A stretch of 53,223 nt of DNA from a virus: the IMG/VR virus record IMGVR_UViG_3300048999_000018, positions 1-53,223 of that record, one strand, 5' to 3'. Positions 1 to 53,223 of this stretch are shown here, one piece after another. Within the stretch, counting starts at the first letter, position 1; the number at the start of each line of letters is the position of its first letter. The notes beneath the pieces were generated by a model. The model saw only the letters and a list, made by a program, of their open reading frames with translations. It did not search any database and was not told where the DNA came from. The position numbers and the translations under genes were made by a program.

Positions 1-6
1 ATGCAC

Positions 7-39
7 AGGGGGGTGTGTTTTCGCGAGACCCTCCCCCCT
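7..39. repeat. Terminal G/C-run inverted repeat
   Basis: Arms AGGGGGG (7-13) and CCCCCCT (33-39) are perfectly complementary around a loop holding TTTTCGCGAGACC. It lies at the extreme end of the sequence, beyond the last gene. Structures like this are common near phage packaging ends, so it may belong to the end or cos region; the sequence alone cannot show an overhang. Confidence 0.4.
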
Positions 40-106
40 ATACTTATATTAGAGAAGGAAGTCTCATGTAATTAATACTATTTATTCGATTGCGTGAGTA
101 CGGGAT

Positions 107-174
107 GAACCAACCAAAGCACAGTCTTGCGTGAGTATTGTTCACTCAACATCAAGAGAGGCTTTGGTTGGTTC
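107..174 (-). terminator. Long hairpin after the last gene, probable terminator
   Basis: A perfect 14-bp stem (107-120 with 161-174, GAACCAACCAAAGC and its complement) closes a 40-nt loop. It sits just past the stop of the last gene (184), where the leftward transcript should end. There is no clean U-tract, so it could also be a processing or protein-binding site. An 11-bp direct repeat TTGCGTGAGTA occurs at 90-100 and inside the loop at 127-137. Confidence 0.5.
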
Positions 175-183
175 CCGTTGTCA

Positions 184-453
184 CTAGGCTGACAGTCCGT
201 CAGTCGTCATGAGTGACGATGGATCAGCGATCTTTCGATAAACACCGAGAACGTTCTCACTCACGATCTCATCGATTGCTTGAAGACGAGCAAGCTCCTG
301 ATCAGCTTCTGATAGTTCATCAGATGTCTTGATCACTCTGGCAAGGAAGGCACTGGTGTTGTAGCCGGCGGCCATGTCCCATGCGTACCACTCATCGAAC
401 TTGGTGAATGGATTGAATGGATTGTCCACTGTTGTGAGCATGTAGTCAGCCAT
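184..453 (-). CDS. Conserved phage protein, unknown function
   Basis: 89 residues. It opens with a DNPFNPFTKFDEWYAWD block followed by a helical, acidic body with GYNTSAFLARV; I recognise this pattern from small proteins of many phages of Gram-positive hosts, with no known activity. The start overlaps the stop of the RNA polymerase gene by 8 nt, so translation is probably coupled, and it is the last gene of that operon. A second in-frame ATG at codon 5 is possible. Confidence 0.8.
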   Translation of the reverse strand: MADYMLTTVDNPFNPFTKFDEWYAWDMAAGYNTSAFLARVIKTSDELSEADQELARLQAIDEIVSENVLGVYRKIADPSSLMTTDGLSA

Positions 454-3085
454 TCTCAGTCACCGCACTAAGGCTGCGCTTCAGAGTACTTACTGACACA
501 CCGAGAGCGTCTGCTACTTCAGCTGGGGTGTATCCAGACTGCAGCATGAGCACAGCTCTGTTCTTCTTGGTTGAGGTCATGAGGAGCTTGATCTTGGGTG
601 TGGCCAGCTGCTTGACTTGGTCAAGATCCGAATTGCTCAGGATCTGATTCAGTTTGTTGCTGCTGATTGCACCTGCCTGAATGGCAGCCCATTCTTGCTC
701 ACTGATCTCTATACGCTGCTTCTTGGCGCCTGTTCTGATTCGTGCCTGAGCCAGAGCTTGAGCTTTCAGTTTCTTAATCTCAGAAGCTTCCATATCTGGG
801 TTGGCCTTGGTCTTCTGGTCTACCATGGCGTTTGCCAGGATCTGGGCTTGTCTTTCGAGGGGGCTGTTCCTGAGAGCCAGGTTTAGATTGGCGTCAAGAG
901 TTTTCACTTCCTTGGCATAAGCGAGCTTAGCCGAAGGAGAGTAAGGAATGGGTTTGGTAGAAGCCGCTTCCTTACGTGCTGAGTTAGCCAAGGCCTTCAG
1001 CTTGTTCGAGTGGTCGGCATAGACCTTCTCAATGGGCGTACCAGAAGACAGGCTGTGTGCATTGTCGACGTTGCCCAGCTTTGTCACTTCAATGGTCTTA
1101 GTGACGAGCTTGCCGTGCTTGTCGACGAAGGTCTCGCCTGTGTTCTCGAATACCTTCTTCCCTGTCGCTAGATCGATGGGCCCACCGTTTGCTTTGGATC
1201 GGGGCTTACGATCAGGGATCCTGATTGTCGACGAGATGCCGGCATTCGAGATCAACGTGTTGGCGCCTGCTGTCTTTCCGCCTTGATACTTGGCTTTCAG
1301 AGCAGAGATGCCATTGTCGATGGCCGATTGCTTATAGTTCAGGTTATGCTTCTCAGCATCGATCACAACCATGGAGTGCCGAACTGCTGCAGCAAGCTCG
1401 GTCGTTGACGCTCCCTTAATGGTCATGTCGGTGATGAGATTGGAGACTTTGCCCATCTCCACTTGCTTCGTTTTGGGAGACATCCTCGGCATGCCATCGT
1501 AATGCGGGTAAGCACGCTGAGGGTCGAATCCCTTTAGCCCCTCAAGGGCAGGAGCGGTCTTTACACGGCCGCTATTGTTCGGGATGACCAGAACTGTGTC
1601 GCCGTCAAAGTCGGCCCCTGAGAGGCGTTCTGCGACCTTGCTGTGGATGCCAATGGCGTCCTTAGCATTACCCAGAAGTTTCTTCGCTTCTGGATGACGA
1701 TTGTTGACCGTAAGCTCAGGAATCTCGAAGATACCTCCATGAGGGTAGCGAACCAGAACAACGCGATCACCATCGCGATAGTTGGGCGCATATACCTCAC
1801 CCTCCTTCATGGAGTTGATTGGAAGTATGACGTGAGACCCTTGACGAGGAAGAGCCGCAGCCTTTAGGTGTACAGCCGCAGAGTCCACGTCATCGGCGTA
1901 CGAGTCGAGCAGACGCTTCTTTACTACTGGGTTCGTTAGAGACCTGATTTCGTCAAGCTCACGACTCTTGCGTTCGAACGTCATATCGAGCTGAGACTTG
2001 GCCAAAGCCGGACTCTGCTTCGACAGCATCTGAGAAGAAAGGCTCTTAGACCATTTCTCCCATGCGCCTTCTTCATTGACGATGTTCATGACGCCATGCT
2101 GCCGATCAATGAACGCACCGAAAGGGTTTTCTGGATCGCTCGATACCTCTTTCATGGCATCGAGTTTGTTTCCTGTATTGCTCTTGTTGGTGTTGAAGAC
2201 GAGATCCACGCCAGGAGGAAGGTCGTCTCGGTACATGGCCATACCCTTGAGATAGTGCGTACCGTCCACCGCGATACGTACTTGAGCATAACGGGATTCC
2301 CCGAGAGAAATGTCGTCTACCCCAGGACGAACATAGATAACGCCGTCAGCGTCCGCTCCGCCCTGTTCCGCATACCTTACAGATACACGCTTGGAGCTGA
2401 TCGGGGTCGGAGGCTTGATGTCGTTGTAGGAACGTCCACCGTCGTCCGAGAAGTTGGTGATCTGTTGGATCTTGTCTCGGTTCCGGTACAGCTCTTTGTA
2501 CTCTGTACCGGGAGCAGACAGAACCTTAACCGTGGTCTGATGACGCGTGCCAAGCTGTTCGATCTTGACGTAATCAACCTTATAGCCGTCTTCTTGAAGC
2601 TTGGCCACAGCGATTTTCAGTTTGTCATTGCTGATTCCGAGGTGACGCTCTACGCCAGCGCCGATATCGATATAGCTCTTTTGGGCGACCTGATCCCTGA
2701 GCATGTTCGACGTCGTTTCAAGAACGTCGGCTTTGTCCTTTGCTCCGTCGGCGAGGAGAGCACGAACTGAAGATTCGTTGACTCCCATTTGCTTGCCGAT
2801 GGCAACGTTGGAATAGCCCTTGTCCTTAAGGCGCTGAGCCATTCCAATGTCGGCTTGCTTCTCTGCAGTCTTGGCAATTGACTTGACGGCTCGAAGCTGA
2901 GTGGTCGTGATTCCGAAACCACGAGCAATTTCCGTCTCGCTCATGCCCTTGCTGTGAAGGTCGTCGACAGTGCTGAGGAACGTGCGGTTACGCTCGCTCT
3001 GGGTCTCGCCACTTCCCCAAGGATACCTTCCGGACTTCCGAAGGATTCCGTAGTGCGCGAGATAGTCGTCTTCCTTTACGATCAC
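446..3085 (-). CDS. YonO-like single-subunit DNA-dependent RNA polymerase
   Basis: 879 residues. The catalytic signature is LSGADFDGDTVLVIP (residues 488-502): DFDGD at 492-496 is the Mg-binding loop of the double-psi beta-barrel of RNA polymerase beta' and of the single-chain YonO and crAss-like phage enzymes. It is preceded by RDGDRVVLVRYPHG (438-450), also typical. The N-terminus has HYGILRKSGRYPWGSG (11-26), a short motif seen on many phage proteins, then two helix-turn-helix-like segments (about 41-70 and 78-112); another HTH (TPAEVADALGVSVSTLKRSL) closes the protein. GTG start with strong site CAGGAGG; its first codon overlaps the upstream nuclease stop. It would transcribe phage genes in the host cytoplasm, perhaps from the repeated promoter cassettes; that link is inference. 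Confidence 0.82.
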   Translation of the reverse strand: MIVKEDDYLAHYGILRKSGRYPWGSGETQSERNRTFLSTVDDLHSKGMSETEIARGFGITTTQLRAVKSIAKTAEKQADIGMAQRLKDKGYSNVAIGKQMGVNESSVRALLADGAKDKADVLETTSNMLRDQVAQKSYIDIGAGVERHLGISNDKLKIAVAKLQEDGYKVDYVKIEQLGTRHQTTVKVLSAPGTEYKELYRNRDKIQQITNFSDDGGRSYNDIKPPTPISSKRVSVRYAEQGGADADGVIYVRPGVDDISLGESRYAQVRIAVDGTHYLKGMAMYRDDLPPGVDLVFNTNKSNTGNKLDAMKEVSSDPENPFGAFIDRQHGVMNIVNEEGAWEKWSKSLSSQMLSKQSPALAKSQLDMTFERKSRELDEIRSLTNPVVKKRLLDSYADDVDSAAVHLKAAALPRQGSHVILPINSMKEGEVYAPNYRDGDRVVLVRYPHGGIFEIPELTVNNRHPEAKKLLGNAKDAIGIHSKVAERLSGADFDGDTVLVIPNNSGRVKTAPALEGLKGFDPQRAYPHYDGMPRMSPKTKQVEMGKVSNLITDMTIKGASTTELAAAVRHSMVVIDAEKHNLNYKQSAIDNGISALKAKYQGGKTAGANTLISNAGISSTIRIPDRKPRSKANGGPIDLATGKKVFENTGETFVDKHGKLVTKTIEVTKLGNVDNAHSLSSGTPIEKVYADHSNKLKALANSARKEAASTKPIPYSPSAKLAYAKEVKTLDANLNLALRNSPLERQAQILANAMVDQKTKANPDMEASEIKKLKAQALAQARIRTGAKKQRIEISEQEWAAIQAGAISSNKLNQILSNSDLDQVKQLATPKIKLLMTSTKKNRAVLMLQSGYTPAEVADALGVSVSTLKRSLSAVTENG

Positions 3086-3642
3086 GCCAGAGCCTCCTGT
3101 CTCAATTCTTCGATCCGCTTGTCAGAAGTGATGATCTTATCCATGATGTGAACGATCATGTCTGGGTCTGGATTGACGATGTCGACATCATCGCTCTGAT
3201 ATATACGCAACTCTATCTCGATCTGATGCGGCCTTTGGTGGTATTCGAGACAGAACAACGCAGTGTAGATGTAGAGCTGGTTCATGGACGATTTGACGAT
3301 ACCACTTTTGAAATCGTGGATTCGAAGAAACTTGTTACGGAAAGAGATCGCGTCTGTGGTCCCGTAACAATTATACGAGTAAAACAGAACTTGCTCAGGC
3401 GTCATCCCATACACGATGGCGTCGTTCACGTAGAGACTTAGCGTCGACCCATTGTCTGCTTGCAAGATTTTGAGTCGGATGGCTTCGTGAGCGAACGCGT
3501 GAAGTTCTGTTCCACGCTGGGCAGCCATAGCAGTCAAGAAACGAGAGTCCAGCTTCTCGTCGCTATAGTTGATCCAGTGGTAGTTGCTCGCGCTAAGAAA
3601 CGCGTGGGTGTTGGAGAGCTTCAAATGTTCGTTGAAGATCAT
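3082..3642 (-). CDS. PD-(D/E)xK nuclease, Cas4/RecB-like
   Basis: 186 residues. The core pattern GTTDAISF...LRIHDFKSG gives the D and D-x-K of the PD-(D/E)xK superfamily, with an N-terminal RGTELHAFAHEAIR helix resembling the RecB/Cas4 type, followed by YIYTALFCLEY (a QxxxY-like helix). I do not see a four-cysteine iron-sulfur cluster, so it is not a canonical Cas4. It lies between another small nuclease and the RNA polymerase (ATGA-type overlap with the latter), suggesting DNA processing during replication or recombination. Confidence 0.75.
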   Translation of the reverse strand: MIFNEHLKLSNTHAFLSASNYHWINYSDEKLDSRFLTAMAAQRGTELHAFAHEAIRLKILQADNGSTLSLYVNDAIVYGMTPEQVLFYSYNCYGTTDAISFRNKFLRIHDFKSGIVKSSMNQLYIYTALFCLEYHQRPHQIEIELRIYQSDDVDIVNPDPDMIVHIMDKIITSDKRIEELRQEALA

Positions 3643-3904
3643 CGAGTACTGCCTCTTGGTTCGAAGGATAGATAAACGCCGCGAAAGACATCTCGTTCAG
3701 CTTATGGACGTAGTAGTCTTGGTTTGGTTGAACGGAGGATTTCGCGCCGGCCTTAACTTCGAGCATCGCCCATCGGTCGTTGTAGAGAATCGTGAGGTCG
3801 GGGATTCCCTGCAAGTAGTCCGAATCGTTCTTCAGGATCACACAGCCTGGGAACAAGCGACGGAGCTCTTTGATGAGACGCGCTTGATAATTCCGCTCTA
3901 GCAT
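3593..3904 (-). CDS. VRR-NUC domain endonuclease
   Basis: 103 residues, the usual size for stand-alone phage VRR-NUC proteins. The motif GIPDLTILYNDRWAMLEVKAG splits into D (in GIPDL) and E-x-K (in LEVKAG), the catalytic residues of this Holliday-junction-resolvase-like fold. First gene of the leftward operon 3904-184, with site AAAGGA before the ATG and a TATAAT box about 50 nt upstream. Its 3' end overlaps the next nuclease by 50 nt. Likely trims or resolves branched phage DNA. Confidence 0.82.
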   Translation of the reverse strand: MLERNYQARLIKELRRLFPGCVILKNDSDYLQGIPDLTILYNDRWAMLEVKAGAKSSVQPNQDYYVHKLNEMSFAAFIYPSNQEAVLDDLQRTFEALQHPRVS

Positions 3905-3949
3905 TGTGCAATCCTTTCGATACTAAAAATCAAAGCATATTCTACACCC

Positions 3950-3985
3950 TTCTATTATAAGCAATGTATACGACGCGACTTGGTA
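3950..3985 (-). promoter_or_regulatory. Probable promoter of the nuclease/RNA polymerase operon
   Basis: On the minus strand a perfect TATAAT lies at 3954-3959, about 50 nt before the first ATG of the operon. No clear TTGACA is seen; instead one copy of the motif AAAAGAGATACCAAGT (3978-3993) occupies the -35 region, so an activator or repressor may bind there. Confidence 0.5.
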
Positions 3986-3993
3986 TCTCTTTT
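3978..3993 (-). repeat. Copy 1 of motif AAAAGAGATACCAAGT
   Basis: A 16-nt exact match to each arm of the inverted repeat at 4626-4674. It abuts the stop codon of the NUMOD4-like gene and sits at the -35 position of the next promoter. Confidence 0.75.
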
Positions 3994-4485
3994 TCAATCT
4001 ATGACCCGGAATCGCTGATACGTCGGCCACACAACCGTTTCGTCTATGAGCGACTTGAACAGGTCCATCTCAAGTAGTCCGAATGTTATCGCTGCTTCCC
4101 AAAGCGATTCGAACTTCTCGCGTGACTTCAATTCTTCCACAGCCTTATTGAAACCCATACGGCTCCGATTGAACTGTTGGAAGTACTTGATCGCAAACCA
4201 TCGCGGGCGCCAAACCAAATTGACTGCCCGATTGTTGAACCGATCCCCATCAAGATTGATTGGCGTGTCGAACGTGAGACTTCTTGCAGTCATGATGAAA
4301 GCTTCAGCTACCAGAATAGCTACAGACCTCTTGTACTGAATTCCTTCTTTCCTGAGGCCTACGTTTACTATTCCTCTCTGGTTGCTAGTCTGCCGCATCA
4401 TGCGTCCAGTCTCGTCGTTCATGACGAATCCTGAGTTACTCACAGAGTAACCCGGGAAACTCAATATTGTTCTCCACTCATCCAT
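3994..4485 (-). CDS. NUMOD4-like protein with degenerate HNH region
   Basis: 163 residues. The start WRTILSFPGYSVSNSGFV is a clear NUMOD4 motif, found before HNH homing endonucleases. The expected HNH-3 region follows as VAEAFI...INLDGD.FNNRAVNLVW, but the histidine normally in N-H-x-D-G is replaced (INLDGD), and no HH pair is visible. It is therefore probably a DNA-binding relic or a regulator rather than an active nuclease. Copies of AAAAGAGATACCAAGT flank it on both sides. Confidence 0.68.
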   Translation of the reverse strand: MDEWRTILSFPGYSVSNSGFVMNDETGRMMRQTSNQRGIVNVGLRKEGIQYKRSVAILVAEAFIMTARSLTFDTPINLDGDRFNNRAVNLVWRPRWFAIKYFQQFNRSRMGFNKAVEELKSREKFESLWEAAITFGLLEMDLFKSLIDETVVWPTYQRFRVID

Positions 4486-4850
4486 TCAAGGACCCCCTGA
4501 TCGCTGTGCTTTGTACTGCGGCTCTTTACATTAGGACAAACTAGGACACTTTGCGACGCTTTGCGACAAAACGATTTCCTCCGTCACTTTTGAAGAAAAT
4601 CGAGAAAAACTTTTTTAATTTTTGCAACTTGGTATCTCTTTTTAAATTTCCCTATATAAAAGAGATACCAAGTTAACCATTAAGGGTAGTTTTCTCGAAA
4701 AAAGTGGCAAAGTGACGTCGCTTATATCACCCTTCTTGCAAAGTGTCGCAAAATGTCTCTTTTGTTCTCTGCCCTATTATGTCCCATTACAGCATATCTT
4801 GCCCTAGTTGATATGCTGATCGCCCCATTGTGCCCTCATACGTCCCTATA
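4486..4850. other. Repeat-rich noncoding region, candidate origin
   Basis: This 365-bp gap has no convincing ORF. It holds CTTTGCGAC twice in tandem (4549-4557, 4559-4567), the inverted GTCGCAAA (4745-4752), CACTTTGC (4547-4554) with inverted copies GCAAAGTG at 4707-4714 and 4738-4745, an A/T-rich stretch (about 4590-4660), a 17-bp inverted repeat (4626-4674), and AGCATATC/GATATGCT (4791-4798, 4810-4817). Clustered short repeats next to A/T-rich DNA and helicase genes fit an iteron-like replication origin or a control region. Confidence 0.45.
4626..4674. repeat. Perfect 17-bp inverted repeat
   Basis: AACTTGGTATCTCTTTT (4626-4642) and its exact complement (4658-4674) surround a 15-nt A/T-rich loop. 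A third copy of the arm lies at 3978-3993. It could be a dyad operator, an origin-protein site or a terminator. Confidence 0.8.
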
Positions 4851-6023
4851 TCAACCCTTATAGCCTCCGACGAACTTTGCCTCGTTGAAATTGCGTTTTT
4901 GGCCCAAAGATCGGGCAACAATTTTGTCAATTTCAGAAACGCCGAGAAGTCGGTAGTACCAAAGATCGAAATAGGGTGTATTCAACCTATCTATCCTACC
5001 GTGGGCTTGATGCCATAGAATGTACGAATATGTCTGCGAGTAAAAAACCATCGCATCGGTCGTCGTACAGTTCCATCCCTCTGCCCCAGCAGTGTATTGA
5101 ACCAGATATACCCACCTCTGAGTGTCCGGAATGTCCTGATGTTTATGGCCGTTCCATTCGGCGACTGTGACTGAATCCGAAAGTGTTCGAAGAGCATCCA
5201 GCTCGTAATTGAAGTTGTAGAACACGATCAATCGAGGATGCTTCACCAATAGTTTACGGACAGCCTCAAGGCGAGAAGGATGCGAATAAGCCACCCTTCT
5301 CATGAGTCTGAAGAGCTCCGCAACATCCTTCACAGGACGGTCCTCATAGGGGTTCCAACGCCCCTTCAAGACACGGTCGAACATATCCTTGTCGTATTCT
5401 ACGGGGACGTCTACGGCCCTTCTGGTGGTGTGCATGAGGTATGGCATCTCGACCAAGAGAGAGTCCCTGAGTCTCCTCAACTTCGAGACACCTACGTAGT
5501 GATCGATCTTCGGGAACTTGACGTACGGAGCGTACACAACGTGCTCTTCTACGAATTGAGTCCTGTTCTTAAAGAACCCATTCGCAATAAAGACAGGCAC
5601 ATAGTGCAGCCAATTATCTCCGGGGGTAGCGGTGAGCAAGATCCAGTTATTCCGCTTCGCAATGAAGATGAATGCCTTAGCCCACTCACCGCTACCTACA
5701 AGTCGCTGTTCGTCGAAGATGAAAAACGCTCCCTTAACGTTCTTGTACTTCATGATGTTGTTCCACGAGTCGATCCTCAACACACCCGCTGTAGTGGCTT
5801 CACGTGACTTGTAGACGCCATAGCGGACGAACTCCTTCTCCCAATCAAGGGAGTCTCTCTTCTTCGCTGTGGTGATCACGTAGACGTCTTTAGGGGCTTC
5901 CTTGGCCATGTAATAAGCCGCAGACGTCAACGATTTCCCCGAACCCACACCACCATGAAGGATAGAGCCGTTCTTCAACTTCTCGACTGCATCCTTCTGA
6001 TGTGGGTACAGGTCTACAGGCAT
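4851..6023 (-). CDS. SF2 DEAD/SNF2-type helicase
   Basis: 390 residues. ATPase motifs are visible in order: motif I GGVGSGKS (24-31), motif II as DEQR (104-107), motif III TATP (131-134), and motif [10 protein letters not shown] (339-346). The DEQRL.GSG form is typical of phage SF2 helicases of the SNF2-like type. Start ATG has strong site CAGGAG. It would move on DNA during phage replication or recombination. It borders the candidate origin and follows a 60-residue protein. Confidence 0.88.
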
Positions 6024-6026
6024 TTG

Positions 6027-6209
6027 TTACTCCTGGGTGTGGCTCTCAGGCTCCTTGAAGAAGTCGCCATACTCGTCCACGATGTCTTGCACAAGCGGGC
6101 GTTGCCCCTCCACTGAGCGCTTCCTCGCCGGCCTGACTATGATATAGGGATCCGCGTTCCGGCTTCGTTGTTCCAATTCACGAGCCAGTTCATCGAGTAT
6201 CTCTGACAC
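6027..6209 (-). CDS. Small hypothetical protein
   Basis: 60 residues, charged, with a helical start (ILDELARELEQRSR) and an acidic tail. GTG start with AGGAACGATC before it. It ends 3 nt before the helicase start, so the two are surely co-transcribed. I do not recognise a domain. Confidence 0.65.
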   Translation of the reverse strand: MSEILDELARELEQRSRNADPYIIVRPARKRSVEGQRPLVQDIVDEYGDFFKEPESHTQE

Positions 6210-6223
6210 GATCGTTCCTTCTA

Positions 6224-6778
6224 TCAGTAGAAGAGCTTGATGATGTTGTAGGCTACTTCTTCCGAGATCTCCTTTTCGCTAGAATCCGATACAGGAGCCT
6301 CGCGCAAAGCCTTGTAGACCATCGCAAGAACTTTATCGTTACGAGCATGGATCTCCGGATTTGTGTGGTGCTCTCTCTGCATACGATCAGCGATGCTGTC
6401 AACCACTTCTTCGCCAACAGATATGTCTCTACCGCTGGTGTCGATGCCCACATGCTCAAGTAGACCTCGAATGCCTTGAACCCCCTTACACGAATCAGTG
6501 CATGCGTGATCGTCCTTGGGCTTCTCGAACGTATACTTGAACAGCTTGTTGGTGTATCGCTTGAACTTTCCGCCCATCCAAGTAAGCCAATCACCGACGT
6601 AAACCTGAGCCCTTACGTCATCAGGACCTTCGACGATCTCGAAATGGTTTTTATAACCACTCGCGAAATGACGTCTCTTCACCTCGCTGTTCATCATCTT
6701 AGCGACTTCGCCTATGTTCTCTTCCGTGATCCGTACTGCTCGGATCCTGAAAGACCTACGAACGTAGTCCTCAAGCAC
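6224..6778 (-). CDS. PGDYG-like phage protein with shared C-terminal module
   Basis: 184 residues. The N-terminal half resembles the VEAxQVTxEN proteins encoded at 8239-8682 and 8679-9110: RSFRIRAVRITEENIGEVAK, then GDWLTWMGGKFKRYTN, the GDW segment typical of PGDYG-like small phage proteins. The C-terminal part (LAMVYKALREAP...EEVAYNIIKLFY) resembles the helical tail shared by its neighbours. CTDSC gives two close cysteines. GTG start with GGGGGAG upstream. Function unknown. Confidence 0.7.
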   Translation of the reverse strand: MLEDYVRRSFRIRAVRITEENIGEVAKMMNSEVKRRHFASGYKNHFEIVEGPDDVRAQVYVGDWLTWMGGKFKRYTNKLFKYTFEKPKDDHACTDSCKGVQGIRGLLEHVGIDTSGRDISVGEEVVDSIADRMQREHHTNPEIHARNDKVLAMVYKALREAPVSDSSEKEISEEVAYNIIKLFY

Positions 6779-6781
6779 GCT

Positions 6782-7387
6782 CTACTCCCCCTCGTTCTTC
6801 TCGAAGTAGCCGCGGAAGTCCATGGCTTGAGTCTCGTCGAGCTTCTTAACGAGTTCCTTCTTCCGCAAGTGATGCTCAGCTTCATTCTCCAAGTCAGCCT
6901 CATTCAAGGACTTCACGGTGTACTCGGGAGTGAGAGACTCCGCATCGAATGACGGGCGTTCAAGTCCCTCCACAGTCAGCGTGATAGACCCGTCATCGTT
7001 CCGATGTGCATCCCTCAGACCCATAAAGGCAGCGTTGGGGTAATCCGAAGCGAACTTGGTCTTGGCATACTCCGTGAGTTCTCTCGCCATGATCTTGATG
7101 GCGGTGGTCTCTTCCACAACCTTGGGGTCGACGATGTATCCAGCAGCACGCTCTTCGTGATTCCCCACCAGATACTCTGGCTCCACCTTGGCGAGGAATG
7201 AGTCAGTGGGCGTCAAAACTTCCCCCGTGCTGGTTCTGGTGTACTCCGGCTCTTCATCTTCCTGCTTCAAGGCGATGTTTTTTCTGAGAGTCTTGGCGTC
7301 CACGTGCGGTTCCATCAAGGGGTTCTTGTGGCTCCGACGGGAATTGAACTCATCCATCAGCGCGTCGTATATAGGAGTCTCGGACAT
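6782..7387 (-). CDS. Hypothetical acidic protein
   Basis: 201 residues, rich in Glu, Lys and Asp, largely helical with no membrane segment. I chose ATG at 7387 because GGAAAGGAAC precedes it and the protein (MSETPIYDALMDEF) starts sensibly; a longer upstream frame crosses a structured G-rich leader. It ends 3 nt before the next gene. No family recognised. Confidence 0.6.
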   Translation of the reverse strand: MSETPIYDALMDEFNSRRSHKNPLMEPHVDAKTLRKNIALKQEDEEPEYTRTSTGEVLTPTDSFLAKVEPEYLVGNHEERAAGYIVDPKVVEETTAIKIMARELTEYAKTKFASDYPNAAFMGLRDAHRNDDGSITLTVEGLERPSFDAESLTPEYTVKSLNEADLENEAEHHLRKKELVKKLDETQAMDFRGYFEKNEGE

Positions 7388-7425
7388 GAGCGTTCCTTTC
7401 CAACGAGATTCGAGTGATAAACAAA

Positions 7426-7494
7426 ATACAGGATTAGGGCGGGGCAAGAGACCCAGTTAAGGATCCCCTACCCCATCGCCCCATACCCCTGTAT
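7426..7494 (-). other. G-quadruplex-capable leader with competing hairpin
   Basis: On the minus strand four GGGG runs occur with spacers of 3, 4 and 2 nt (7465-7489), a textbook intramolecular G-quadruplex pattern. Flanking ATACAGG/CCTGTAT arms (7426-7432, 7488-7494), with GGGGC (7441-7445) opposite GCCCC (7478-7482), can instead make a hairpin followed by TTTTG. It lies between two genes and could end or attenuate transcription. Confidence 0.6.
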
Positions 7495-7688
7495 CAGTTC
7501 AGACGATCTTCCAGGTTGTTGACCTCGCGCGCAGCTTCTTCTCTGGAAATCGTTTCGACGATGTTGATCATCGTGTCTTCGATTTTCGGATAGTGTGTCC
7601 CATAAGGCAACTTCTCAACAACGTTGCCCAGAAACGCAGCGAGTTCTGTCCGAACGATTCTACGAACGTCTTCTTCGTTCAAACTCAT
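7494..7688 (-). CDS. Small hypothetical helical protein
   Basis: 64 residues, two predicted helices, one starting EEDVRRIVRTELAAFLG and one ending EEAAREVNNLEDRLN. Site GAGGGG precedes the ATG. This type of RRIVR-containing small protein is common in actinobacteriophage small-gene arrays; function unknown. Confidence 0.65.
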   Translation of the reverse strand: MSLNEEDVRRIVRTELAAFLGNVVEKLPYGTHYPKIEDTMINIVETISREEAAREVNNLEDRLN

Positions 7689-7698
7689 CGGAAACCCC

Positions 7699-8004
7699 TC
7701 AGATGATCTTCGTGATCTTCTGGGCTATCTCAGTCGCGACGTAACCCATGTTCGATGTATCGCCGTAATACGAGGCCGCGTCCTGCTTCTCCATGGCCTC
7801 TTTCACCAACTCCAGAACCCAGAGGTACTTCTTCTTGTTGATGTACTCCGAGACCGATACGACACCCATGGAGTACCCGTAGCACACCTTGTGAGCAGAC
7901 AAGTCCAGCTTCTTCGGGTTCTCCTTCAACCACTTCTCAGTCTCTTCCGGCGTACCGTTGAAGACGGGCTTCATGCGATCGTCGAGCACAGCATCGAAGT
8001 ACAT
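7699..8004 (-). CDS. Small protein of the DRMKPxFxG family
   Basis: 101 residues. The first half (LDDRMKPVFNGTPEETEKWL) is paralogous to proteins at 23169-23363 and 26487-26681. The second half (LELVKEAMEKQDAASYYGD.S.MGYVATEIAQKI) matches the tail of the protein at 8239-8682 nearly residue for residue, so two modules have been joined. ATG with GAGGGG. Unknown function. Confidence 0.7.
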   Translation of the reverse strand: MYFDAVLDDRMKPVFNGTPEETEKWLKENPKKLDLSAHKVCYGYSMGVVSVSEYINKKKYLWVLELVKEAMEKQDAASYYGDTSNMGYVATEIAQKITKII

Positions 8005-8017
8005 TGCTTCCCCTCGT

Positions 8018-8239
8018 TCAGTTCTGCATGATCTTTATAGTCCTGTCGATGTATTCCTTTACCATCGCGAGCTCATTCTTCGCGGATTTAGGCTCCACCG
8101 ACAAAAACTCAGTGACCAGGTCCCAGAGAGCGTTGTACTTCAACGCCTCGTCCCAATAGTCTTCGAGTTCGTCCTTCGCTCTTAACGCCCTCAGCATCTT
8201 CACGAAGGCCTCATGCTCAGATTTGTACTTCTTGGCCAT
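8018..8239 (-). CDS. Small hypothetical helical protein
   Basis: 73 residues, basic start MAKKYKSEHEAFVKMLRALR and otherwise helical. The ATG overlaps the stop of the upstream gene (ATGA), showing coupled translation. No recognised domain. Confidence 0.65.
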   Translation of the reverse strand: MAKKYKSEHEAFVKMLRALRAKDELEDYWDEALKYNALWDLVTEFLSVEPKSAKNELAMVKEYIDRTIKIMQN

Positions 8240-8682
8240 CAGAGAAGGATCTCGAAGATCTGGTGAGTGATCTCCTCGTCGACGCCGTCCATGATCCGAG
8301 ACTCGCCGTGGTAGGTTGCCACGTCCTGACGGGACATCGCGTCTTTCACGAGCTTCAGGACTGCCTCGAACTTGTTCTCGTCCGTGGGCTCGAAGGAGAT
8401 CCCGAAACCCTTCTTGGTGTACACCGCAAAGCCCTGACCGGTCTTCACAACCCAGCTGTTGACGAACGCCTGGTCGGGCCTGAACGTCTTGGCCTTCGAC
8501 AGGACGACGGGGACCTGGATGTACCAAACCGGAGTGTCAGAGGCGTTGTAGCGAGGAAGGTCTCGTGCATCCTTCTTGGTGCCACCGCACCACTCAGCGA
8601 CCTCAGCCATGTTCTCCGCGGTGACCTGTATCGCCTCGACGTTGAACGACTTACGAGTGAACTTGCCCGTGACGATGCTCAT
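8239..8682 (-). CDS. VEAxQVTxEN (PGDYG-like) protein
   Basis: 147 residues. FTRKSFNVEAIQVTAENMAE then AEWCGG and a DQAFVNSWVVKTGQGF segment define the family; FEAVLKLVKDAMSRQDVATY starts the shared C-terminal module. It is about half identical in its N-terminus to the next gene upstream (8679-9110), pointing to tandem duplication. ATGA overlap upstream and downstream. Confidence 0.72.
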   Translation of the reverse strand: MSIVTGKFTRKSFNVEAIQVTAENMAEVAEWCGGTKKDARDLPRYNASDTPVWYIQVPVVLSKAKTFRPDQAFVNSWVVKTGQGFAVYTKKGFGISFEPTDENKFEAVLKLVKDAMSRQDVATYHGESRIMDGVDEEITHQIFEILL

Positions 8683-9110
8683 CCCATCTCCCCCTCGAAG
8701 ATTTCGACGATCTTGTTTGCGGCTTTTACAGCACGTCGATGAGTCTCGTGAAGTCCGTCATCAACGAGGTCAAGCAGGGCATGACGTATGATCTTGTAGA
8801 CTTCCTCGTGCCTGACCTCAGGATCGGTCAGCGTGTCCTGCTCAAAGGCTATCTTGAACGCCTCATTGCGATAGGCCTTGAACGAGCGATCTGTCCGAGT
8901 GACCCAATCGTGGACGAAAGCCTTGTCCCGCTTGACGCCGTTTTTTACGGTCACAGGAACTTCGATGTATGTTTTCAGAACTCCGTCAAAATCGCTTCTC
9001 TTGACGAACCCTTCACACCACTCAGCTATCTCGAAGATGTTCTCGGCGGTCACCTGCATTGCTTCAACCGAGAAAGTCTTACGAGTGAACCTCGTCGATT
9101 CTATTGTCAC
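8679..9110 (-). CDS. VEAxQVTxEN (PGDYG-like) protein, tandem paralogue
   Basis: 143 residues. FTRKTFSVEAMQVTAENIFE, AEWCEG and DKAFVHDWVTRTDRSF align with the protein encoded at 8239-8682; the C-terminal helices have diverged. GTG start overlapping the upstream stop (GTGA), strong AGGGGGAGA site. Function unknown. Confidence 0.72.
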   Translation of the reverse strand: MTIESTRFTRKTFSVEAMQVTAENIFEIAEWCEGFVKRSDFDGVLKTYIEVPVTVKNGVKRDKAFVHDWVTRTDRSFKAYRNEAFKIAFEQDTLTDPEVRHEEVYKIIRHALLDLVDDGLHETHRRAVKAANKIVEIFEGEMG

Positions 9111-9598
9111 TTCTCCCCCTGAAGAAGATCCATGATGTCACCGGCGGTTTGATCAGCAATCCTCGACACAGACAACGGACTGCACTTGTCTTCTTCGTTC
9201 ACGTCCATCTCTTGCTTGACCATGAGCGCCGACTTCACGAACATGAATACTTTCGAGCGCAAAACAGCAGTCTTCTCGTCGCTTGGCATACTGGCCTTCT
9301 TGACCAGCCAAGCGCTTTTGAAACCCATCATCCGCTGCTTCTTGGTGCCGTCCTCGTACTCGGCGATGAACACCACGGTGGTACCATCCGAGATCACGTG
9401 AGATACCGTGGCCCAACGGTTCCTCTCAAGGATGCGGTCCATCTCCCAGTCGAGGTCAGTTTCCTTGACAGCGAAACGATTGTTGGGATCGGCGATGAGA
9501 ACAACCATCCCGTTCTTGATCGCCCCGCCGTTGGGAAGCATGTCCTCGGTCTCCGGGTCCATCTGATAGTACTTCGCAACGATGTTCTGCTCAGTCAT
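9107..9598 (-). CDS. Hypothetical protein of the small-gene array
   Basis: 163 residues. The N-terminal half is beta-rich (NGMVVLIADPNNRFAVKE, then WATVSHVISDGTTVVFIAEY); the C-terminal half (VFMFVKSALMVKQEMD...ADQTAGDIMDLL) resembles the helical tail module of its neighbours. ATG with AAAGGATCATC. First gene of the overlapping cluster 9598-7699. Function unknown. Confidence 0.65.
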   Translation of the reverse strand: MTEQNIVAKYYQMDPETEDMLPNGGAIKNGMVVLIADPNNRFAVKETDLDWEMDRILERNRWATVSHVISDGTTVVFIAEYEDGTKKQRMMGFKSAWLVKKASMPSDEKTAVLRSKVFMFVKSALMVKQEMDVNEEDKCSPLSVSRIADQTAGDIMDLLQGEK

Positions 9599-9636
9599 GA
9601 TGATCCTTTTGTTTTGGTGTGTGGGTGTTTGTTCGT

Positions 9637-9837
9637 TTATCTACGAGCATGTCGGGCCCGTTTAATAGGCTCTGAACGTAATTCAGTTTTTGTCTGCAGG
9701 TAAATCGGGCATGCGTTATAGGAATTTATCGCGTTATGAGCCTTCTTGTCGGCCCACGTAGCCGTGACGACGTCAATTGCGACGGCTATCAGCACAACGC
9801 ATAATGAAGTCACAACTATGAAGACCAACAAGCCCAT
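9637..9837 (-). CDS. Small membrane protein
   Basis: 66 residues with one N-terminal membrane segment (GLLVFIVVTSLCVVLIAVAI) and a basic tail (PIKRARHARR). ATG at 9837 is preferred because AAAGGG lies 8 nt before it; a longer frame from 9888 would overlap the next gene. Last of four consecutive tiny membrane genes. Confidence 0.6.
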   Translation of the reverse strand: MGLLVFIVVTSLCVVLIAVAIDVVTATWADKKAHNAINSYNACPIYLQTKTELRSEPIKRARHARR

Positions 9838-9850
9838 TATTAACCCTTTC

Positions 9851-9976
9851 TTACTTGCGGAAGAATTTCCGCTCATCCAAATAGGCATAAGCTTCTACCG
9901 AAGCCATACCAAGCACGAGCCCCACGATCACGCCAAATATGCAACCGAGGGGCACAAACCAAATGCTGACTAACAC
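9851..9976 (-). CDS. Tiny single-pass membrane protein
   Basis: 41 residues: a membrane helix with small-residue packing motifs (LGCIFGVIVGLVLGMASVEA) and a charged end (YLDERKFFRK). GTG start directly follows the TAA of the upstream tiny gene, so translation is coupled. No family recognised. Confidence 0.6.
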   Translation of the reverse strand: MLVSIWFVPLGCIFGVIVGLVLGMASVEAYAYLDERKFFRK

Positions 9977-10084
9977 TTACTCGTCGTCCTTAATGATCGA
10001 TTCGACAGCCTTGGACGTTCCGAAGACGTATCCGAATATCACACCGACGAGCATGATCGTTGCTCCTGCGATGAGCATCTTCAC
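9977..10084 (-). CDS. Tiny single-pass membrane protein
   Basis: 35 residues: MLIAGATIMLVGVIFGYVFG forms a glycine-rich membrane helix, then a charged tail ESIIKDDE. The GTG start overlaps the upstream stop as GTGA. Same architecture as the genes on either side, suggesting small interacting membrane subunits. Confidence 0.6.
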   Translation of the reverse strand: MKMLIAGATIMLVGVIFGYVFGTSKAVESIIKDDE

Positions 10085-10167
10085 TTGTTCTTCTTCCCCC
10101 AGTAGTAACCGACAATGAGCCCTAGTATAGCGCTAAGAGCTCCTCCTGCCATAACCCCAAACATCAT
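10081..10167 (-). CDS. Tiny single-pass membrane protein
   Basis: 28 residues: GVMAGGALSAILGLIVGYYW is a GxxxG-type membrane helix followed by GKKNK. The ATG overlaps the stop of the ssDNA-binding candidate; a second ATG 3 nt later is equally possible. It is too short for gene callers but is in a tight coupled series. Confidence 0.55.
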   Translation of the reverse strand: MMFGVMAGGALSAILGLIVGYYWGKKNK

Positions 10168-10760
10168 CCACGTCCGCGGGGAAGCGCTCGCTGGTCGGCG
10201 TTGATCATCTTGTGGTACTCGGCCTCGTCCGGGTCGTCGTACTCGTCCACCACTTCACCGTCGACGACGTTCGGGTCATCACCCGGAGGCAGAGCATTCT
10301 CGTCCTCAAGGTGGGCGTACTTCAGATCGAGCTCATCCTCATGAATGGTGGCGTAGATCGTCTTGAGGTAGGCGGATCGACCGGTCTCACCATTCACGTC
10401 CCAGTCGTAAGGACGGAGCATGATGTCGACAGTCTCAAGCTCGGCATAGTCCATGAGTTCTGCCATGTCCTCATCCAGAACGTTGCGACGGTTCTTGGAC
10501 TTGGTGATGAGGACCAGACGCGGCTTCGTACGGCCCTTGTAGCTGACGGTGACCTTCAGGCTCAGGTCGCCCGGCACATCGTCCTCACGGGGCTTCAGGC
10601 GCTTCACGTTCCAGCCGTCGTCAAGCATCTTCTGACCGGTCTCCTCATCGAGGATCACAGTGAAGTTCCGCTTCCCCTGAGCGTTGTAGAGACGCTCCTC
10701 GCCGGCGAAGTTCCGGAAGATTATCCGGACATCCTCAAGAAGTACGGTGTTGTCAGCCAT
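10164..10760 (-). CDS. Conserved phage protein, candidate ssDNA-binding protein
   Basis: 198 residues. The pattern VLLEDVRIIFRNFAGEE, RNFTVILDEETGQKML, GWNVK.LKPRE, then TVDIMLRPYDWDVNGETG is a widespread phage family that I associate with OB-fold ssDNA-binding proteins; the region after residue 150 is strongly acidic, as in SSB tails, although the last residues are PRGRG. ATG chosen for the AGGAGAACAAGA site. It would protect single strands for the replisome. Confidence 0.65.
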   Translation of the reverse strand: MADNTVLLEDVRIIFRNFAGEERLYNAQGKRNFTVILDEETGQKMLDDGWNVKRLKPREDDVPGDLSLKVTVSYKGRTKPRLVLITKSKNRRNVLDEDMAELMDYAELETVDIMLRPYDWDVNGETGRSAYLKTIYATIHEDELDLKYAHLEDENALPPGDDPNVVDGEVVDEYDDPDEAEYHKMINADQRALPRGRG

Positions 10761-11079
10761 TCTTGTTCTCCTCATCGTTCACAGAGTCGGTGATCATACG
10801 AAACGAAACACCAGCTTCTGCGAGTTTGTCAATGACTGCTTGCGCTTCATCTTGACTCAGGTCAAACGAGTCTTCGAGAACCAAACGAACTTGATGATGA
10901 AGCTCTAGCATTTTTGAAGCCTCACATGAATCATTCCCGGTATCGAAGAAGTGTTTTGCTGCTTCAGAGAACACCTTATGATCATACGATGCCATGTAGC
11001 TCAAAGTAGGGCTGAAGAATATCGATCCGTACTTCGGCCTGAACCCCAGACAGTATACCAATCGTCGTATGTGTTTCAC
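10753..11079 (-). CDS. Hypothetical protein
   Basis: 108 residues. GTG start with AAGGAG seven nucleotides before it, overlapping no upstream gene. A basic N-terminus precedes a helical, acidic body (DLSQDEAQAVIDKLAEAG). It overlaps the next gene's start by 8 nt. Function unknown. Confidence 0.6.
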   Translation of the reverse strand: MKHIRRLVYCLGFRPKYGSIFFSPTLSYMASYDHKVFSEAAKHFFDTGNDSCEASKMLELHHQVRLVLEDSFDLSQDEAQAVIDKLAEAGVSFRMITDSVNDEENKNG

Positions 11080-11082
11080 GCA

Positions 11083-11298
11083 TTACTCCTTGCGGCCGAA
11101 ATGCTTGTTTGCGCAGCAGATACAATCATCACGTTCGACAACCAGAGTTATGCGCTCATTGCCTTGAGGATGCATCAGACAATCCCAGCACAAGGCGTCA
11201 AATGACTTCTGGCACCAGCAATTCCCGAACATATGTGCTGCCCAGGAATGAATGCCGAGCAGATGACCTATCCACCCGGCACGCCACGGCTTCTTCAT
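11083..11298 (-). CDS. Cysteine-rich small protein, probable zinc binder
   Basis: 71 residues with CWCQ, CWDC and CICC clusters plus several histidines, a pattern suiting one zinc site. The ATG abuts the upstream stop. The fold and partner are unknown. Confidence 0.6.
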   Translation of the reverse strand: MKKPWRAGWIGHLLGIHSWAAHMFGNCWCQKSFDALCWDCLMHPQGNERITLVVERDDCICCANKHFGRKE

Positions 11299-11571
11299 CT
11301 ACTGCGTCCCGTACAAGAGGGATTCGTAGAACTTGAACTGCTGCTCGGTGTTCTCTTCGAGCTTCGCCTTGAGCTCCTTGACAGGAAGCGGACTGGCGAT
11401 GATCTGGTTCTTGAAACCCAGCGAAAACTCAGTCACCGGAGTGTCGGGAGTCTCTATGAACCTCGGCTCAGTGACGGTCATGCTGATGATCTTCTCGCCG
11501 ATCATCTCGGCATTGCCCACAACCTTGCGGACACCGTTCTTATAGACTACGAGTGGAACCTGTCTGCTCAT
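11299..11571 (-). CDS. RxVPLV family small protein
   Basis: 90 residues. MSRQVPLVVYKNG...VGNAE...ISMTVTEPRF is the longest of three paralogues (others at 14068-14250 and 14815-14994); it has an extra C-terminal helix (VKELKAKLEENTEQQFKFYE). ATG at 11571 follows GAGGGGGAGAAC. Function unknown. Confidence 0.65.
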   Translation of the reverse strand: MSRQVPLVVYKNGVRKVVGNAEMIGEKIISMTVTEPRFIETPDTPVTEFSLGFKNQIIASPLPVKELKAKLEENTEQQFKFYESLLYGTQ

Positions 11572-11785
11572 TGTTCTCCCCCTCAATACTGGAAGCCTCG
11601 TTGCCCCAGTACCCATCCCAATATGCTTCGAGTATGTCCTCGCGGAAATCGGTGCCGAAAGAGAAAGGAGCGAGTATGTCGCCCAAGCTCTGTTTGGCGT
11701 TTTCGCTTTCTTCGAAAAGATTGTTGGAGAGAAGAGCCGCGACATGTTTCCCCAGCTGTCGGGCATCCTCTACTGACTTTGACAT
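11540..11785 (-). CDS. Small hypothetical protein
   Basis: 81 residues, acidic and helical (ARQLGKHVAALLSNNLFEE; FREDILEAYWDGYW). Overlaps the next gene by 32 nt and starts directly after the upstream stop. No family recognised. Confidence 0.6.
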   Translation of the reverse strand: MSKSVEDARQLGKHVAALLSNNLFEESENAKQSLGDILAPFSFGTDFREDILEAYWDGYWGNEASSIEGENNEQTGSTRSL

Positions 11786-11932
11786 CTACTTCTCCGGCTC
11801 TGTCTCCTCTACGGGGATCCCCTGGTCATAGATAATGGCATCTACGTCGTTGCCATCGTCGCTGATCTCTACTGAACCCATCAGATACTTCTGGCCCTTG
11901 TAGACCGTGTACAGCGGTTCTCTTTGGCCCAC
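11786..11932 (-). CDS. Tiny acidic protein
   Basis: 48 residues, beta-like (EPLYTVYKGQKYLMGSVEIS) with an acidic end (VEETEPEK). GTG start with GAGGAG directly upstream; its stop abuts the next ATG. Fits the gap exactly, which supports it being real. Confidence 0.6.
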   Translation of the reverse strand: MGQREPLYTVYKGQKYLMGSVEISDDGNDVDAIIYDQGIPVEETEPEK

Positions 11933-11934
11933 AA

Positions 11935-12195
11935 CTACTCCTCAATGAGATCGTAACGGGCGTCAAATCTCTTCGGGTCTAGAACCTTCAATTCGCCCTT
12001 GGTATTTTTGATAATCCAATTGGTGATATGTGCATTTCGATCCCCGAATGGAGTTGCGACAATCAACCAATTTGGATTATTCTCAGTTGGACCATAAATA
12101 TCGTCTGCGCCGAGAGTTTCCCAGATTATATCGAGATTGTGACCATTGTACTGAACAGCCTCAACGATTACTGGCTTTTCCTTGTACTTAGCCAT
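11935..12195 (-). CDS. PGDYG-like small protein
   Basis: 86 residues. KPVIVEAVQYNG at the start and ITNWIIKNTKGELKVLDPKRF at the end are the hallmarks of the small VEAxQ phage proteins (PGDYG-like). It is a compact relative of the proteins at 6224, 8239 and 8679. Start ATG follows GGGAGGGA and overlaps the upstream stop. Unknown function. Confidence 0.7.
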   Translation of the reverse strand: MAKYKEKPVIVEAVQYNGHNLDIIWETLGADDIYGPTENNPNWLIVATPFGDRNAHITNWIIKNTKGELKVLDPKRFDARYDLIEE

Positions 12196-12475
12196 ACATT
12201 CCCTCCCGGTCCATCACTACAAAGTCGTTGATGAGTGTGTAGGTGTCGATGCGCGTTTTGTGGCTTTTGGTGTTGTGACTGACTTGATAGAGCTTACCGT
12301 CCATCTGAGAGACACTCACGACCGCGTGCCAACCGGCTTTGGTCCAGGAATACCAGACAACAGTGATGTCTTCGAGTATGACCCAGTCATCGACGGTTTC
12401 GGTGTACGCCCCATTGACGTACCGTCGGATTAACTTCTTGGCGACGTCGATGCATGCGAATGCTTCGGTGGCCAT
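12188..12475 (-). CDS. DUF6275-like protein
   Basis: 95 residues. IDVAKKLIRRYVN, then VVWYSWTKAGWHAVVSVSQMDGKLYQVSHN and a final TYTLINDFVVMD correspond to the DUF6275 pattern; the same domain ends the protein encoded immediately upstream. ATG with GAGGGGCAC. Function unknown. Confidence 0.65.
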   Translation of the reverse strand: MATEAFACIDVAKKLIRRYVNGAYTETVDDWVILEDITVVWYSWTKAGWHAVVSVSQMDGKLYQVSHNTKSHKTRIDTYTLINDFVVMDREGMYG

Positions 12476-12503
12476 GAGTGCCCCTCAGTAGAACGGTGGT
12501 GTG

Positions 12504-13229
12504 CTAATCAGGAATACAGACGTTTGCGGTCTTCACGTACGCATCGAGGTAGGTCTCTCGCTTGTCGCCGTTATACGTGACCTCGTAGTACATGCGGTCC
12601 TCGATCGTCGTGCAGACCATTGCCTTCCAGTTCTGCAGCGTCTTGCTATACCACACGACGAAGAGCTCATAGGCCGGCTTCTCGCTGTAGCCGATGTATC
12701 CCTTGTCGATGTGGTCCTTGACGATCCGTATGGCCTTCGTCTGGTAGTTCTCCGGAGATCCGGTCTTGTACAGAGACTCGGAGGCGATGGGCTCGATTCG
12801 AGCAACCCCAACTACAGGAGGCTTTCGGCTCTCGTCCAAGCAGAAACCACATCCAAGCTGACCTTGCGGAGCGTGAAACTGGTGAGCATCCGCGTCCCAA
12901 ACAAGCATCGTTCCTTCAGGATAAGGCTTGTACATTGCCGCTTCTATCGAGCATGGGCCGCATAGACCAGGACCACCACACCTCGCCACCGCGTTGGGCT
13001 TGTTGGTCATGACAGTTCCAGTGACGTGATGTCCGTGCTTCGTGTACGCCATGGCGTCGTTTGCTCTCTGCTCGATCACGGATAGGGCGGGAAAGTTCCG
13101 GATGATCTCTGGCGGAATTTCGACGACCTTCTTCTTGCCCCACCAAGTTCGTTTCGGGCGGTTGATGACTGAGGCTTCGACTATGGGGTCTCCATAGGTT
13201 TCACCATCGAGATCGATCGGCGTGGCCAT
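12504..13229 (-). CDS. Cysteine-containing protein with C-terminal DUF6275
   Basis: 241 residues. The middle holds CGGPGLCGPC and CGFC, two Cys pairs suggesting a zinc site; the last ~90 residues (AIRIVKDHIDKG, ELFVVWYSKTLQNWKAM, YYEVTYNGDKRETYLDAY) are a canonical DUF6275 domain. I start at 13229 (MATPIDLDGE) because AAGGAG lies just upstream; a longer frame to 13286 also exists, 1 nt after the previous stop. Confidence 0.7.
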   Translation of the reverse strand: MATPIDLDGETYGDPIVEASVINRPKRTWWGKKKVVEIPPEIIRNFPALSVIEQRANDAMAYTKHGHHVTGTVMTNKPNAVARCGGPGLCGPCSIEAAMYKPYPEGTMLVWDADAHQFHAPQGQLGCGFCLDESRKPPVVGVARIEPIASESLYKTGSPENYQTKAIRIVKDHIDKGYIGYSEKPAYELFVVWYSKTLQNWKAMVCTTIEDRMYYEVTYNGDKRETYLDAYVKTANVCIPD

Positions 13230-13287
13230 CATGCTCCTTAAATGCTCACCGTACATTTTGCCGTCGAGGAAGGGCGGAGAATACATG

Positions 13288-13590
13288 TTAGCCGCCGAGA
13301 CCCAGATAGATCGCCCGTGCGAGATCGTCGACCTGTTCCTTAGTGGGCTCCATCATCAGCTGGGAGTGCTGAATGTCCCGAACACGAGATACTACATCAG
13401 CGGTGTGATGGTTCAGTATCTCCTGATGCCGCTCGTTGATCTCCCTGTAAGCATTTTTGGTTGCTTCACGACGCAACTTCTGCTGCTCGTGGTCCCACTC
13501 CTGAGACAGAAGTCCATCGGCCTTCACCTCTGCGAGGAACTTCTCTCGCTTGGCCAGAGCTGCCGCACGCTTCTGCTTCTTCGTTGCCAT
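13288..13590 (-). CDS. Basic helical phage protein
   Basis: 100 residues with a lysine-rich start (MATKKQKRAAALAKREKFLAE, quoted in part) and long amphipathic helices. Similar short basic proteins are frequent in actinobacteriophages. TAATG overlap with the upstream gene, strong GGGGAG site. Function unknown. Confidence 0.65.
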   Translation of the reverse strand: MATKKQKRAAALAKREKFLAEVKADGLLSQEWDHEQQKLRREATKNAYREINERHQEILNHHTADVVSRVRDIQHSQLMMEPTKEQVDDLARAIYLGLGG

Positions 13591-13742
13591 TACTCCCCAG
13601 CTTTCATTTCAATCACGGCAACGCGTCCGTCACTCAACGCGAAGAATGAATACTTTTTGTCAGGCTCAGTCTCGGGGAGAACCGTGATGACTACTTCTCC
13701 CTCGTTCAAGAGATCTTGAAGTTCATCTGGAATCGCATCCAT
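13590..13742 (-). CDS. VLP...DGRVAV family tiny protein
   Basis: 50 residues. VITVLPETEPDKKYSFFALS then DGRVAVIEM align with the proteins at 14210-14395 and 15097-15261. ATG at 13742 chosen for AAGGAGAACTG; the in-frame extension upstream lacks such a site. Confidence 0.6.
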   Translation of the reverse strand: MDAIPDELQDLLNEGEVVITVLPETEPDKKYSFFALSDGRVAVIEMKAGE

Positions 13743-14050
13743 CAGTTCTCCTTGTAATAGTCGGCGTGACAACTGCAGCCATACTTCTTTGCGAATTCCT
13801 GACAGACCTGATGATTCTCACCACCATCACGATGAATCGCAGGCAAATCATGGTCGGTGCACCAAGGGTGATAACTCGCATGAGCTTTCCCGAAATCCAA
13901 CGCACAGTACTCAACCACCTCGATCAATTCACTCGGTTGAGCAAAGGTTACTTTTGCTGGTTTACCGGCCTCAACCTCGAGCTTAACCAAAACGAACCAA
14001 TGACCGAGAATATCGACTTCATCGCCCATTTTCAGTTCGATTCGAGCCAT
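13742..14050 (-). CDS. Cys/His-rich small protein
   Basis: 102 residues. A beta-rich first half (LGHWFVLVKLEVEAGKPAKV) precedes a region with C, H, H, C, H, C, C and H (HPWCTDHDLPAIH; HQVC...GCSCH), consistent with one or two zinc ions. Start has GGGGGAGAA. Unknown function. Confidence 0.65.
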   Translation of the reverse strand: MARIELKMGDEVDILGHWFVLVKLEVEAGKPAKVTFAQPSELIEVVEYCALDFGKAHASYHPWCTDHDLPAIHRDGGENHQVCQEFAKKYGCSCHADYYKEN

Positions 14051-14067
14051 TTCTCCCCCTGGGATTT

Positions 14068-14250
14068 TTAGTTCACTACGCCGTCGAATACCAGCGCAGT
14101 GAATGATTCAGCTTTGCTCTCGGTGAGGTTGAAGACAATGTCGGGGTCAGTGATTACGAAAGTTACTTTCTCGTAGTCATCAATGACGGCTTCGCCAATC
14201 TTCTGAGTTCTACTTGCCCGATGAATTATCAGCGGAACTTTCCGGCTCAC
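14068..14250 (-). CDS. RxVPLV family small protein
   Basis: 60 residues: MSRKVPLIIHRAS...KIGEAVIDDYEKVTFVITD, aligned closely with the proteins at 11299 and 14815. GTG at 14250 is preferred because GAGGAG lies 5 nt before it and its start then matches both paralogues. Function unknown. Confidence 0.65.
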   Translation of the reverse strand: MSRKVPLIIHRASRTQKIGEAVIDDYEKVTFVITDPDIVFNLTESKAESFTALVFDGVVN

Positions 14251-14395
14251 TCTCACTCCTCACAATCATTACTCCGAGATAACCGCTGTCTTGTTCCTTG
14301 GCGAGCTCGTACTTGAGCCCCTCGGGAAGAGGCGGCAGAACGATATACATCGCTCCAACGAGATCTTCAGCACGTCGAGGCCAATTAGAAACCAC
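14210..14395 (-). CDS. VLPxLPxGxxYEL family small protein
   Basis: 61 residues. MYIVLPPLPEGLKYELAKE matches the VLPALPNGQRYELRDL of the protein at 15097-15261. GTG start with TAGGAGAGATA. Its 3' end overlaps the next gene by 41 nt. Unknown function. Confidence 0.6.
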   Translation of the reverse strand: MVSNWPRRAEDLVGAMYIVLPPLPEGLKYELAKEQDSGYLGVMIVRSESEPESSADNSSGK

Positions 14396-14403
14396 TATCT
14401 CTC

Positions 14404-14640
14404 CTAAAGAATTCGCCAGATATCTGGGTTCTTCGGGTCAAGATCGGCTATCTTGTTTTTGAATGAGTTATACACAGCAGCATTCTGAGCTACGAACTCA
14501 GACCAGGGCATTGATTCTTCGTGCATTGAGGCAAATTCCTCATATACGCATTTACCCATGAGATTGCCACCGAGGAGACGAGTTTCCGGACAAGCCAGTC
14601 CCTCGCCTTCCTCAGCGCCGTGATTGTGTACTTGTGTCAT
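14404..14640 (-). CDS. Small hypothetical protein
   Basis: 78 residues, no membrane segment; MHEESMPWSEFVAQNAAVYN is the clearest motif. ATG at 14640 chosen as the first start after the upstream gene's stop, with a moderate GAGGGATCC before it. No family recognised. Confidence 0.55.
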   Translation of the reverse strand: MTQVHNHGAEEGEGLACPETRLLGGNLMGKCVYEEFASMHEESMPWSEFVAQNAAVYNSFKNKIADLDPKNPDIWRIL

Positions 14641-14653
14641 GCCAGAGGATCCC

Positions 14654-14815
14654 TCAGATGAAGTGAATTTTGAGCTTGGAGGGACCTGCATCTCCAGCGA
14701 TGAGATCATCAAGATCGTTCGTCAATCCGAGATCACCTTCCTCGGAATTCTCCGGATCGTTGATCAACCCACCATCTTCATCGTTGAAGAGGTTTTCCAA
14801 TCCGTAGATCCCCAT
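14654..14815 (-). CDS. Tiny acidic protein
   Basis: 53 residues with about a quarter Asp and Glu (FNDEDGGLINDPENSEEGD), ending in a basic GPSKLKIHFI. The ATG overlaps the upstream stop as TGATG, so translation is coupled. Unknown function. Confidence 0.55.
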   Translation of the reverse strand: MGIYGLENLFNDEDGGLINDPENSEEGDLGLTNDLDDLIAGDAGPSKLKIHFI

Positions 14816-14994
14816 CAGAGAACCGCCTCGAAGGTGACGATGGTCATCGCGTCGGCTTCGCTCTCAGTGATCTGGTTGATGAGAGACTCGTCCGTAATCG
14901 TGATGGTCACCCTCTCGTAGTTGTCGACCTCTGCTTCCCCGATGATTGTCTTCTCTTCGTCGTCATAAGAGACGAGAGGGATTTTCCTGCCCAT
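14815..14994 (-). CDS. RxVPLV family small protein
   Basis: 59 residues: MGRKIPLVSYDDE...IIGEAEVDNYERVTITITD, a close paralogue of the one at 14068-14250 (also sharing ITES/LTES near the end). ATG chosen for CTAGGAGGAACA. Function unknown. Confidence 0.65.
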   Translation of the reverse strand: MGRKIPLVSYDDEEKTIIGEAEVDNYERVTITITDESLINQITESEADAMTIVTFEAVL

Positions 14995-15033
14995 TGTTCC
15001 TCCTAGAATGTTTTGTGCTGATGCAACCAACAA

Positions 15034-15084
15034 GCCCGAGATATCTGCGCGGCTCCTCTATTGGAGTACACAAACATCTCGGGC
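15034..15084 (-). terminator. Intergenic hairpin
   Basis: GCCCGAGAT (15034-15042) pairs perfectly with ATCTCGGGC (15076-15084). It lies in the only larger gap of this cluster, between the stop at 15097 and the start at 14994, and is followed on the minus strand by TTGTTGG, a poor U-tract. Terminator or mRNA-stabilising hairpin. Confidence 0.45.
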
Positions 15085-15096
15085 AAAGTGGTTCCG

Positions 15097-15261
15097 TCAA
15101 CTGACAACGTAAATGGCAACTCTTCCGTCAGCCAAATCTCTGAGTTCGTATCTCTGTCCGTTCGGAAGCGCCGGAAGAACAGAGTAGAGCTTGTTGCCTT
15201 CCGCTACAGAAGCTTTATGAATCGCTTCTGTCCGCTCGTTGTTCTCGAATATGTTGCTCAT
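15097..15261 (-). CDS. VLPxLPxGxxYEL family small protein
   Basis: 54 residues: a helical start (MSNIFENNERTEAIHKA) then SVLPALPNGQRYELRDLADG and RVAIYVV, aligned with the proteins at 13590 and 14210. ATG 4 nt after the upstream stop. Unknown function. Confidence 0.6.
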   Translation of the reverse strand: MSNIFENNERTEAIHKASVAEGNKLYSVLPALPNGQRYELRDLADGRVAIYVVS

Positions 15262-15265
15262 GATC

Positions 15266-15445
15266 TCAGCTTCCATCCCAGAACATGAGAGGACCGATGT
15301 GGAAACCAGGAGTCGTTTCGAGACGACCTACAAGCGTGTAGTGGGTCCAACTGGACAACTTCCACCAGCGTTCTCCATGGAACACAGCGATGGCGAAACG
15401 GCGATTGCCTATCTGAACTTTTGCTGCTCGGATATAGATCTTCAC
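15266..15445 (-). CDS. Small aromatic-rich protein
   Basis: 59 residues, beta-like and rich in Trp, Tyr and Phe (AVFHGERWWKLSSWTHYTLV; GFHIGPLMFWDGS). GTG start overlapping the upstream stop as GTGA. Found by reading the gap; no family recognised. Confidence 0.55.
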   Translation of the reverse strand: MKIYIRAAKVQIGNRRFAIAVFHGERWWKLSSWTHYTLVGRLETTPGFHIGPLMFWDGS

Positions 15446-15672
15446 GCCACGAACTCCTTATCGAACTTATGTACTTCATCCCGAGGAACATAGATTGTGA
15501 TTACGTCTTCGGGATTCCTGTTCGATTCCGTTTCGTTGTCTTCTCGACGATACATATGTCCTACGGCCCGATTACAATCAGACCATGGCGAAACAGCATC
15601 TGAAAGACCGTAGGATTCTGCTCCGAAGACTTCGATAGGTACGAGCACTACCTTGATCAAGTCCTCGTTCAC
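15442..15672 (-). CDS. Small hypothetical protein
   Basis: 76 residues; beta-strand start (LIKVVLVPIEVFGAE) and a closing VITIYVPRDEVHKFDKEF. GTG start overlapping the upstream stop as GTGA. Function unknown. Confidence 0.6.
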   Translation of the reverse strand: MNEDLIKVVLVPIEVFGAESYGLSDAVSPWSDCNRAVGHMYRREDNETESNRNPEDVITIYVPRDEVHKFDKEFVA

Positions 15673-15854
15673 GTTGCGAACTCACCCTTTGCGTTCGGAG
15701 ACCGATCTTCGGTGTGATTAGGACACCAAACGACGCCGTTTCCTTGTAGGAACCATCCGATGCGGTTTTCTTTTGCGCTCCCAAGCTTTTTGGGAATGAA
15801 TCTTTTACCGCATCCGGTGTGAGCACAGGGTCTCGAACCTCTCAGATAAGGCAT
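15669..15854 (-). CDS. Small zinc-ribbon-like protein
   Basis: 61 residues. CAHTGCGKRFIP near the start and VVWCPNH later supply Cys/His ligands for one zinc ion, a pattern common in small phage proteins. ATG with TAGGAAATGCG. It follows the polymerase gene by 8 nt. Confidence 0.6.
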   Translation of the reverse strand: MPYLRGSRPCAHTGCGKRFIPKKLGSAKENRIGWFLQGNGVVWCPNHTEDRSPNAKGEFAT

Positions 15855-15862
15855 CGCATTTC

Positions 15863-18800
15863 CTAGCTCACGAAGTCCTCGAAATCACCGAACTTCTCAA
15901 TGGTCTTTCGAGCCTCATCGGCGAGACGCTCGAAATACATCATGTCGATGATGATATCGCTGTCGGGATCTCCGACTTCAATGGACGTCTCGATCTTGTC
16001 CTTGACCATCTCAGCTTCAAGCCAGAAATAGTCTTTAGTGCCGGCGACGGCATAAGGCTTTTCGTCCTTCACCCGAAGCAGTATTCCGCCACCAGAAGTC
16101 TGATCCACGGGGACGAACAGCCCAGTACGACCGACGAAGTGCATTCCCTCGTAGGAGAACATCGGCTTGTTCACCGCATCGAAGTCGAGGTACATCGCCC
16201 CTTCCTTTACCTGCTTGGTTTCGCACAGGTCCTCGAACTCGATGTCTTCGCCCGTGAAGAGCGTCTTGTAGACGAACGGGTGCTGGAACTGCTTGCCCAC
16301 CGCCGTCCACTTGCGCTCGTAAGCTCCGGGGGGATCTTCCTCCACGGTCTTAGCGATGTACACGGCTTCGTTCACCAGACAGAGATCGTTGTACGTTGCC
16401 TCGTGCTCGAAGTCGTATCCGTACTGCTTTCCGAACTCGACGACCTGAGCGATCATCTCCTTGTCGGCATCGGGAATCTTGATCGAGTCGGTCTTGATGT
16501 GAGCGACCGTGAAACCGCACTCCTGGACGAAGTGCTTGAGGTCGATCATGAACAGCGCACCACGCTTGGCCACGATGTTGTCAACATTCCTCTTGTCCCT
16601 GAAAGGATTCGGGAACGTTGCCGACGTGTAACCGTAGATCGAGTTGATCACGAGCTTCAGGGCGTCTGAGACAGCCTTGGCGTTACTGTCGTCCACCTCG
16701 ATGCCGGGGAGCATTTCTGCAGCCCTACGGAAGTCACCGTGCTTCACAGCAAGGCGAGCCTCGACCAAACGAGCGAACTTCTCGGTATAAGGGCCGAACA
16801 GGTTCAACTTGATGATCGAAGTGGGGTGCATCGACGCAACATCCAGAAGAACGACGTCCTTGTACATGCCAGGTTCGGCATAGACATAGCCGCCTTCCCC
16901 GACGGTCTCGCCTCGATAGGTGCTCTTTTCGAGCTTGTCGAAGGGATCGAACTTGTAACCCGGAAACTCCTTGCTCAGATCCGTGTATACGAAGTCTTTC
17001 TGAGGATCCCTGACGTTGCCGAATATGATCTTCTCGGCATGCTTGCGGGTCGTATCGTTGACTGTGAGCCCACTGAGATTCGCCATGATCTGACGAGCCA
17101 TGAGATCGTTCTTGCGATTCTCAAGCAAGACCTCAGTCGAGACAACATCGTTCGCGCAGTACTCGACAACCTTCGGCCACAGTTCCTTCGGGACCGGCTT
17201 GTCCCAAGGGTGATCCATCTCTTGATGATGAATGCCGAGCTTAATCTGCCACTTCTTCAGCCCCATTTTCTCAGAGGCGAAGTCGTAGATATCGGCGTAG
17301 GAGACGTTGTAGGCCTCACCGAACATGGCGTTCTGATTGCCCGAAATGATCTTCTGCGAGAGCTCGTAAAGCTCCTTGTTGTCGTACCCCATATACGCAG
17401 CCCACAGAATATGGTTGTCGTACTTGCGGTTGTTGAACCCCACCAACTTGTACTGGAGAAGTTGCTCGATTTCCTGAGCACCAGGGTTGATCATCTTTAC
17501 GACAGTCTTTGACCCCTGATATTTCCAGCACACGACGAAGAGGTTTGGGAAGACCTCGACGTCATAAATGACCAAGCGATCGTCCTTGATCTGAGGCTCT
17601 TGTTCCTCGCCGGCGTTTTCCTCAGACTTGAATTGCATCTTCAGAACAGTCTTCAAGCAGATCAACGGCTGATGAGAGCTGTTGTTGGCGAACGCCATGA
17701 TCCTAGGACGCAGATCAGTCACGTCATAGACGATCCCAGACTTGTGAGCATCGTCCAGAATCTTCTGAATGAAATCGATTGACGGCTTGGTGCCCGGGTG
17801 GATCTCCTTCCTCAGATTTCGGGCGATCAGGTCGCGGAGCCCCCTTTCGCTTTGGAGAGTGTTCTTCTCAAGCACTGGCTTCTTCTCCTTGAATGGGAGC
17901 CCGCTATTTATTGTTGCAACGGGCACATTGTTACATTTCGTCAGCTTGCGTCGGAGTGATGAGTTTCCGACATAGACCTTGATCTCGATTCCATCAGAAT
18001 ATACTGACGCAAGTTCCGAAACATCACCGTCGTAGGTATAGTGAAGATGAACACCACCCCCGGATTTGCTGAGCTCGGCATAGGTGGCGGGCCATACGGA
18101 CGCAGCCCCAAGATTTCGTTCGAGGGATTTCTCACCCTTGTCATCCTTCAAATCGAAATCGATCACGATGTGATTCTCTGGAACCTTGACGAAATGCAAC
18201 TTGGTCGTGTCGATATCAGAGAGCTTGGTCTTTACGTTCTCCCATTTCGACTTAGGAGTTTCCTCCTCGGTCCCATACTGAGCCGATTGATCTGCATACT
18301 CAATGTCAAAGATGGATTCGTCTTCGTCCATCACCAACGAATAAGTAGGCGGTTTCGTGATCGGCTCAACAGGAGTTCTGAAAGGTTGTGCTGTGAAGCC
18401 GACGAAATAACTACGCACATCCACGCCATCGACGTTATATCGATCACGAAAGTCCTCGAAGTAGTTTTTGAGTTCTTCGCGGAACTTATGCAAAGGAAGC
18501 TTGTAGTCGAGTTCGCTCTCCAGGCAGTACTCCTTGTACAAGACATAAGCCTGTTTCAGACTCGTGCCGTTCTGCTCTTTGAAGATATCGTAATTCGCTT
18601 CGATGAAGTTGAAGAACACATCCGTCTGGAGCATCATGTCCAGTGGGCGGTACGAATTGTAGTAGTTCTTCCCCATTTGGCGATAGACTCCGAGGCAGTG
18701 GTATGCAATTGCACCAAGCTCGAAATCGATTTGCGACATCAATGCGTAGTAGTGATCCGGATCAAACTTGTTGCCGGTAGGTTTCACGTCGATAAGACGG

Positions 18801-19666
18801 CGAATAAGACCAGACTTGGCGTCGGTGATCTTCACAGGCTTGTTGGTGCCCATGAACAACAGAGCGTGGATCTTCGCCATGTATCCGGGCTTGTACTTCT
18901 CGTTGATCAGCATGGCGTCGTGCCCAACAATCGAGTTGAGCTTGCTGTTGTCGTCGATCTTGGACAGATCGCCATCGTGCTGAATCGCAACGAGTGGGTT
19001 GCTCTTGAATGCTTCCGTGGAGAACGAGTTGTTGTTCCCCACGAGAGCCTTCGCCTCGAACATCGCCACATAGCCAACGAACAGCTTTTCGACGATCTTC
19101 AAGATGGTGGACTTACCTGTGCCACCGGGTCCGTAGAACACCAAGAACTTTTCGATCTTCTTGGCGTCACCAGAAATAACGGACCCGATAGCCCATTCGA
19201 TCTTTGCTCGTTCCTCTTCCGAGTAGAGGAATCCAACTAGCTCGTCCCAGGCCTTGATGTCACCTTGAGCGAGATTGTACGAAAGCCGGCGGCTGGTGTA
19301 ATCCGACTTCTTCACTTCTGTGTTGGCGAACGTCAATTTCATGTCAAGCTGATGAGAGTTATCGCTGACGTTCTTGCAGAACTTCTTGAACTGGTTCCAG
19401 CCGTTGTTGCTGTACTCTTCGAGATACTTCGGACTGCACGAAACCCCGTTTGCCCGCTGTTCCTCGGCGTACTTCTTGATCTCTTCATCCACAAGACGAA
19501 CGACGTCGTATTCGTCAGTGGACCAGAGTTTGGCTTCTTCGTCCCATATGGCATAGAACGATTGCCCCCGGACCATCAAGTCCTTGGATCTGCCGACAAC
19601 GAAATCGGGGCGCACCTCGACGATACCGCCCCGGACCTCTTTCGTGCTAATCCGAAAGAAATCCAT
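15863..19666 (-). CDS. Helicase-primase-exonuclease-family B DNA polymerase fusion
   Basis: 1267 residues in one open frame. SF3/D5 helicase: Walker A GPGGTGKS (179-186), VAIQHDGDL Walker B region, FMGTNKP sensor (271-277), and a winged-helix-like block (368-405). Primase-like core: DFD (503-505) and SKSGGGVHLHY (533-543), matching motifs I and II of archaeo-eukaryotic primases. Exonuclease: Exo I D702/E704, Exo II near D750, Exo III YCAND (836-840). Family B polymerase: motif A DVASMHP (942-948), motif B KLVINSIYG (1004-1012), motif C KTDS (1058-1061; the usual first Asp is Lys). Together these could unwind, prime, copy and proofread phage DNA. ATG with AAAGGAGG. Polymerase and helicase are firm; the primase assignment rests on two motifs. 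Confidence 0.85.
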   Translation of the reverse strand: MDFFRISTKEVRGGIVEVRPDFVVGRSKDLMVRGQSFYAIWDEEAKLWSTDEYDVVRLVDEEIKKYAEEQRANGVSCSPKYLEEYSNNGWNQFKKFCKNVSDNSHQLDMKLTFANTEVKKSDYTSRRLSYNLAQGDIKAWDELVGFLYSEEERAKIEWAIGSVISGDAKKIEKFLVFYGPGGTGKSTILKIVEKLFVGYVAMFEAKALVGNNNSFSTEAFKSNPLVAIQHDGDLSKIDDNSKLNSIVGHDAMLINEKYKPGYMAKIHALLFMGTNKPVKITDAKSGLIRRLIDVKPTGNKFDPDHYYALMSQIDFELGAIAYHCLGVYRQMGKNYYNSYRPLDMMLQTDVFFNFIEANYDIFKEQNGTSLKQAYVLYKEYCLESELDYKLPLHKFREELKNYFEDFRDRYNVDGVDVRSYFVGFTAQPFRTPVEPITKPPTYSLVMDEDESIFDIEYADQSAQYGTEEETPKSKWENVKTKLSDIDTTKLHFVKVPENHIVIDFDLKDDKGEKSLERNLGAASVWPATYAELSKSGGGVHLHYTYDGDVSELASVYSDGIEIKVYVGNSSLRRKLTKCNNVPVATINSGLPFKEKKPVLEKNTLQSERGLRDLIARNLRKEIHPGTKPSIDFIQKILDDAHKSGIVYDVTDLRPRIMAFANNSSHQPLICLKTVLKMQFKSEENAGEEQEPQIKDDRLVIYDVEVFPNLFVVCWKYQGSKTVVKMINPGAQEIEQLLQYKLVGFNNRKYDNHILWAAYMGYDNKELYELSQKIISGNQNAMFGEAYNVSYADIYDFASEKMGLKKWQIKLGIHHQEMDHPWDKPVPKELWPKVVEYCANDVVSTEVLLENRKNDLMARQIMANLSGLTVNDTTRKHAEKIIFGNVRDPQKDFVYTDLSKEFPGYKFDPFDKLEKSTYRGETVGEGGYVYAEPGMYKDVVLLDVASMHPTSIIKLNLFGPYTEKFARLVEARLAVKHGDFRRAAEMLPGIEVDDSNAKAVSDALKLVINSIYGYTSATFPNPFRDKRNVDNIVAKRGALFMIDLKHFVQECGFTVAHIKTDSIKIPDADKEMIAQVVEFGKQYGYDFEHEATYNDLCLVNEAVYIAKTVEEDPPGAYERKWTAVGKQFQHPFVYKTLFTGEDIEFEDLCETKQVKEGAMYLDFDAVNKPMFSYEGMHFVGRTGLFVPVDQTSGGGILLRVKDEKPYAVAGTKDYFWLEAEMVKDKIETSIEVGDPDSDIIIDMMYFERLADEARKTIEKFGDFEDFVS

Positions 19667-19683
19667 CTACCCTCCTTTCATTA

Positions 19684-20211
19684 TCAGCTTAGTTCTACGA
19701 CGTAGGCACTTAGTTGATACCAGAGTTCTACGCCACGCTGATCCTCATCTGGGTGCTTCAAAGGGAAGAACCCACCATCACCATTTGGATTGTACGTACG
19801 CCAAATCACTTGATCAAGTTTGGCGTCGATGGTCTGGCCCGGAAGTTTACGTCGATCGTTGTATCTCTCAAGACCGAGGTTTTTCATCAACTCCCAGAAC
19901 CAATAATGGGGCTCACCTTCGGCCTCAAACGCAAGACGTCGGGAAAGCCCCACCATAAGTTCCAATACCGAACAACCCAGCCGCATCCAATCAGGATCTG
20001 GTTCTCCGAGTCCACGCTCATTTGCAAATTCTCGTCGGAGATCCTTTCCGTCTTCCATGCGGTTGTCGTCGTTCGGAATGAGCCAGAAGAACTCCTTGGA
20101 ATATAGCTGACGAAACAATTTCCAATAAGTTCTTGACGGGTTCTTGATCTCAACTGCAGTGACTTGGCCACAGAGCCATACAAAATATAGCTCGTCCAGT
20201 GGCTCATTCAC
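19684..20211 (-). CDS. Conserved phage protein, unknown function
   Basis: 175 residues. YWKLFRQLYSKEFFWLIPND, then NRMEDGKDLR, CSVLELMVGLSRRLAFEAEG and a closing GVELWYQLSAYVVE form a pattern I know from many phages of Gram-positive bacteria, without a known role. GTG start shares its G with the upstream stop TAG. Confidence 0.75.
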   Translation of the reverse strand: MNEPLDELYFVWLCGQVTAVEIKNPSRTYWKLFRQLYSKEFFWLIPNDDNRMEDGKDLRREFANERGLGEPDPDWMRLGCSVLELMVGLSRRLAFEAEGEPHYWFWELMKNLGLERYNDRRKLPGQTIDAKLDQVIWRTYNPNGDGGFFPLKHPDEDQRGVELWYQLSAYVVELS

Positions 20212-21032
20212 TAGTCAGCGCCTTGGTCAAGGACCTTCTCGGAGTACATCCCCATGTCCCGGACAATCTCGTAGTCGGTCCTGAAGCGCTCAGACCGAAT
20301 GTACAGCACGTTGGGGTCTCCGTCAGCTCCAGCGAGCTCGGCGAACTTCATCAGATTGGTGAGTCCGATGGTATCATTCACTCGTTCGAGCTGAATGTCA
20401 GCCTGGTTGGTCACCACACCATCGACATCATAGTAGGTCACCGTCTCCTGGTCGTAGTCCAGTTCAGCGCTCATGAATGTGTCCTGACTGATGACGTACG
20501 GAGCCTTGTGCTGGGGCGGGAGCTCCTCACCAGGGATATCCGACTTGAGAGGCACAATCGTACGAGCCTCGGGAACCTTGGGTGACTTCGACTTGCTTAC
20601 GTTGTTGTAGAACACCCGCTCGGGCTGCTTCTTCTCGGATCGAGGAGCAGGCTTCTCTTCGACGACTTCCTCGGTTGTCCTGCTCAGCTTCGGAGGCTCG
20701 TTGATTCCCGCGTAAGACAGAAGAGCGTCAGAAGCCTCTTCGACCATCGTGCTGGGTACGGTCTCTTCGGCGACCTCGTTCAAATCGACCGGCTTCTGCT
20801 TCTCCAAGGCCTTAATGAAACTCTCATCGCTAACGGCCGCAGCCATCAAGCTCTCTTCGAGCTTCTTCTCGTACAAGCCCTTGTAGAACTCCTTGGTCTT
20901 CTCCGTCTCCTCCTGCAGCATCTCGGCGTATACGTGCTCGAAACGCTTTTTGGTGGCGAAGTAGCCGAGTCCGACGCCGGCCGCGGAACACAGTGACGCC
21001 GTGGCGATTACGATTTGGTTCTGGGTGATCAT
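20211..21032 (-). CDS. Membrane-anchored conserved phage protein
   Basis: 273 residues. An N-terminal membrane segment (IVIATASLCSAAGVGLGYFA) leads to a coiled-coil-like charged linker and a C-terminal domain ending VLYIRSERFRTDYEIVRDMG, which is conserved across many phages. ATG at 21032 has GGAG 7 nt upstream; a GTG one codon earlier overlaps the previous stop. It pairs with the DUF6353 gene, so both may form a membrane complex. Confidence 0.7.
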   Translation of the reverse strand: MITQNQIVIATASLCSAAGVGLGYFATKKRFEHVYAEMLQEETEKTKEFYKGLYEKKLEESLMAAAVSDESFIKALEKQKPVDLNEVAEETVPSTMVEEASDALLSYAGINEPPKLSRTTEEVVEEKPAPRSEKKQPERVFYNNVSKSKSPKVPEARTIVPLKSDIPGEELPPQHKAPYVISQDTFMSAELDYDQETVTYYDVDGVVTNQADIQLERVNDTIGLTNLMKFAELAGADGDPNVLYIRSERFRTDYEIVRDMGMYSEKVLDQGAD

Positions 21033-21964
21033 CACTCTTCTCCGTTCCCAAGCAAGTCGTAGACGATGCCGTCGACGTTGAAGTCCAAAATGGTAGACTT
21101 CTCTGCGCCGTTGACGAACTGCTGACCCATGTAACCATTGCGCTTGCCGTTGAGAACGCCGAAGTCAATGACGCTGTCTCCGCCACGAGGATTGTCACGA
21201 ACCCATCCGACGATAGCGCCGGCCTTGGTACGAGACAGACCCAGTGCGTCGTAGACCTCGTTCAGGAACACGTGGCCTCGACCGTTGAGCAGATCGTTCA
21301 TGTACATCTGCTGAGACCGGATGAACATGGAGTTGTACGAGGGTTCCGGAGACCAGTTGTCAGAAGCGCCCTTCTCGAAGATCCGAGCGTAGATCGAGGG
21401 GAACTGCTTCTTGTCGAGTTCACGAACAGTCTTGACCGCGATACCCTCATCGGTCTCGACGGCGATTTCCTTCTCGACTACGCCGAAGCGGAACTCCTGG
21501 TCCTTGTCCTCGCCGTACTCCTTGACGACACGTGCTCGGTAGTCCTTGAAGCCCTTCTCCACTGCAGCGTAAGCCGCGGTTAGAGCAGCATTCCGACGAG
21601 TCAGGATGACGTGAGATCCGGTCAGGCAGCCGACAGAGACGACACCGACAATGAACGCCGGCGCGTAGAGCTGAGCGATCTTCGACGCAGTCTTCACACG
21701 AACGAGAAGACGGTCCTTCTTGCTGTCCTCGTCAGTGTAGTCCTCGCGCTCAAGATTCTCGGCGGCCTTGATCTTGTTGTTATCTTCGTCGGCCTCCTTC
21801 AGAACCTGATCCATCTTGAGAGTTGCGTGGCTTGCGAGTACCACCGTGGCGACGAAGCCCACAGCTCCGACCCCGAATAGCAGCACCGGAGAGTGCTTCT
21901 GCGTGATCAGGACCTGTCGACCCACCTTGCTGGTGATCGAGTTCCTGAGAGCCTTGACGTTCAA
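21032..21964 (-). CDS. DUF6353-type membrane protein
   Basis: 310 residues with two membrane segments (PVLLFGVGAVGFVATVVLAS; YAPAFIVGVVSVGCLTGSHV) separated by a charged loop, then VILTRRNAALTAAYAAVEKG and a soluble C-terminal domain. This matches the phage DUF6353 arrangement. TTG start at 21964 chosen because TTGA overlaps the upstream stop and AAGGAA precedes it. Function unknown; a paralogue lies at 24585-25364. Confidence 0.7.
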   Translation of the reverse strand: MNVKALRNSITSKVGRQVLITQKHSPVLLFGVGAVGFVATVVLASHATLKMDQVLKEADEDNNKIKAAENLEREDYTDEDSKKDRLLVRVKTASKIAQLYAPAFIVGVVSVGCLTGSHVILTRRNAALTAAYAAVEKGFKDYRARVVKEYGEDKDQEFRFGVVEKEIAVETDEGIAVKTVRELDKKQFPSIYARIFEKGASDNWSPEPSYNSMFIRSQQMYMNDLLNGRGHVFLNEVYDALGLSRTKAGAIVGWVRDNPRGGDSVIDFGVLNGKRNGYMGQQFVNGAEKSTILDFNVDGIVYDLLGNGEE

Positions 21965-22158
21965 GAGCTTTCCTTCCAAGAGTTTTCTTTCCTAACGGGA
22001 ATGCACGGGCAGTCGTCTTTTCCGCAGTTGTACCGAATGCCGCGGTAAATACATCCGCCGCGCTCTAGGTAGTCCTGGAAATCGAATCGATCGTAAAACT
22101 TGAGCAAGGCATCTCGGCTCATCACGCCTACGAAGACACCAACGAGGAACTTGAGCAA
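21961..22158 (-). CDS. Small membrane protein with cysteines
   Basis: 65 residues: short N-terminal hydrophobic segment (MLKFLVGVFVGVMS) and a cysteine-containing tail (GGCIYRGIRYNC; CPCIPV). TTG start with AGGAGAACG. Unknown function. Confidence 0.6.
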   Translation of the reverse strand: MLKFLVGVFVGVMSRDALLKFYDRFDFQDYLERGGCIYRGIRYNCGKDDCPCIPVRKENSWKESS

Positions 22159-22165
22159 CGTTCTC

Positions 22166-22816
22166 CTAGCTGATTACGGTGGTCCGGGGAAGGTTCAGCA
22201 AATATCCGTTACTTACACGACGCGCATCCGCGCCACGAAGATCTGTCCAGCCCCACTTCTCGTCTACGTAGCTTCCTTCGATTCCTACGAGCTCGTACAG
22301 GTCCGAAACGGAGACGGCGTTGTGCTTCTCCAGAAGCTCGTACATCCTGTCAATGACTCCCTCAGCCTCACTTCGAGTGGGGAGTATGATCTCATCGAAA
22401 TCATGAGAACCGCGTGCACGTCGGCTCATGGTTCGAGGTTCGTCTCGGCGATTCGAAGTGCTTGACTGACTCGAAGCGTACCGGTTGTTGTAGCTGGTGT
22501 AGCCACCGGTGGTTGGACGATGTCCGGTTCGACGGTTCGAAGATCGTACCTCGCCGAAAACCATCCGCTCCAAGCCCTGGGTGAATGCGTCCACTATCAT
22601 GTCCCTGGCTGCGGGGATCAAGACGTCAGCAAAGACATATTCCACGACGCTTTTGGTGTCGTCGCCAAAGAACATCTCCTTGAAACGAGCGCCCGTGGAC
22701 TTCTTGCGGCGGACAGCTTCGCCGGAAATGATCTTTTGCACCTTCTTCGCCGACTCTTCTTTGCCGGTTTCGGGTGCGATTTTTGGGTTTTGACTGTTGC
22801 TCGGGAACTCTTCCAC
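22166..22816 (-). CDS. Conserved phage protein, unknown function
   Basis: 216 residues. Conserved blocks: FGDDTKSVVEYVFADVLIPA, ARDMIVDAFTQGLERMVFG, then a Ser/Tyr/Arg-rich linker, HDFDEIILPTRSEAEGVIDR, and KWGWTDLRGADARRVSNGYL. This is a widespread phage family, often beside DUF6353 genes. GTG start with CGAGGTAGAC. Function unknown. Confidence 0.75.
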   Translation of the reverse strand: MEEFPSNSQNPKIAPETGKEESAKKVQKIISGEAVRRKKSTGARFKEMFFGDDTKSVVEYVFADVLIPAARDMIVDAFTQGLERMVFGEVRSSNRRTGHRPTTGGYTSYNNRYASSQSSTSNRRDEPRTMSRRARGSHDFDEIILPTRSEAEGVIDRMYELLEKHNAVSVSDLYELVGIEGSYVDEKWGWTDLRGADARRVSNGYLLNLPRTTVIS

Positions 22817-22836
22817 GTCTACCTCGATGCAAGGGA

Positions 22837-22871
22837 AAACTAAAAGACCATGTAATATAGTCTAGTAGTTT
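22837..22871 (-). terminator. Imperfect terminator hairpin
   Basis: AAACTAAAAGAC (22837-22848) pairs with GTCTAGTAGTTT (22860-22871) with two mismatches; the minus strand then runs into TTTTCCC. It follows the stop of the 22887 gene. Confidence 0.45.
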
Positions 22872-22886
22872 GAGATGGTGGTACGG

Positions 22887-23129
22887 TCAGATCTTGGGCT
22901 TGACGTTCTTCTCCCACCAATTGACGATCTCGTCGATCTTGGCATCGGTGTACTTCTTCGTGGTATCGGCAGCCATCGTCCCTATGACCAACGAGGCAGA
23001 AGCGACAGCAATTCTGTCTGTCTTCTTCTCGAACTCGGTGTTCTTCTGGATGATGGAGCCGACGATCTTGGTAGTTCCGGCACCGACGACGAAACCGACA
23101 ACTCGCTTGGCGATATCGGTCTTGGTCAT
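22887..23129 (-). CDS. Small membrane-associated protein
   Basis: 80 residues, two weakly hydrophobic segments (RVVGFVVGAGTTKIVGSII; IAVASASLVIGTMAA) and a C-terminal amphipathic helix. It is the first gene behind promoter cassette copy a (23143-23177) with AAAGGATCACC before the ATG. Unknown function. Confidence 0.65.
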   Translation of the reverse strand: MTKTDIAKRVVGFVVGAGTTKIVGSIIQKNTEFEKKTDRIAVASASLVIGTMAADTTKKYTDAKIDEIVNWWEKNVKPKI

Positions 23130-23142
23130 GGTGATCCTTTCG

Positions 23143-23177
23143 TAGGGGTCTCATTATAGCCCCTGTTATTACTGCGA
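23143..23177 (-). promoter_or_regulatory. Promoter-like cassette, copy a
   Basis: Minus-strand order: TCGCA, an A-rich spacer with ACA and GG, TATAAT, then GAGACCCCTA, and 13 nt later the ATG. The stop codon of the upstream gene lies inside the element. One of eight near-identical copies. Confidence 0.75.
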
Positions 23178-23363
23178 GCCGTACTTGTCGAGGAACTGCT
23201 CTTTGGTCAAGATCGTAGAAGCCTTGTCGTCGATGATTCTCGGCTCCTTGACGTACGGGCGTTCCTTTAGCCAAGCAATCACTTCAACAGCAGAGCCCTC
23301 GTACAAATATCGCATGTGAGCATCTGCGATACCGAAGAGAGGAGGAAGACGCATATTCGTCAC
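23169..23363 (-). CDS. Small protein of the DRMKPxFxG family
   Basis: 64 residues. FGIADAHMRYLYEGSAVEVI then AWLKERPYV recalls the D.xMxPxFxG..xE..xWLxxxP pattern of the proteins at 7699 and 26487. GTG start overlaps the upstream stop as GTGA; an ATG three codons on is an alternative. Function unknown. Confidence 0.55.
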   Translation of the reverse strand: MTNMRLPPLFGIADAHMRYLYEGSAVEVIAWLKERPYVKEPRIIDDKASTILTKEQFLDKYGSQ

Positions 23364-23545
23364 CTATTCGGGTATCTTGGCCGGCGAACCTTACCACAAG
23401 GCTTGTTCAGGCATTTTCCTGTAAGCCGATGCGTCAAAAGACCATCTGGACGGTTTTTTGATTGGATTCTCGTCCAACCGTTCTCGGTTTTTACGTGCCA
23501 TTCGTTCATGCCGAACTCTCGTTTCTTACGATGGATGCAGGGCAC
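23360..23545 (-). CDS. Small basic protein
   Basis: 61 residues, rich in Arg and Lys (NGWTRIQSKNRPDG; CLNKPCGKVRRPRYPNR). GTG start at 23545 has CGGGGAAC before it; an ATG at 23509 is an alternative. Its basic character suggests nucleic acid contact, but no domain is recognised. Confidence 0.5.
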   Translation of the reverse strand: MPCIHRKKREFGMNEWHVKTENGWTRIQSKNRPDGLLTHRLTGKCLNKPCGKVRRPRYPNR

Positions 23546-23586
23546 ATGTTCCCCGAAAGGGGGAGTCGGCCTCGGCTGTCGTTTAA

Positions 23587-23649
23587 AATTAGCATCCGGA
23601 ATAAGATCCTGTGAGACCCCTCGGCGTGCGGGCAGGACCTTTGCTAATT
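23587..23649 (-). other. Structured intergenic RNA element
   Basis: AATTAGCA (23587-23594) pairs with TGCTAATT (23642-23649), enclosing a second stem GATCCTG/CAGGACC (about 23605-23611 and 23633-23639, one G-U). The loop carries TGAGACCCCT (23612-23621) in plus orientation, the same 10-mer as the promoter cassettes. It may be a terminator or control element. Confidence 0.45.
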
Positions 23650-23673
23650 CCCCACATCTTTTATCGGATGGTA

Positions 23674-24210
23674 CTAGGCGGCCTTATTCTTCCGCTGCAT
23701 GGCCGCGACGAGATGCGCCTTACTCATCTCCTTCGGGTCGGAGCCGGCGACGCGGGTGAACTGGTCATCCGTCATCTCCAGGAGAGCATCCATGGTGTAC
23801 TCCTTGGCGGCATCTCCTTCGGGCAACTCGTGATCAACGACCTTCTTGGCCATATCGGCAGGGATGATGCCTGTGATGAACTCGACGGCGCCGTCGGTCT
23901 GACTCACCAGGTCCATGAACAGTTCCGAGTACGCGTCGGACTGAAGGAACCCGTTGGTGATGTCTTCGGACTTGATGAAGCGCTTGCCGTCCTCGGACTT
24001 CTGACCCACGGACATTGATAGGATGCCCTTGAGAGCGGCGATGATCTTGCCGCCGTCCTCGGACTTGATCAGGTCCTGGAGATGCCCCGAAAGGCCTCCT
24101 GCGTGGCTGAGCTCCAACTCCACAAGCTCGGACTTGTTGAGGTTGAAGTAGAAGTCGTCAGTGACCGAATTACCTTCGAGGTCACTGTAGGTTATCGTTT
24201 TCTTGAGCAT
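23674..24210 (-). CDS. Conserved phage protein, unknown function
   Basis: 178 residues. DFYFNLNKSELVELELSHAG, GQKSEDGKRFIKS, AYSELFMDLVSQTDGAVEFI and GIIPADM form a pattern widespread in phages of Gram-positive hosts. Relatives are sometimes called tail assembly chaperones, but here the gene is far from the tail module, so I do not assign that role. ATG with AAAGGCACTAAC. Confidence 0.7.
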   Translation of the reverse strand: MLKKTITYSDLEGNSVTDDFYFNLNKSELVELELSHAGGLSGHLQDLIKSEDGGKIIAALKGILSMSVGQKSEDGKRFIKSEDITNGFLQSDAYSELFMDLVSQTDGAVEFITGIIPADMAKKVVDHELPEGDAAKEYTMDALLEMTDDQFTRVAGSDPKEMSKAHLVAAMQRKNKAA

Positions 24211-24253
24211 GTTAGTGCCTTTCGGGTAATTGCTCGCGAGTCCGAATTAGGCC

Positions 24254-24538
24254 TTAGACCTCTTCGATGGCCTCGGTCTCGGCGGTGTCCTCCACCAGCG
24301 AACGGCTTCGGACCACACGACCCACGGCGAGCATCGCAACCGCCGACGCCACGAAGACGAGGACCTTGCGGTTCTTCTTGACGAGAGCCTTCGCCTTCTG
24401 AACGACCGTCTGGGTGTCGTCGCTGACGACGATCACAGTCTTGCCGTCCTCGGCCACATCGTCGACGACGGTCACCTGACTGGGGACAGAGATCTTCTTC
24501 TCGTCAGCAGCGGTCACGGTCGGCTTGGAGCTGTTCAC
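24254..24538 (-). CDS. Single-pass membrane protein
   Basis: 94 residues: a polar N-terminal region, a membrane helix (VLVFVASAVAMLAVGRVV) after the basic KALVKKNRK, and an acidic tail. By the positive-inside rule the basic stretch before the helix suggests the N-terminus is cytoplasmic. GTG start with GAGAGGCACC. Confidence 0.6.
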   Translation of the reverse strand: MNSSKPTVTAADEKKISVPSQVTVVDDVAEDGKTVIVVSDDTQTVVQKAKALVKKNRKVLVFVASAVAMLAVGRVVRSRSLVEDTAETEAIEEV

Positions 24539-24584
24539 AGTTGGTGCCTCTCGGGCTCAGTTTTTGTGTTGTGCAGGTGGTTGA

Positions 24585-25364
24585 TCAGTGAAGCCGGCTG
24601 TAGTTCCTTACCGGCCTGGCGCTGAACGTGATGGAGATGCATGGACGTCCATCGTCGGAGAGAGTTGTCGAGTAATCGACCTTGAGCAATTCGTCCGTGT
24701 TCCAGCCAATCTCATCGGACTCATCCGTGCGAGCAAGTCCGATCAGGTCGTAGTAGTCAGTCAACGGTGCGTACGTGTTGTTGATGACCTGTTCGTTGAT
24801 GTCATTCACGGCCTTTCGAAGCGTTTCCATGTCGCTTTTGAAATATCGGCCCGTGAATGCATCGAAGCAGAGTACCTCGTGTGGCATGAGGATGATTTCC
24901 TGCTTCGTGCTGGGGGTCTTATCGACCTTTTCCTGCGCGAGCTCGTCTCGAACCGTCTGCTCCTTCTTTTCCCCGAACTTCGCGAGTACCTTCCCCTTGT
25001 ACTCTTCGTAAGCCTTTTCGGAGAGAGAATATGCGGAAGCCAAAGCCGCCGCGCGACGTGTTCCGATGTGATTCGCGCTGATGATCGCCGTAATCGTCAG
25101 AGCTGCACTTGCCGCCGCAGGTACGTATAGCTTCCAGACGAGTTCGGCCTTCTCCTTGAACGGGATGTCTTCGAATTCGTCTTCGGTGTGTCCCTCAAGG
25201 AACTGGTTGCGCTCAAGAGCCAGTATCTCGGCTGCCTTGAACGAGGCCTTCCCAGTGAGATATGCGGTAGTGATAGCGCCGGTAACACCGATTGCCGTCA
25301 GAATCGCAGGAGTGTTGTCGCCGGCGAGTTTCCCGGCACGCTTGGCTAGTATGCCAAGATTCAT
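24585..25364 (-). CDS. DUF6353-type membrane protein, second copy
   Basis: 259 residues. Two membrane segments (TPAILTAIGVTGAITTAYLT; YVPAAASAALTITAIISANH), the internal HIGTRRAAALASAYSLSEKA that parallels the RRNAALTAAYAAVEKG of the protein at 21032-21964, and a soluble domain with CFDAFTGRYFKSDMETL. Membrane protein of the phage DUF6353 family; role unknown. Confidence 0.72.
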   Translation of the reverse strand: MNLGILAKRAGKLAGDNTPAILTAIGVTGAITTAYLTGKASFKAAEILALERNQFLEGHTEDEFEDIPFKEKAELVWKLYVPAAASAALTITAIISANHIGTRRAAALASAYSLSEKAYEEYKGKVLAKFGEKKEQTVRDELAQEKVDKTPSTKQEIILMPHEVLCFDAFTGRYFKSDMETLRKAVNDINEQVINNTYAPLTDYYDLIGLARTDESDEIGWNTDELLKVDYSTTLSDDGRPCISITFSARPVRNYSRLH

Positions 25365-25400
25365 GGTTGAGTCCTGTCTTGTTACCGGCCGGCGAGTGGG

Positions 25401-25856
25401 TTACTTGGACATGTGGACGGTCGTGGAAACGCCCCTGATAGAGAACTGGAAGCTCAGGTCGCCGTAGTCGTAGAAGAACTTCTTAGTCTTCTCACTGGAG
25501 CCGTACAGACTGGCGTCAAGCAACTTCAGATCGCCGTAGGAAGTGGTTGTGAAAGGCTGCGAGGTCACCGCGTTGGTGTCGAACGTGCCTTCCCAGAACA
25601 GACCGGTTGTGTCCTCCATCGTCAGCGTGATCTCGATCTTGTTGTCCGAGATAGTCGCAGCCATGACGGCCTTCGGAAGACCACTCTGGACCTGATGGTA
25701 CTCACCCTGAAGACTCTTCGACGGAATCGAGATATTCGAGGCCGCGGAGGCAGAAGAAACACCATGTGGAGTTCCGAAGCCGTTCACCACGTCGTACAAC
25801 CCCACGAAAGAGGCCAGAACCGCGAACACGAGGATAAACTTCCTCGGAAAAGACAT
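25401..25856 (-). CDS. Secreted protein with signal peptide
   Basis: 151 residues. A basic start and hydrophobic core (KFILVFAVLASFVGLYDVV) ending around SSASAASN give a plausible signal peptide. The mature part is beta-rich (AATISDNKIEITLTMEDTTG; LFWEGTFD). It probably acts outside the membrane; function unknown. Site AAGGAG before the ATG; terminator hairpin of the upstream unit lies at 25895-25926. Confidence 0.68.
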   Translation of the reverse strand: MSFPRKFILVFAVLASFVGLYDVVNGFGTPHGVSSASAASNISIPSKSLQGEYHQVQSGLPKAVMAATISDNKIEITLTMEDTTGLFWEGTFDTNAVTSQPFTTTSYGDLKLLDASLYGSSEKTKKFFYDYGDLSFQFSIRGVSTTVHMSK

Positions 25857-25894
25857 GATGTACTCCTTGTTTGATTGTCAGAGTTGAAACGAAA

Positions 25895-25926
25895 AAACCA
25901 TAAGCCGGGTTAGGGTCTTATGGTTT
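25895..25926 (-). terminator. Terminator hairpin, conserved-loop type
   Basis: AAACCATAAG (25895-25904) pairs perfectly with CTTATGGTTT (25917-25926) around GGGTTAGGG-type sequence. It follows the stop of the 25951 gene on the minus strand and is followed by TTTTTTCG. Confidence 0.8.
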
Positions 25927-25950
25927 GTTGAGCGTCCTTGAGTTGGTGTA

Positions 25951-26145
25951 TCAGGCCTCGGGGGTCTCCTCGACGACCTTCTTGGTCTTCTTGGCCGCGA
26001 GGACCGCGACGACTCCGAGGGCGATGATGCCGGCGGTCACGGCAGCGAGCTGCTTGGTGTTCCGCTGGATCTTCGTCTTCAGGTCGGTGTTGGTCTCTTC
26101 GGTCACGACGATGTCGATAGTCTCGGGGGTTGCCTTCTGGGACAC
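25951..26145 (-). CDS. Single-pass membrane protein
   Basis: 64 residues: polar N-terminus, membrane helix (LAAVTAGIIALGVVAVLAA) and a lysine-rich then acidic tail. GTG start with AAAGGAAC, 13 nt after promoter cassette b; a strong terminator follows, so it is a one-gene transcription unit. Confidence 0.65.
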   Translation of the reverse strand: MSQKATPETIDIVVTEETNTDLKTKIQRNTKQLAAVTAGIIALGVVAVLAAKKTKKVVEETPEA

Positions 26146-26158
26146 GATGTTCCTTTCA

Positions 26159-26193
26159 TAGGGGTCTCATTATACCCCATGTATTTTCTGCGA
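26159..26193 (-). promoter_or_regulatory. Promoter-like cassette, copy b
   Basis: TCGCA, A-rich spacer ending TACATGGGG, TATAAT, GAGACCCCTA on the minus strand, directly before the gene starting at 26145. A terminator hairpin lies just upstream at 26202-26239. Confidence 0.75.
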
Positions 26194-26201
26194 ATCGAGA
26201 T

Positions 26202-26239
26202 AAAAACCTAAAGACCGGGTTAGGGTCTTGTTGGTTTTT
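26202..26239 (-). terminator. Terminator hairpin, conserved-loop type
   Basis: Nested stems AAAAACC/GGTTTTT (26202-26208, 26233-26239) and AAGACC/GGTCTT (26211-26216, 26224-26229). It ends the transcript of the gene at 26260-26436. Confidence 0.75.
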
Positions 26240-26259
26240 GGTATCCTTCTTGATTGATC

Positions 26260-26436
26260 TCAGTCTTCGTTGACGGTGTCTTCTTCGTTGAACAGGTACT
26301 TCAGGCCGTAGTAGACAGCAGCGGTGACGGCGATGGGCAGGACGATTTTCGTCAGCACCAGCTTCTTCACCAGCCGGCTGTTTTCAGCGGCGAGTTGTTC
26401 CTTGTTCATCTTCTGAATTTCGTTCCACGACTTCAT
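26260..26436 (-). CDS. Small membrane protein
   Basis: 58 residues: a polar, coiled-coil-like start (WNEIQKMNKEQLAAENSRLV), a membrane helix (LVLTKIVLPIAVTAAVYYGL) and an acidic tail. ATG with AAGGACATCCC, behind promoter cassette c and before a terminator. Unknown function. Confidence 0.65.
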   Translation of the reverse strand: MKSWNEIQKMNKEQLAAENSRLVKKLVLTKIVLPIAVTAAVYYGLKYLFNEEDTVNED

Positions 26437-26450
26437 GGGATGTCCTTAGA

Positions 26451-26485
26451 TAGGGGTCTCATTATAGCCCCTGTATTTCTTGCGA
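26451..26485 (-). promoter_or_regulatory. Promoter-like cassette, copy c
   Basis: TCGCA, A-rich spacer ending TACAGGGGC, TATAAT, GAGACCCCTA, upstream of the gene starting at 26436. It begins directly after the stop of the 26487 gene. Confidence 0.75.
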
Positions 26486-26486
26486 A

Positions 26487-26681
26487 TTACTGTTCCCAAC
26501 CGTCCATCCACTCGTCAATTGACATGGGAGCGTATTCGTCTGCCGGCCAAACGCTACAAGGGCTAACGGGATTAGCCATGATCCAATCAAGAATTTCGTG
26601 ATCGGTTCCCTTGAACAAGGGCTTCATTTTTCGGTCAAGAACTGTCCCGCATTTTCCATATTTATCGGCTCGTCTAACCAT
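26487..26681 (-). CDS. Small protein of the DRMKPxFxG family
   Basis: 64 residues: VLDRKMKPLFKGTDHEILDW then IMANPVSPC, closely matching VLDDRMKPVFNGTPEETEKW of the protein at 7699. ATG overlaps the NlpC/P60 stop (TGATG). Function unknown. Confidence 0.65.
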   Translation of the reverse strand: MVRRADKYGKCGTVLDRKMKPLFKGTDHEILDWIMANPVSPCSVWPADEYAPMSIDEWMDGWEQ

Positions 26682-27160
26682 CAGTATCTCCCGTATACCG
26701 CTGTCGAGCCACCCGTCGTGTACTCAGAAATCGGGGCGTTGATGACTACCTTGTAACCTCGGTAACTTCCGGTGTTGGCGTTGGTCATTACGGCCTTACC
26801 ACCGAAAATGCCTGTGAATATACCCACATGGTAAACATGGCCGCTGCGGTCTTTGATGAACACCAGATCACCGATTGCACGAGAACCAGCGCTTATGTGT
26901 TTGGACTTGTTGTACTGATCCTGCGCAGTGCGAGGCAAAGTCTTTCCGTGTGTCTTGTACGCCCACCACACAAGTCCAGAGCAGTCATAACCCTTGACGT
27001 AACCGCCCTCAGCACCGTACGTGTACTTCGCGCCCTTTTGACCGTGAGCACTTACCATGGCTGCGTTCCTGAGCGTTGCAGCATTTGCGTCTGGGATGGA
27101 AAGAAAGAATGTTCCGAATGCCAGACCAAATATGACTGCGAGCTTTATGGTGCTTTTCAT
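26681..27160 (-). CDS. Secreted NlpC/P60 peptidase
   Basis: 159 residues. Signal peptide: MKSTIK, hydrophobic core, likely cut after DANA (about residue 27). NlpC/P60 domain: GYDCSGLVWWAYK with catalytic Cys60, then GDLVFI and HVYHVGIFTG with His111. Such enzymes cut peptide bonds in cell-wall peptidoglycan. Placed outside the tail and endolysin modules and exported on its own, it might alter the host wall during infection, help lysis or block superinfection. Start 27160 is chosen for the signal peptide; the ribosome site is weak. Confidence 0.85.
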   Translation of the reverse strand: MKSTIKLAVIFGLAFGTFFLSIPDANAATLRNAAMVSAHGQKGAKYTYGAEGGYVKGYDCSGLVWWAYKTHGKTLPRTAQDQYNKSKHISAGSRAIGDLVFIKDRSGHVYHVGIFTGIFGGKAVMTNANTGSYRGYKVVINAPISEYTTGGSTAVYGRY

Positions 27161-27210
27161 GATACTACCCAATCGGTTGAAGGAGATATTACTGAAACAT
27201 GCCGATTCGC

Positions 27211-27336
27211 TCAGGGAATTTCTTTTGTGCTTGGTAGAACGACCGGCAGGCATATACTGAAGCCTTTTGTCCGGGAGGTATCAGCCTCCAATATCCCCCA
27301 CGCTTTTTCCACTTGCCACTTGTTCTTGGCGGGCAT
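27211..27336 (-). CDS. Possible tiny protein
   Basis: 41 residues (MPAKNKWQVEKAWGILEADT, then a hydrophobic SICLPVVLP). It fills the 190-bp gap between two genes and has GAGAGGATTGGG upstream. No family and no membrane segment of full length, so it is only a candidate. Confidence 0.35.
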   Translation of the reverse strand: MPAKNKWQVEKAWGILEADTSRTKGFSICLPVVLPSTKEIP

Positions 27337-27353
27337 GACTATGCCCAATCCTC

Positions 27354-27569
27354 TCAGAACGTATCTCGCTTCCACTCACTGAGCTTCGGCAAATGCCATG
27401 CGTGCAATTCGTCCGGAGTCATTTTGTCTAGAGCTTCCCCTTCTAGACAAGCCAACATTCCGTACACCATTACCCACAGTTTTGTGCCATCTTCAGATAC
27501 CCGATAGGAATCAGGCTTGACTGGGTGAGTTAGTGCAGTATAGGCGTCCAACCATTCTAGATATCTCAC
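27354..27569 (-). CDS. Small hypothetical protein
   Basis: 71 residues, mixed fold, with TKLWVMVYGMLACLEGEALD and MTPDELHAWHLPKLSEW. GTG start 6 nt after the upstream stop. No family recognised. Confidence 0.6.
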   Translation of the reverse strand: MRYLEWLDAYTALTHPVKPDSYRVSEDGTKLWVMVYGMLACLEGEALDKMTPDELHAWHLPKLSEWKRDTF

Positions 27570-27575
27570 GTTGTG

Positions 27576-27716
27576 TTACTTCCCCTCAGTCTCTTCCGCA
27601 ATTGTGTCAGCAATCGCTTCTGCTGTTTCCGGGTCATTGTCGAGAGCCGCAGCAACATCCTGAGGCGAGTTGATCTCGGTAATGCTTCCGTCCTGATTGA
27701 CCCACATCAAACCCAT
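27576..27716 (-). CDS. Tiny acidic protein
   Basis: 46 residues. MGLMWVNQDGSITEINSPQD then an acidic helix AEAIADTIAEETEGK. ATG with AGGAAACACA. The gap it fills has no other coding frame. Confidence 0.55.
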   Translation of the reverse strand: MGLMWVNQDGSITEINSPQDVAAALDNDPETAEAIADTIAEETEGK

Positions 27717-27784
27717 TGTGTTTCCTGCTTTCTTTGAAGAGTTTGGTGAAATTACTCCGCCGGGAATTTTTCAAGAATCGGTTA

Positions 27785-27973
27785 CTATCCCTTTTCATAC
27801 CTCTCGTTCATCTTGTTGAGAGATTCCTTGTAGTCTTTCTTGATTTCTTCGATGGAATCATGGTAGATCCTACGAGCTTCCGCCATGGTTTTTCTGTAAC
27901 TTCGATCGAGCACGAGAATATAGATCAGACCGCCGAGAAGCCAAACAGAAAGAACAACGATCGTGAGTAGCAT
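27785..27973 (-). CDS. Membrane-anchored coiled-coil protein
   Basis: 62 residues: N-terminal membrane helix (LLTIVVLSVWLLGGLIYILV) and a long charged helix (MAEARRIYHDSIEEIKKDYK onward). Site GGAGATCTAAC before the ATG. Topology resembles small scaffold or lysis-associated proteins, but nothing specific can be assigned. Confidence 0.62.
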   Translation of the reverse strand: MLLTIVVLSVWLLGGLIYILVLDRSYRKTMAEARRIYHDSIEEIKKDYKESLNKMNERYEKG

Positions 27974-27997
27974 AGTTAGATCTCCATTTCAAAAACA

Positions 27998-28020
27998 TAA
28001 AACCCGTGTTAAGGGCTTTA
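27998..28020 (-). terminator. Terminator hairpin, conserved-loop type
   Basis: TAAAACCC (27998-28005) pairs with GGGCTTTA (28013-28020) with one mismatch; followed on the minus strand by TATGTTTTTG. It follows the stop of the gene at 28045. Confidence 0.65.
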
Positions 28021-28044
28021 GAGGTTTTGTATGAAAACAACTTT

Positions 28045-28233
28045 CTAGTAAATCTGCCTTGCATCCCGAATTGTCTGCAGATCAGGATCCTCGAACAGAT
28101 CGGCCAATGCCTTCTGGGCACTGTTCGTGCTCATGTCTCTTGGCGAGAGAACGCGAATGATTCCAATAATGGCATCGATCAATCCGACCGTGATTCCTTC
28201 TTCGTCACGACAACTCTGAGTTTCCTCAGGCAT
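28045..28233 (-). CDS. Small hypothetical protein
   Basis: 62 residues: an aliphatic stretch (VGLIDAIIGIIRVLS) and a helical acidic tail. ATG with TAGGAGATCAC behind promoter cassette d, terminator after it: a single-gene unit. Unknown function. Confidence 0.6.
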   Translation of the reverse strand: MPEETQSCRDEEGITVGLIDAIIGIIRVLSPRDMSTNSAQKALADLFEDPDLQTIRDARQIY

Positions 28234-28246
28234 GTGATCTCCTAGG

Positions 28247-28281
28247 TAGGGGTCTCATTATATGCCGTGTTTTTTCTGCGA
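28247..28281 (-). promoter_or_regulatory. Promoter-like cassette, copy d
   Basis: TCGCA, GAAAAAACACGGCA, TATAAT, GAGACCCCTA on the minus strand; AGGAG and the ATG follow within 14 nt. Confidence 0.75.
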
Positions 28282-28287
28282 AGACGA

Positions 28288-28317
28288 AACTCAAAGCCCT
28301 TGTTAGGGCCCGGAGTT
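28288..28317 (-). terminator. Terminator hairpin, conserved-loop type
   Basis: Stem with outer AACTC/GAGTT (28288-28292, 28313-28317) and inner GCCC/GGGC around TTGTTA. It follows the stop of the gene at 28333. Confidence 0.65.
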
Positions 28318-28332
28318 GGTTGTGAGGGTTGT

Positions 28333-28572
28333 CTACTTGTTGTCGGCGCTCTTGGTCTTCTTGACGGCGATCTCACCCAGAATGTCAACGACCTTTATGG
28401 CAACGATGATTACACCGACCGTGATGGCAGTGCGCTTCAGAACGTCTTTAGCGATCTCAGTTACGAGTTCACCAGAGGCGGTTCCGATTCGCTCTTCCAT
28501 GGTGGCGGATGAATCTTTGTTTTCTTTGGGGGTCTTGACGAGTACGGGCTTGATAGCGTAGCGGTTAAACAC
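28333..28572 (-). CDS. Single-pass membrane protein
   Basis: 79 residues: polar N-terminal half (VLVKTPKENKDSSATMEERI), a membrane-like segment (TAITVGVIIVAIKVVDILG) and a basic tail. GTG start behind promoter cassette e. Unknown function. Confidence 0.62.
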   Translation of the reverse strand: MFNRYAIKPVLVKTPKENKDSSATMEERIGTASGELVTEIAKDVLKRTAITVGVIIVAIKVVDILGEIAVKKTKSADNK

Positions 28573-28586
28573 GGCGTTCCAATCTG

Positions 28587-28621
28587 TAGGGGTCTCATAA
28601 TAGGCCGTGTTTTTTCTGCGA
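28587..28621 (-). promoter_or_regulatory. Promoter-like cassette, copy e
   Basis: TCGCA, GAAAAAACACGGCC, TATTAT, GAGACCCCTA; identical to copy d outside two positions. It precedes the gene starting at 28572. Confidence 0.75.
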
Positions 28622-28655
28622 AGTTGTTAGAGATCACTCTCATTTTGACGAAACA

Positions 28656-28678
28656 TAAAGGCCGGGTTAGGGCCTTTA
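28656..28678 (-). terminator. Terminator hairpin, conserved-loop type
   Basis: Perfect 8-bp stem TAAAGGCC/GGCCTTTA with loop GGGTTAG. It ends the transcript of the tiny gene at 28691-28804 and lies before cassette e. Confidence 0.8.
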
Positions 28679-28690
28679 GAGGTTTCGAGA

Positions 28691-28804
28691 TTACTGCTTG
28701 AGTTTCCGGTCGAACACAGCGTCGGCGAGATCCATCCAGTCGTCGGTGTGCGTGTGGTGCTTCGCGATGGTGGATTGGATTACTCGAATCAGCTTCTTCA
28801 ACAT
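28691..28804 (-). CDS. Tiny protein with its own promoter and terminator
   Basis: 37 residues, beginning MLKKLIRVIQSTIAKHHTHT and ending DAVFDRKLKQ: an amphipathic, basic helix then an acidic one. It is too short for standard gene calling, but it sits precisely between promoter cassette f and a terminator hairpin, like its longer neighbours, which strongly supports it. Function unknown. Confidence 0.6.
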   Translation of the reverse strand: MLKKLIRVIQSTIAKHHTHTDDWMDLADAVFDRKLKQ

Positions 28805-28818
28805 GGAAGGGCCTTTCG

Positions 28819-28853
28819 TAGGGGTCTCACTATAATCCTTGTAATTCCTACGA
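28819..28853 (-). promoter_or_regulatory. Promoter-like cassette, copy f
   Basis: TCGTA, A/T-rich spacer, TATAGT, GAGACCCCTA: the most diverged of the eight but still clear. AAAGGCCC and the ATG at 28804 follow. Confidence 0.7.
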
Positions 28854-28865
28854 TTGGCCAAAACG

Positions 28866-28888
28866 TAAAGGCCGTGTTAGGGCCTTTA
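28866..28888 (-). terminator. Terminator hairpin, conserved-loop type
   Basis: Perfect stem TAAAGGCC/GGCCTTTA with loop GTGTTAG, followed by CGTTTTGG; follows the stop of the gene at 28903. Confidence 0.8.
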
Positions 28889-28902
28889 GAGGTTCTTGAG
28901 AT

Positions 28903-29133
28903 CTACTTCCTGTTGAAGTCGTCGACGAACAGTCCGACGCCGGGGTAGAAGTCGTACGTCCATCCCTCGTCCTTGGCCTTGCTGATGGCGCGTCCCATGT
29001 TGTCTCGGCCGTCCTTTAGGTCCTTTCGGTCCTTGGCGACGACAGCGAGAATGCCGATGGTGGCGACAGCAGTCACGAGTTCAGGAGCGTGAATGGTGAT
29101 GTACGACTTGACTTTGGCGATCTTCTTGTTCAC
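28903..29133 (-). CDS. Small membrane-associated protein
   Basis: 76 residues: a basic start, a hydrophobic helix (APELVTAVATIGILAVVA), a charged helix and YDFYPGVGLFVDDFNRK. GTG start with AAAGGAACCC behind cassette g. Single-gene unit with a terminator after it. Unknown function. Confidence 0.62.
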   Translation of the reverse strand: MNKKIAKVKSYITIHAPELVTAVATIGILAVVAKDRKDLKDGRDNMGRAISKAKDEGWTYDFYPGVGLFVDDFNRK

Positions 29134-29147
29134 GTGGGTTCCTTTCG

Positions 29148-29181
29148 TAGGGTCTCATTAAAAGCCATGTTTTTCTTGCGA
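29148..29181 (-). promoter_or_regulatory. Promoter-like cassette, copy g
   Basis: TCGCA, A-rich spacer ending ACATGGCT, TTTAAT, GAGACCC-TA (one C shorter than the others). It precedes the GTG start at 29133. Confidence 0.7.
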
Positions 29182-29195
29182 ATGCGAAAAAACAA

Positions 29196-29232
29196 AGGGC
29201 ATGTAAGAGTCGTTTAAACTCTCGCACGCCCT
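29196..29232 (-). terminator. Terminator hairpin
   Basis: Outer AGGGC/GCCCT (29196-29200, 29228-29232) and inner AGAGT/ACTCT stems, followed on the minus strand by TTTGTTTTTTCG. It ends the transcript of the 29268 gene. Its loop differs from the TTAGGG family. Confidence 0.7.
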
Positions 29233-29267
29233 CTGCTTTTCGATTTCCTGCTGTGGGTCTGTTTGTG

Positions 29268-29558
29268 TTACCTGGGCTTCAGAACGAAGCCGATTGCCTT
29301 CGAAGTCACGATATGGACTCGCTCGAAGTTCAAGATCATCAGGATACCGGCGAGGTTCCCTGCGACGACGGCCAACGTGTCCGGACTTACACGGCTCGGA
29401 GATTCGATCTCCTTGAGCTTGTAGAGCTTGGTCAGTTGGTCCGCCATCGCGGCGAATTCGGGGGTACCGCTGTTGGTCTCAGACATCTGAGTGAGAACCT
29501 TGGTGATGACTTCGTCGAGGTGAGTCGGCGATTCGATCTTGGTCTTCAGGGTGTACAA
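29268..29558 (-). CDS. Conserved small phage membrane-associated protein
   Basis: 96 residues. VSPDTLAVVAGNLAGILMIL then NFERVHIVTSKAIGFVLKPR is a pattern widespread in phages, with one hydrophobic segment and a conserved basic end. TTG at 29558 is chosen because AAGGAG lies 6 nt before it and a longer frame would run back into the promoter cassette. Function unknown. Confidence 0.7.
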   Translation of the reverse strand: MYTLKTKIESPTHLDEVITKVLTQMSETNSGTPEFAAMADQLTKLYKLKEIESPSRVSPDTLAVVAGNLAGILMILNFERVHIVTSKAIGFVLKPR

Positions 29559-29573
29559 AGCATACTCCTTACA

Positions 29574-29608
29574 TAGGGGTCTCACTATACCCTATGTATT
29601 ATATGCGA
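29574..29608 (-). promoter_or_regulatory. Promoter-like cassette, copy h
   Basis: TCGCA, spacer ending TACATAGGG, TATAGT, GAGACCCCTA; rightmost of the eight copies, before the TTG start at 29558. Confidence 0.75.
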
Positions 29609-29619
29609 CCCCGGAAAAA

Positions 29620-29868
29620 CTACTCCGGAACGATTGGAGCAGTCTCAGCGATCGATTTATGAGCCCACATCGAAGCTGCTTCCAGTTCCGTGAAGGCTAT
29701 AGTTTTGGCGCGACCCTCATTGGGGAGGACAATGTCCAAGTATTCAGCAAACTCGATGAACTTAAACCGAAGTTCCGCATGTTTCGGAAGTGTCGCATTA
29801 GAACCTTCGATAGTTCCCTTGTGGAAACCGAATCGGTTCTCAATTTCTTCTTTTCCAAGATCAGCCAT
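29620..29868 (-). CDS. Acb2-like protein, candidate anti-CBASS nucleotide sponge
   Basis: 82 residues. NRFGFHKG near the start, then RFKFIEFAEYLDIVLPNEGR and AFTELEAASMWAHKSIAE match the pattern of the small Acb2/Vs.4 helical hairpin family (RFxxHxP, lA..ld...P..REks.A.T.LEeA.mWANaaIA). Known members bind cyclic di- and trinucleotides made by host CBASS and block signalling. Length fits (usually 60-100). It follows the holin with ATG after AGGAGAACA. Sequestration by this protein is inferred. Confidence 0.68.
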   Translation of the reverse strand: MADLGKEEIENRFGFHKGTIEGSNATLPKHAELRFKFIEFAEYLDIVLPNEGRAKTIAFTELEAASMWAHKSIAETAPIVPE

Positions 29869-29875
29869 TGTTCTC

Positions 29876-30259
29876 CTACTGCGGAATCGTGCCGGGAACT
29901 ACCTTGAACTTGGCATCGGTCTGTGTATCCAGAGCATGAGCCGCTGCTTCAGAGTTCATCGCCACTTGAATGGTCTTGAAACCATCCTCAGTCTGACCCA
30001 CGAGCAAATCGCCGGCATACTTGGCGTCACTCGCATTGTACGAGGCCTGTGAAACACCCATCAAACCGCCCATGAAGACGTTCACAGCGGCGATGGAACC
30101 GACTACCTGTTCCGCGTTCGGGAGATGCCAGAGAGACGCCAGAGCGAAGTACAGCGCTCCAACAGAAGGGAGTCCGATCGCGGATATGTGCTTCAGAATC
30201 GTGTAATACCGATCACTGAGAAGGGGGCGTTTGCCTTGCGTCTCCGACGAGTTGGACAT
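29876..30259 (-). CDS. Holin
   Basis: 127 residues. RYYTILKHISAIGLPSVGAL then YFALASLWHLP and VVGSIAAVNVFMGGLMGVSQ form the two membrane segments and spacing of r1t-type phage holins. It would make the pore that lets endolysin reach the wall. Start at 30259 is chosen for GGGAAGGG and the short cytoplasmic N-terminus. Adjacent to a second membrane protein. Confidence 0.78.
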   Translation of the reverse strand: MSNSSETQGKRPLLSDRYYTILKHISAIGLPSVGALYFALASLWHLPNAEQVVGSIAAVNVFMGGLMGVSQASYNASDAKYAGDLLVGQTEDGFKTIQVAMNSEAAAHALDTQTDAKFKVVPGTIPQ

Positions 30260-30608
30260 TGCTGATGACCCTTCCCTGATCGTTCGTGAATATCCCGTTG
30301 TACTCGGTATGTGGCCTGAATGGAAGAGTTTCCACCTCACGCATGATGCGTTTGGCGACGCCGTTACCACCCAAAGCCGCATATGGATCGAAGAAGTATT
30401 CGCGGAAATCTTCGAGTTCGTCTTTTGTGATAGATCCGCGTTCTATATAGGTGAGGCCCAACGTCGTGATCTTGTCATACGCAACGCCCATCAGGAGACG
30501 CGTTGTCGCATTTCTCTTCGTGTCCTTACTCTGCAGAAATGCCCAGAGACCACCAGATCCGAGAATCGAACCGAATATGATCACCAGCATTCTTGCCCAT
30601 ACATCCAC
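30213..30608 (-). CDS. Lysis-module membrane protein, holin-like
   Basis: 131 residues. N-terminal membrane helix (MLVIIFGSILGSGGLWAFLQ), then TTRLLMGVAYDKITTLGLTY, IERGSITKDELEDFREYFFD and GGNGVAKRIMREV, a family that sits beside holins in many phages. GTG with AGGGGAGGATATTTC. It overlaps the holin by 47 nt. Probably a second holin or holin partner. Confidence 0.68.
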   Translation of the reverse strand: MDVWARMLVIIFGSILGSGGLWAFLQSKDTKRNATTRLLMGVAYDKITTLGLTYIERGSITKDELEDFREYFFDPYAALGGNGVAKRIMREVETLPFRPHTEYNGIFTNDQGRVISNVQLVGDARQTPPSQ

Positions 30609-30622
30609 GAAATATCCTCCCC

Positions 30623-31606
30623 TTATACCGTACGGCTCCAAACCCCCTGATTACAAATCCAAGGTTCGGCTTTCTTCCACACCCCGCCGACCCTCACATA
30701 AGGAACCGCGATTTTCCATTCCGTGCCTACTTTGATATAGGCTCCGGCAACTGTTCTAAAGCTAGCTGACGCCGACCAAGGGCTCCACCCAACTGAGTTC
30801 TGAACTCGTGCCCAGACGTAATACATCGTGCCTGGAATGAGCCCGTCGATTATGTGCGGAGATCCTGCGGTGTCGATCGTCGTTGGAGCTGACGAACTGG
30901 TTCCATAACCGACCTGAGAACTGGTGATTATGGCCCCGCCATTGCCGTTCTGAGAGAAGGAAGCCTCTGCAGTAATCGACGTAATACTGGCTATAAGAGG
31001 CTTTGATGGAGCATCAGGAACCCTGAGAGTTACCGCACTAGATCTACCGGACCAATTACTCCAGCCGACGAAATTATGAACTCGGGCCCAGAAATAGTAT
31101 CTCGAACCAGGATCAAGACTCCCTACAGTCGTTGATCCGTCAGAGATAGTCGTATCTGTGATGACACCAGAGTTCTTGCTGTAACCGATCTCTCGTAGAT
31201 CGATATCAGCTCCACCGTCGCCGTTACTTGCGAATTTCACAAGAATTGACGTTGACTTGATGCTGGACAACTGCGGTGTATCAGGAGTGGGCGGTTCGGT
31301 AGCTCTTGTGACACCGTGGCTGAAAGTCGTCGGACCACCAATACCCGGAATACTGGTACTGGTAAGGAGTCTGAACGTTACTGTTTGGTTCGTGGATACC
31401 GAGACCGACCCGACGTGATACCAATCAGCCCCAGTAGGGTAATTGATGGTATTGCTGTTTGTTGAACCATTTGCGGTCCAGTTGAAAGCAAGACCATTTA
31501 CCCATTCGGCAGAATTACCCGCCTTGAACCAGAACTCGACAGACGACCCAGTATCCCGGATCATCATGGTTCCGTTGGTGCCTGTTGTCTTTGTCCAGTC
31601 GGTCAC
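30623..31606 (-). CDS. Minor tail protein with two FN3 domains
   Basis: 327 residues. After an N-terminal beta domain come two fibronectin type III repeats, recognised by GSRYYFWARVHNFVGWSNWS and GTMYYVWARVQNSVGWSPWS, then a C-terminal KVGTEWKIAVPYVRVGGVWK module frequent at phage tail tips. It is likely exposed on the tail and may touch host surface sugars. GTG with CTAGGAGGTTCC. Confidence 0.8.
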   Translation of the reverse strand: MTDWTKTTGTNGTMMIRDTGSSVEFWFKAGNSAEWVNGLAFNWTANGSTNSNTINYPTGADWYHVGSVSVSTNQTVTFRLLTSTSIPGIGGPTTFSHGVTRATEPPTPDTPQLSSIKSTSILVKFASNGDGGADIDLREIGYSKNSGVITDTTISDGSTTVGSLDPGSRYYFWARVHNFVGWSNWSGRSSAVTLRVPDAPSKPLIASITSITAEASFSQNGNGGAIITSSQVGYGTSSSAPTTIDTAGSPHIIDGLIPGTMYYVWARVQNSVGWSPWSASASFRTVAGAYIKVGTEWKIAVPYVRVGGVWKKAEPWICNQGVWSRTV

Positions 31607-31614
31607 GGAACCTC

Positions 31615-31854
31615 CTAGCTGATGATCTTGAAGTAAATATCGCCGTCATTCCCACCAGTGGGATCGGCAGTCCCAGAAGTGATTCCCGAAGCAGTGCGAT
31701 ATGCAGCCTTACCTGTGGGAGTCAGCCCCTTGACCTGAGCGACGAAGTCACGAGTGCGAGTGATCTCCTGAGCTCCGATCTTCACGAGACCATCAACTCC
31801 CGTGTTGGGAACAATGGGATAGCCGGCGGCAGTAGCGTCATCGCCAACAGCCAT
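31615..31854 (-). CDS. Small minor tail protein
   Basis: 79 residues with a C-terminal GGNDGDIYFKIIS, a common ending of small tail or fibre proteins; the middle is helical (GAQEITRTRDFVAQVKGL). ATG with GGAGGTTTGAA between baseplate and FN3 genes. Confidence 0.65.
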   Translation of the reverse strand: MAVGDDATAAGYPIVPNTGVDGLVKIGAQEITRTRDFVAQVKGLTPTGKAAYRTASGITSGTADPTGGNDGDIYFKIIS

Positions 31855-31869
31855 TTCAAACCTCCTTCA

Positions 31870-33045
31870 TCACCCAGGCAGATCGGCCCAGTGCTCGGTC
31901 GTGTAGTCATTCCAAACCTTATCGGCCGGCAACGCCAACCAAGATCCAGGTGTGACGAATTGGTTGACAGTCAGCGTAGGATATGATCTGTCGCCTTGGT
32001 TGTCCGACACAAAGATCTGCTCAGTGACTTGCATGTCATTCATGACACCACTGGCGTTTCTGAGCGTTACGAGATCACCAAGGTTGTAGTCGGTTCCATA
32101 CTTGTACTGACTGTTTTGACTGATCTCTCCGTCGAAAGCAGAGGTCTTTCGATACTTGGCCAGCTCGTCAATGCCACGTCGAATCATTTGAGCAGAAGCT
32201 GTTGGAGGATCCGGGTCTGTTATGTCGTCTGCTTGGACGATCAAGACCTGACGGCTAAAACCGGCCACAGAAGAATCAGCCTCAGGCGCATAGACGATTT
32301 CAGTCCCAACAGGCGAAAGGACATATGCGACATTTTTGTATGCCGCACTTGACGTCAATTCGCTGGTGTTCTGAAGATTGTCTAGCTCTGAACTGAACAG
32401 TACCGCGGGAAGCACGGATTGATGTGTGGTCCTATCACTTCCCGTGTAGATGCCGAAATACAGCTGAGACGTATCGAAGTTCCGAACCAGGCGGAAACCA
32501 AGAAGGTACTGATCACACAGATCTTTTTCAGCTGTATAGACAGTTTTCGGATCGACTTCATAAGTGATGATGTCCACGGGAGCAGGGATAGTATCGTCAG
32601 GGAATATGCTTCCCTCGGTGACCATCGGAATGACATCTGAAGCATGGAGAATTCCAGTGACACAGATGTCGTGAAAGATCTGTACGGCTATGGCCACTGG
32701 AGTTCCTGTGAGAACCCATTTTGGATCTGTTGTCAGATCATCCATGGACCCCCTGGCGAGGCGACTGTCGAGAATCGCCTCCAACGACCGTCCAGTGAGC
32801 TTCAGAATCTTGATTCCGTTGTCATCAATAGAATCCTCGACAGTCTCTACAGTCATTACACGATACGACTCGTTGATCGCGAATCTGGTTCCCGCCGGAA
32901 ACAAATTCCTGTTCTCAAGAGTCGAGTGCAGATGTAGTTCAAAATCACCATAGGCCGAAAACCTCTCGGTCCAGATAAGCGACTCGAATTTGTCCACTAC
33001 CGTTTGCCGGCGGTAGAGACTGTCGAGGATGTACATCTCCATCAC
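31870..33045 (-). CDS. Baseplate protein, ReqiPepy6 Gp37-like
   Basis: 391 residues. The start, MEMYILDSLYRRQTVVDKFE, then IWTERFSAYGDFELHL and the block around ILKLTGRSLEAILDSRLARG match the siphovirus ReqiPepy6 Gp37-like family, the tail-tip protein placed after the distal tail protein. It probably forms the tail hub. GTG start overlapping the upstream stop (GTGA). Confidence 0.85.
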   Translation of the reverse strand: MMEMYILDSLYRRQTVVDKFESLIWTERFSAYGDFELHLHSTLENRNLFPAGTRFAINESYRVMTVETVEDSIDDNGIKILKLTGRSLEAILDSRLARGSMDDLTTDPKWVLTGTPVAIAVQIFHDICVTGILHASDVIPMVTEGSIFPDDTIPAPVDIITYEVDPKTVYTAEKDLCDQYLLGFRLVRNFDTSQLYFGIYTGSDRTTHQSVLPAVLFSSELDNLQNTSELTSSAAYKNVAYVLSPVGTEIVYAPEADSSVAGFSRQVLIVQADDITDPDPPTASAQMIRRGIDELAKYRKTSAFDGEISQNSQYKYGTDYNLGDLVTLRNASGVMNDMQVTEQIFVSDNQGDRSYPTLTVNQFVTPGSWLALPADKVWNDYTTEHWADLPG

Positions 33046-33863
33046 AAACCCCCGTATCGAGGTGTGAAGGTGATGTCGTACGGGATTGCTGCCCCCGTCG
33101 CGTAGATTCGGAAATAGTTATCCCCGGGCTGGAAATCGACCCAACTTGACTGAGACGACATTCCGTACAGCAACGAAGACGTGATACCAGACCTCGTCAG
33201 AAGCACGCTTTTGGATCCATTGACAGTGCTTATGGTGAGCTTGTCGCCGGAAACCATAGATGCTGCTACATCCAAGACACGGATGTTGTTATCGGGAGGC
33301 CTGTTGTAGATGGTGAATTCAGTGAGGGCACGATTCACGTGCAATACAACCACGAAACCGGTTTCGATCGTGCCCTGGTAGTCCAAATGAGTCTCAGCGG
33401 TACTCGAAACCGTCGAACCACTGAGTGTGACCGATGTTGAGTCTATGAAATCCGGATCGAAGCAGAGGATCGAAATATCGACCTTCGGCTCATTGGAGAA
33501 GAGTGGAGACTCGAAAGATTCCACCCTCCCAGCAATGTCAACAATTGAACCGTCATCCATGTAGAACCGAAGTCCAACTTGAGACTTCGGCATGAAGAAG
33601 TTGTACAACCGCTTTCTGAGATCACGAACCGTATCCACGACATAGTCGGGATCAAGACCGAATGTCATCGTGATGTTCCGAGTGTCGCGTCGACTGGACT
33701 GATACTGTGCGCCGTCCATCGCAGCGAAACTTGATGACACTAGCGTGGCCTTGACTGGATCCAGACCGTCAATCTCTTGAACGATAATCCCCGAAGACAC
33801 GTCATCCAGCAAAAGGCTCAGGAGTGTGCCCTGAAGAGTCTGAACGTCGACCTGTGTTATCAC
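33042..33863 (-). CDS. Distal tail protein (Dit-like)
   Basis: 273 residues. GLDPVKATLVSSSFAAMDGA then RDTRNITMTFGL and RDLRKRLYNFFMPKSQVGLR are typical of siphophage Dit proteins; the second half resembles the galectin-like C-terminal domain. It joins the tail tube to the baseplate. It directly follows the tape measure gene and overlaps its stop by 4 nt, the usual order. Confidence 0.8.
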   Translation of the reverse strand: MITQVDVQTLQGTLLSLLLDDVSSGIIVQEIDGLDPVKATLVSSSFAAMDGAQYQSSRRDTRNITMTFGLDPDYVVDTVRDLRKRLYNFFMPKSQVGLRFYMDDGSIVDIAGRVESFESPLFSNEPKVDISILCFDPDFIDSTSVTLSGSTVSSTAETHLDYQGTIETGFVVVLHVNRALTEFTIYNRPPDNNIRVLDVAASMVSGDKLTISTVNGSKSVLLTRSGITSSLLYGMSSQSSWVDFQPGDNYFRIYATGAAIPYDITFTPRYGGL

Positions 33864-36800
33864 GGATTCTTCAGAGCCCCCTTCGCAATAGATAGCTGAT
33901 TCTTCGTCTGACGATAAATATCGGCAGCGGACAATGTCTTTGGTGACGTGTTGTATTGGTTGAAGTTGATTGGTGCAGCAGAAACCTTAGCTCCGGTGAT
34001 CGAATCAACAGTGGACGAATCCGTCATGGTGCTGTTGGAAATGCCCACTGCCTTAGCGTATGCCGCGTCAACCGAGATGGGTTGAGCAGTCAGCATTCCG
34101 CTGATGTCTCCGGCATTCTTCTTTACGCTGGAAAGATCCAACACAGGAGTGATGGTCGGCGTGATATCAACCGGGCCTGTTATCAGATCAGACATACCCG
34201 AAAGAGACTTGCTGAGTGAAGTGATAGCAGATTGCCCCATGCTCTCCGCAGACTTCGAAACAGCGACAGAAGCAGCATCAAGTCCATTGATGAGACCCTC
34301 AGCCGAATATGAACCGATCTCCTTGAAGACTGTAGACGGAGACTTGATTCCAAGAGCGTTCTTGATGGCCTTGACCATCGCGTCAGCAATCGTATTCATC
34401 TGCTTCTGGATAGCAGATTGTTGCTTCTTGAGACCGTCCACAAGGCCCTGTGCAGAGTCAACAGCAGCCTGGTACAGTGCGCTGGATGCGGACTTTCCTA
34501 GGGCCGCAGCAGCCGTGTCAAGCTGCTTGTCGAGGCTGTTGATCTGGTCAACACTGGTCTTACCGCCGGCCAGAAGTTCCTGAGCGAACGGAAGAGCTGT
34601 AGCTCCCTGACTGAGCAACTGCTTGTAGGCATCGTCGTTCAGTCCCAGCTTGCGGAGACGCGCAAGCGTGTTAGAGAATACCTTAGTGTCTTCGATCTGC
34701 TTCTGAATACTGTCGACATAATCAGCAACAGTGGTTGTGTCGGTGATAGTCGGAAGCGTTTCGAATTGCGTTGTGACGGTCGCATTGTAGTCATCGCGCG
34801 TCTTCTTCGCGTTGGCAAGAGCGTCATTCGCATTGTTGAGCTTGGTCGTAAGAGTGTCGTACTGAGTTGAGAGCTTGGTGAGCTCTACTCGCTCTTCGCT
34901 CAACTTCTTGGTGAGAGTTGTGAAAGCGGCCTGTTCGCCGTTGTACTCACTTCGAGCCTGAGCAAGTGCGTCAGTGGTCTCCTTGATCGCCTGAGTGTCC
35001 TTCTTACGGGCACTTGTAAGCGTCTTGAGACGGTCTTCGAGAGTCTGCACCTTCTGACCGGTAGCTTGCATTGCGGCAGAAAGTTGGCTCTGCATGGCGT
35101 TAAGGGCGGTTGTTACCTGACCCCTACCGCCGACGAGTCCCTTGGCGAAACCTTCGTTGACCGATTCACCGATCTTGACGAACTCCTTTGATGGGGAGTT
35201 GATGTCAAGAACACTCTTTGCAGCACTAATAGCGCTCTTCGCAATGCTTGCGGCTTTGTCAGCGATTGTGCCGATGCCCGCCGTAAGACCCTTGGCCATG
35301 CCCTCGATGATTGCAGTGCCGAGATTCGCACCTGCTTCACCTACAGCAGCAGAATTGTCATCGATCGCCTTAGCAACACCATTGATGAACTTCACGATGA
35401 AGTCAGCGCCGGCCTGAGCAATCTTGGGTATGCTATCGCCCAAAGCACCCAGGAATTTGGTGACAATATTTGTGGCTGCTGCAACTATCTTTCCGATATT
35501 GTTACCGATACCCGTAAGAATGCCAGTCACGAGTCGAAGACCCGCGTCGACCATTTTGGGTACGTAATTCGCCAACTGCTGAACGAGCATCGTGAGGAGT
35601 CTGAGCAACGTCGACACAATTTTTGGCGTCAAAGTTCCTATCGCCGTGATCAGCGAATTCAGAACTGTTGTGATCGCCTTGGTCATGGCTGGGCCAGCCG
35701 TAGATATGACCTTGGCGAACGCAATAACGCCTTGACCTAGCTCCGTCATAACCTTGGGAATTAGTCCTAGGAGAGACGACACGATTGCGACAATTGCACC
35801 TGCACCCGCTGCGCCAGAGATACTCAAAGCCGTAAGACCGGCAGAGAACAACAGAAGGCCTGCTCCGGCAGACAACATTCCCAAACCGAGAAGCAGGATA
35901 GCTCCACCGAGTCCGATAAGAACCGGAACAACAGGTGCTAGCAAAATTCCCGCGGCGCCAATTATGACGAAGACTCCGGCGAGCATCGTGAGACCCTTGC
36001 CGATTTCTTCCCACGACATTTGTCCAAACGCCAGTAGAACAGGCGCCAGAATCAACAAAGAACCGGCCACCACGAGCAGAGCCGCAGCGCCAGGAAGAGC
36101 ACTCGTCATCGATATGACTGCTACTGCGATGATCCCAAGAGCGCCGGCAAGAGTTACCAGTCCCTTAGCGATCTCTCCCCAACTCATCCCAGCCATGTTT
36201 TGCAGCGCTGTGCTGATCAACCCGAGGGAAGCAGCAACAATGAGAATTGCAGCGGCAGAGAGCAAGGATGAGGGAGGAAGAATATAGAGCGCAGCCGCGA
36301 TAAGAACAAGAGCGCCAGCAAGAACCGTTAGGCCCTTACCTATGTCGCCCCAACTCATCGTGGCCATGTTTTTTACAGCATCGGCGATCAACCCGAGAGA
36401 AGATGCGACGATCAAAACACCTGCAGCAGACAGAGCCGCAGTTGGCGGGATCAAATAGAGAGCCGCACCAATCAACAGGAGCCCACCGGCCATGACCGAA
36501 AGACCCTTGCCGATTTCAGTCCACGAGAAGGAAGAGAAATCCTTCATGGCGCTTGCAAGGATTTTCATAGCCGTAGCTAGAAGAATGATTCCTGCGCCTT
36601 GAAGAACGCCGGCCTTTCCTGCTTCTGAGAACTTGGTGAACAACGCCAAGCTGACAAGCAGTGCTCCTACACCGACAAGTCCCTTAGCCAATTCTTGCCA
36701 ACTGAAGCCAGCAAGATCCGTTACAGCAGAAACAAGAATGTTGATAGCTGCAGCGAGAGCGATCAAGCCGAGACCGGTAGAGATCATTCCCGACGTAGCA

Positions 36801-39142
36801 GGCATCAGTTTCATCGCGCCGGCGAGAGCAGCGATAAGAACTGTTACTCCGGTCAAACCCTTTGACAACTGGACCCAGTCAAGACCAGCAAGGTTCTTGA
36901 CAGCTATCGTCAATAGATCAACAGCAGTGGCAAGAAGAATCATGGCACCAGTGACCAAGATCATCTTACCAAAGCCGGCACCACCGACGAATTTATTGAA
37001 CACAGCCATCGAAGCGAACAACTGAGTGAACATCACGGCCATAGCCGTAAGCGCTCGCGTCAGATCATCCGAATTGATCTTGGACAATGCCACAACAGAA
37101 ATCGTCAAGATTCCGATAGCAGTTGCGATCTCAAGGAGAATCGTAGCCTTCAGAACCTGTTGCATTGTCTTAAGAGTATTCGTCAGTTGATCGAAAGACT
37201 CACGAATTCCACTGAAAACACCGCTGATTCCACTGTCTTGATTCCTGAACTTGCTAAGGAAATTCTTCAGGAGAAGCAGAAGAGTAGCGAACAACCCGGT
37301 GTTGACTGAATCAAGAACACGACTGAAATCGATACCGGAGAAAGCAGACGAGATAGACGTCCCCAGCTTGCTGAAGAACGAAGTAACCTTATCTGCAAGA
37401 GGACCGATATTGCCCAGGATGTTGTTGAGAATCTGTACGAAATGATCTCCGCCAGAAGTTATCGAATCAATCAAACGACCGAGGGGATTAAGCTTGTCAG
37501 CAACTCCAGTGACAGATTTCGCTGCACTATCGCCATTGAAGTTGTCGAACAACGAACCTATTTTGGAAGCAAGAACTTGGAAAAGTTTGATCGGAATAGC
37601 TAGGATGTTACCAAGCCGTTGGAAGAACGTGGTTAGTCCGGTACCCTGATCTATTGCCTTGTGCAAAGCTACAAGGAAATCTCCTATTTTGGCAGTTACG
37701 CCAAGGAAGCTTCCGGAGCCTTGTGTTGCGGTCTTGAACAGGCTCGCGAGAGTTTTGGCTACTCCCTTTACGATGTCCCATCCGATACCAAGGATCGCAA
37801 AGAACCCAGCGAAAGTCCTCCGGAGGTTTTCTGCGGTTTGAGGACCTAGTTTGAGCCTCTCCATGAAGTTACGGAAGTTGACCGTGAGGTCGTAAAGCTG
37901 CTTGCCGGTAGTTGCCGGGAAGATTTCACGGAAGGCGTCCTTGATCGGCTTGATGACCGAAATGAGAGCGTAAAAGGCCTTGGAAATTCCATCGATCAGT
38001 GCTGTACGACCGCCGAGAGCTTTCCAGTCACCGAGCACCTTGTTGCGCGCATTGCTTGAAGCACTTACGAATCCACCAAGAACATTGTTAACATTGGTGA
38101 ATAGCGTCTTCGCTTCGTTGAAATCGCCGAACAAGATCTGCCAAGTCTTGGTCCAACCAGATCCAACAGCTTCTTGCAAAGTGTTGATGAGCTGAGAGAA
38201 CGTTTTGATCTTAGTGGCTGCGTCCTGAGCGGTTTTACCCATCTTCAGGATGCCGGCGATCTGTTGGGTGTTGTACCCCATGGCCTTAAGCTGCTTGGCC
38301 GTTAGGTCGCCAGTGAACTTGTTCAGAGTTTCAGTCAGAATGCTGGATGTAAGCCAACCCTTTTGCAGGGAATTACGGAAACTGCCTTCATCCTTGATGA
38401 TCTTGTCTACTGCTACGCCGTGAGCACGAGCTGTTTCCACAAGAGACTGCTGGAAAACCTTGCCGCCCATGCCCGCATTGACTACTGAGTTCCAGTCCTG
38501 CAGCGTGACCTTGCCCGCAGCCAGAGCTTGGGAAAGTTGATACATTGCGGTTGAAGCTTGATCGGCATTGGAACCCGAAATAGCAGCAAGGTTTGCAATT
38601 CCCTTGATTGCAGAAACCGAAGTATCAAGATTCACGCCCGCAGCAGTGAATGTACCAACGTTCTTAGCCATTTCCGAGAAGTTGTAAATTGTCTTGTCGG
38701 AATATGTGTTGAGGTCATTCAGAGCAGCATTGACCTTGTTGAGACCCTTTTGGCCTTCAAGACCGGTGTTGGCAAGAACCGTTTGAATGGCGTTGAGGTT
38801 TGTCTCATACTCGTGAAAACCGGCCATGATAGGGCCGAAACTGAAGGAATTGAGAAGTTGAGCTCCCGCGGAAACAGCTCGTTGTGAGATGGTTGCCAGA
38901 GCTGTAATTCCGACCACAGACATTGCACGGAATTTGCTGGCGATGTTCTCTACACCGGATGCTATGCCACTGAGAGAGACGCCCTTGGCGGCGCTGCTAA
39001 TATCAGTAAGACCCTTGGTAGCTCCCTCAAGCTTCAGGCCTTTAGTGAGCTTGTCAAGCGAGGAAAGGGTCGTAGATATACCTTGTTCGAACTGACGATT
39101 GTCGAACACCATTTGGACGACGCGCTCATCGATACTACTCAT
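33860..39142 (-). CDS. Tape measure protein
   Basis: 1760 residues, by far the longest gene. An N-terminal coiled-coil region (VFDNRQFEQGISTTLSSLDK) is followed by the conserved ALAAGKVTLQDWNSVVNAGM block of phage tape measure proteins. The middle has six tandem ~57-residue hydrophobic repeats marked by MSWGEIAKGL-like cores, and the end has long coiled coils and helices. It sets tail length and may help DNA entry. At about 1.5 angstrom per residue it would imply a tail near 260 nm. ATG at 39142 overlaps the upstream stop. Confidence 0.92.
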   Translation of the reverse strand: MSSIDERVVQMVFDNRQFEQGISTTLSSLDKLTKGLKLEGATKGLTDISSAAKGVSLSGIASGVENIASKFRAMSVVGITALATISQRAVSAGAQLLNSFSFGPIMAGFHEYETNLNAIQTVLANTGLEGQKGLNKVNAALNDLNTYSDKTIYNFSEMAKNVGTFTAAGVNLDTSVSAIKGIANLAAISGSNADQASTAMYQLSQALAAGKVTLQDWNSVVNAGMGGKVFQQSLVETARAHGVAVDKIIKDEGSFRNSLQKGWLTSSILTETLNKFTGDLTAKQLKAMGYNTQQIAGILKMGKTAQDAATKIKTFSQLINTLQEAVGSGWTKTWQILFGDFNEAKTLFTNVNNVLGGFVSASSNARNKVLGDWKALGGRTALIDGISKAFYALISVIKPIKDAFREIFPATTGKQLYDLTVNFRNFMERLKLGPQTAENLRRTFAGFFAILGIGWDIVKGVAKTLASLFKTATQGSGSFLGVTAKIGDFLVALHKAIDQGTGLTTFFQRLGNILAIPIKLFQVLASKIGSLFDNFNGDSAAKSVTGVADKLNPLGRLIDSITSGGDHFVQILNNILGNIGPLADKVTSFFSKLGTSISSAFSGIDFSRVLDSVNTGLFATLLLLLKNFLSKFRNQDSGISGVFSGIRESFDQLTNTLKTMQQVLKATILLEIATAIGILTISVVALSKINSDDLTRALTAMAVMFTQLFASMAVFNKFVGGAGFGKMILVTGAMILLATAVDLLTIAVKNLAGLDWVQLSKGLTGVTVLIAALAGAMKLMPATSGMISTGLGLIALAAAINILVSAVTDLAGFSWQELAKGLVGVGALLVSLALFTKFSEAGKAGVLQGAGIILLATAMKILASAMKDFSSFSWTEIGKGLSVMAGGLLLIGAALYLIPPTAALSAAGVLIVASSLGLIADAVKNMATMSWGDIGKGLTVLAGALVLIAAALYILPPSSLLSAAAILIVAASLGLISTALQNMAGMSWGEIAKGLVTLAGALGIIAVAVISMTSALPGAAALLVVAGSLLILAPVLLAFGQMSWEEIGKGLTMLAGVFVIIGAAGILLAPVVPVLIGLGGAILLLGLGMLSAGAGLLLFSAGLTALSISGAAGAGAIVAIVSSLLGLIPKVMTELGQGVIAFAKVISTAGPAMTKAITTVLNSLITAIGTLTPKIVSTLLRLLTMLVQQLANYVPKMVDAGLRLVTGILTGIGNNIGKIVAAATNIVTKFLGALGDSIPKIAQAGADFIVKFINGVAKAIDDNSAAVGEAGANLGTAIIEGMAKGLTAGIGTIADKAASIAKSAISAAKSVLDINSPSKEFVKIGESVNEGFAKGLVGGRGQVTTALNAMQSQLSAAMQATGQKVQTLEDRLKTLTSARKKDTQAIKETTDALAQARSEYNGEQAAFTTLTKKLSEERVELTKLSTQYDTLTTKLNNANDALANAKKTRDDYNATVTTQFETLPTITDTTTVADYVDSIQKQIEDTKVFSNTLARLRKLGLNDDAYKQLLSQGATALPFAQELLAGGKTSVDQINSLDKQLDTAAAALGKSASSALYQAAVDSAQGLVDGLKKQQSAIQKQMNTIADAMVKAIKNALGIKSPSTVFKEIGSYSAEGLINGLDAASVAVSKSAESMGQSAITSLSKSLSGMSDLITGPVDITPTITPVLDLSSVKKNAGDISGMLTAQPISVDAAYAKAVGISNSTMTDSSTVDSITGAKVSAAPINFNQYNTSPKTLSAADIYRQTKNQLSIAKGALKNP

Positions 39143-39516
39143 CCGGAGATCACCGCCTTCCATATGTCGTCTGCAATTTTGTCAAAGACGGGCCTCATTG
39201 CCGGGTTGATAAAGTCATACCCAGCTACGTAACCACCAGTTCCAGTTCCATGGCCGTACTGGAGCATGATTACGACAGGAAACCCGTTTTCGACATCGGA
39301 GTTCGTCCAAGTAATTGTGTAAAATCCGCCGGAGTTAGAGACCTCAAAACCCCATGAGTGAGCTGCCACTCCGGTTTCTATAGGGGTTACACGCGAAAGA
39401 GCGTTAACGCCTTGCTGCGCGCTTGCTCTTAGCAAACCGAGAATATCCAATTTGGACACTCTCTTGAGGAAGGCCTGCGTTTTTTCGAAGGAGCCTGTTA
39501 TTTTTACCGTTATCAC
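39139..39516 (-). CDS. HK97 gp10-like head-tail/tail completion protein
   Basis: 125 residues. A helical start (KTQAFLKRVSKLDIL), ALSRVTPIETGVAAHSWGFE, and VVIMLQYGHGTGTGGYVAGY match phage gp10-like completion proteins. Placed beside the tape measure gene instead of the head genes. GTG with AGGAGGAGCC. Confidence 0.65.
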   Translation of the reverse strand: MITVKITGSFEKTQAFLKRVSKLDILGLLRASAQQGVNALSRVTPIETGVAAHSWGFEVSNSGGFYTITWTNSDVENGFPVVIMLQYGHGTGTGGYVAGYDFINPAMRPVFDKIADDIWKAVISG

Positions 39517-39533
39517 TTCGGCTCCTCCTTGTT

Positions 39534-40673
39534 CTAGAAACCTGTAACCGGGTAGCTTGCGCAGAATTCCACAGTGGTCGGCTGAGAAGAAAGACCACCA
39601 GAACCGGCTATGATCGATCCGTCAGTGAGAATTCCGAAGACTGAGGGACGAGCGGCAGCACCAAATGCACCACCGCGAACGTTCACTGCAGGACGATACG
39701 CGGCAGGAATTGCCCCGGCATTCGCGATGGTCATCAGAGTGGCCGAAGTGAAAGTTCCGTTTGCGCCGCCTCGGAAATATACGACGCCACCCTTCACCCT
39801 ATATGCCAACTGACTGATGCCCGTAGCGTTATAGCCTGAGGCATAACTGATACTGACCCAGTCTGTGTCTCCGCCCAGAGTGATCCAGTTGGACCAACCG
39901 CTTGCGGTGTTAGACGTCCTCTGCCACAGCTCGGTGCTAGCTCCCGTGCCGCCCTGATGCTTGATCCACTGCTGTTTGGTGAAGTCGTTGGTGACGTCGC
40001 GGTAAGTAAGAACCTCGCCGGCCTTACCCGTAAAGTCCCAAGAACCAGAAGTAGCAGTCGTGTAGTAGAGACGCGATGCTCCAGCAGGGTAGCTAGTGGC
40101 TGCTGTGGTTTGCACGAAACTTGCGGCAACCAAGTTGTTCACGATCGACAATTGCTGCCATGCTGTCCAACCACCGCCACCACTGGTACTGTTGTAGATT
40201 CGAACCCACGTCAAGACCGGGGTCGTTCCACCGGAGTTGGAATAGAAGGTCTGTATGCATCGGTCTGTTCCGACATTGTGAGTTATCACTGAGCCGAAGC
40301 CAGAGTTGATCGACCAGCCAGAACCAGTCGTGAGTGGCATGAACGAAACGCCACTCGGATATGACGAAGGCGTAGCACTTTCAACAACCAAAGCAATGAC
40401 CGTAGCCTTGAGAGCCGAAGCAAGGCCGGCGGGAGTCACTGCACGAATGGTGTCGGTTAGAGCAGCGGTTTCTGTTCCGGTAGCGAGCTCGACAATGCCC
40501 GAAGCAATAGTACTGGCTGCAGGAACTGCAGTTGCAATATTGCCGGCATCGATCTCGGTTCCGTCGTGCTGTGTGAGAATGAGATGGCCTGAACCATCGA
40601 TCACTCCACTCACCACTGTTGCAGCTTCGATAGCGAGCATTCTGTCGGCTGTCAAGCCGGTGATGGTAGCCAC
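39534..40673 (-). CDS. Tail fibre-like protein
   Basis: 379 residues. Repeated segments of the tail-fibre knob type are visible (CIQTFYSNSGGTTPVLTWVR; WTAWQQLSI; GEVLTYRDVTNDFTKQQWIK; GWSNWITL), then a C-terminal beta domain with VKGGVVYFRGGANGTFTSAT. Two related knob domains of about 90 residues suggest receptor binding. GTG start with AAAGGTGGTCAC. Located between the second tail-tube gene and gp10-like gene. Confidence 0.7.
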   Translation of the reverse strand: MATITGLTADRMLAIEAATVVSGVIDGSGHLILTQHDGTEIDAGNIATAVPAASTIASGIVELATGTETAALTDTIRAVTPAGLASALKATVIALVVESATPSSYPSGVSFMPLTTGSGWSINSGFGSVITHNVGTDRCIQTFYSNSGGTTPVLTWVRIYNSTSGGGGWTAWQQLSIVNNLVAASFVQTTAATSYPAGASRLYYTTATSGSWDFTGKAGEVLTYRDVTNDFTKQQWIKHQGGTGASTELWQRTSNTASGWSNWITLGGDTDWVSISYASGYNATGISQLAYRVKGGVVYFRGGANGTFTSATLMTIANAGAIPAAYRPAVNVRGGAFGAAARPSVFGILTDGSIIAGSGGLSSQPTTVEFCASYPVTGF

Positions 40674-40685
40674 GTGACCACCTTT

Positions 40686-41474
40686 CTATGTAGAACTGAT
40701 GGTGTAGCTGTCTTCATCAATGAACACTGCAGTCGATGCTGTAATGGAGAATGTCGTTGAATCCAGCATACGAATAACGTCGAACGGAGCGGTAGCAGTC
40801 CATGTTCCATCGCCATGATCGACGATCGTGAGAGAGGATATGGTATCGAAGATCTCGATCAATTCTGCGAAGGCCGGAATTCTTGCGGGATCCGAATCAG
40901 TCCCGTAAAGAACGTCCTCCACAAGAGAAAGAATCGATGGATCCGTGGATCGCGAATCGATTATGACGTGCGCCATCGGCTTGTATGCAACGATGGCCGG
41001 TGGGCGAGTTGTGATCTTCCAACTAAAGTCGGTTGGATCACTGGATTCACCGAGCGTCTTGTTTGATCGGTCAGTCGGAGAAGCAAGAGCGTTATAGACT
41101 ATGTGAATCTTATAGCCCAGGTCGCCGGCGAGATCATTCCCAACGTTTGTTCGATACGACAAACCGAAAGACTGACGCCTTTGCTGAGTTATGAACATTC
41201 CAGGACGAGGCTGGAAAGTTCCATCGCAATGCGTGAACTCATCAGGGTATGTGAAAGCCGTAATAGTTGCTTCGAATTCTTCAGCACCAGGCACGTTCAA
41301 ATACTTGACGCCGTCGATGTAGAAAGGTTTGGCGTCTCCGCCAGAAGAAGTCTCGTTGACTCCAGTCAAACCATTCCAAGCAACACCTGCTAGCTCTCCG
41401 ACATACAGAACCCCTCGGTCAATGCCAGCTTCATAGAAGCGAGAACCAGCAACGCCCCAAGTGAGCTTTGGCAT
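40686..41474 (-). CDS. Second major-tail-like protein
   Basis: 262 residues. LTWGVAGSRFYEAGIDRGVL, GVAWNGLTGVNETSSGGDAK, EFEATITAFTYPDEFTHCDG and SFGLSYRTNVGNDLAGDLGY align step by step with the major tail protein encoded at 42065-42934, so the two are paralogues. It has a shorter C-terminal end with a different small domain. It may form a tail cap, a decoration or an alternative tube subunit. ATG with AGGAGGAATTC. Confidence 0.75.
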   Translation of the reverse strand: MPKLTWGVAGSRFYEAGIDRGVLYVGELAGVAWNGLTGVNETSSGGDAKPFYIDGVKYLNVPGAEEFEATITAFTYPDEFTHCDGTFQPRPGMFITQQRRQSFGLSYRTNVGNDLAGDLGYKIHIVYNALASPTDRSNKTLGESSDPTDFSWKITTRPPAIVAYKPMAHVIIDSRSTDPSILSLVEDVLYGTDSDPARIPAFAELIEIFDTISSLTIVDHGDGTWTATAPFDVIRMLDSTTFSITASTAVFIDEDSYTISST

Positions 41475-41489
41475 ACCGAATTCCTCCTA

Positions 41490-42038
41490 TCATCCGGAAC
41501 TGCCCAATTGTGCTCTCCGCTGTTCGTTGAGCTCGCGGTTTCTCTGAGCAACTTCTGCTCTGCTCATCTTCTTTTCAGGGGAGTTCTTCTGATTGCAGAC
41601 TCTGATGAGAGTGATCAAACGATTCAAATGCCAGTGTTGACATTCGAAAGGAATGTTCAGCGAAACCATCCAATAGTAGATGATCTCTGCGGTTATTGTT
41701 TCTCGACTGTGCCTTTGGTTGGTGATTTTACTGAACCAAGTAGCAGTCATCTCCTCGCCGATGTATTTGTGAATGGCATCGACGTGTTCTTTTGACTTGA
41801 AAAGTCTGGAGAAAACTTCCGAAGGAACTTTTGGGGTCAAGATCATGGCTTTGATGTACCAAAGCGTTTCTTCAGAAGTCTTATCGCCGTTTCCCAAGAA
41901 AGGCTTTTTGAAGAATGACTCCCATTTTGACAGTGAGGCCAGAGAGTGCTCCAGTTCCAAAGTGAAACTAGTAGCGATCACGAATTCATCTGTCTCTTCG
42001 TTAAAAGCTTCAGACATAGGAACGTTTATGGTAAGCAC
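41490..42038 (-). CDS. Tail assembly chaperone
   Basis: 182 residues. [39 protein letters not shown] and [20 protein letters not shown] form the typical pattern of a siphophage tail chaperone, and the gene sits right after the major tail protein. GTG at 42038 is chosen for AGGAGG 7 nt upstream. I see no second overlapping frame for a frameshifted longer form. Confidence 0.78.
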
Positions 42039-42064
42039 TCTCTGACCTCCTATCGAAACGGATG

Positions 42065-42934
42065 TTACACGTAGTCGTAGAACCAGTCGCTGTCGATGAC
42101 AGCCGGGAACTTGTAACCGGTGGCCGGAACGGCGTTGACGATGGTGTCCTGAGTGATGACAACTGCTCCGGGAGCAGCCACCTCGCCCAGGATCTTGTAA
42201 ATGACGCCGGCGATGGTCGGGATGGTGATAGTGTGCGTGCTGCTGTTGTACGCAGGCATGGTCGGGGTGACCGTGGTGATGGTGCCAGCAAACAGAGCCA
42301 GAACGTCGGTAGGGCTGGGCAGAGACGGATCCGAGCCCACAGTGCCGTAGAGGAAGCCCTCCAGAGCAGCAAGAGCAGTCGCATCGACCTTGGTCGAGTC
42401 GATCGTCAGAGTCGCCGTGGGCTTGTAGCCCGGAACATCCAGTGGGATGGTGGTGATGGCCCAACTGAAAGCCAGAGCCTCGGGCGAGTCATTGACAGTC
42501 GCGTGCGCCTTCTCGGAAGGAGCAGCGGTGGCGCCGTAGATCAGGTGCAGCTTGTAGCCGTACTCCGTACCAGTCAGATCGTTACCGACCTTGGTCCGGT
42601 AGCACATGCCGAAGGTGTGGCGGGGCTGCTGACCGATCGCGACGCCCGGCTCGGGAGTGGCCGATCCATCGCACTGAGCCCACTCATCGGGGTACGTGAA
42701 GGCCTCGATGGTGCCGCCGAACTGCTCGGCCGAGTAGAGGTTCAGGTACTTGATGTTGTCGGCGTACTGCGGGTTGGCCTCAGCACCGGAAGGCGACTCG
42801 GTGATGGTCGTGAGACCATTCCAAGCGTATCCGTTGATGTAGGCGCCGGTGTTGTCGGGAATGTACAGAACGCCGCGATCGACACCGGTCTCGAAGATTC
42901 GGTCGCCGGTCTGATCCCAGGCTAGTGTGCTCAT
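42065..42934 (-). CDS. Major tail protein
   Basis: 289 residues. [53 protein letters not shown] and [20 protein letters not shown] characterise the tail-tube family of actinobacteriophages. A C-terminal Ig-like domain ([18 protein letters not shown] to VPATGYKF) resembles the capsid protein's end. Strong GAGGAGAAGTG site suits its high expression. Confidence 0.85.
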
Positions 42935-42944
42935 TCACTTCTCC

Positions 42945-43232
42945 TCAGAAGTATAGTTTGAAAACATCATGATGCAGGTTATCCGCCGAGAAATATCTGT
43001 CGAAGATACTCATTGGCAGAGCCGCAATCTTGTCTGGAATCAAACTGTCAGGGTTCCTGTCGATCACAGTTACCTGATAGCGCTTGGTGTATTTGTAAGT
43101 TTTGTTGTCGGCGAATTCGGTTATTGCATTGTCACGAGCATATACAACGCAAGGATACTGAATTTGCACATTGGCCGGGGGCTGGAAATATACATTCGAG
43201 GTTCCCAAGGCCCCCTCAAGAAGTGCCTGCAA
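42945..43232 (-). CDS. Tail terminator-like protein
   Basis: 95 residues: NVYFQPPANVQIQYPCVVYA then RDN...ADNKTYKYTKRYQVTVIDRN and MSIFDRYFSADNLHHDVFKL, a family found between head-tail connectors and major tail genes. TTG at 43232 is preferred: AAGGG lies 5 nt upstream and it starts right after the previous stop. Confidence 0.72.
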   Translation of the reverse strand: MQALLEGALGTSNVYFQPPANVQIQYPCVVYARDNAITEFADNKTYKYTKRYQVTVIDRNPDSLIPDKIAALPMSIFDRYFSADNLHHDVFKLYF

Positions 43233-43233
43233 A

Positions 43234-43557
43234 TTAACCCTTGGGGCCGTTGTAGACACCTCCCAATATAAGGAGGAGACGGGGGCTCCGTACTTCGACC
43301 TCTGAGACCGTCCACAGAGTCCCCGCCCACTCGACATAGCGAATGGCAAAGAAATGTTCGTTGGCGTATGCGTCCGCGACAATACTTATGGAGTTGTTAA
43401 CAGAGAGATCGTTATTAACGCTCGCCCCATCACGGGTTTGGCGTATGTTCTTTACTACATCACCGAAATATGAGACATCAGTGATTGTGTCTTCCCATAC
43501 CCCTGGAGCCGTCTCCACAGATTCGCCGTATCCGACTCTTCCGTAGAACCTTGCCAT
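43234..43557 (-). CDS. Head-tail connector, DUF7253-like
   Basis: 107 residues: MARFYGRVGYGESVETAPGV, WEDTITDVSYFGDVVKN and ISIVADAYANEHFFAIRYVE are typical of a head-tail joining protein family in actinobacterial and Firmicute phages. ATG after AGGTTCAACC. It sits between capsid and tail terminator, as expected. Confidence 0.75.
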   Translation of the reverse strand: MARFYGRVGYGESVETAPGVWEDTITDVSYFGDVVKNIRQTRDGASVNNDLSVNNSISIVADAYANEHFFAIRYVEWAGTLWTVSEVEVRSPRLLLILGGVYNGPKG

Positions 43558-43572
43558 GGTTGAACCTGCCTA

Positions 43573-45633
43573 CTACGCAGCCGGACGCTTGAAGGTCCAC
43601 TCGTCGACGCCGGCCTGACCGGTGACCGCGAAGAAGTATCCGGAAGCCGGGAGGGCCTTGACCTTCAGAGTGGCACCAGCCGCGAGAGCGGTCTGAGCGC
43701 CAGCACTGAGGGTAGCGTTGGTGTCGGCATTCTTGTAAACGACGCCGGTCTGCGTCGGGATGGTCGTGACACCCGTGGCAGAAACGAACGTCGGGGCGGT
43801 CGGCGAAACCAGGACGTTGCCAGAAGCGGTCTTGTTGATGATGAGAGCAGCCTTGATCTTGACCATGGCGCCGGACATCCGGGTCTCGATCAGGTACTTG
43901 TACTGGTTGTAGTCGATGTCGAAGTCATCGAACATGTTGACCTCGCCGCCCTTGTCCGTACCGACGTTGTAGTCGGTCAGGTTGACGACGATGCCCAGCA
44001 GGTTCGGGAACCGGTCCATCGGGTCCACGGCGACGATGGAATCCACGTTCATCGCTGCAGCCAGTTCGGCGATGTTCGCGTACATCCGACGCAAGTTGGC
44101 GTCACGCGTCAGGAGCATCTTGTTGATGGTCCGCTGCGTGCTGTAGAAGGTCGGCCGGCCAGTTCCCTTGTAGAACTCGCTCGCGGTCATGACCTGGTCC
44201 ACGACCTCCGAGTAACTGGAGTTCGCGTCATCCACGTTGACGTTGACCTGAGTGGCGTACAGCTCGTTCTCGTTGATGATCGAGCGGATGCCCTCACCAC
44301 TCGAAGCAGCCATCGGGTCATTGATGTGGTCCGGGTCGTCCACGTCACGGCCATCGCCGACGAGGATCGCAACGGCGATCTCCTCCATCAACATGATCCG
44401 CATCTCCAGCTTGAGCCAGGAGACGACATCGAAGTCAGTGATGTCGACGATGTTGTTGCGGTCGAGCTTCTGCTTCTTGTAGATCGTGGTCGGGGTGGTG
44501 GAACGGCTGGTGAGCGCGTACCACTCTTCCTTCTTGTACGTGCCGGTGATGTAACCCTTGGCACGGGCCTCGTCCTGCGTGATGTCCGCGGTGATGGACT
44601 TGATCCGGGCGAACGGGCTCTTGCGAGTACCGTCGATGACACCCTGAACCCAAGCCATGTTGCGGCTGTTGAAGTCCGGAGTGTTGTTGAGAGTCTTCGG
44701 GTCCGGGAAGAGGGCTTCGATGTTCTCGATGCCGTGCTGCAGGGCATAGCCCTCGACAGCGGTTCGGAGGGATCCGCTCTTCTTGGCGTCCTCGAAGATG
44801 GTCTTCAGATCGCTGTGCGACACCAGGTGTCGCTCGACACCATCGCCGTGCTGGATCTTGTTCTTGTCGGCCTGCTCGAACACGTTGGTCACGGAGCCAG
44901 TTCCTTCCTGGTGGACTACAACACCCTCTTCGGGCTTCTTGTCGTCGGGGTTGACGCCCTCTTCGGGCTTCTTCTCGTCCGGCTTGGGCTCGACGGCCGT
45001 CTGCGCGATGGCAGCATCCTTCGCCGCGAGAGCTTCGCTTACGACGATCGCAAGGACTTCCTTCTGATCGTCATTGAAGGTGTCCAGAACATCCTGAACA
45101 GTGGCTCCGGGAGCTGCGTGCTGAATGACGGGCTCCTCGGGCTTCTTGTCGAGGATGATCTCGATTTCGAGGCCCGTGTGAATGACAGCTTCGTCAGTCA
45201 GAACTTCGATGTCGTTCGGGTCATCGCTGTGCTTGAGCTGAACGTAGTCGATGACCGCCTCAGGATTGGCTCCGGCGAGCACGAGACTGACCTCACGAAT
45301 TTCTCCGTGGACGACAGTCTGACCCTTCATCACCAACTTGTTGGCGTAGATCGACATCGCCTTGATGTCCTTGTGCTGAACATACTCGCGAGCGTCCTGA
45401 CCCTGCTTGGTTCCGTTGAAGAAACCGTAGGCGTAAACGCCGTCCTTGCGGGCTTCGAGAACCGCGTGACCGAGAACGTTCTCGATGTTGCTGTGTCCGT
45501 GCTGGTAGACGAGCGGAAGCTGCATCTGATCCATGTGCGCAAACGCCAGGGGGCTGATGGTCTTACCATCGGAGCACTTGACGTTGGCCTTCGTGGCGTA
45601 ACCGCTGAAGTCAGCGTTGGAGTTGTCTCCCAT
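43573..45633 (-). CDS. Prohead protease-scaffold-major capsid fusion
   Basis: 686 residues. Residues 1-130 carry an HK97-type prohead protease (QLPLVYQHGHSNIENVLGHA with His45/His47; REVSLVLAGANP with Ser116). An acidic, Pro/Glu-rich region (about 150-260, with DEKKPEEGVNPDDKKPEEG repeats) can act as scaffold. From about 290 to 610 follows an HK97-fold capsid (RNMAWVQGVIDGTR; YSTQRTINKMLLTRDANLRR; IVNLTDYNVGTDKG), and the end is an Ig-like domain. Cleavage would free the capsid. ATG with AGGAGGGAACAG. Confidence 0.88.
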   Translation of the reverse strand: MGDNSNADFSGYATKANVKCSDGKTISPLAFAHMDQMQLPLVYQHGHSNIENVLGHAVLEARKDGVYAYGFFNGTKQGQDAREYVQHKDIKAMSIYANKLVMKGQTVVHGEIREVSLVLAGANPEAVIDYVQLKHSDDPNDIEVLTDEAVIHTGLEIEIILDKKPEEPVIQHAAPGATVQDVLDTFNDDQKEVLAIVVSEALAAKDAAIAQTAVEPKPDEKKPEEGVNPDDKKPEEGVVVHQEGTGSVTNVFEQADKNKIQHGDGVERHLVSHSDLKTIFEDAKKSGSLRTAVEGYALQHGIENIEALFPDPKTLNNTPDFNSRNMAWVQGVIDGTRKSPFARIKSITADITQDEARAKGYITGTYKKEEWYALTSRSTTPTTIYKKQKLDRNNIVDITDFDVVSWLKLEMRIMLMEEIAVAILVGDGRDVDDPDHINDPMAASSGEGIRSIINENELYATQVNVNVDDANSSYSEVVDQVMTASEFYKGTGRPTFYSTQRTINKMLLTRDANLRRMYANIAELAAAMNVDSIVAVDPMDRFPNLLGIVVNLTDYNVGTDKGGEVNMFDDFDIDYNQYKYLIETRMSGAMVKIKAALIINKTASGNVLVSPTAPTFVSATGVTTIPTQTGVVYKNADTNATLSAGAQTALAAGATLKVKALPASGYFFAVTGQAGVDEWTFKRPAA

Positions 45634-46963
45634 TTTGACTGTTCCCTCCTGATTCTATAGCTAGAGGCTGCTTAGCCTTTGCCAATTGAGGATTGTTCTT
45701 CAATGCAGCGGCAAACACTGCAGCAGGATCGCCTGATGGCGGTTGTACAGGGAGACTGTTCCCCGGTTGTGGCATGTTGCTGTTCATCAGCATGTCGGCC
45801 CTCGGATCCTTCGAAGGCTTTGTGCCGATCGCAGTTCTGATCTCGTTCGGAGTCAAGATCTCATTCCGAGAGAACATGTCTGCGATCTGAGCGATCTCGC
45901 TAAGAGGAACCAGGCTGAACAGATCACGGAAGTACATGATTGTTTGGCCTTGAGACCGAGCAGTCTTGGTCAGGAAGGTTCGCTGCATGGCTTCAGCAAT
46001 GGAATCCAGAATCGGCTTGACGGTTCTGTCGATGTAGTTCAACATCGTAGATTCATCGGCCGTACCATTCATGATGGTGTCGGTCAAACCGAGTTCCGAA
46101 TAGACCATACTCGTCAAGTACTGAATCTGAGCCAGAAAATTGTTCTCGACAGGACGGTTTAGCTGTTGAACCTTTTCAGTACCGTCTGTATAGGCGATTC
46201 CGTACTTACTGCCCTTTAGCTGATTCTCGATGTCCGTACGTCGCTGTTCGGCCTGTTGTCTACGAGCTTCAGACTTAATGACGTAAGGAAGCTGGATGAT
46301 CAGATCAAGTTTGCCTGAACTGGAAGCTTCATCAGTAGCATCCAGCAAATTCAGCTTTCGAATCAGTCTCTGAAGAGTCGAGTTGGGTTCATTCATCACT
46401 GCGAAAAGAGGATTTTCAACTATAGCAACAAATTGCTTAGCGAGTGTGATCTCTTCGCGGTAACCTTTTTTCTCATTGTAAACACTGACTCTTACATGTT
46501 GCGGGAACCAAGCAACTACTTCACCGACACGAAGCGTTTGAACATCGAATGCGCCGGAAATAGTCGGATCAGATGTCGTGTCGACCGGCACAACAGCAAT
46601 CGTTCCTTTTTGAAGGAGAGACATTGCCATGTCTTGGCGGAACTGCCGAGCTCCTTGGTCGATGTTTGCTTCGACAGTCAGACAATTATTCAACCCGCTG
46701 TTGATGTCTTCTACGTATCGACCGTCTTTGTCGGCACGGACATGATTGATACGAATGCCGGCAACGTCGATGGTCATTCGAGTGTAGATCGACGAGATGA
46801 TGGTCTTCTCGGCTGAATACGTCGGCCGCATTCTGTCCGGTCGGTAATAACCAATGCTACCGCCGCCGGAATAAGGATCGCTTGGGTATTGGTAACTTTT
46901 ATCGTCCTGGAATGCGTTCCAGCCGTGATACAGAGCCTTCAGACGAGAAAATACTCCTGCCAT
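45611..46963 (-). CDS. Portal protein
   Basis: 450 residues. SAEKTIISSIYTRMTIDVAG, LLQKGTIAVVPVDTTSDPTI, a YVIKSEARRQQAEQRRTDIE helix, FLAQIQYLTSMVYSELGLTD and LNYIDRTVKPILDSIAEAMQ are hallmarks of siphophage portals. It forms the dodecameric DNA entry ring. ATG at 46963 is preferred (AAAGGAGGTGAAC). Its end overlaps the capsid fusion by 23 nt. Confidence 0.88.
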   Translation of the reverse strand: MAGVFSRLKALYHGWNAFQDDKSYQYPSDPYSGGGSIGYYRPDRMRPTYSAEKTIISSIYTRMTIDVAGIRINHVRADKDGRYVEDINSGLNNCLTVEANIDQGARQFRQDMAMSLLQKGTIAVVPVDTTSDPTISGAFDVQTLRVGEVVAWFPQHVRVSVYNEKKGYREEITLAKQFVAIVENPLFAVMNEPNSTLQRLIRKLNLLDATDEASSSGKLDLIIQLPYVIKSEARRQQAEQRRTDIENQLKGSKYGIAYTDGTEKVQQLNRPVENNFLAQIQYLTSMVYSELGLTDTIMNGTADESTMLNYIDRTVKPILDSIAEAMQRTFLTKTARSQGQTIMYFRDLFSLVPLSEIAQIADMFSRNEILTPNEIRTAIGTKPSKDPRADMLMNSNMPQPGNSLPVQPPSGDPAAVFAAALKNNPQLAKAKQPLAIESGGNSQNGRQLQR

Positions 46964-47010
46964 GTTCACCTCCTTTCCTTAGACAGCGGTCGATGTAACA
47001 GCTCTCAGAA

Positions 47011-47268
47011 CTAGGCGGCTTCGAGAGCCGCGATACGAGCTTCGAGCTTGGCGATGGCCACATTGGCCGAATCGGCCGCAGCGACGTTTCCGACAGCGTG
47101 GGAGGTGTAGCCAGTCAGGAGGACGGTCGCGCCAGTGTCCGGAACTCCGATGCCAGCGAGAGGTACGCCGGACGCACTGAAGAAAGCCATCTGCTCGAAG
47201 GGCTGACCGGGAAGAGGCCTGACAGCGGTTACGGGAACTACCTGACGAGTAGGCTGAGTGACGCCCAT
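47011..47268 (-). CDS. Head fibre-like protein
   Basis: 85 residues: TGATVLLTGYTSHAVGNVAA followed by a short coiled coil (AIAKLEARIAALEAA), as in phage head fibre proteins where the helix trimerises. The ATG at 47268 begins MGVTQPTRQV. Located between terminase and portal. Confidence 0.65.
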   Translation of the reverse strand: MGVTQPTRQVVPVTAVRPLPGQPFEQMAFFSASGVPLAGIGVPDTGATVLLTGYTSHAVGNVAAADSANVAIAKLEARIAALEAA

Positions 47269-47284
47269 GTTAAGAACTGCCTTT

Positions 47285-49027
47285 CTATTCGAACGAGTCC
47301 TTGTTCGCTTTGTAAGCGATGTATGCATCCATCAAGGCGGAGACGTTGTCGATCTTTGCGTCTTGCCGCTTCTTCAAAAGCTTTCGGTTACCGTTCGTGT
47401 CTTCCATGGTGATCGCATTACCCATGGCGAAGGTCATAAGCGCTTGGTCGAACACGAGAAGACGCTCTTCGCTCAGGATTTTGAGTTCTCCGAGAGGAAC
47501 CGATTCGGTCTTTGCGCCCTGAATAACCTTCTCGATACCGAATGGACCATTCTCGGCTTCGTAACGGGTTATAAACTCTTTGGCGTTATACGGGTCAAAG
47601 CCCAAAGCACGAATGTCGTATTCAGAATTCTGTATGAAGAAATCCAAATCTTCATAGACTTCCATCATGTCGAGAACAGTTCCTTCAAGAACATGAAGAC
47701 TGCCCTCGTTGATGAATTCATCGTACTTCATTCGCATAGCGCCAGGAAGCTTCATCAACGTAAGCGACGTGATGTAACTTCGGGTCTTTACCCCATAGCC
47801 ATTTCGCAATGGAAAGAGGAATGTGAATGCACAGAAGTCGTCACCTTGAGAAAGGTCGGCGCCGAGGGCGCAAGGCATACCATCAAAGGTCCTACGACGA
47901 TGAGGAAGGGTTTCTTCGTAAGTGAAGAAGTACGTGTAACCTTCCATCGGTATACCAAAACGCTTAGCCAAGATGTCGTTTCGAGAAGCCGGCGCTTTTT
48001 CGGCTCGTTCAACATCAAGTTGGTAAGTGTCATACGTGATGGTTTTCCCGAGATTTGGATTTGCCTTGAGCCACATCGAAGGATCATTGACTTCCTCCAA
48101 TTCGTCTAGCTTGTAATGCCAGATCGAAATGTGGGGTGCTAGATACTCACCCTTGAGAATGTCAGCCAGCTCCATTTTAATGGTGTCGCCAGAACCATTG
48201 CGAACTGTTCCTTCGGAGCTGATTGCAACAATCAAATAATCGTCCAGCTTTGACGCGCCCTGTTCGACAGCCCCAACGACATCTTCACGAATGTCGCCAG
48301 ACAACCACTCATCGATCGTCGAGATTTTAGGCCTAAGGCCCTGCAGTTTGTTGATCGACATTGGGCGGATCTCCAGGAGGGATCCCGTCAAGAAATTCTC
48401 GATGCCTTTCTTGGTGGGCACCAATTTCTGTCGATTCGCCCGAGAGCCAGTCGTGTTCTGGAGGGAACCCTCCGTCAGAAACTTGAATAGAGGTCCTCGA
48501 CTTCTGACGATCGCAGTCCGAAATGGAGACATCACTTCGTCGGCTTGCTTCATCGTCGGCGCTGTTGTGATCTGATGCGTAGTCGACGTGTCGACATTCA
48601 AGAAGTAGCTTTGTATGCATTCAGCATACATGGACTTAGCAGCACCTCGTGCGACTATGAGATACTGCTTTGTGGTCAAACGCTTCTTGATGGTCTTGTT
48701 AACGTAATGACCACCAGGATTGTCATCGTTCGGAACGTAAACACTTCGATCAACGAAGTAATACCATCCGAAGATTTGTTCCGACCACAACTTGAACGAA
48801 GGAAGCAGATGCAGATCTGATCCATCTGTCAGCGTAAGTTCATTCTCGCAGTAAAGAATGAAGCCTTCGACAACCAAATCGTCATAGTAGATGTTCGGGT
48901 TGGCGATAAGCGCATCAACGCGGTTCATCTCCATCGAGACTTCCCTGTTAACAGGAATATCGCCACGAAGCACTGCATCGCGAAATTGGCCGTAATAAGT
49001 TGGTACTGTCGTGTTCGACAGAGCCAT
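47285..49027 (-). CDS. terL: Terminase large subunit
   Basis: 580 residues. ATPase: VARGAAKS (125-132, Walker A) and a STIDEWL Walker B element. Nuclease: acidic residues in ALGADLSQGDDF, ALGFDPYNAKEF and KIDNVSALMDAYIA, the RNase H-like triad. It packages DNA into proheads. ATG at 49027 has AGGGAGGG before it. The family and length fit the Terminase_1-type siphophage enzymes. Confidence 0.92.
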   Translation of the reverse strand: MALSNTTVPTYYGQFRDAVLRGDIPVNREVSMEMNRVDALIANPNIYYDDLVVEGFILYCENELTLTDGSDLHLLPSFKLWSEQIFGWYYFVDRSVYVPNDDNPGGHYVNKTIKKRLTTKQYLIVARGAAKSMYAECIQSYFLNVDTSTTHQITTAPTMKQADEVMSPFRTAIVRSRGPLFKFLTEGSLQNTTGSRANRQKLVPTKKGIENFLTGSLLEIRPMSINKLQGLRPKISTIDEWLSGDIREDVVGAVEQGASKLDDYLIVAISSEGTVRNGSGDTIKMELADILKGEYLAPHISIWHYKLDELEEVNDPSMWLKANPNLGKTITYDTYQLDVERAEKAPASRNDILAKRFGIPMEGYTYFFTYEETLPHRRRTFDGMPCALGADLSQGDDFCAFTFLFPLRNGYGVKTRSYITSLTLMKLPGAMRMKYDEFINEGSLHVLEGTVLDMMEVYEDLDFFIQNSEYDIRALGFDPYNAKEFITRYEAENGPFGIEKVIQGAKTESVPLGELKILSEERLLVFDQALMTFAMGNAITMEDTNGNRKLLKKRQDAKIDNVSALMDAYIAYKANKDSFE

Positions 49028-49042
49028 CGTCAACCCTCCCTT

Positions 49043-49951
49043 CTACTTCTTCAACAGACCAGCAACTTGCTTTGCAGCTACTCCGGCCGCAGCCTTTGTG
49101 AGTTCTTGCTTGCCGATGCTCAGAAGCGTGTCTGTAATGAACTTGGTGGTTGCCTTCCGACCGGTTGCCGGCTGAAGACGAGTGAATTGCTGTTCCAAGT
49201 TCATCCTCGTGACGAGATCCTGAAGCTCTTTAGTAGTGAGAGCCTTAGTGCCTCCGGACTTCACCTTGGCCTTGGACTCAGCGGCTCGTTGAGCATCATC
49301 AGAAGACGGATGTGCCGTCGGAGTTCCCTTGCCTCCACGAACACCCCACTTCATACCCTTGACGCCGAAATGCTCAAGAACGTCATCTACAGCTGCTCGG
49401 CCCAGATCGGCCTGAGACACAGCAACCTCCATGTCGCCTGAGTATTCGAGCTTGAATGTGGGACCCGCTGAGTCGCTCGTCCACAAAGCGACTCGATCGA
49501 AGTTCACCCACGAGAATCCAGGGAATTCTCTGTCGTCCTTCTTGGCTGGGTTGTCCGGGAACCCCATCGTCAAATGCGGATTCCACTCGTCGAACTGACT
49601 CGTCGATAGAAAAGCTTTCGAAATCAGTTCGTTCTTCAGAAGCTGACCGCGGAATGTATCCACAGCCTTAGTCCACTTCTTGTTGAAGAACAATACATCA
49701 GCTTGGCTTGTTCCCAACACACCGCGTTCCTTCACTTCCAGCCCGAAAGGCTGAAGCAGAGAAGCCGCATGTTCTACGAATCCAGTGACGAGAGTCAACT
49801 CAGACGCGTCATAACCAGGAGAACCCAAGTACAAAAGAGTCAAGTGTGGTTCTTTATCACTTGAGAATTTCAGCACTGGATCAGATTCGGGCGGGAGAGC
49901 TACGATGACAACCTGTTGATTCTTACCGACTAGGGATTTGGGTTCGTCCAT
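49043..49951 (-). CDS. 2H phosphodiesterase fused to a HFGVKGMKWGVR domain
   Basis: 302 residues. Two HxT motifs, EPHLTLLYLG (His36, Thr38) and WNPHLTMGF (His126, Thr128), define a 2H phosphoesterase, the fold of RNA ligases/cyclic phosphodiesterases and of phage Acb1, which destroys CBASS signal nucleotides. Residues 190-205 hold VLEHFGVKGMKWGVR, a motif repeatedly seen on phage structural-region proteins, then a helical tail. Its place between connector and terminase suggests it may be packaged in the virion. Substrate unknown. ATG chosen for AGGGGGATTC. Confidence 0.8.
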   Translation of the reverse strand: MDEPKSLVGKNQQVVIVALPPESDPVLKFSSDKEPHLTLLYLGSPGYDASELTLVTGFVEHAASLLQPFGLEVKERGVLGTSQADVLFFNKKWTKAVDTFRGQLLKNELISKAFLSTSQFDEWNPHLTMGFPDNPAKKDDREFPGFSWVNFDRVALWTSDSAGPTFKLEYSGDMEVAVSQADLGRAAVDDVLEHFGVKGMKWGVRGGKGTPTAHPSSDDAQRAAESKAKVKSGGTKALTTKELQDLVTRMNLEQQFTRLQPATGRKATTKFITDTLLSIGKQELTKAAAGVAAKQVAGLLKK

Positions 49952-50295
49952 GAATCCCCCTCTCTCACAACGTTGAGACGCCATTCAAGTTCTTTGATCT
50001 GCTTGTCCATCGCATCGAGAACGAAAGAAGTAATCGTGGCGTTATCGAATAGAAGCCGAACTCTGAGACCTATGTAACTCTTGACAGAAATCAGTCTCAA
50101 ATCATCACCGAGAAAGGCGTCCCACGTGGGGGTAGAATTCTCGATCATGTAACCTTCAGGCGGACCGATACCCAGTTGAGTAAGAGTCGAGAACACTGAG
50201 TTGATGTGCAACAGAATAACGGGATCGAAAACCGTTAGACTCGCATCGACTCCGAGAATGTTTTTGATACTTGTCAGAATGCTGGTTTCAGCCAC
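49930..50295 (-). CDS. Head-tail connector (gp6-like)
   Basis: 121 residues, all-helical: SILTSIKNILGVDASLTVFD, ILLHINSVFSTLTQLGIGP, VKSYIGLRVRLLFDNATI and IKELEWRLNVVRE are typical of siphophage connector proteins. GTG at 50295 has AAGGAGG 8 nt upstream. Unusually it lies before the terminase instead of after the capsid gene. Confidence 0.75.
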   Translation of the reverse strand: MAETSILTSIKNILGVDASLTVFDPVILLHINSVFSTLTQLGIGPPEGYMIENSTPTWDAFLGDDLRLISVKSYIGLRVRLLFDNATITSFVLDAMDKQIKELEWRLNVVREGDSWTNPNP

Positions 50296-50506
50296 GGTGA
50301 ACACCTCCTTCGATTTGTCGTTTCCATCTGTCTCGCCACGCTGTTTGGATATCGGGCGTTGAATTCAACCCGTAATCGTAAGTGCCCAAGCAGATAGGAC
50401 AATTAACGCGAGGAGGTGAAGATGCGCAAACTGGACAAAACTTGAAAAGCAAACGCCAACGTCCTTGAAGGCGGAGAGGCCAGTTTAGGATGCGGGCGCT
50501 TTTCAT
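50288..50506 (-). CDS. Small zinc-ribbon protein
   Basis: 72 residues with FCPVC and NCPIC, two Cys pairs 11 residues apart, a compact zinc knuckle. ATG overlaps the endolysin stop (TGATG). Possibly a structural or DNA-contact factor. Confidence 0.65.
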   Translation of the reverse strand: MKSARILNWPLRLQGRWRLLFKFCPVCASSPPRVNCPICLGTYDYGLNSTPDIQTAWRDRWKRQIEGGVHRG

Positions 50507-51345
50507 CAGAGCAGCTTGTTGACTTCGGTCTGAACAGCCTTGGGGTCATAACCGGCAGACTTGAGTCGGTTGACTCGGTTGCTGCCGTTACCCCACAGGC
50601 CGGCGATGACCTCCTTGGCGACCTGAGTCACCGTCTTCTTCGGAACGGGAGCCTTGCCCATCTGACGGTTGACCTCGCCCTGGACGGCGTCGGCGTTGTA
50701 ACCAGCCGCGGTGAGAAGCTTGACACGCTCGGCGCCACTGCCCCACTTGCCGGCAATGACCTCCTTGGCGACCTGAGCGATCGACTTTGAAGACGAGGGA
50801 GAAGTCGGCGTAGATCCGGGGTCTGAAGTGAACTCGTCGTATGCCTTCTGGGCCTCGGCGATGATCTTGGAAAGATTCTTGACGACGTACGGACCGGGGC
50901 ACTCAGTGGCAGACCAGTGCTTGTGACCGAACACGTTCTTGTCACTTGGCCGAGGCGTCTTGTCGATGACGTGAGCGAAGAGCCACCCGATAAGTCGAGC
51001 AGTCGCCTTCCAAGTCGTCTCGGAAACCGTCCAGTCGGGCGAGAACGTCACATTGGCCTGCTCGATGCTGATGCTGCTCTGGTTGCCGTCCTTGTCTCCG
51101 ACAGCCCAGGCGTACTCACTCGCCTTGACGTACTGAGCGACGTTGCCCTTGGCATCCACATCGAAGTGAGCGGAAGCAGCTCGGGTTCGCCAAACAGAAA
51201 GCAGGCCTTCGTGCGTGAGATTGCCGGCGTTGTGATGGACCGTGACGGACGTCTTCTTGTACGAAGTGTGCGTGACGTGTCCAGTGGCACTCAGTTCGGG
51301 AATGAAGTTCTTGACGGTCTTGTCGTATGCGATCGTCTCGCCCAT
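50506..51345 (-). CDS. Endolysin: N-acetylmuramoyl-L-alanine amidase with CW_7 repeats
   Basis: 279 residues. Amidase_2 domain (about 20-155): SVTVHHNAGN (His37, His38) and GHKHWSATECPG (His141/His143, Cys149) supply the zinc site. A Ser/Thr/Pro linker leads to two ~42-residue repeats (AQVAKEVIAGKWGSGAERVK and TQVAKEVIAGLWGNGSNRVN) of the CW_7 cell-wall-binding type. It cuts the bond between muramic acid and peptide at lysis. No signal peptide, so it needs the holin. Confidence 0.9.
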   Translation of the reverse strand: MGETIAYDKTVKNFIPELSATGHVTHTSYKKTSVTVHHNAGNLTHEGLLSVWRTRAASAHFDVDAKGNVAQYVKASEYAWAVGDKDGNQSSISIEQANVTFSPDWTVSETTWKATARLIGWLFAHVIDKTPRPSDKNVFGHKHWSATECPGPYVVKNLSKIIAEAQKAYDEFTSDPGSTPTSPSSSKSIAQVAKEVIAGKWGSGAERVKLLTAAGYNADAVQGEVNRQMGKAPVPKKTVTQVAKEVIAGLWGNGSNRVNRLKSAGYDPKAVQTEVNKLL

Positions 51346-51360
51346 GAGTTCTCTTTCTGA

Positions 51361-52359
51361 TTAAGCGGGTTCCGGACCGATGTTCTTCAATCGCATCCTG
51401 AAAGGATATGTAGCGTGAGCATACACACGATTCGCACTTCCGGCATAAGCGCCTTGATGTGCCAATGCGCATGTTACTCGCCCTGCAGCGATGTGGGCTT
51501 CTTCGACAACAAACATCGGTGGCATGGGGTTTCTGCTCAAACCACTGAAGTTTGGATACAACGCAGGATCGCCCTCGGGGGGAGGCGTTGACGATTCTGA
51601 AGTTGCGTAGAGAGAAATAGCGCCGGCGTTATCTAGTAGAACCCAATCTAGATAGTGTGATCCAATGTAGATGAAACCTGGATGCACTTCAATACGATCG
51701 CCTGGAACAGCTTGAATAGAACACTGGAGATAACTACCACCAGAAGTCCGAACAACACTCCAAACCAGAGCTTCGGGAAGACCACTTAGATCATCATCGG
51801 TTACACGAGACTTGGCTGTTCGTTCGCTGCTTCCAGAACTACCGGGAATTCCTTGGATGCCCTGTTCGCCTTGCTGTCCAGCTTCTCCTTGAATGCCGTC
51901 AGTGCCATCGGTGCCATCAATGCCTGGAAGTCCTTGGGTGCCCTGAATGCCCTGAAGTCCTCTAGGACCAGCAACAGGAACATAACTCGGGGTTCGAGGA
52001 TTGATCTCCAGAAGATCATTAAGATCGACACCGTTTGAAACACCGGCAAGCGAAAAGTTGCGAATGCTGGTTATTCCACCAATGGTTACGTGAGCTTCCC
52101 ACAACCAATCACGAGGATTTGAACCGGGAGCTGAATTATCGAGAAGTTCTACTCCTACTGTTCCGTCGTTTGAAACCATTCGGCCGAGAGAGTCAAACCG
52201 ATAACTACCTCCTCCCGTCCAACGAACAGGAATACCGTCGATGATGATTTCAGGAACGTTCGGAATCAATCGAATAATTCCACGAACCCGTTCACCTTCG
52301 GCAGCAGTTCGAGACGTGAAGTTTACTATCTTCGTCGGAGTGCCTTCGGGGAAAGACAA
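51361..52359 (-). CDS. Collagen-like fibre protein
   Basis: 332 residues. An N-terminal beta domain (TKIVNFTSRTAAEGERVRG; FSLAGVSNGVDLNDLLEINP) leads to about 15 Gly-x-y triplets (GPRGLQGIQGTQGLPGIDG to GIQGIPGSSGSS), then a C-terminal beta domain. The triplets make a stiff trimeric stalk typical of tail or head fibres. TTG at 52359 chosen for AAGGAG 7 nt upstream. Confidence 0.78.
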   Translation of the reverse strand: MSFPEGTPTKIVNFTSRTAAEGERVRGIIRLIPNVPEIIIDGIPVRWTGGGSYRFDSLGRMVSNDGTVGVELLDNSAPGSNPRDWLWEAHVTIGGITSIRNFSLAGVSNGVDLNDLLEINPRTPSYVPVAGPRGLQGIQGTQGLPGIDGTDGTDGIQGEAGQQGEQGIQGIPGSSGSSERTAKSRVTDDDLSGLPEALVWSVVRTSGGSYLQCSIQAVPGDRIEVHPGFIYIGSHYLDWVLLDNAGAISLYATSESSTPPPEGDPALYPNFSGLSRNPMPPMFVVEEAHIAAGRVTCALAHQGAYAGSANRVYAHATYPFRMRLKNIGPEPA

Positions 52360-52373
52360 TGAGTCACTCCTTT

Positions 52374-52781
52374 CTACCAAAGTTTCGTGTCGTTGGGCTT
52401 ACGTTCGACGAAAGGCCGGGGAAGTAGTTTTTCGTCGCCGTAGTGAATAGCGTTGTGCGTTTGATGCGTCGTGCTTATCAAGTTGTTCGGGTCGAGCATG
52501 CTTTCGTCGGCGTACTTAATGTCAAGAACTGTGAGAGGTTTCAGATGGTGGATGTAGATCCTGTCATGGATCTCGTAACCAGCAACACCCAAATCGCACC
52601 CATTGTCACGAACGATGATTTGGTTTCGCATGTGACGCCACTCGGACGAAGTGTAAAACTTCTGGTTGACGTAACGATCGAATCCGAATGTAGATCTTCC
52701 GACTTCACCACGAAGGGCTAGGTACCTGAATCGTTCCTCGAAGGTTTCGATTCGCCTAAGTTCTGAGTACGTCCTAATCAT
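52374..52781 (-). CDS. HNH endonuclease
   Basis: 135 residues. YTSSEWRHMRNQIIVRDNGC, then IYIHHLKPL...NNLISTTHQTHNAIHYG give the H-N-H catalytic pattern. HNH nucleases next to terminase genes often act in cos cleavage and packaging. ATG at 52781 overlaps the upstream stop by 8 nt. Confidence 0.85.
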   Translation of the reverse strand: MIRTYSELRRIETFEERFRYLALRGEVGRSTFGFDRYVNQKFYTSSEWRHMRNQIIVRDNGCDLGVAGYEIHDRIYIHHLKPLTVLDIKYADESMLDPNNLISTTHQTHNAIHYGDEKLLPRPFVERKPNDTKLW

Positions 52782-53127
52782 CGAACTCAGACGTCGTGTT
52801 AACCGGCTCTTGACCTGAGTAAGTACGCATGGCGCTGAGTGCGTCCTTGTAAAGTTGCTCGACTGCTTCTTGAGATTCGATCGCTTTGCGCTTGACGACC
52901 AGAAGTTCGTTCTCATGAGACAAACGTTCTTGTTCGAGGCGTTCTCGTGAGGATCCGAGTTTCAAGAAGTGCGTGATCTCCTGTGCGGAGGCCGTGCCTT
53001 CTCGGATACGCTTCTCGGCCAGGTCATGAGCCAAGCCAATCATCTGTTGTTCTCGGCCCTCAGGAGTTGTTGCTATTCTGCGATTACTTGTCCCGAATTC
53101 AAGACCACTTTTACGACCAGCAACCAT
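52774..53127 (-). CDS. Putative terminase small subunit
   Basis: 117 residues. GREQQMIGLAHDLAEKRIRE, TASAQEITHFLKLGSSRERL then a long charged coiled coil and LYKDALSAMRTY. The N-terminal helix bundle followed by a coiled coil, and a position before an HNH gene at the start of the genome, suit a small terminase; similar proteins are common there but some remain unnamed. ATG with AAAGGAGTTGAAAC. Confidence 0.6.
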   Translation of the reverse strand: MVAGRKSGLEFGTSNRRIATTPEGREQQMIGLAHDLAEKRIREGTASAQEITHFLKLGSSRERLEQERLSHENELLVVKRKAIESQEAVEQLYKDALSAMRTYSGQEPVNTTSEFDD

Positions 53128-53223
53128 AGTTTCAACTCCTTTCGGAGGGGTTCATGACAAGCGAAAGAGGGGTGGGTCAAGGGCGGGGAGACTTTCCCGG
53201 ACCTGCAAAGCAAAAACTTTCTC
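53128..53223. other. Terminal noncoding leader
   Basis: 96 nt before the first gene. On the minus strand it is C-rich (CCCGCCCTTGACCCACCCC) and ends in a purine-rich ribosome site. No ORF and no clear promoter. If the sequence is linear, the packaging end lies here. Confidence 0.4.

Follow-up and report, generated by a model that had tools for sequence, protein, structure and literature searches.

A predicted single-chain, two-barrel phage RNA polymerase with a DUF7211-like N-terminal tag and a candidate promoter array

Phage two-barrel RNA polymerases (RNAPs), virion RNAPs and the polymerase YonO have been described before (PMC5467207, PMC10770324, PMC7824862). YonO transcribes late genes, and for single-chain polymerases of its type both the promoter and unaided promoter recognition have been stated as open questions (PMC5467207). 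Thermus phage P23-45 has promoter arrays of its own, and its virion RNAP, gp96, is fused to the tape measure protein (TMP) (PMC10770324). The phrog_4291 family analysed here is uncharacterised: the literature that we searched, which excluded most subscription papers, held no account of its function, tag or promoter, and no experiment that we found demonstrates that a member is active as an RNAP, uses a promoter or resides in the virion.

The polymerase core and its helix-turn-helix units

The window – the whole 53,223-base stretch of a virus record that we analysed – carries on its minus strand an open reading frame (446..3085) that starts with GTG and encodes 879 amino acids (Table 1). The original prediction had named two motifs in its product, and both are real: HYGILRKSGRYPWGSG occupies residues 11-26, and SGADFDGDTVLVIP holds DFDGD at residues 492-496. 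The protein matches the phrog_4291 profile over its full length (1349 bits, residues 3-873). Relatives are present in 250 GenBank phage records, from phages of Arthrobacter, Gordonia, Streptomyces, Lactococcus, Curtobacterium, Rhodococcus, Microbacterium and Faecalibacterium, and are encoded on at least 518 IMG/VR stretches; their GenBank labels are 'helix-turn-helix protein', 'RNA-dependent RNA polymerase' and, in two among the records listed, 'structural protein'.

While a PDB sequence search with the polymerase returned no relative, fold searches with an AlphaFold2 (AF2) model, built from a 57-sequence alignment (mean pLDDT 82.7), did. Foldseek retrieved P23-45 gp64, P74-26 gp62, QDE-1 and RDR2 at E 1e-7 to 1e-8 (about 1e-8 for P23-45 gp64 and QDE-1), and with VIA-align the best fold match was QDE-1 (2j7n; Z 16.7, model residues 225-713), with Z 13.6 to P23-45 gp64 (8f72) and about 13.5 to P23-45-type phage polymerases. 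The model thus resembles two-barrel RNAPs instead of showing the right-hand polymerase fold of T7-like single-subunit RNAPs, as far as the Foldseek matches go. Since the fold matches run across residues 225-713, the core covers both barrels; a predicted structure lacking the second double-psi barrel would have refuted the proposed two-barrel polymerase, and the model holds both. DFDGD is invariant in the 57 aligned proteins and its block is kept in 81 of the 81 proteins extracted from IMG/VR relatives; both it and YAQVRIAVDGTHYLKGMA, a block further upstream, vary hardly at all in the family, and the DFDGD block, like the N-terminal tag, is far from chance. DFDGD is the equivalent of the aspartate triad of YonO (PMC5467207). 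As judged by the model, the protein belongs to the two-barrel RNAP superfamily (two double-psi barrels and a DxDxD triad) and is a single-chain polymerase of this type, its catalytic activity being inferred.

Three regions resembling helix-turn-helix (HTH) units had also been proposed, and here Pfam matches in the protein and its orthologues agree with helix triplets in the AF2 model (29-45/50-57/61-88, 93-100/104-111 and 838-849/854-861/865-878). The C-terminal unit matches HTH_23 (2.5e-10) and Sigma70_r4_2 (4.9e-7) at residues 841-878; matches at residues 46-68 and 82-122 are weaker, and the N-terminal matches are stronger in the orthologues of Lactococcus phage 1706 and Circum. Several units match sigma-70 region-4 models. 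The built-in units probably stand in for a sigma factor, although promoter reading by them is an inference.

Both the phrog_4291 and the NCBI names have the enzyme as an RNA-dependent RNA polymerase (RdRP), and both the best fold match, the RNAi polymerase QDE-1, and a PF05183 RdRP match in the 1706 orthologue (E 7e-5) are compatible with such a function. However, QDE-1 structures with DNA templates exist, and the fold therefore leaves the template undecided, while YonO, whose core is the same, has a strict preference for DNA (PMC5467207). As the HTH units and the array of conserved candidate promoters likewise favour a DNA template, we consider RNA-dependent synthesis very improbable.

Table 1. 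Features of the window discussed in the text
Feature	Position	Strand	Basis or remark
Conserved 89-aa gene, phrog_4303, directly downstream of RNAP	184..453	-	Function unassigned
Predicted single-chain two-barrel RNA polymerase, 879 aa, phrog_4291	446..3085	-	Profile match, AF2 model, fold matches
C-terminal HTH, residues 838-878, sigma-70 region-4-like	452..574	-	Pfam matches
Two-barrel catalytic core (predicted), residues 225-713	947..2413	-	VIA-align to QDE-1 2j7n and P23-45 gp64 8f72
Catalytic loop DFDGD, residues 492-496, putative metal-binding aspartates	1598..1612	-	Invariance in alignments
First-barrel block YAQVRIAVDGTHYLKGMA, residues 266-283, invariant Lys280	2237..2290	-	Alignment; barrel assigned by fold-match position
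Two N-terminal HTH units, residues 29-111	2753..3001	-	AF2 helices; Pfam here and in orthologues
N-terminal tag EDDYLAHYGILRKSGRYPWGSG, residues 5-26, DUF7211-like, predicted disordered	3008..3073	-	Alignment, AF2, HMM tests
Candidate RNAP promoter	23147..23177	-	Motif match
Candidate RNAP promoter	26163..26193	-	Motif match
Candidate RNAP promoter	26455..26485	-	Motif match
Candidate RNAP promoter	28251..28281	-	Motif match
Candidate RNAP promoter, 1 mismatch	28591..28621	-	Motif match
Candidate RNAP promoter, 1 mismatch	28823..28853	-	Motif match
Candidate RNAP promoter, 1 mismatch	29151..29181	-	Motif match
Candidate RNAP promoter	29578..29608	-	Motif match
Capsid maturation protease / major capsid fusion	43573..45633	-	phrog_3270, 717 bits
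Second tagged protein: 2H-phosphoesterase-like N-terminal half and DUF7211 tag VLEHFGVKGMKWGVR, residues 198-216	49043..49984	-	Adjoins terminase

The N-terminal tag and the question of virion location

In the 57-sequence alignment, residues 9-26 of the tag have a mean column identity of 0.86, as compared to 0.73-0.78 for the catalytic barrels, and the flanks are variable (0.46 and 0.54). That a segment disordered in the model is nevertheless conserved above the catalytic barrels suggests that residues 5-26 are a docking peptide. The literature that we searched makes no mention of the letters of the tag.

Head-module proteins of the same phages bear the tag [DE]xxLAH[YHF]GVKGMKWGVR, which corresponds to Pfam DUF7211 (PF23847). 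DUF7211-type tags were found on head-module proteins in all ten phages checked: the bearers include the product of window 49043-49984, RosaAsantewaa gp6, Duffington gp18 and gp19, 1706 orf7, seven ReqiPoco6 proteins and four Rima proteins. Outside the head module, the RNAP is the sole tagged protein that we found in the genomes examined. The RNAP tag and DUF7211 proteins have in common an acidic-x-x-L-A-H-Y-G box at the N-terminus, after which the RNAPs continue with R-x-S-G-R-Y-P-W-G-S-G and DUF7211 with K-G-M-K-W-G-V-R. Scored with an HMM built from 69 DUF7211-type tags of the same phages, real RNAP N-termini had a median of 11.7 bits, whereas none of 1600 shuffled N-termini exceeded 8.7 bits and the rest of the RNAP did not exceed 3.2; with the shared box [DE]xxL[AE]H[YHF]G, the resemblance of the RNAP tag to DUF7211 exceeds chance. 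RNAP N-termini reach 15-17 bits (15.3-16.8) with the Pfam DUF7211 model and miss its cut-off of 27 bits, which makes the RNAP tag a relative of DUF7211 and no formal member.

The full HYG..R.SGRYPWGSG form occurs on RNAPs only among the GenBank phages and PHROGs searched. Taken by itself, this speaks against a shared virion tag, a reading overturned by the comparison of the DUF7211 box. The original prediction, according to which the tag recalls those of virion-region proteins, is borne out by the box on head-module proteins and the HMM scores, but not by the RYPWGSG half, which among the collections that we searched is confined to RNAPs.

It had further been proposed that the polymerase may be packaged in, or attached to, a phage structure. 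In GenBank, the 1706 orthologue, orf75 (about 44% identical), is labelled 'structural protein', even though some 30 kb separate it from the structural module; the label is shared by orf7 of the same phage, which bears two DUF7211 tags. On genes without a structural homologue, the most likely source of such a label is virion proteomics, although we have the database annotation only. The corresponding label in ReqiPoco6 was assigned by similarity to 1706. Since two small 1706 genes outside the structural module, orf62 (L082:39353-39631) and orf71 (L082:43959-44312), bear the label as well, co-purification or contamination is possible; orf62 and orf71 are either more virion cargo or contaminants. 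The proposed packaging has the 1706 label and the kinship with DUF7211 on its side, but it is inferred without direct measurement.

The main rival explanation is that the RNAP uses the same promoters without being a virion protein: the enzyme would be made early from a host-read promoter and transcribe the small-gene region (early/middle), with the tag serving some other docking to a phage or host partner. This is compatible with the genomic context, as the RNAP gene lies beside replication and nuclease genes outside the structural operon. The neighbourhood is constant – helicase, HNH, VRR-Nuc, RecB-like exonuclease, RNAP and a small gene last – and the start codon of the polymerase overlaps the stop codon of the exonuclease gene upstream. 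Furthermore, among phage proteins the fold is matched most closely by P23-45 gp64 and P74-26 gp62, and both YonO (PMC5467207) and P23-45 gp64 (PMC10770324) are non-virion RNAPs. However, the structural-protein label of the 1706 orthologue and the kinship of the RNAP tag with that of head-module proteins speak against a non-virion enzyme, and we judge this explanation unlikely. The RNAP is encoded on 11 of 13 long contigs with relatives of the protease/capsid fusion (43573..45633), which leaves no clean RNAP-negative control group.

Several observations concern other genes. A small gene is found at the same place after the RNAP in every annotated genome examined (1706, ReqiPoco6, RosaAsantewaa, Duffington and Circum), and the 89-aa product of that in the window (phrog_4303) is a possible RNAP partner. 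A 2H-phosphoesterase-like domain (PF13563) combined with a DUF7211 tag is encoded beside the terminase both in the window (49043-49984, minus strand; E 2e-5) and in a second contig (L392:14111-15727; E 1e-6); if the tag loads cargo, this protein could be an enzyme delivered by injection, perhaps a phosphodiesterase acting in counter-defence. In phage P118, the gene between terminase and capsid (L394:5202-6497), where the portal gene stands, bears the label tail tape measure, which is probably wrong. Finally, a helicase/primase/polymerase protein (window 15863-19666, minus strand) holds the position of 1706 GP55, a 'four-in-one' replicase (PMC12205980).

A candidate promoter array and the proposed role of the polymerase

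Repeat analysis revealed an element, absent from the original prediction, that is common to the window and RosaAsantewaa and repeated before small genes: a 35-bp motif, TCGCA-N6-ACA-N5-TATARTGAGACCCCTA, refined on 555 unique sites to T-CGCA-N-R-WWWW-ACA-N-G-S-C-Y-TATARTGAGACCCCTA. A ribosome-binding site and start codon follow in 530 of these sites, at a median distance of 21 nt, and no conserved element is present upstream of TCGCA. The window has eight copies, as compared to none in 100 shuffles. The array is placed between the last tail/lysis gene and the replicative polymerase in every one of the seven annotated genomes examined. Among the literature matches listed for the sequence (20 of 22), all were unrelated, and we found no relevant paper mentioning it.

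The motif is associated with the RNAP: it is present in 30 of 36 RNAP-encoding contigs, with all 135 sites on the RNAP strand (a reversed control pattern gave 3). At the chosen stringency it is absent from the remaining six, among them 1706, which has the variant CGCATGTTTTACATATACTATAGTAGA with spacing exactly as in the Actinobacteria phages, though its host belongs to another phylum. Conversely, 34 contigs of 34 kb and longer bear the motif, and 29 of these encode the RNAP (in one case cut at the contig end); one further contig has only a weak fragment match. The motif-bearing contigs without RNAP are L123, L126, L154 and L163; L123 and L154 look truncated, given that the replicative polymerase is near the contig end. 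No motif site occurs in 543 kb around yonO-like genes. These statistics establish the co-occurrence of motif and RNAP, and recognition of the one by the other is inferred.

L163 (755-3139, minus strand), on which no RNAP was found, has a variant promoter with TTTCA for the ACA box and CGCG for CGCA in about eight of nine copies, a variant of use for testing RNAP-promoter co-variation. Among 84,980 host genomes (257 Gb), the full pattern occurs on three contigs of 3-4 kb only (L309, from an Acidobacteria MAG, with seven copies at no more than one mismatch, L310 and L311); these small host-assembly contigs are probably phage DNA binned into host genomes. In the window, repeated hairpins (25892-25930, 26197-26237, 27986-28026, 28280-28320, 28644-28684 and 28854-28894), with a loop of about CCCTAACCCGG and a T-rich stretch after it, lie downstream of small genes, so that many of these resemble single-gene units, each with promoter, ORF and terminator.

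Could the motif be unrelated to the RNAP, which would then have its targets elsewhere? The core includes TATAAT, the sigma-A -10 hexamer, as expected of a host-sigma promoter, and the HTH domains of the RNAP could also serve as a DNA-binding regulator acting at a repressor or operator site. An unrelated host-sigma or operator site is, however, difficult to reconcile with the missing -35 element and the lack of conservation upstream of TCGCA, with the sigma-70-type matches of the region, none of which coincides with a motif site, with the near-absence of the motif from the host genomes and with the identical spacing in Actinobacteria and Lactococcus phages; moreover, conservation continues through the presumed start site, unlike in typical sigma promoters. 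A further point against it is that the motif is direct, strand-fixed and about 21 nt before start codons. We therefore regard a motif independent of the RNAP as quite improbable.

Our best reading, which we consider probable though by no means secure, is that of a virion-packaged, DNA-dependent polymerase with its own 35-bp promoters for early genes. The RNAP would be synthesised during infection, loaded into the head at assembly via its DUF7211-like N-terminal peptide, ejected with the DNA into the cell, and would there start transcription at the TCGCA-N6-ACA-N5-TATARTGAGACCCCTA arrays before small early genes. Presence in the virion of the window phage, the tag as a loading signal and ejection are all inferred, as are use of the promoters by the enzyme and the timing, 'early' being a statement about gene order without transcript data. 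More tentatively still, as a proposal that could fall either way, the DUF7211-type peptide may be a general head-loading signal, by which a large clade of Actinobacteria and Lactococcus phages packs an RNAP and further cargo such as 2H phosphoesterases, the RNAP with its sigma-like HTH units reading a promoter conserved across phyla and early infection proceeding without the host polymerase.

The family offers a sharply defined candidate promoter that exists in hundreds of natural variants, and since its phages grow on laboratory strains of Streptomyces, Gordonia, Arthrobacter and Lactococcus, the promoter question is directly testable. Packaging, if confirmed, would make the enzyme a free-standing virion RNAP of the two-barrel type, compact at about 98 kDa; DUF7211 would gain its first function, that of marking cargo, and the names 'RdRP' and 'HTH protein' now in use would be corrected. 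If the whole proposal is true, the virus may start reading its own genome without the host polymerase. For expression work in Actinobacteria, a compact polymerase with its promoter has practical appeal as well.

Comparison with known polymerases

YonO of Bacillus phage SP-beta and the window RNAP are both single chains of about 840-880 aa with a DxDGD loop and both barrels, and their profiles align over a common R-x-P-H ... D-x-DGD ... G-x-x-SN-x-IT pattern. However, YonO is assigned to phrog_8308, the profile of which matches the window RNAP over residues 425-504 only (E 0.0014), and direct comparison is not significant with either blastp (E 0.052) or hhalign (E 0.075); for this reason we do not claim membership of the YonO family. 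Going by these alignments, the two enzymes are placed in a common superfamily and in different families. The YonO-like character originally ascribed to the window RNAP therefore holds for superfamily and DxDGD landmarks, but not for family, the similarity being remote, whereas the suggestion that its layout differs from that of YonO was correct: YonO has neither a Pfam HTH nor a tag, and the window RNAP has both. Moreover, YonO reads late genes, while the candidate motif of the window RNAP precedes early-region genes (no transcript data).

Thermus phage P23-45 provides two further comparisons. Its non-virion RNAP gp64 is a two-barrel enzyme (Z 13.6 to the window RNAP), and its virion RNAP gp96, a precedent for the packaging proposed here, is fused to the tape measure, whereas the window RNAP is free-standing, with HTH units, a short tag and a different promoter. 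The virion RNAP of crAss-like phages, said to have been described by Drobysheva in 2021, is reportedly a two-barrel enzyme with a DFDGD-type loop that is packaged in the virion; it is also said to be much larger than the window RNAP and to have its gene adjoining virion genes.

QDE-1, the best fold match (Z 16.7), and RDR2 have the two-barrel core as well; they are cellular eukaryotic enzymes of RNA silencing, and we know of no such tag or HTH layout in either. As for the tag, in phage T4 the internal proteins and Alt, which are injected, enter the head by means of a short N-terminal peptide, the capsid targeting sequence, a likeness to the RNAP tag that we offer as an analogy only.

Follow-up and report, generated by a model that had tools for sequence, protein, structure and literature searches.

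The window analyzed here (positions 1–53,223 of IMG/VR virus record IMGVR_UViG_3300048999_000018, 53,223 nucleotides in all) carries, between positions 23143 and 29608, a long repeated cassette that we regard, with good confidence, as the cognate promoter of the phage's own two-barrel RNA polymerase, encoded at 446–3085, each copy governing one small gene. Each of the eight cassettes would give rise to a short mRNA for a single small, often membrane-type protein, and a ninth copy would place the polymerase operon under the same control, generating positive feedback. The reading of the motif by the polymerase, this feedback and any timing of expression are what we infer from sequence.

A repeated cassette upstream of small genes

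Eight near-identical 35-nt cassettes of the form TCGCA-N6-ACA-N5-TATAAT-GAGACCCCTA are found on the minus strand (Table 1), at all eight places named by an earlier sequence-only reading, whose coordinates refer to the 3' end of each cassette. That reading had assigned TCGCA, TATAAT and GAGACCCCTA to every copy, which is largely but not entirely the case: TCGCA is present in 7/8 cassettes and replaced by TCGTA at 28853, GAGACCCCTA is exact in seven and reads GAGACCCTA at 29156, and the TATAAT-type hexamer, found throughout, is exact in four copies and one base off in the other four (TATAGT in two, TATTAT and TTTAAT in one each). As had also been proposed, TCGCA lies 14 nt from the hexamer in all eight cassettes, too close for a standard -35 element, and every cassette directly precedes a small ORF, the start codon following after 23–25 nt of leader. 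No -35 element was found at 16–18 nt in any of the cassettes (0/8). When scored with matrices built from the other seven, left-out cassettes reach 34.6–57.8 bits, and the best non-site on either strand of the window at most 10.6 bits; the same type of scan detected no cassette on the plus strand of the window, and a repeat search recovers the same 8-copy family. Six of the eight small-gene units close with a hairpin terminator of one common family. Upstream of an operon ending in an 879-aa protein, a ninth, diverged copy that had escaped the earlier reading occurs at 3978–3950 on the minus strand.

In a set of 561 non-redundant copies, the strongest motif columns fall 1–25 bases upstream of the putative start, and the hexamer is exactly TATAAT in 375, with matches partly selected on TATAAT. 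Conservation had been described as extending well past the -10 hexamer; the core does run on through GAGA, but there it appears to stop, CCCCTA belonging mostly to mRNA leaders. The predicted promoter core would hence comprise TCGCA at -25 to -21, ACA at -14 to -12, a G near -10, TATAAT at -6 to -1 and GAGA at +1 to +4. An N4-type hairpin promoter was also considered, some copies displaying an inverted repeat around the hexamer (AGGGG..CCCCT), but this repeat is absent from the Gordonia and Rhodococcus copies and was rejected as a shared feature.

Table 1. Features of the window. Cassettes are candidate promoters, and +1 denotes the putative first transcribed base.
Feature	Coordinates	Strand	Remarks
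Cassette 1	29574..29608	-	TCGCA..TATAGT then GAGACCCCTA; +1 at 29583
Cassette 2	29148..29181	-	hexamer TTTAAT; +1 at 29156
Cassette 3	28819..28853	-	TCGTA, TATAGT; +1 at 28828
Cassette 4	28587..28621	-	TATTAT; +1 at 28596
Cassette 5	28247..28281	-	+1 at 28256
Cassette 6	26451..26485	-	+1 at 26460
Cassette 7	26159..26193	-	+1 at 26168
Cassette 8	23143..23177	-	+1 at 23152
Ninth, diverged copy	3950..3978	-	TCGCG..ACA..TATAAT then AGAA; +1 at 3953; 5' of polymerase operon
Small gene 1	29268..29558	-	96 aa, TTG start, phrog_5818 (function unknown)
Small gene 2	28903..29133	-	76 aa, hydrophobic segment
Small gene 3	28691..28804	-	37 aa
Small gene 4	28333..28572	-	79 aa, hydrophobic segment, phrog_6618
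Small gene 5	28045..28233	-	62 aa, hydrophobic segment
Small gene 6	26260..26436	-	58 aa, hydrophobic segment
Small gene 7	25951..26145	-	64 aa, hydrophobic segment
Small gene 8	22887..23129	-	80 aa, phrog_7539
Hairpin terminator after gene 2	28854..28894	-	loop CTAACA; repeat family D2
Hairpin terminator after gene 3	28644..28684	-	repeat family D2
Hairpin terminator after gene 4	28280..28320	-	repeat family D2
Hairpin terminator after gene 5	27986..28026	-	repeat family D2
Hairpin terminator after gene 6	26197..26237	-	repeat family D2
Hairpin terminator after gene 7	25892..25930	-	repeat family D3
VRR-Nuc-like endonuclease gene	3593..3904	-	phrog_93; name VRR-Nuc from relatives' records; first gene after ninth copy
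Exonuclease gene	3082..3642	-	phrog_3953
Single-chain two-barrel RNA polymerase (sequence and predicted fold)	446..3085	-	879 aa; phrog_4291; SGADFDGD 489-496; double-psi barrel 415-512; HTHs near both ends
Conserved small gene after polymerase	184..453	-	phrog_4303

The phage RNA polymerase

Sequence and predicted fold place the 879-aa protein among the single-chain two-barrel RNA polymerases of YonO/QDE-1 type. The phrog_4291 profile covers its residues 3–873, aligned sets of 27 and 43 sequences retain the DFDGD motif throughout, which reads GADFDGD in the window protein, and residues 415–512 align with double-psi barrels (Z about 9). A first AF2 model, built with 27 close sequences (pTM 0.45), gave weaker matches, and the second model (pLDDT 79, pTM 0.61) was used instead; in a Foldseek search against the PDB it retrieved QDE-1 (E 4e-9), gp62 of Thermus phage P74 (E 2.3e-7) and also plant RDR2. 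Direct comparison with a single YonO sequence in hhalign aligned 20 columns at a probability of 4.4, with no global match. The C-terminal HTH of the polymerase resembles sigma region 4. Because the record of a lactococcal homologue lists it as a structural protein of the virion, the enzyme may be carried in the virion and injected with the DNA.

Joint distribution of motif and polymerase

Phages of Gordonia, Streptomyces, Rhodococcus, Arthrobacter, Curtobacterium and Lactococcus, as well as Clostridia prophages, carry both the cassette and the polymerase, in genomes spanning 34–59% GC. The earlier reading had called for a motif search in related phages and had guessed at a phage-specific polymerase or activator; this co-occurrence across several host genera, in phages that encode their own RNA polymerase, lends support to that guess. 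Among named phages, motif records and polymerase records show the same counts (Gordonia 55, Streptomyces 54, Siphovirus 12, Rhodococcus 4). Polymerase phages in which motif matches are few or absent possess a diverged version of this architecture. The polymerase is present in 30 of 35 IMG/VR motif contigs (those of at least 30 kb among the 80 motif loci listed, with 39 further stretches outside these and multi-locus contigs counted once), the five without it appearing truncated. Conversely, the motif is found in 25 of 28 polymerase contigs, drawn from 30 of at least 18 kb among the 80 loci listed, the other two being already in the motif-contig set; the three contigs without it measure 19.0, 25.4 and 28.9 kb. 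All 112 motif matches in these 28 contigs lie on the strand of the polymerase, and a spacer one base longer yields a single match. Searches of viral contigs with the saliva-phage polymerase as query returned no loci, and with the Lactococcus polymerase one locus.

In prophages, 121 motif matches lie on the same strand as the polymerase versus 29 on the other, at a loose threshold for which reversed-sequence controls gave 46 matches in all. A motif copy is located 750–1150 nt upstream of the polymerase in 57/79 prophage loci, the test having taken in 79 of the 80 prophage loci and 74 of the 80 viral polymerase loci listed. A relaxed form of the motif has 15 exact matches in 14 host genomes (52.2 Mb), with 11 inside polymerase loci of roughly 23 kb, three on the same contigs and one apparently beside such a locus; within these genomes it was seen only in or beside a polymerase prophage. 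The motif hence appears restricted to genomes that carry the enzyme, as expected of a promoter set cognate to a phage RNA polymerase. Since these phages constitute one lineage and their DNA polymerase is equally widespread (at least 80% covered in 252 records, versus 249 for the RNA polymerase), co-occurrence by itself does not single out the RNA polymerase over another conserved phage factor.

Probable transcription start and structured RNAs in relatives

In related phages, structured RNAs follow some of the copies, and the stems that close these RNAs start with the base immediately after TATAAT; transcription therefore probably begins at, or no more than about two bases from, that base. Closing stems start at offsets -2 to +4 above a control in which 5' words were dealt among matches (19 versus 3.9 at offset 0, 24 versus 7.5 at +1, and none at -4), earlier shuffles having also broken T-runs. 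Example RNAs in these relatives have z values of -2.9 to -6.3, with base +1 paired. Helices at offsets -3 to -1 may reflect pairing of AAT with the ATT of terminator tails. A stem test on bases +4 to +11 gave 22 RNAs, with the base after TATAAT in a Watson-Crick pair in 8 and a G-U pair in 11, so that the T-run confounds this test; a start test on prophage leaders gave a weak signal (18 versus 9.8). In relatives the same box is also found before a tRNA and before structured RNAs whose leaders differ; some copies there would start small structured RNAs instead of mRNAs. Searches against Rfam identified only the Pepy6 tRNA, in three related loci (L127, L131 and L132), and gave no match in the window or in L128, L224 and L218.

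Alternative readers of the motif

In phage T4, MotA and AsiA place an activator where the -35 element would be and work with the host polymerase. By analogy, host RNA polymerase with sigma-A could read TATAAT, its -10 consensus, with a phage activator on TCGCA/ACA replacing the -35. The upstream boxes could serve as an activator site, the lineage has conserved proteins of unknown function, the announcements of Gordonia phages Vardy and Conley label the motif sigma70, and an unrecognized activator is possible because the family scan covered 39 window proteins (the ORF list holds 81). We nonetheless judge this arrangement unlikely. A sigma-A start would be expected about 6–8 nt after the hexamer, whereas RNA stems of relatives use the 4–6 bases right after TATAAT, which such a start would leave untranscribed; the start point predicted from these stems appears ill-suited to sigma-A. 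Besides the missing -35, a sigma70-type search of 8 kb gave 3 matches versus 5.3 in shuffles, none coinciding with any of the eight sites. Furthermore, one phage shows a coherent change at position 2 of the hexamer, normally A, in 4/4 of its copies (AGTAAT), and Clostridia copies often have T there (TTTTAT); the phage of the window also owns a polymerase.

That a phage sigma factor or sigma-like protein steers the host core polymerase to the motif is very unlikely. Such a factor would account for a motif that tracks phage lineage rather than host, and the C-terminal HTH of the polymerase makes a sigma-like role conceivable, but that candidate has a complete predicted two-barrel polymerase fold with the catalytic DFDGD, no other sigma-like protein was found among the 39 window proteins scanned, and a sigma-type -10 would again need a start several bases further downstream. 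Conservation of GAGACCCCTA and the Shine-Dalgarno sequence in mRNA leaders could also point to an element acting in RNA, as a processing site or translation leader behind an ordinary weak promoter; this is highly improbable, given that the strongest columns lie upstream of the putative start, that the same box precedes a tRNA and structured RNAs with different leaders, and that one extra spacer base abolishes matches (a single match in 28 contigs).

Implications

Beyond the window, we hold with moderate confidence that the cassette, read as the promoter of the phage polymerase, exemplifies the promoter code of a large, previously unassigned clade of single-chain two-barrel phage RNA polymerases in phages of Actinobacteria and Firmicutes. 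This code would consist of a strict 29-nt element with RNA start right after TATAAT; one-gene units by the dozen would use it, as would novel families of small structured RNAs, some tRNA-like, and it would control the operon of a perhaps virion-carried polymerase. As far as the text of Forrest et al. (2017) indicates, the promoter recognized by YonO was left open. With a sharply delimited candidate promoter, a predicted first base of the transcript and natural variants in the hundreds, a clade of enzymes of YonO's broad kind renders promoter recognition by minimal two-barrel polymerases directly testable. If correct, the proposed pairing would overturn the sigma70 interpretation given in the two published announcements, and actinobacteria would gain a compact orthogonal pair of polymerase and promoter. 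It would also direct attention to phage RNAs missing from current catalogues and to small membrane proteins that are each expressed singly.

Comparison with known systems

The promoters of T7-type single-subunit RNA polymerases are long conserved elements running into the transcript, with ..TATA followed by GGGAGA. The cassette would likewise extend into the transcript, although the enzyme fold is unrelated. The closest published counterpart is a 50-bp or 43-base intergenic motif of the cluster DJ Gordonia phages Vardy and Conley, described as a sigma70 -10 promoter (PMC9671010; PMC10868162). With five mid-genome intergenic copies that contain TATAAT and precede small, often membrane-type genes, this motif is almost certainly the same element in relatives, and Vardy (ON970622) is among our motif records. 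In the available portions of these reports, the motif is presented without a link to a phage polymerase, other hosts, a start point or RNA genes, and no motif-polymerase link was found in the literature searched.

Among single-chain two-barrel phage enzymes, the virion (gp96) and non-virion (gp64) RNA polymerases of Thermus phage P23-45 are each described as having their own conserved promoter motifs, co-occurring with the enzyme as in our case, and gp96 a special terminator motif, but one of the promoter motifs is AT-rich and the other GC-rich, unlike the cassette (PMC10770324). The predicted-fold matches of the window polymerase include gp62 of P74, a Thermus phage related to P23-45. YonO of Bacillus phage SPbeta is reported as a single-chain RNA polymerase that belongs to the same broad class, has a triad of catalytic aspartates and transcribes a set of phage genes; it reads one late operon, whereas the window has many one-gene units (PMC5467207). 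When the yonK upstream region of SPbeta was read for a site of this type at PYONO, a candidate picked by eye had the wrong spacing. The late promoters of the phiKZ non-virion RNA polymerase are described as a short TATG motif that sits immediately before the start and overlaps it with its G, with no -10/-35 layout (PMC12809450), which resembles the (TA)AT of the cassette followed by G at the putative start. That enzyme has several subunits and its promoters show weak flanking conservation, in contrast to the long cassette with its strict spacing (PMC12809450).

Results

Eight cassettes of the form TCGCA-N6-ACA-N5-TATAAT-GAGACCCCTA lie on the minus strand of the 53,223-base record, each ahead of one small ORF, which bears out the array of eight repeated cassettes described in the sequence-only reading. 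Scored with matrices built from the remaining seven copies, the left-out cassettes reach 34.6–57.8 bits, and the best non-site on both strands of the window attains at most 10.6 bits. None of the eight sites qualifies as a sigma70 match, in line with the earlier remark that the cassettes are unlike ordinary sigma70 promoters. The leader between the inferred start (+1, the first base after TATAAT) and the start codon measures 23–25 nt in all eight cases. The small-gene products span 37–96 aa, and five of the eight contain a 19-residue window scoring at least 1.7 on the Kyte-Doolittle scale. A CTAAC-loop hairpin of one repeat family (D2 and D3) follows six of the eight small genes, hairpins being recognised by eye only for the other two. 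Cassettes, single small ORFs and hairpins thus make up an iterated unit of promoter, one small gene and terminator. In the phages Qui and Pherobrine, CTAAC[AC]-like loops also occur 3' of small genes, suggesting that the terminator may be specialised like the promoter.

A ninth copy (TCGCG-N6-ACA-N5-TATAAT followed by AGAA), absent from the sequence-only reading, is located 49 nt upstream of an endonuclease gene, which is succeeded by an exonuclease gene and the gene for an 879-aa protein. This protein matches phrog_4291 across its entire length and contains SGADFDGD, the DFDGD core being invariant across 43 aligned sequences, the rest of which are 44–75% identical to the window protein. Helix-turn-helix matches, one of them sigma-region-4-like, fall close to both ends, and a double-psi barrel occupies residues 415–512. 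The better of two structural models (pLDDT 79, pTM 0.61) yields long fold matches to QDE-1, maize RDR2 and gp62 of Thermus phage P74. Together, these features identify the protein as a predicted single-chain two-barrel RNA polymerase. Its homologue in Lactococcus phage 1706, orf75, is a structural protein according to its record.

The search for the motif in related phages that had been proposed returned 143 phage records with a 44-nt query (Gordonia 55, Streptomyces 54, Siphovirus 12, Arthrobacter 9, Rhodococcus 4, Microbacterium 3, Lactococcus 2 and four others, three of which, among the matches listed, look chance-like with E of at least 3). Compared as counts per name rather than record by record, the polymerase is found in 250 records (Arthrobacter 95, Gordonia 55, Streptomyces 54, Lactococcus 13, Siphovirus 12, Curtobacterium 7, Rhodococcus 4, Microbacterium 4, and others). 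In phages that have the polymerase but match the motif rarely or not at all, a diverged form of the same architecture can be read in the sequence upstream of the small genes: Arthrobacter Mudcat and CapnMurica, Curtobacterium Yotsuba (hexamer TTTAAT), saliva phage D_HF5_2C (37% GC) and Lactococcus CHPC971 (34% GC; TATAGT followed by AGAAAG). Among IMG/VR motif contigs of at least 30 kb, 30 of 35 encode the polymerase (28 strong matches, a weak one and a partial one at the end of its contig). All five others also lack the neighbouring exonuclease, and their DNA polymerase is missing from two and close to the contig end in the other three, so that they look truncated short of the RNA polymerase. 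Conversely, the motif is present in 25 of the 28 contigs with the polymerase, the three without it measuring 19.0, 25.4 and 28.9 kb; all 112 matches fall on the polymerase's strand, and the backwards pattern and a spacer lengthened by one base give one match each.

A genome scan for the polymerase yielded 130 relatives, and the prophage analyses rest on the best 80 of these, mostly from Clostridia and Bacilli. The prophage form of the motif, TCGCR-A-rich-ACAtgccCTTTTATGAAG, matches 121 times on the polymerase strand vs 29 on the other (reversed controls, 22 and 24). A copy lies 750–1150 nt upstream of the polymerase in 57 of 79 prophage loci (868 nt in the window) and, at the same strict threshold, in 20 of 74 IMG/VR loci. 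Weaker copies near −900 are present in the named actinophages Pepy6, Pherobrine, Mudcat and CapnMurica, and none was seen there in CHPC971, D_HF5_2C or 1706. Fourteen whole genomes of hosts (52.2 Mb in total) give 15 matches to the exact relaxed pattern, spread over 10 of them, and 0 to its backwards control; 11 matches are within polymerase loci, three on the same contigs, and the fifteenth 330 nt from a polymerase locus, provided the contig is identical.

In relatives, some cassette copies precede RNA genes. Pepy6 has a tRNA-Ala at such a copy, Pherobrine and D_HF5_2C have tRNA-like RNAs, and further structured RNAs occur in Qui, CapnMurica and contigs. Some of the RNAs tabulated with their own cassette are tRNA-like and most have a T-run; Rfam assigns no family besides the Pepy6 tRNA at loci L127, L131, L132, L128, L218 and L224. 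In many, the bases directly 3' of TATAAT pair in a stem whose partner strand ends immediately before a T-run. Over 561 non-redundant copies, starts of stems with T-rich tails were compared with a control in which 5' ends were dealt among copies, and exceeded it at offsets −2 (25 vs 7.5), −1 (20 vs 6.2), 0 (19 vs 3.9), +1 (24 vs 7.5), +2 (16 vs 2.1), +3 (16 vs 1.9) and +4 (11 vs 1.1), with little later (+5, 5 vs 1.2; +6, 7 vs 1.6; +7, 6 vs 2.0) and no excess at −4 (3 vs 5.2). Limited to bases +4 to +11, the stem test is undecided as to the start, and a prophage-leader test is weak. The GAGA core is general and CCCC(TA) accompanies mRNAs: GAGACC occurs in 334/432 copies with a Shine-Dalgarno and start codon vs 59/129 without, and GAGAAG-type starts in 19/432 vs 44/129.

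Locations of features in the window and in relatives (L, DNA stretches of relatives)
Source	Position	Feature
Window	3978-3950	Ninth cassette copy
Window	21032-21979; 24585-25364	Two phrog_2152 member proteins
Window	23545-23674	Between two genes; GGGGTCTC box and CCCCCTTTCGGGG hairpin, possibly a further structured RNA
Window	25892-28894	Terminator hairpins with common loop CTAAC[AC]
L131	17734-18100	Small structured RNA with own cassette
L132	23316-23670	Same
L128	22893; 29499-29750	Same
L127	14376-14750; 43021	Same
L135	20053	Same
L218	2545; 3337	Same
L224	2738	Same
L218	3362	Hand-picked clear fold, +1 paired, z −6.3
L085		Same, z −3.9
Pherobrine	22918; 29524	Same, z −3.9; z −3.1
Pepy6	43046	Same, z −6.0
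CapnMurica	23341	Same, z −2.9
L227 (contig G054)	20000-30000	AGTAAT replaces TATAAT in all four cassettes found
L243; L256; L267; other prophage loci	2224; 3629; 2243	Hairpin of ~45 nt and T-run directly 3' of polymerase-operon promoter; possibly attenuator or short RNA

Discussion

The resemblance of the hexamer to a −10 box raises the question of whether host sigma-A reads TATAAT as its promoter box. For sigma-A, the A at hexamer position 2 is the key base, and it is this position that changes coherently, to AGTAAT in 4/4 copies of one contig and with TTTTAT forms in Clostridia, which counts against a sigma-A reading. Furthermore, the excess of stem starts from −2 to +4 indicates that the RNA contains GAGA, which does not fit a sigma-A start 6–8 nt past the hexamer, since such a start would leave GAGA out. 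The simplest explanation has the phage polymerase as reader of the cassette: it would recognise the element and begin RNA directly after the AT-rich hexamer. This account draws on the strict spacing over 29 nt, on conservation of the motif from 34 to 59% GC and across phyla, and on its confinement to genomes bearing the enzyme. The earlier suggestion of sites for a phage-specific polymerase or activator gains support from a phage that encodes its own RNA polymerase. Weighing against this account, other core genes are likewise common to the phage lineage, so that the tie between the motif and the polymerase in particular is inferred.

Five copies of the motif, labelled sigma70, have been reported in the cluster DJ phage Vardy (PMC9671010) and, in the excerpted report, in phage Conley (PMC10868162), at a length of 50 bp or 43 bases across these accounts, and excerpts of Klyczek 2017 note arrays of small membrane genes (PMC5513430). 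The element itself is therefore already known, and the new part is what it is: the motif-polymerase link, start geometry, RNA genes and host span were not found in the open-licence papers searched. Two known systems, as excerpted, offer parallels that also favour the polymerase as reader. Transcripts from the TATG promoters of phiKZ start directly after an AT-rich element, as inferred for the cassette (PMC12809450). Motif and RNAP travel together in Thermus phage P23-45, as do the cassette and the polymerase (PMC10770324).

Follow-up and report, generated by a model that had tools for sequence, protein, structure and literature searches.

By sequence, an 82-residue protein encoded on the minus strand of this virus genome (the window, IMG/VR record IMGVR_UViG_3300048999_000018, 53,223 nucleotides in full) is a further member of the known Acb2/Tad1 hairpin family, and it probably sequesters cyclic-oligonucleotide signals, a sponge role to which we assign a probability of about 0.72. 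Characterised hairpin proteins of the Acb2/Tad1 type sequester alarm molecules of bacterial anti-phage defence. The open reading frame lies exactly where the first-pass annotation had put it (29620-29868, minus strand, 82 aa), and its translation from an ATG start, MADLGKEEIENRFGFHKGTIEGSNATLPKHAELRFKFIEFAEYLDIVLPNEGRAKTIAFTELEAASMWAHKSIAETAPIVPE, contains all three peptides quoted there. The features referred to below are:

29576-29612, minus strand: inverted repeat GGGGTC...GACCCC containing ATAGTGAGACCCCTA, between the hairpin gene and the next gene
29620-29868, minus strand: Acb2/Tad1-hairpin protein (putative cyclic-nucleotide sponge), 82 aa, from the ORF, PF24729 and phrog_1454
29647-29712, minus strand: C-terminal helix R53-A74, aligned without gaps to Pseudomonas Acb2 R67-A88 (hhalign, MAFFT)
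29647-29796, minus strand: hairpin domain, residues 25-74, matching PF24729 positions 8-57, with helices predicted at 27-47 and 53-74
29803-29835, minus strand: subfamily N-terminal motif RFGFHKGTIEG, residues 12-22, with F15 (or F13) as candidate ligand-stacking aromatic
29873-29877, minus strand: Shine-Dalgarno AGGAG of the hairpin gene, overlapping the holin stop codon TAG (29876-29878)
29876-30382, minus strand: holin (Phage_holin_Dp1; PF16938, E = 1.6e-17; phrog_9233, holin), adjoining the hairpin gene upstream
49043-49984, minus strand: 2H-phosphoesterase-fold protein with a DUF7211 tail (HFGVKGMKWG), adjoining the terminase; no member of the Acb1 family

The first-pass annotation had read the protein as an Acb2/Vs.4 helical hairpin and had proposed a profile search, and the curated profile, profile-profile comparison and predicted topology agree on this assignment. 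The Pfam model PF24729 (Acb2_Tad1_hairpin) matched with 47 bits (E 2.9e-12), above its curated cut-off of 27 bits; T4 Vs.4 scored 71.4 against the same model for comparison, and all 39 subfamily members in our alignment matched it. The protein also matched phrog_1454 (E = 3.8e-21). In hhalign, the subfamily profile aligned to the Vs.4 family with P 1.1e-6 (score 37.3; maximum among shuffled controls 17.2) and to Pseudomonas-type Acb2 (score 28.0; shuffled maximum 18.7) with P 8.7e-5, or 1.6e-6 when a broader actinophage profile was used. As all 100 column-shuffled controls run for each family scored below the observed value, the family resemblance to Acb2/Vs.4 is, at the level of sequence profiles, far above chance. 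The top PDB match of the subfamily profile was ‘Acb2 homolog 43’ (9ptq, E 0.0021), which the family profile alone reached, a phmmer search of the PDB with the single protein giving no relevant match; the related Gordonia phage protein Remus gp51 found 9ptq (8.5e-5) and, weakly, Tad1 (0.09). Homolog 43 (76 aa) shares the motif LPxGRxKSv...T.LEeA with the window protein.

Structure prediction provided additional support for this interpretation. The AlphaFold2 monomer model (pLDDT 84.9) comprises helices at residues 5-13, 27-47 and 53-74 and no strands, and this predicted arrangement is the published Acb2 topology, a short helix with a pair of long antiparallel ones (PMC12043709; PMC10419184). 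Fold searches with the monomer turned out to be uninformative because helical hairpins this small resemble many unrelated bundles: the Foldseek matches at E<=10 included no Acb2 chain, and in VIA-align Tad1 (Z 4.4) ranked under many unrelated helical bundles.

Correspondence with proven sponges can be followed residue by residue in the last helix. Vs.4 of phage T4 forms a hexamer with three ligands and binds cGAMP at ~30 nM; its residues A66, A73 and A77 are hexamer residues, S74 is a ligand contact, and mutation of interface residues or of S74 impairs CapV inhibition (PMC10097602), while T68M weakens binding (PMC12657230). Three MAFFT modes agree in aligning A58, T60, A65, S66 and A69 of the window protein with Vs.4 A66, T68, A73, S74 and A77, and K71 with R79, so that the hexamer-interface alanines are kept as A58, A65 and A69 as judged from the alignments alone. 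As aligned, the last helix retains positions at which Vs.4 mutants no longer assemble into hexamers or bind ligand less well. Akin to Vs.4 (PDB 7UQ2; PMC10097602), the protein has a PF24729 hairpin, a short helix with two long ones, and an ASMWA motif in the last helix. It differs from Vs.4 in having little identity beyond this helix, a shorter hairpin loop, another N-terminal motif, and a late gene by the holin as opposed to a place in the vs region. The second stacking residue, Vs.4 F82, is replaced by Ala (A74 in the window protein). This residue does not define the Acb2 family, since Acb2 of Pseudomonas phage (p26, PDB 8H2J/8IXZ), a known binder, likewise has Ala there; the same protein aligns gap-free with the window protein (R67-A88 to R53-A74) and carries a basic residue at the R79 position.

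By analogy with these proteins, the product would most likely assemble as a homohexamer that binds, without cleaving them, the cyclic-nucleotide alarm signals of its actinobacterial host; cyclic di- or trinucleotides of CBASS are the most likely ones. With the signal sequestered, the cell-killing effector would stay off and the phage could complete its cycle.

The N-terminus differs in sequence from those of Vs.4 and Pseudomonas Acb2, and the N-terminal half of the ligand pocket gives no confident alignment. R12, F13, G14, H16, E21 and G22 are invariant in 39/39 members, and the N-terminus that reads KIKGYRDLSQEEID in Pseudomonas Acb2 is EIENRFGFHKGTIEG in the window protein. In the Pfam register, F14 of the relative L034 (equivalent to F15 here) falls on PF24729 profile position 2, which corresponds to Vs.4 Y8 provided that the first two columns are gap-free. 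The aromatic stacking position (Vs.4 Y8, Pa Y11) would accordingly be F15 by Pfam and R12 or S23 by MAFFT, and for the Vs.4 contacts Y8, H11 and K23 the MAFFT registers disagree and allow no confident placement. Placing all Vs.4 ligand residues by alignment thus succeeded in the last helix and failed at the N-terminus, and a by-eye reading of R34 as K23/K26 was given up in view of the conflicting registers. With the N-terminal registers in conflict, and with fold searches of the monomer that do not favour Acb2 over other folds, ligand and activity are what we infer.

An N-terminal pocket unlike that of Acb2 would be the reason to consider a sponge for another signal, for example the Thoeris (g)cADPR messengers or another nucleotide messenger. 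The domain is common with Tad1 (PDB 7UAV, 8SMD, 8KBF), which has the PF24729 hairpin and accepts gcADPR as well as cyclic oligonucleotides as ligands (PMC12043709); the weak Remus gp51-Tad1 alignment (E 0.09) extends in front of the hairpin, and the invariant RFGFHK motif is specific to the subfamily. We nevertheless judge this reading rather unlikely: the N-terminal beta-sheet domain that precedes the hairpin in Tad1 is absent from the 82-aa protein, its C-terminal helix is most like those of Vs.4 and Acb2, and among PDB sequences an Acb2 homologue matches best.

Relatives at 63-71% identity, annotated ‘hypothetical protein’, occur in phages of Streptomyces (Bing, Rima and others), Corynebacterium (PSonyx) and Microbacterium (Quhwah, NoodlelyBoi). 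Searching onward from Remus gp51 leads to a more distant ring, which comprises 394 phage records, mostly of Mycobacterium, Paenibacillus and Gordonia, and includes Henry gp99 (PF24729 at 5.1e-16). Acb2-like genes have been described from actinophages before, Xandras gp101 and BigBubba gp102 of Mycobacterium cluster E having been published as CBASS antagonists and putative Acb2 (PMC11953737) and a gene of Microbacterium phage Statler as putative Acb2 (PMC13348362). Henry gp99 is the apparent cluster E counterpart of the Xandras and BigBubba genes, and its phages appear to belong to the same group; the subgroup in which the published cluster E and Statler genes would fall is more distant (<=~40% identity), and the present subfamily is not named in the literature that we found.

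Among related phages the gene sits at no fewer than four different places (>=4). It lies directly ahead of the terminase in L028, L029, L031 and L035, no more than a few kb from the DNA polymerase in L036, L054, L055 and L066, and by the capsid protease in NoodlelyBoi, L060 and L061, and with such neighbours it has no fixed partner. Exactly one copy was present in each of the 19 gene-bearing records scanned, and the window record likewise has a single one. In Bing the gene (gp31) separates the holin from gene 32. ClubPenguin and SendItCS belong to the same genus, but in them the gene 32 homologue comes straight after the holin; the intergenic element is retained, and neither record has a PF24729 match. 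Presence or absence at one site, together with the varied places, fits an accessory counter-defence gene, and we favour a single-gene counter-defence module over a structural or lysis partner. A prophage origin was considered and set aside, as patterns of this subfamily found no close relatives in 84,980 bacterial and archaeal genomes (one per species), a result that speaks for these patterns only.

These contexts also bear on the idea that the hairpin fold serves without nucleotide binding, an ability lost or never had, and that the protein acts elsewhere, for instance in lysis or in the virion. The position directly 3' of the holin in many phages and the absence of the F82 stacking residue would fit such a role, but the gene precedes the terminase or lies near the DNA polymerase or the capsid protease in related phages, and it is missing from sister phages whose lysis cassette is intact, which makes the idea improbable. 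A lysis partnership with the neighbouring holin in particular was rejected on account of the variable context and the empty site in the sister phages.

The ORF is a genuine, conserved gene. Its start sits shortly 3' of the holin stop codon, and its full-length relatives share 48-82% identity (n = 39 aligned members). Against the nearest relative, L001, codon changes comprise 30 synonymous and 15 non-synonymous ones, and codon positions 1, 2 and 3 differ 13, 8 and 39 times, respectively; this excess of synonymous changes and the 39 third-position differences among 60 argue that the protein is under purifying selection. A chance ORF with a coincidental resemblance, for which small size alone speaks, is refuted by the 39 aligned relatives, purifying selection, the ribosome-binding site and the curated Pfam match, and its probability is practically nil.

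The inverted repeat at 29576-29612 is kept in sister phages with or without the hairpin gene. A short intergenic element (consensus ATAATGAGACCCCTA) recurs in the window at seven places on the minus strand with <=2 mismatches (23143-23157, 26159-26173, 26451-26465, 28247-28261, 28587-28601, 28819-28833 and 29574-29588); with <=3 mismatches there are 10 matches in all, against 0.8 expected by chance. At least four of the copies, at 28247-29588, lie just ahead of small genes, and the element has the look of a promoter or a leader repeat. Its last copy, which closes the holin-hairpin gene unit, has been conserved among sister Streptomyces phages. Elsewhere on the minus strand, the 879-aa product of 446-3085 matches phrog_4291 over its full length (E 0; label RNA-dependent RNA polymerase) and is possibly a phage-encoded RNA polymerase; 21032-21979 and 24585-25364 encode two proteins of the uncharacterised family phrog_2152, the second also with DUF6353 (PF19880). 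Two peptidoglycan hydrolases are encoded far apart on this strand, an amidase that carries CW_7 repeats and lies past the terminase (50506-51345) and an NlpC/P60 protein inside the small-gene array (26681-27253).

The first-pass annotation had further proposed that the sponge and a 2H enzyme at 49043 act as sponge and hydrolase against the same type of signal, a sensible idea given that T4 carries both Acb1 and Acb2 (PMC11722364). A 2H protein is indeed present (49043-49984, minus strand): its 2H domain spans residues 21-195 and has two HxT motifs, in which both H and T are invariant among 51 sequences, and the domain model (pLDDT 88.7) matches 2H proteins with a Foldseek E of 8.4e-8 and a VIA Z of 13.4, so that the product is, by its predicted fold, a true 2H-fold protein. 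Acb1 (T4 57B, PDB 7T26) has the same fold and the two HxT motifs. As opposed to Acb1, the window protein lacks the Acb1 profile PF23474 (no match at E<=1, and none in a six-frame search, with T4 57B detected at 2.7e-60 as positive control), carries a C-terminal DUF7211 tail, lies beside the terminase, and is nearer in fold to LigT and YjcG, the nearest structures being YjcG, plant CPDase and LigT (Z 12-13) and Acb1 reaching Z 8.8. The two genes occur together in 3 of 30 records that bear the hairpin gene. We have therefore rejected the proposed pairing as unsupported, in view of the missing PF23474, the LigT/YjcG-like fold and this rare co-occurrence. DUF7211-type tails occur in phage head-region proteins and the ReqiPepy6 homologue of the 2H protein is annotated as a virion structural protein; tail, terminase-side place and homologue suggest that the 2H protein is head-associated, possibly a virion-associated enzyme. 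In one related record (L002), a DUF7211 protein without a 2H domain lies directly before the hairpin gene and the terminase.

Taken together, counter-defence by signal sequestration becomes the probable function of a gene whose product is entered as ‘hypothetical protein’ in 28 or more records of Streptomyces, Corynebacterium and Microbacterium phages (>=60% identity). The gene also suggests that immunity based on nucleotide signals exerts real pressure on actinophages. Bing on the one hand and ClubPenguin and SendItCS on the other, with the gene present and absent, respectively, are natural test pairs. More tentatively, and with some doubt on our part, the RFGFHK-type proteins may represent a distinct mobile branch of lytic-actinophage sponges that travels as a lone gene between four or more places in the genome, with an N-terminal pocket and a ligand preference of its own; if so, its ligand could reveal nucleotide signals that actinobacteria use against phages.
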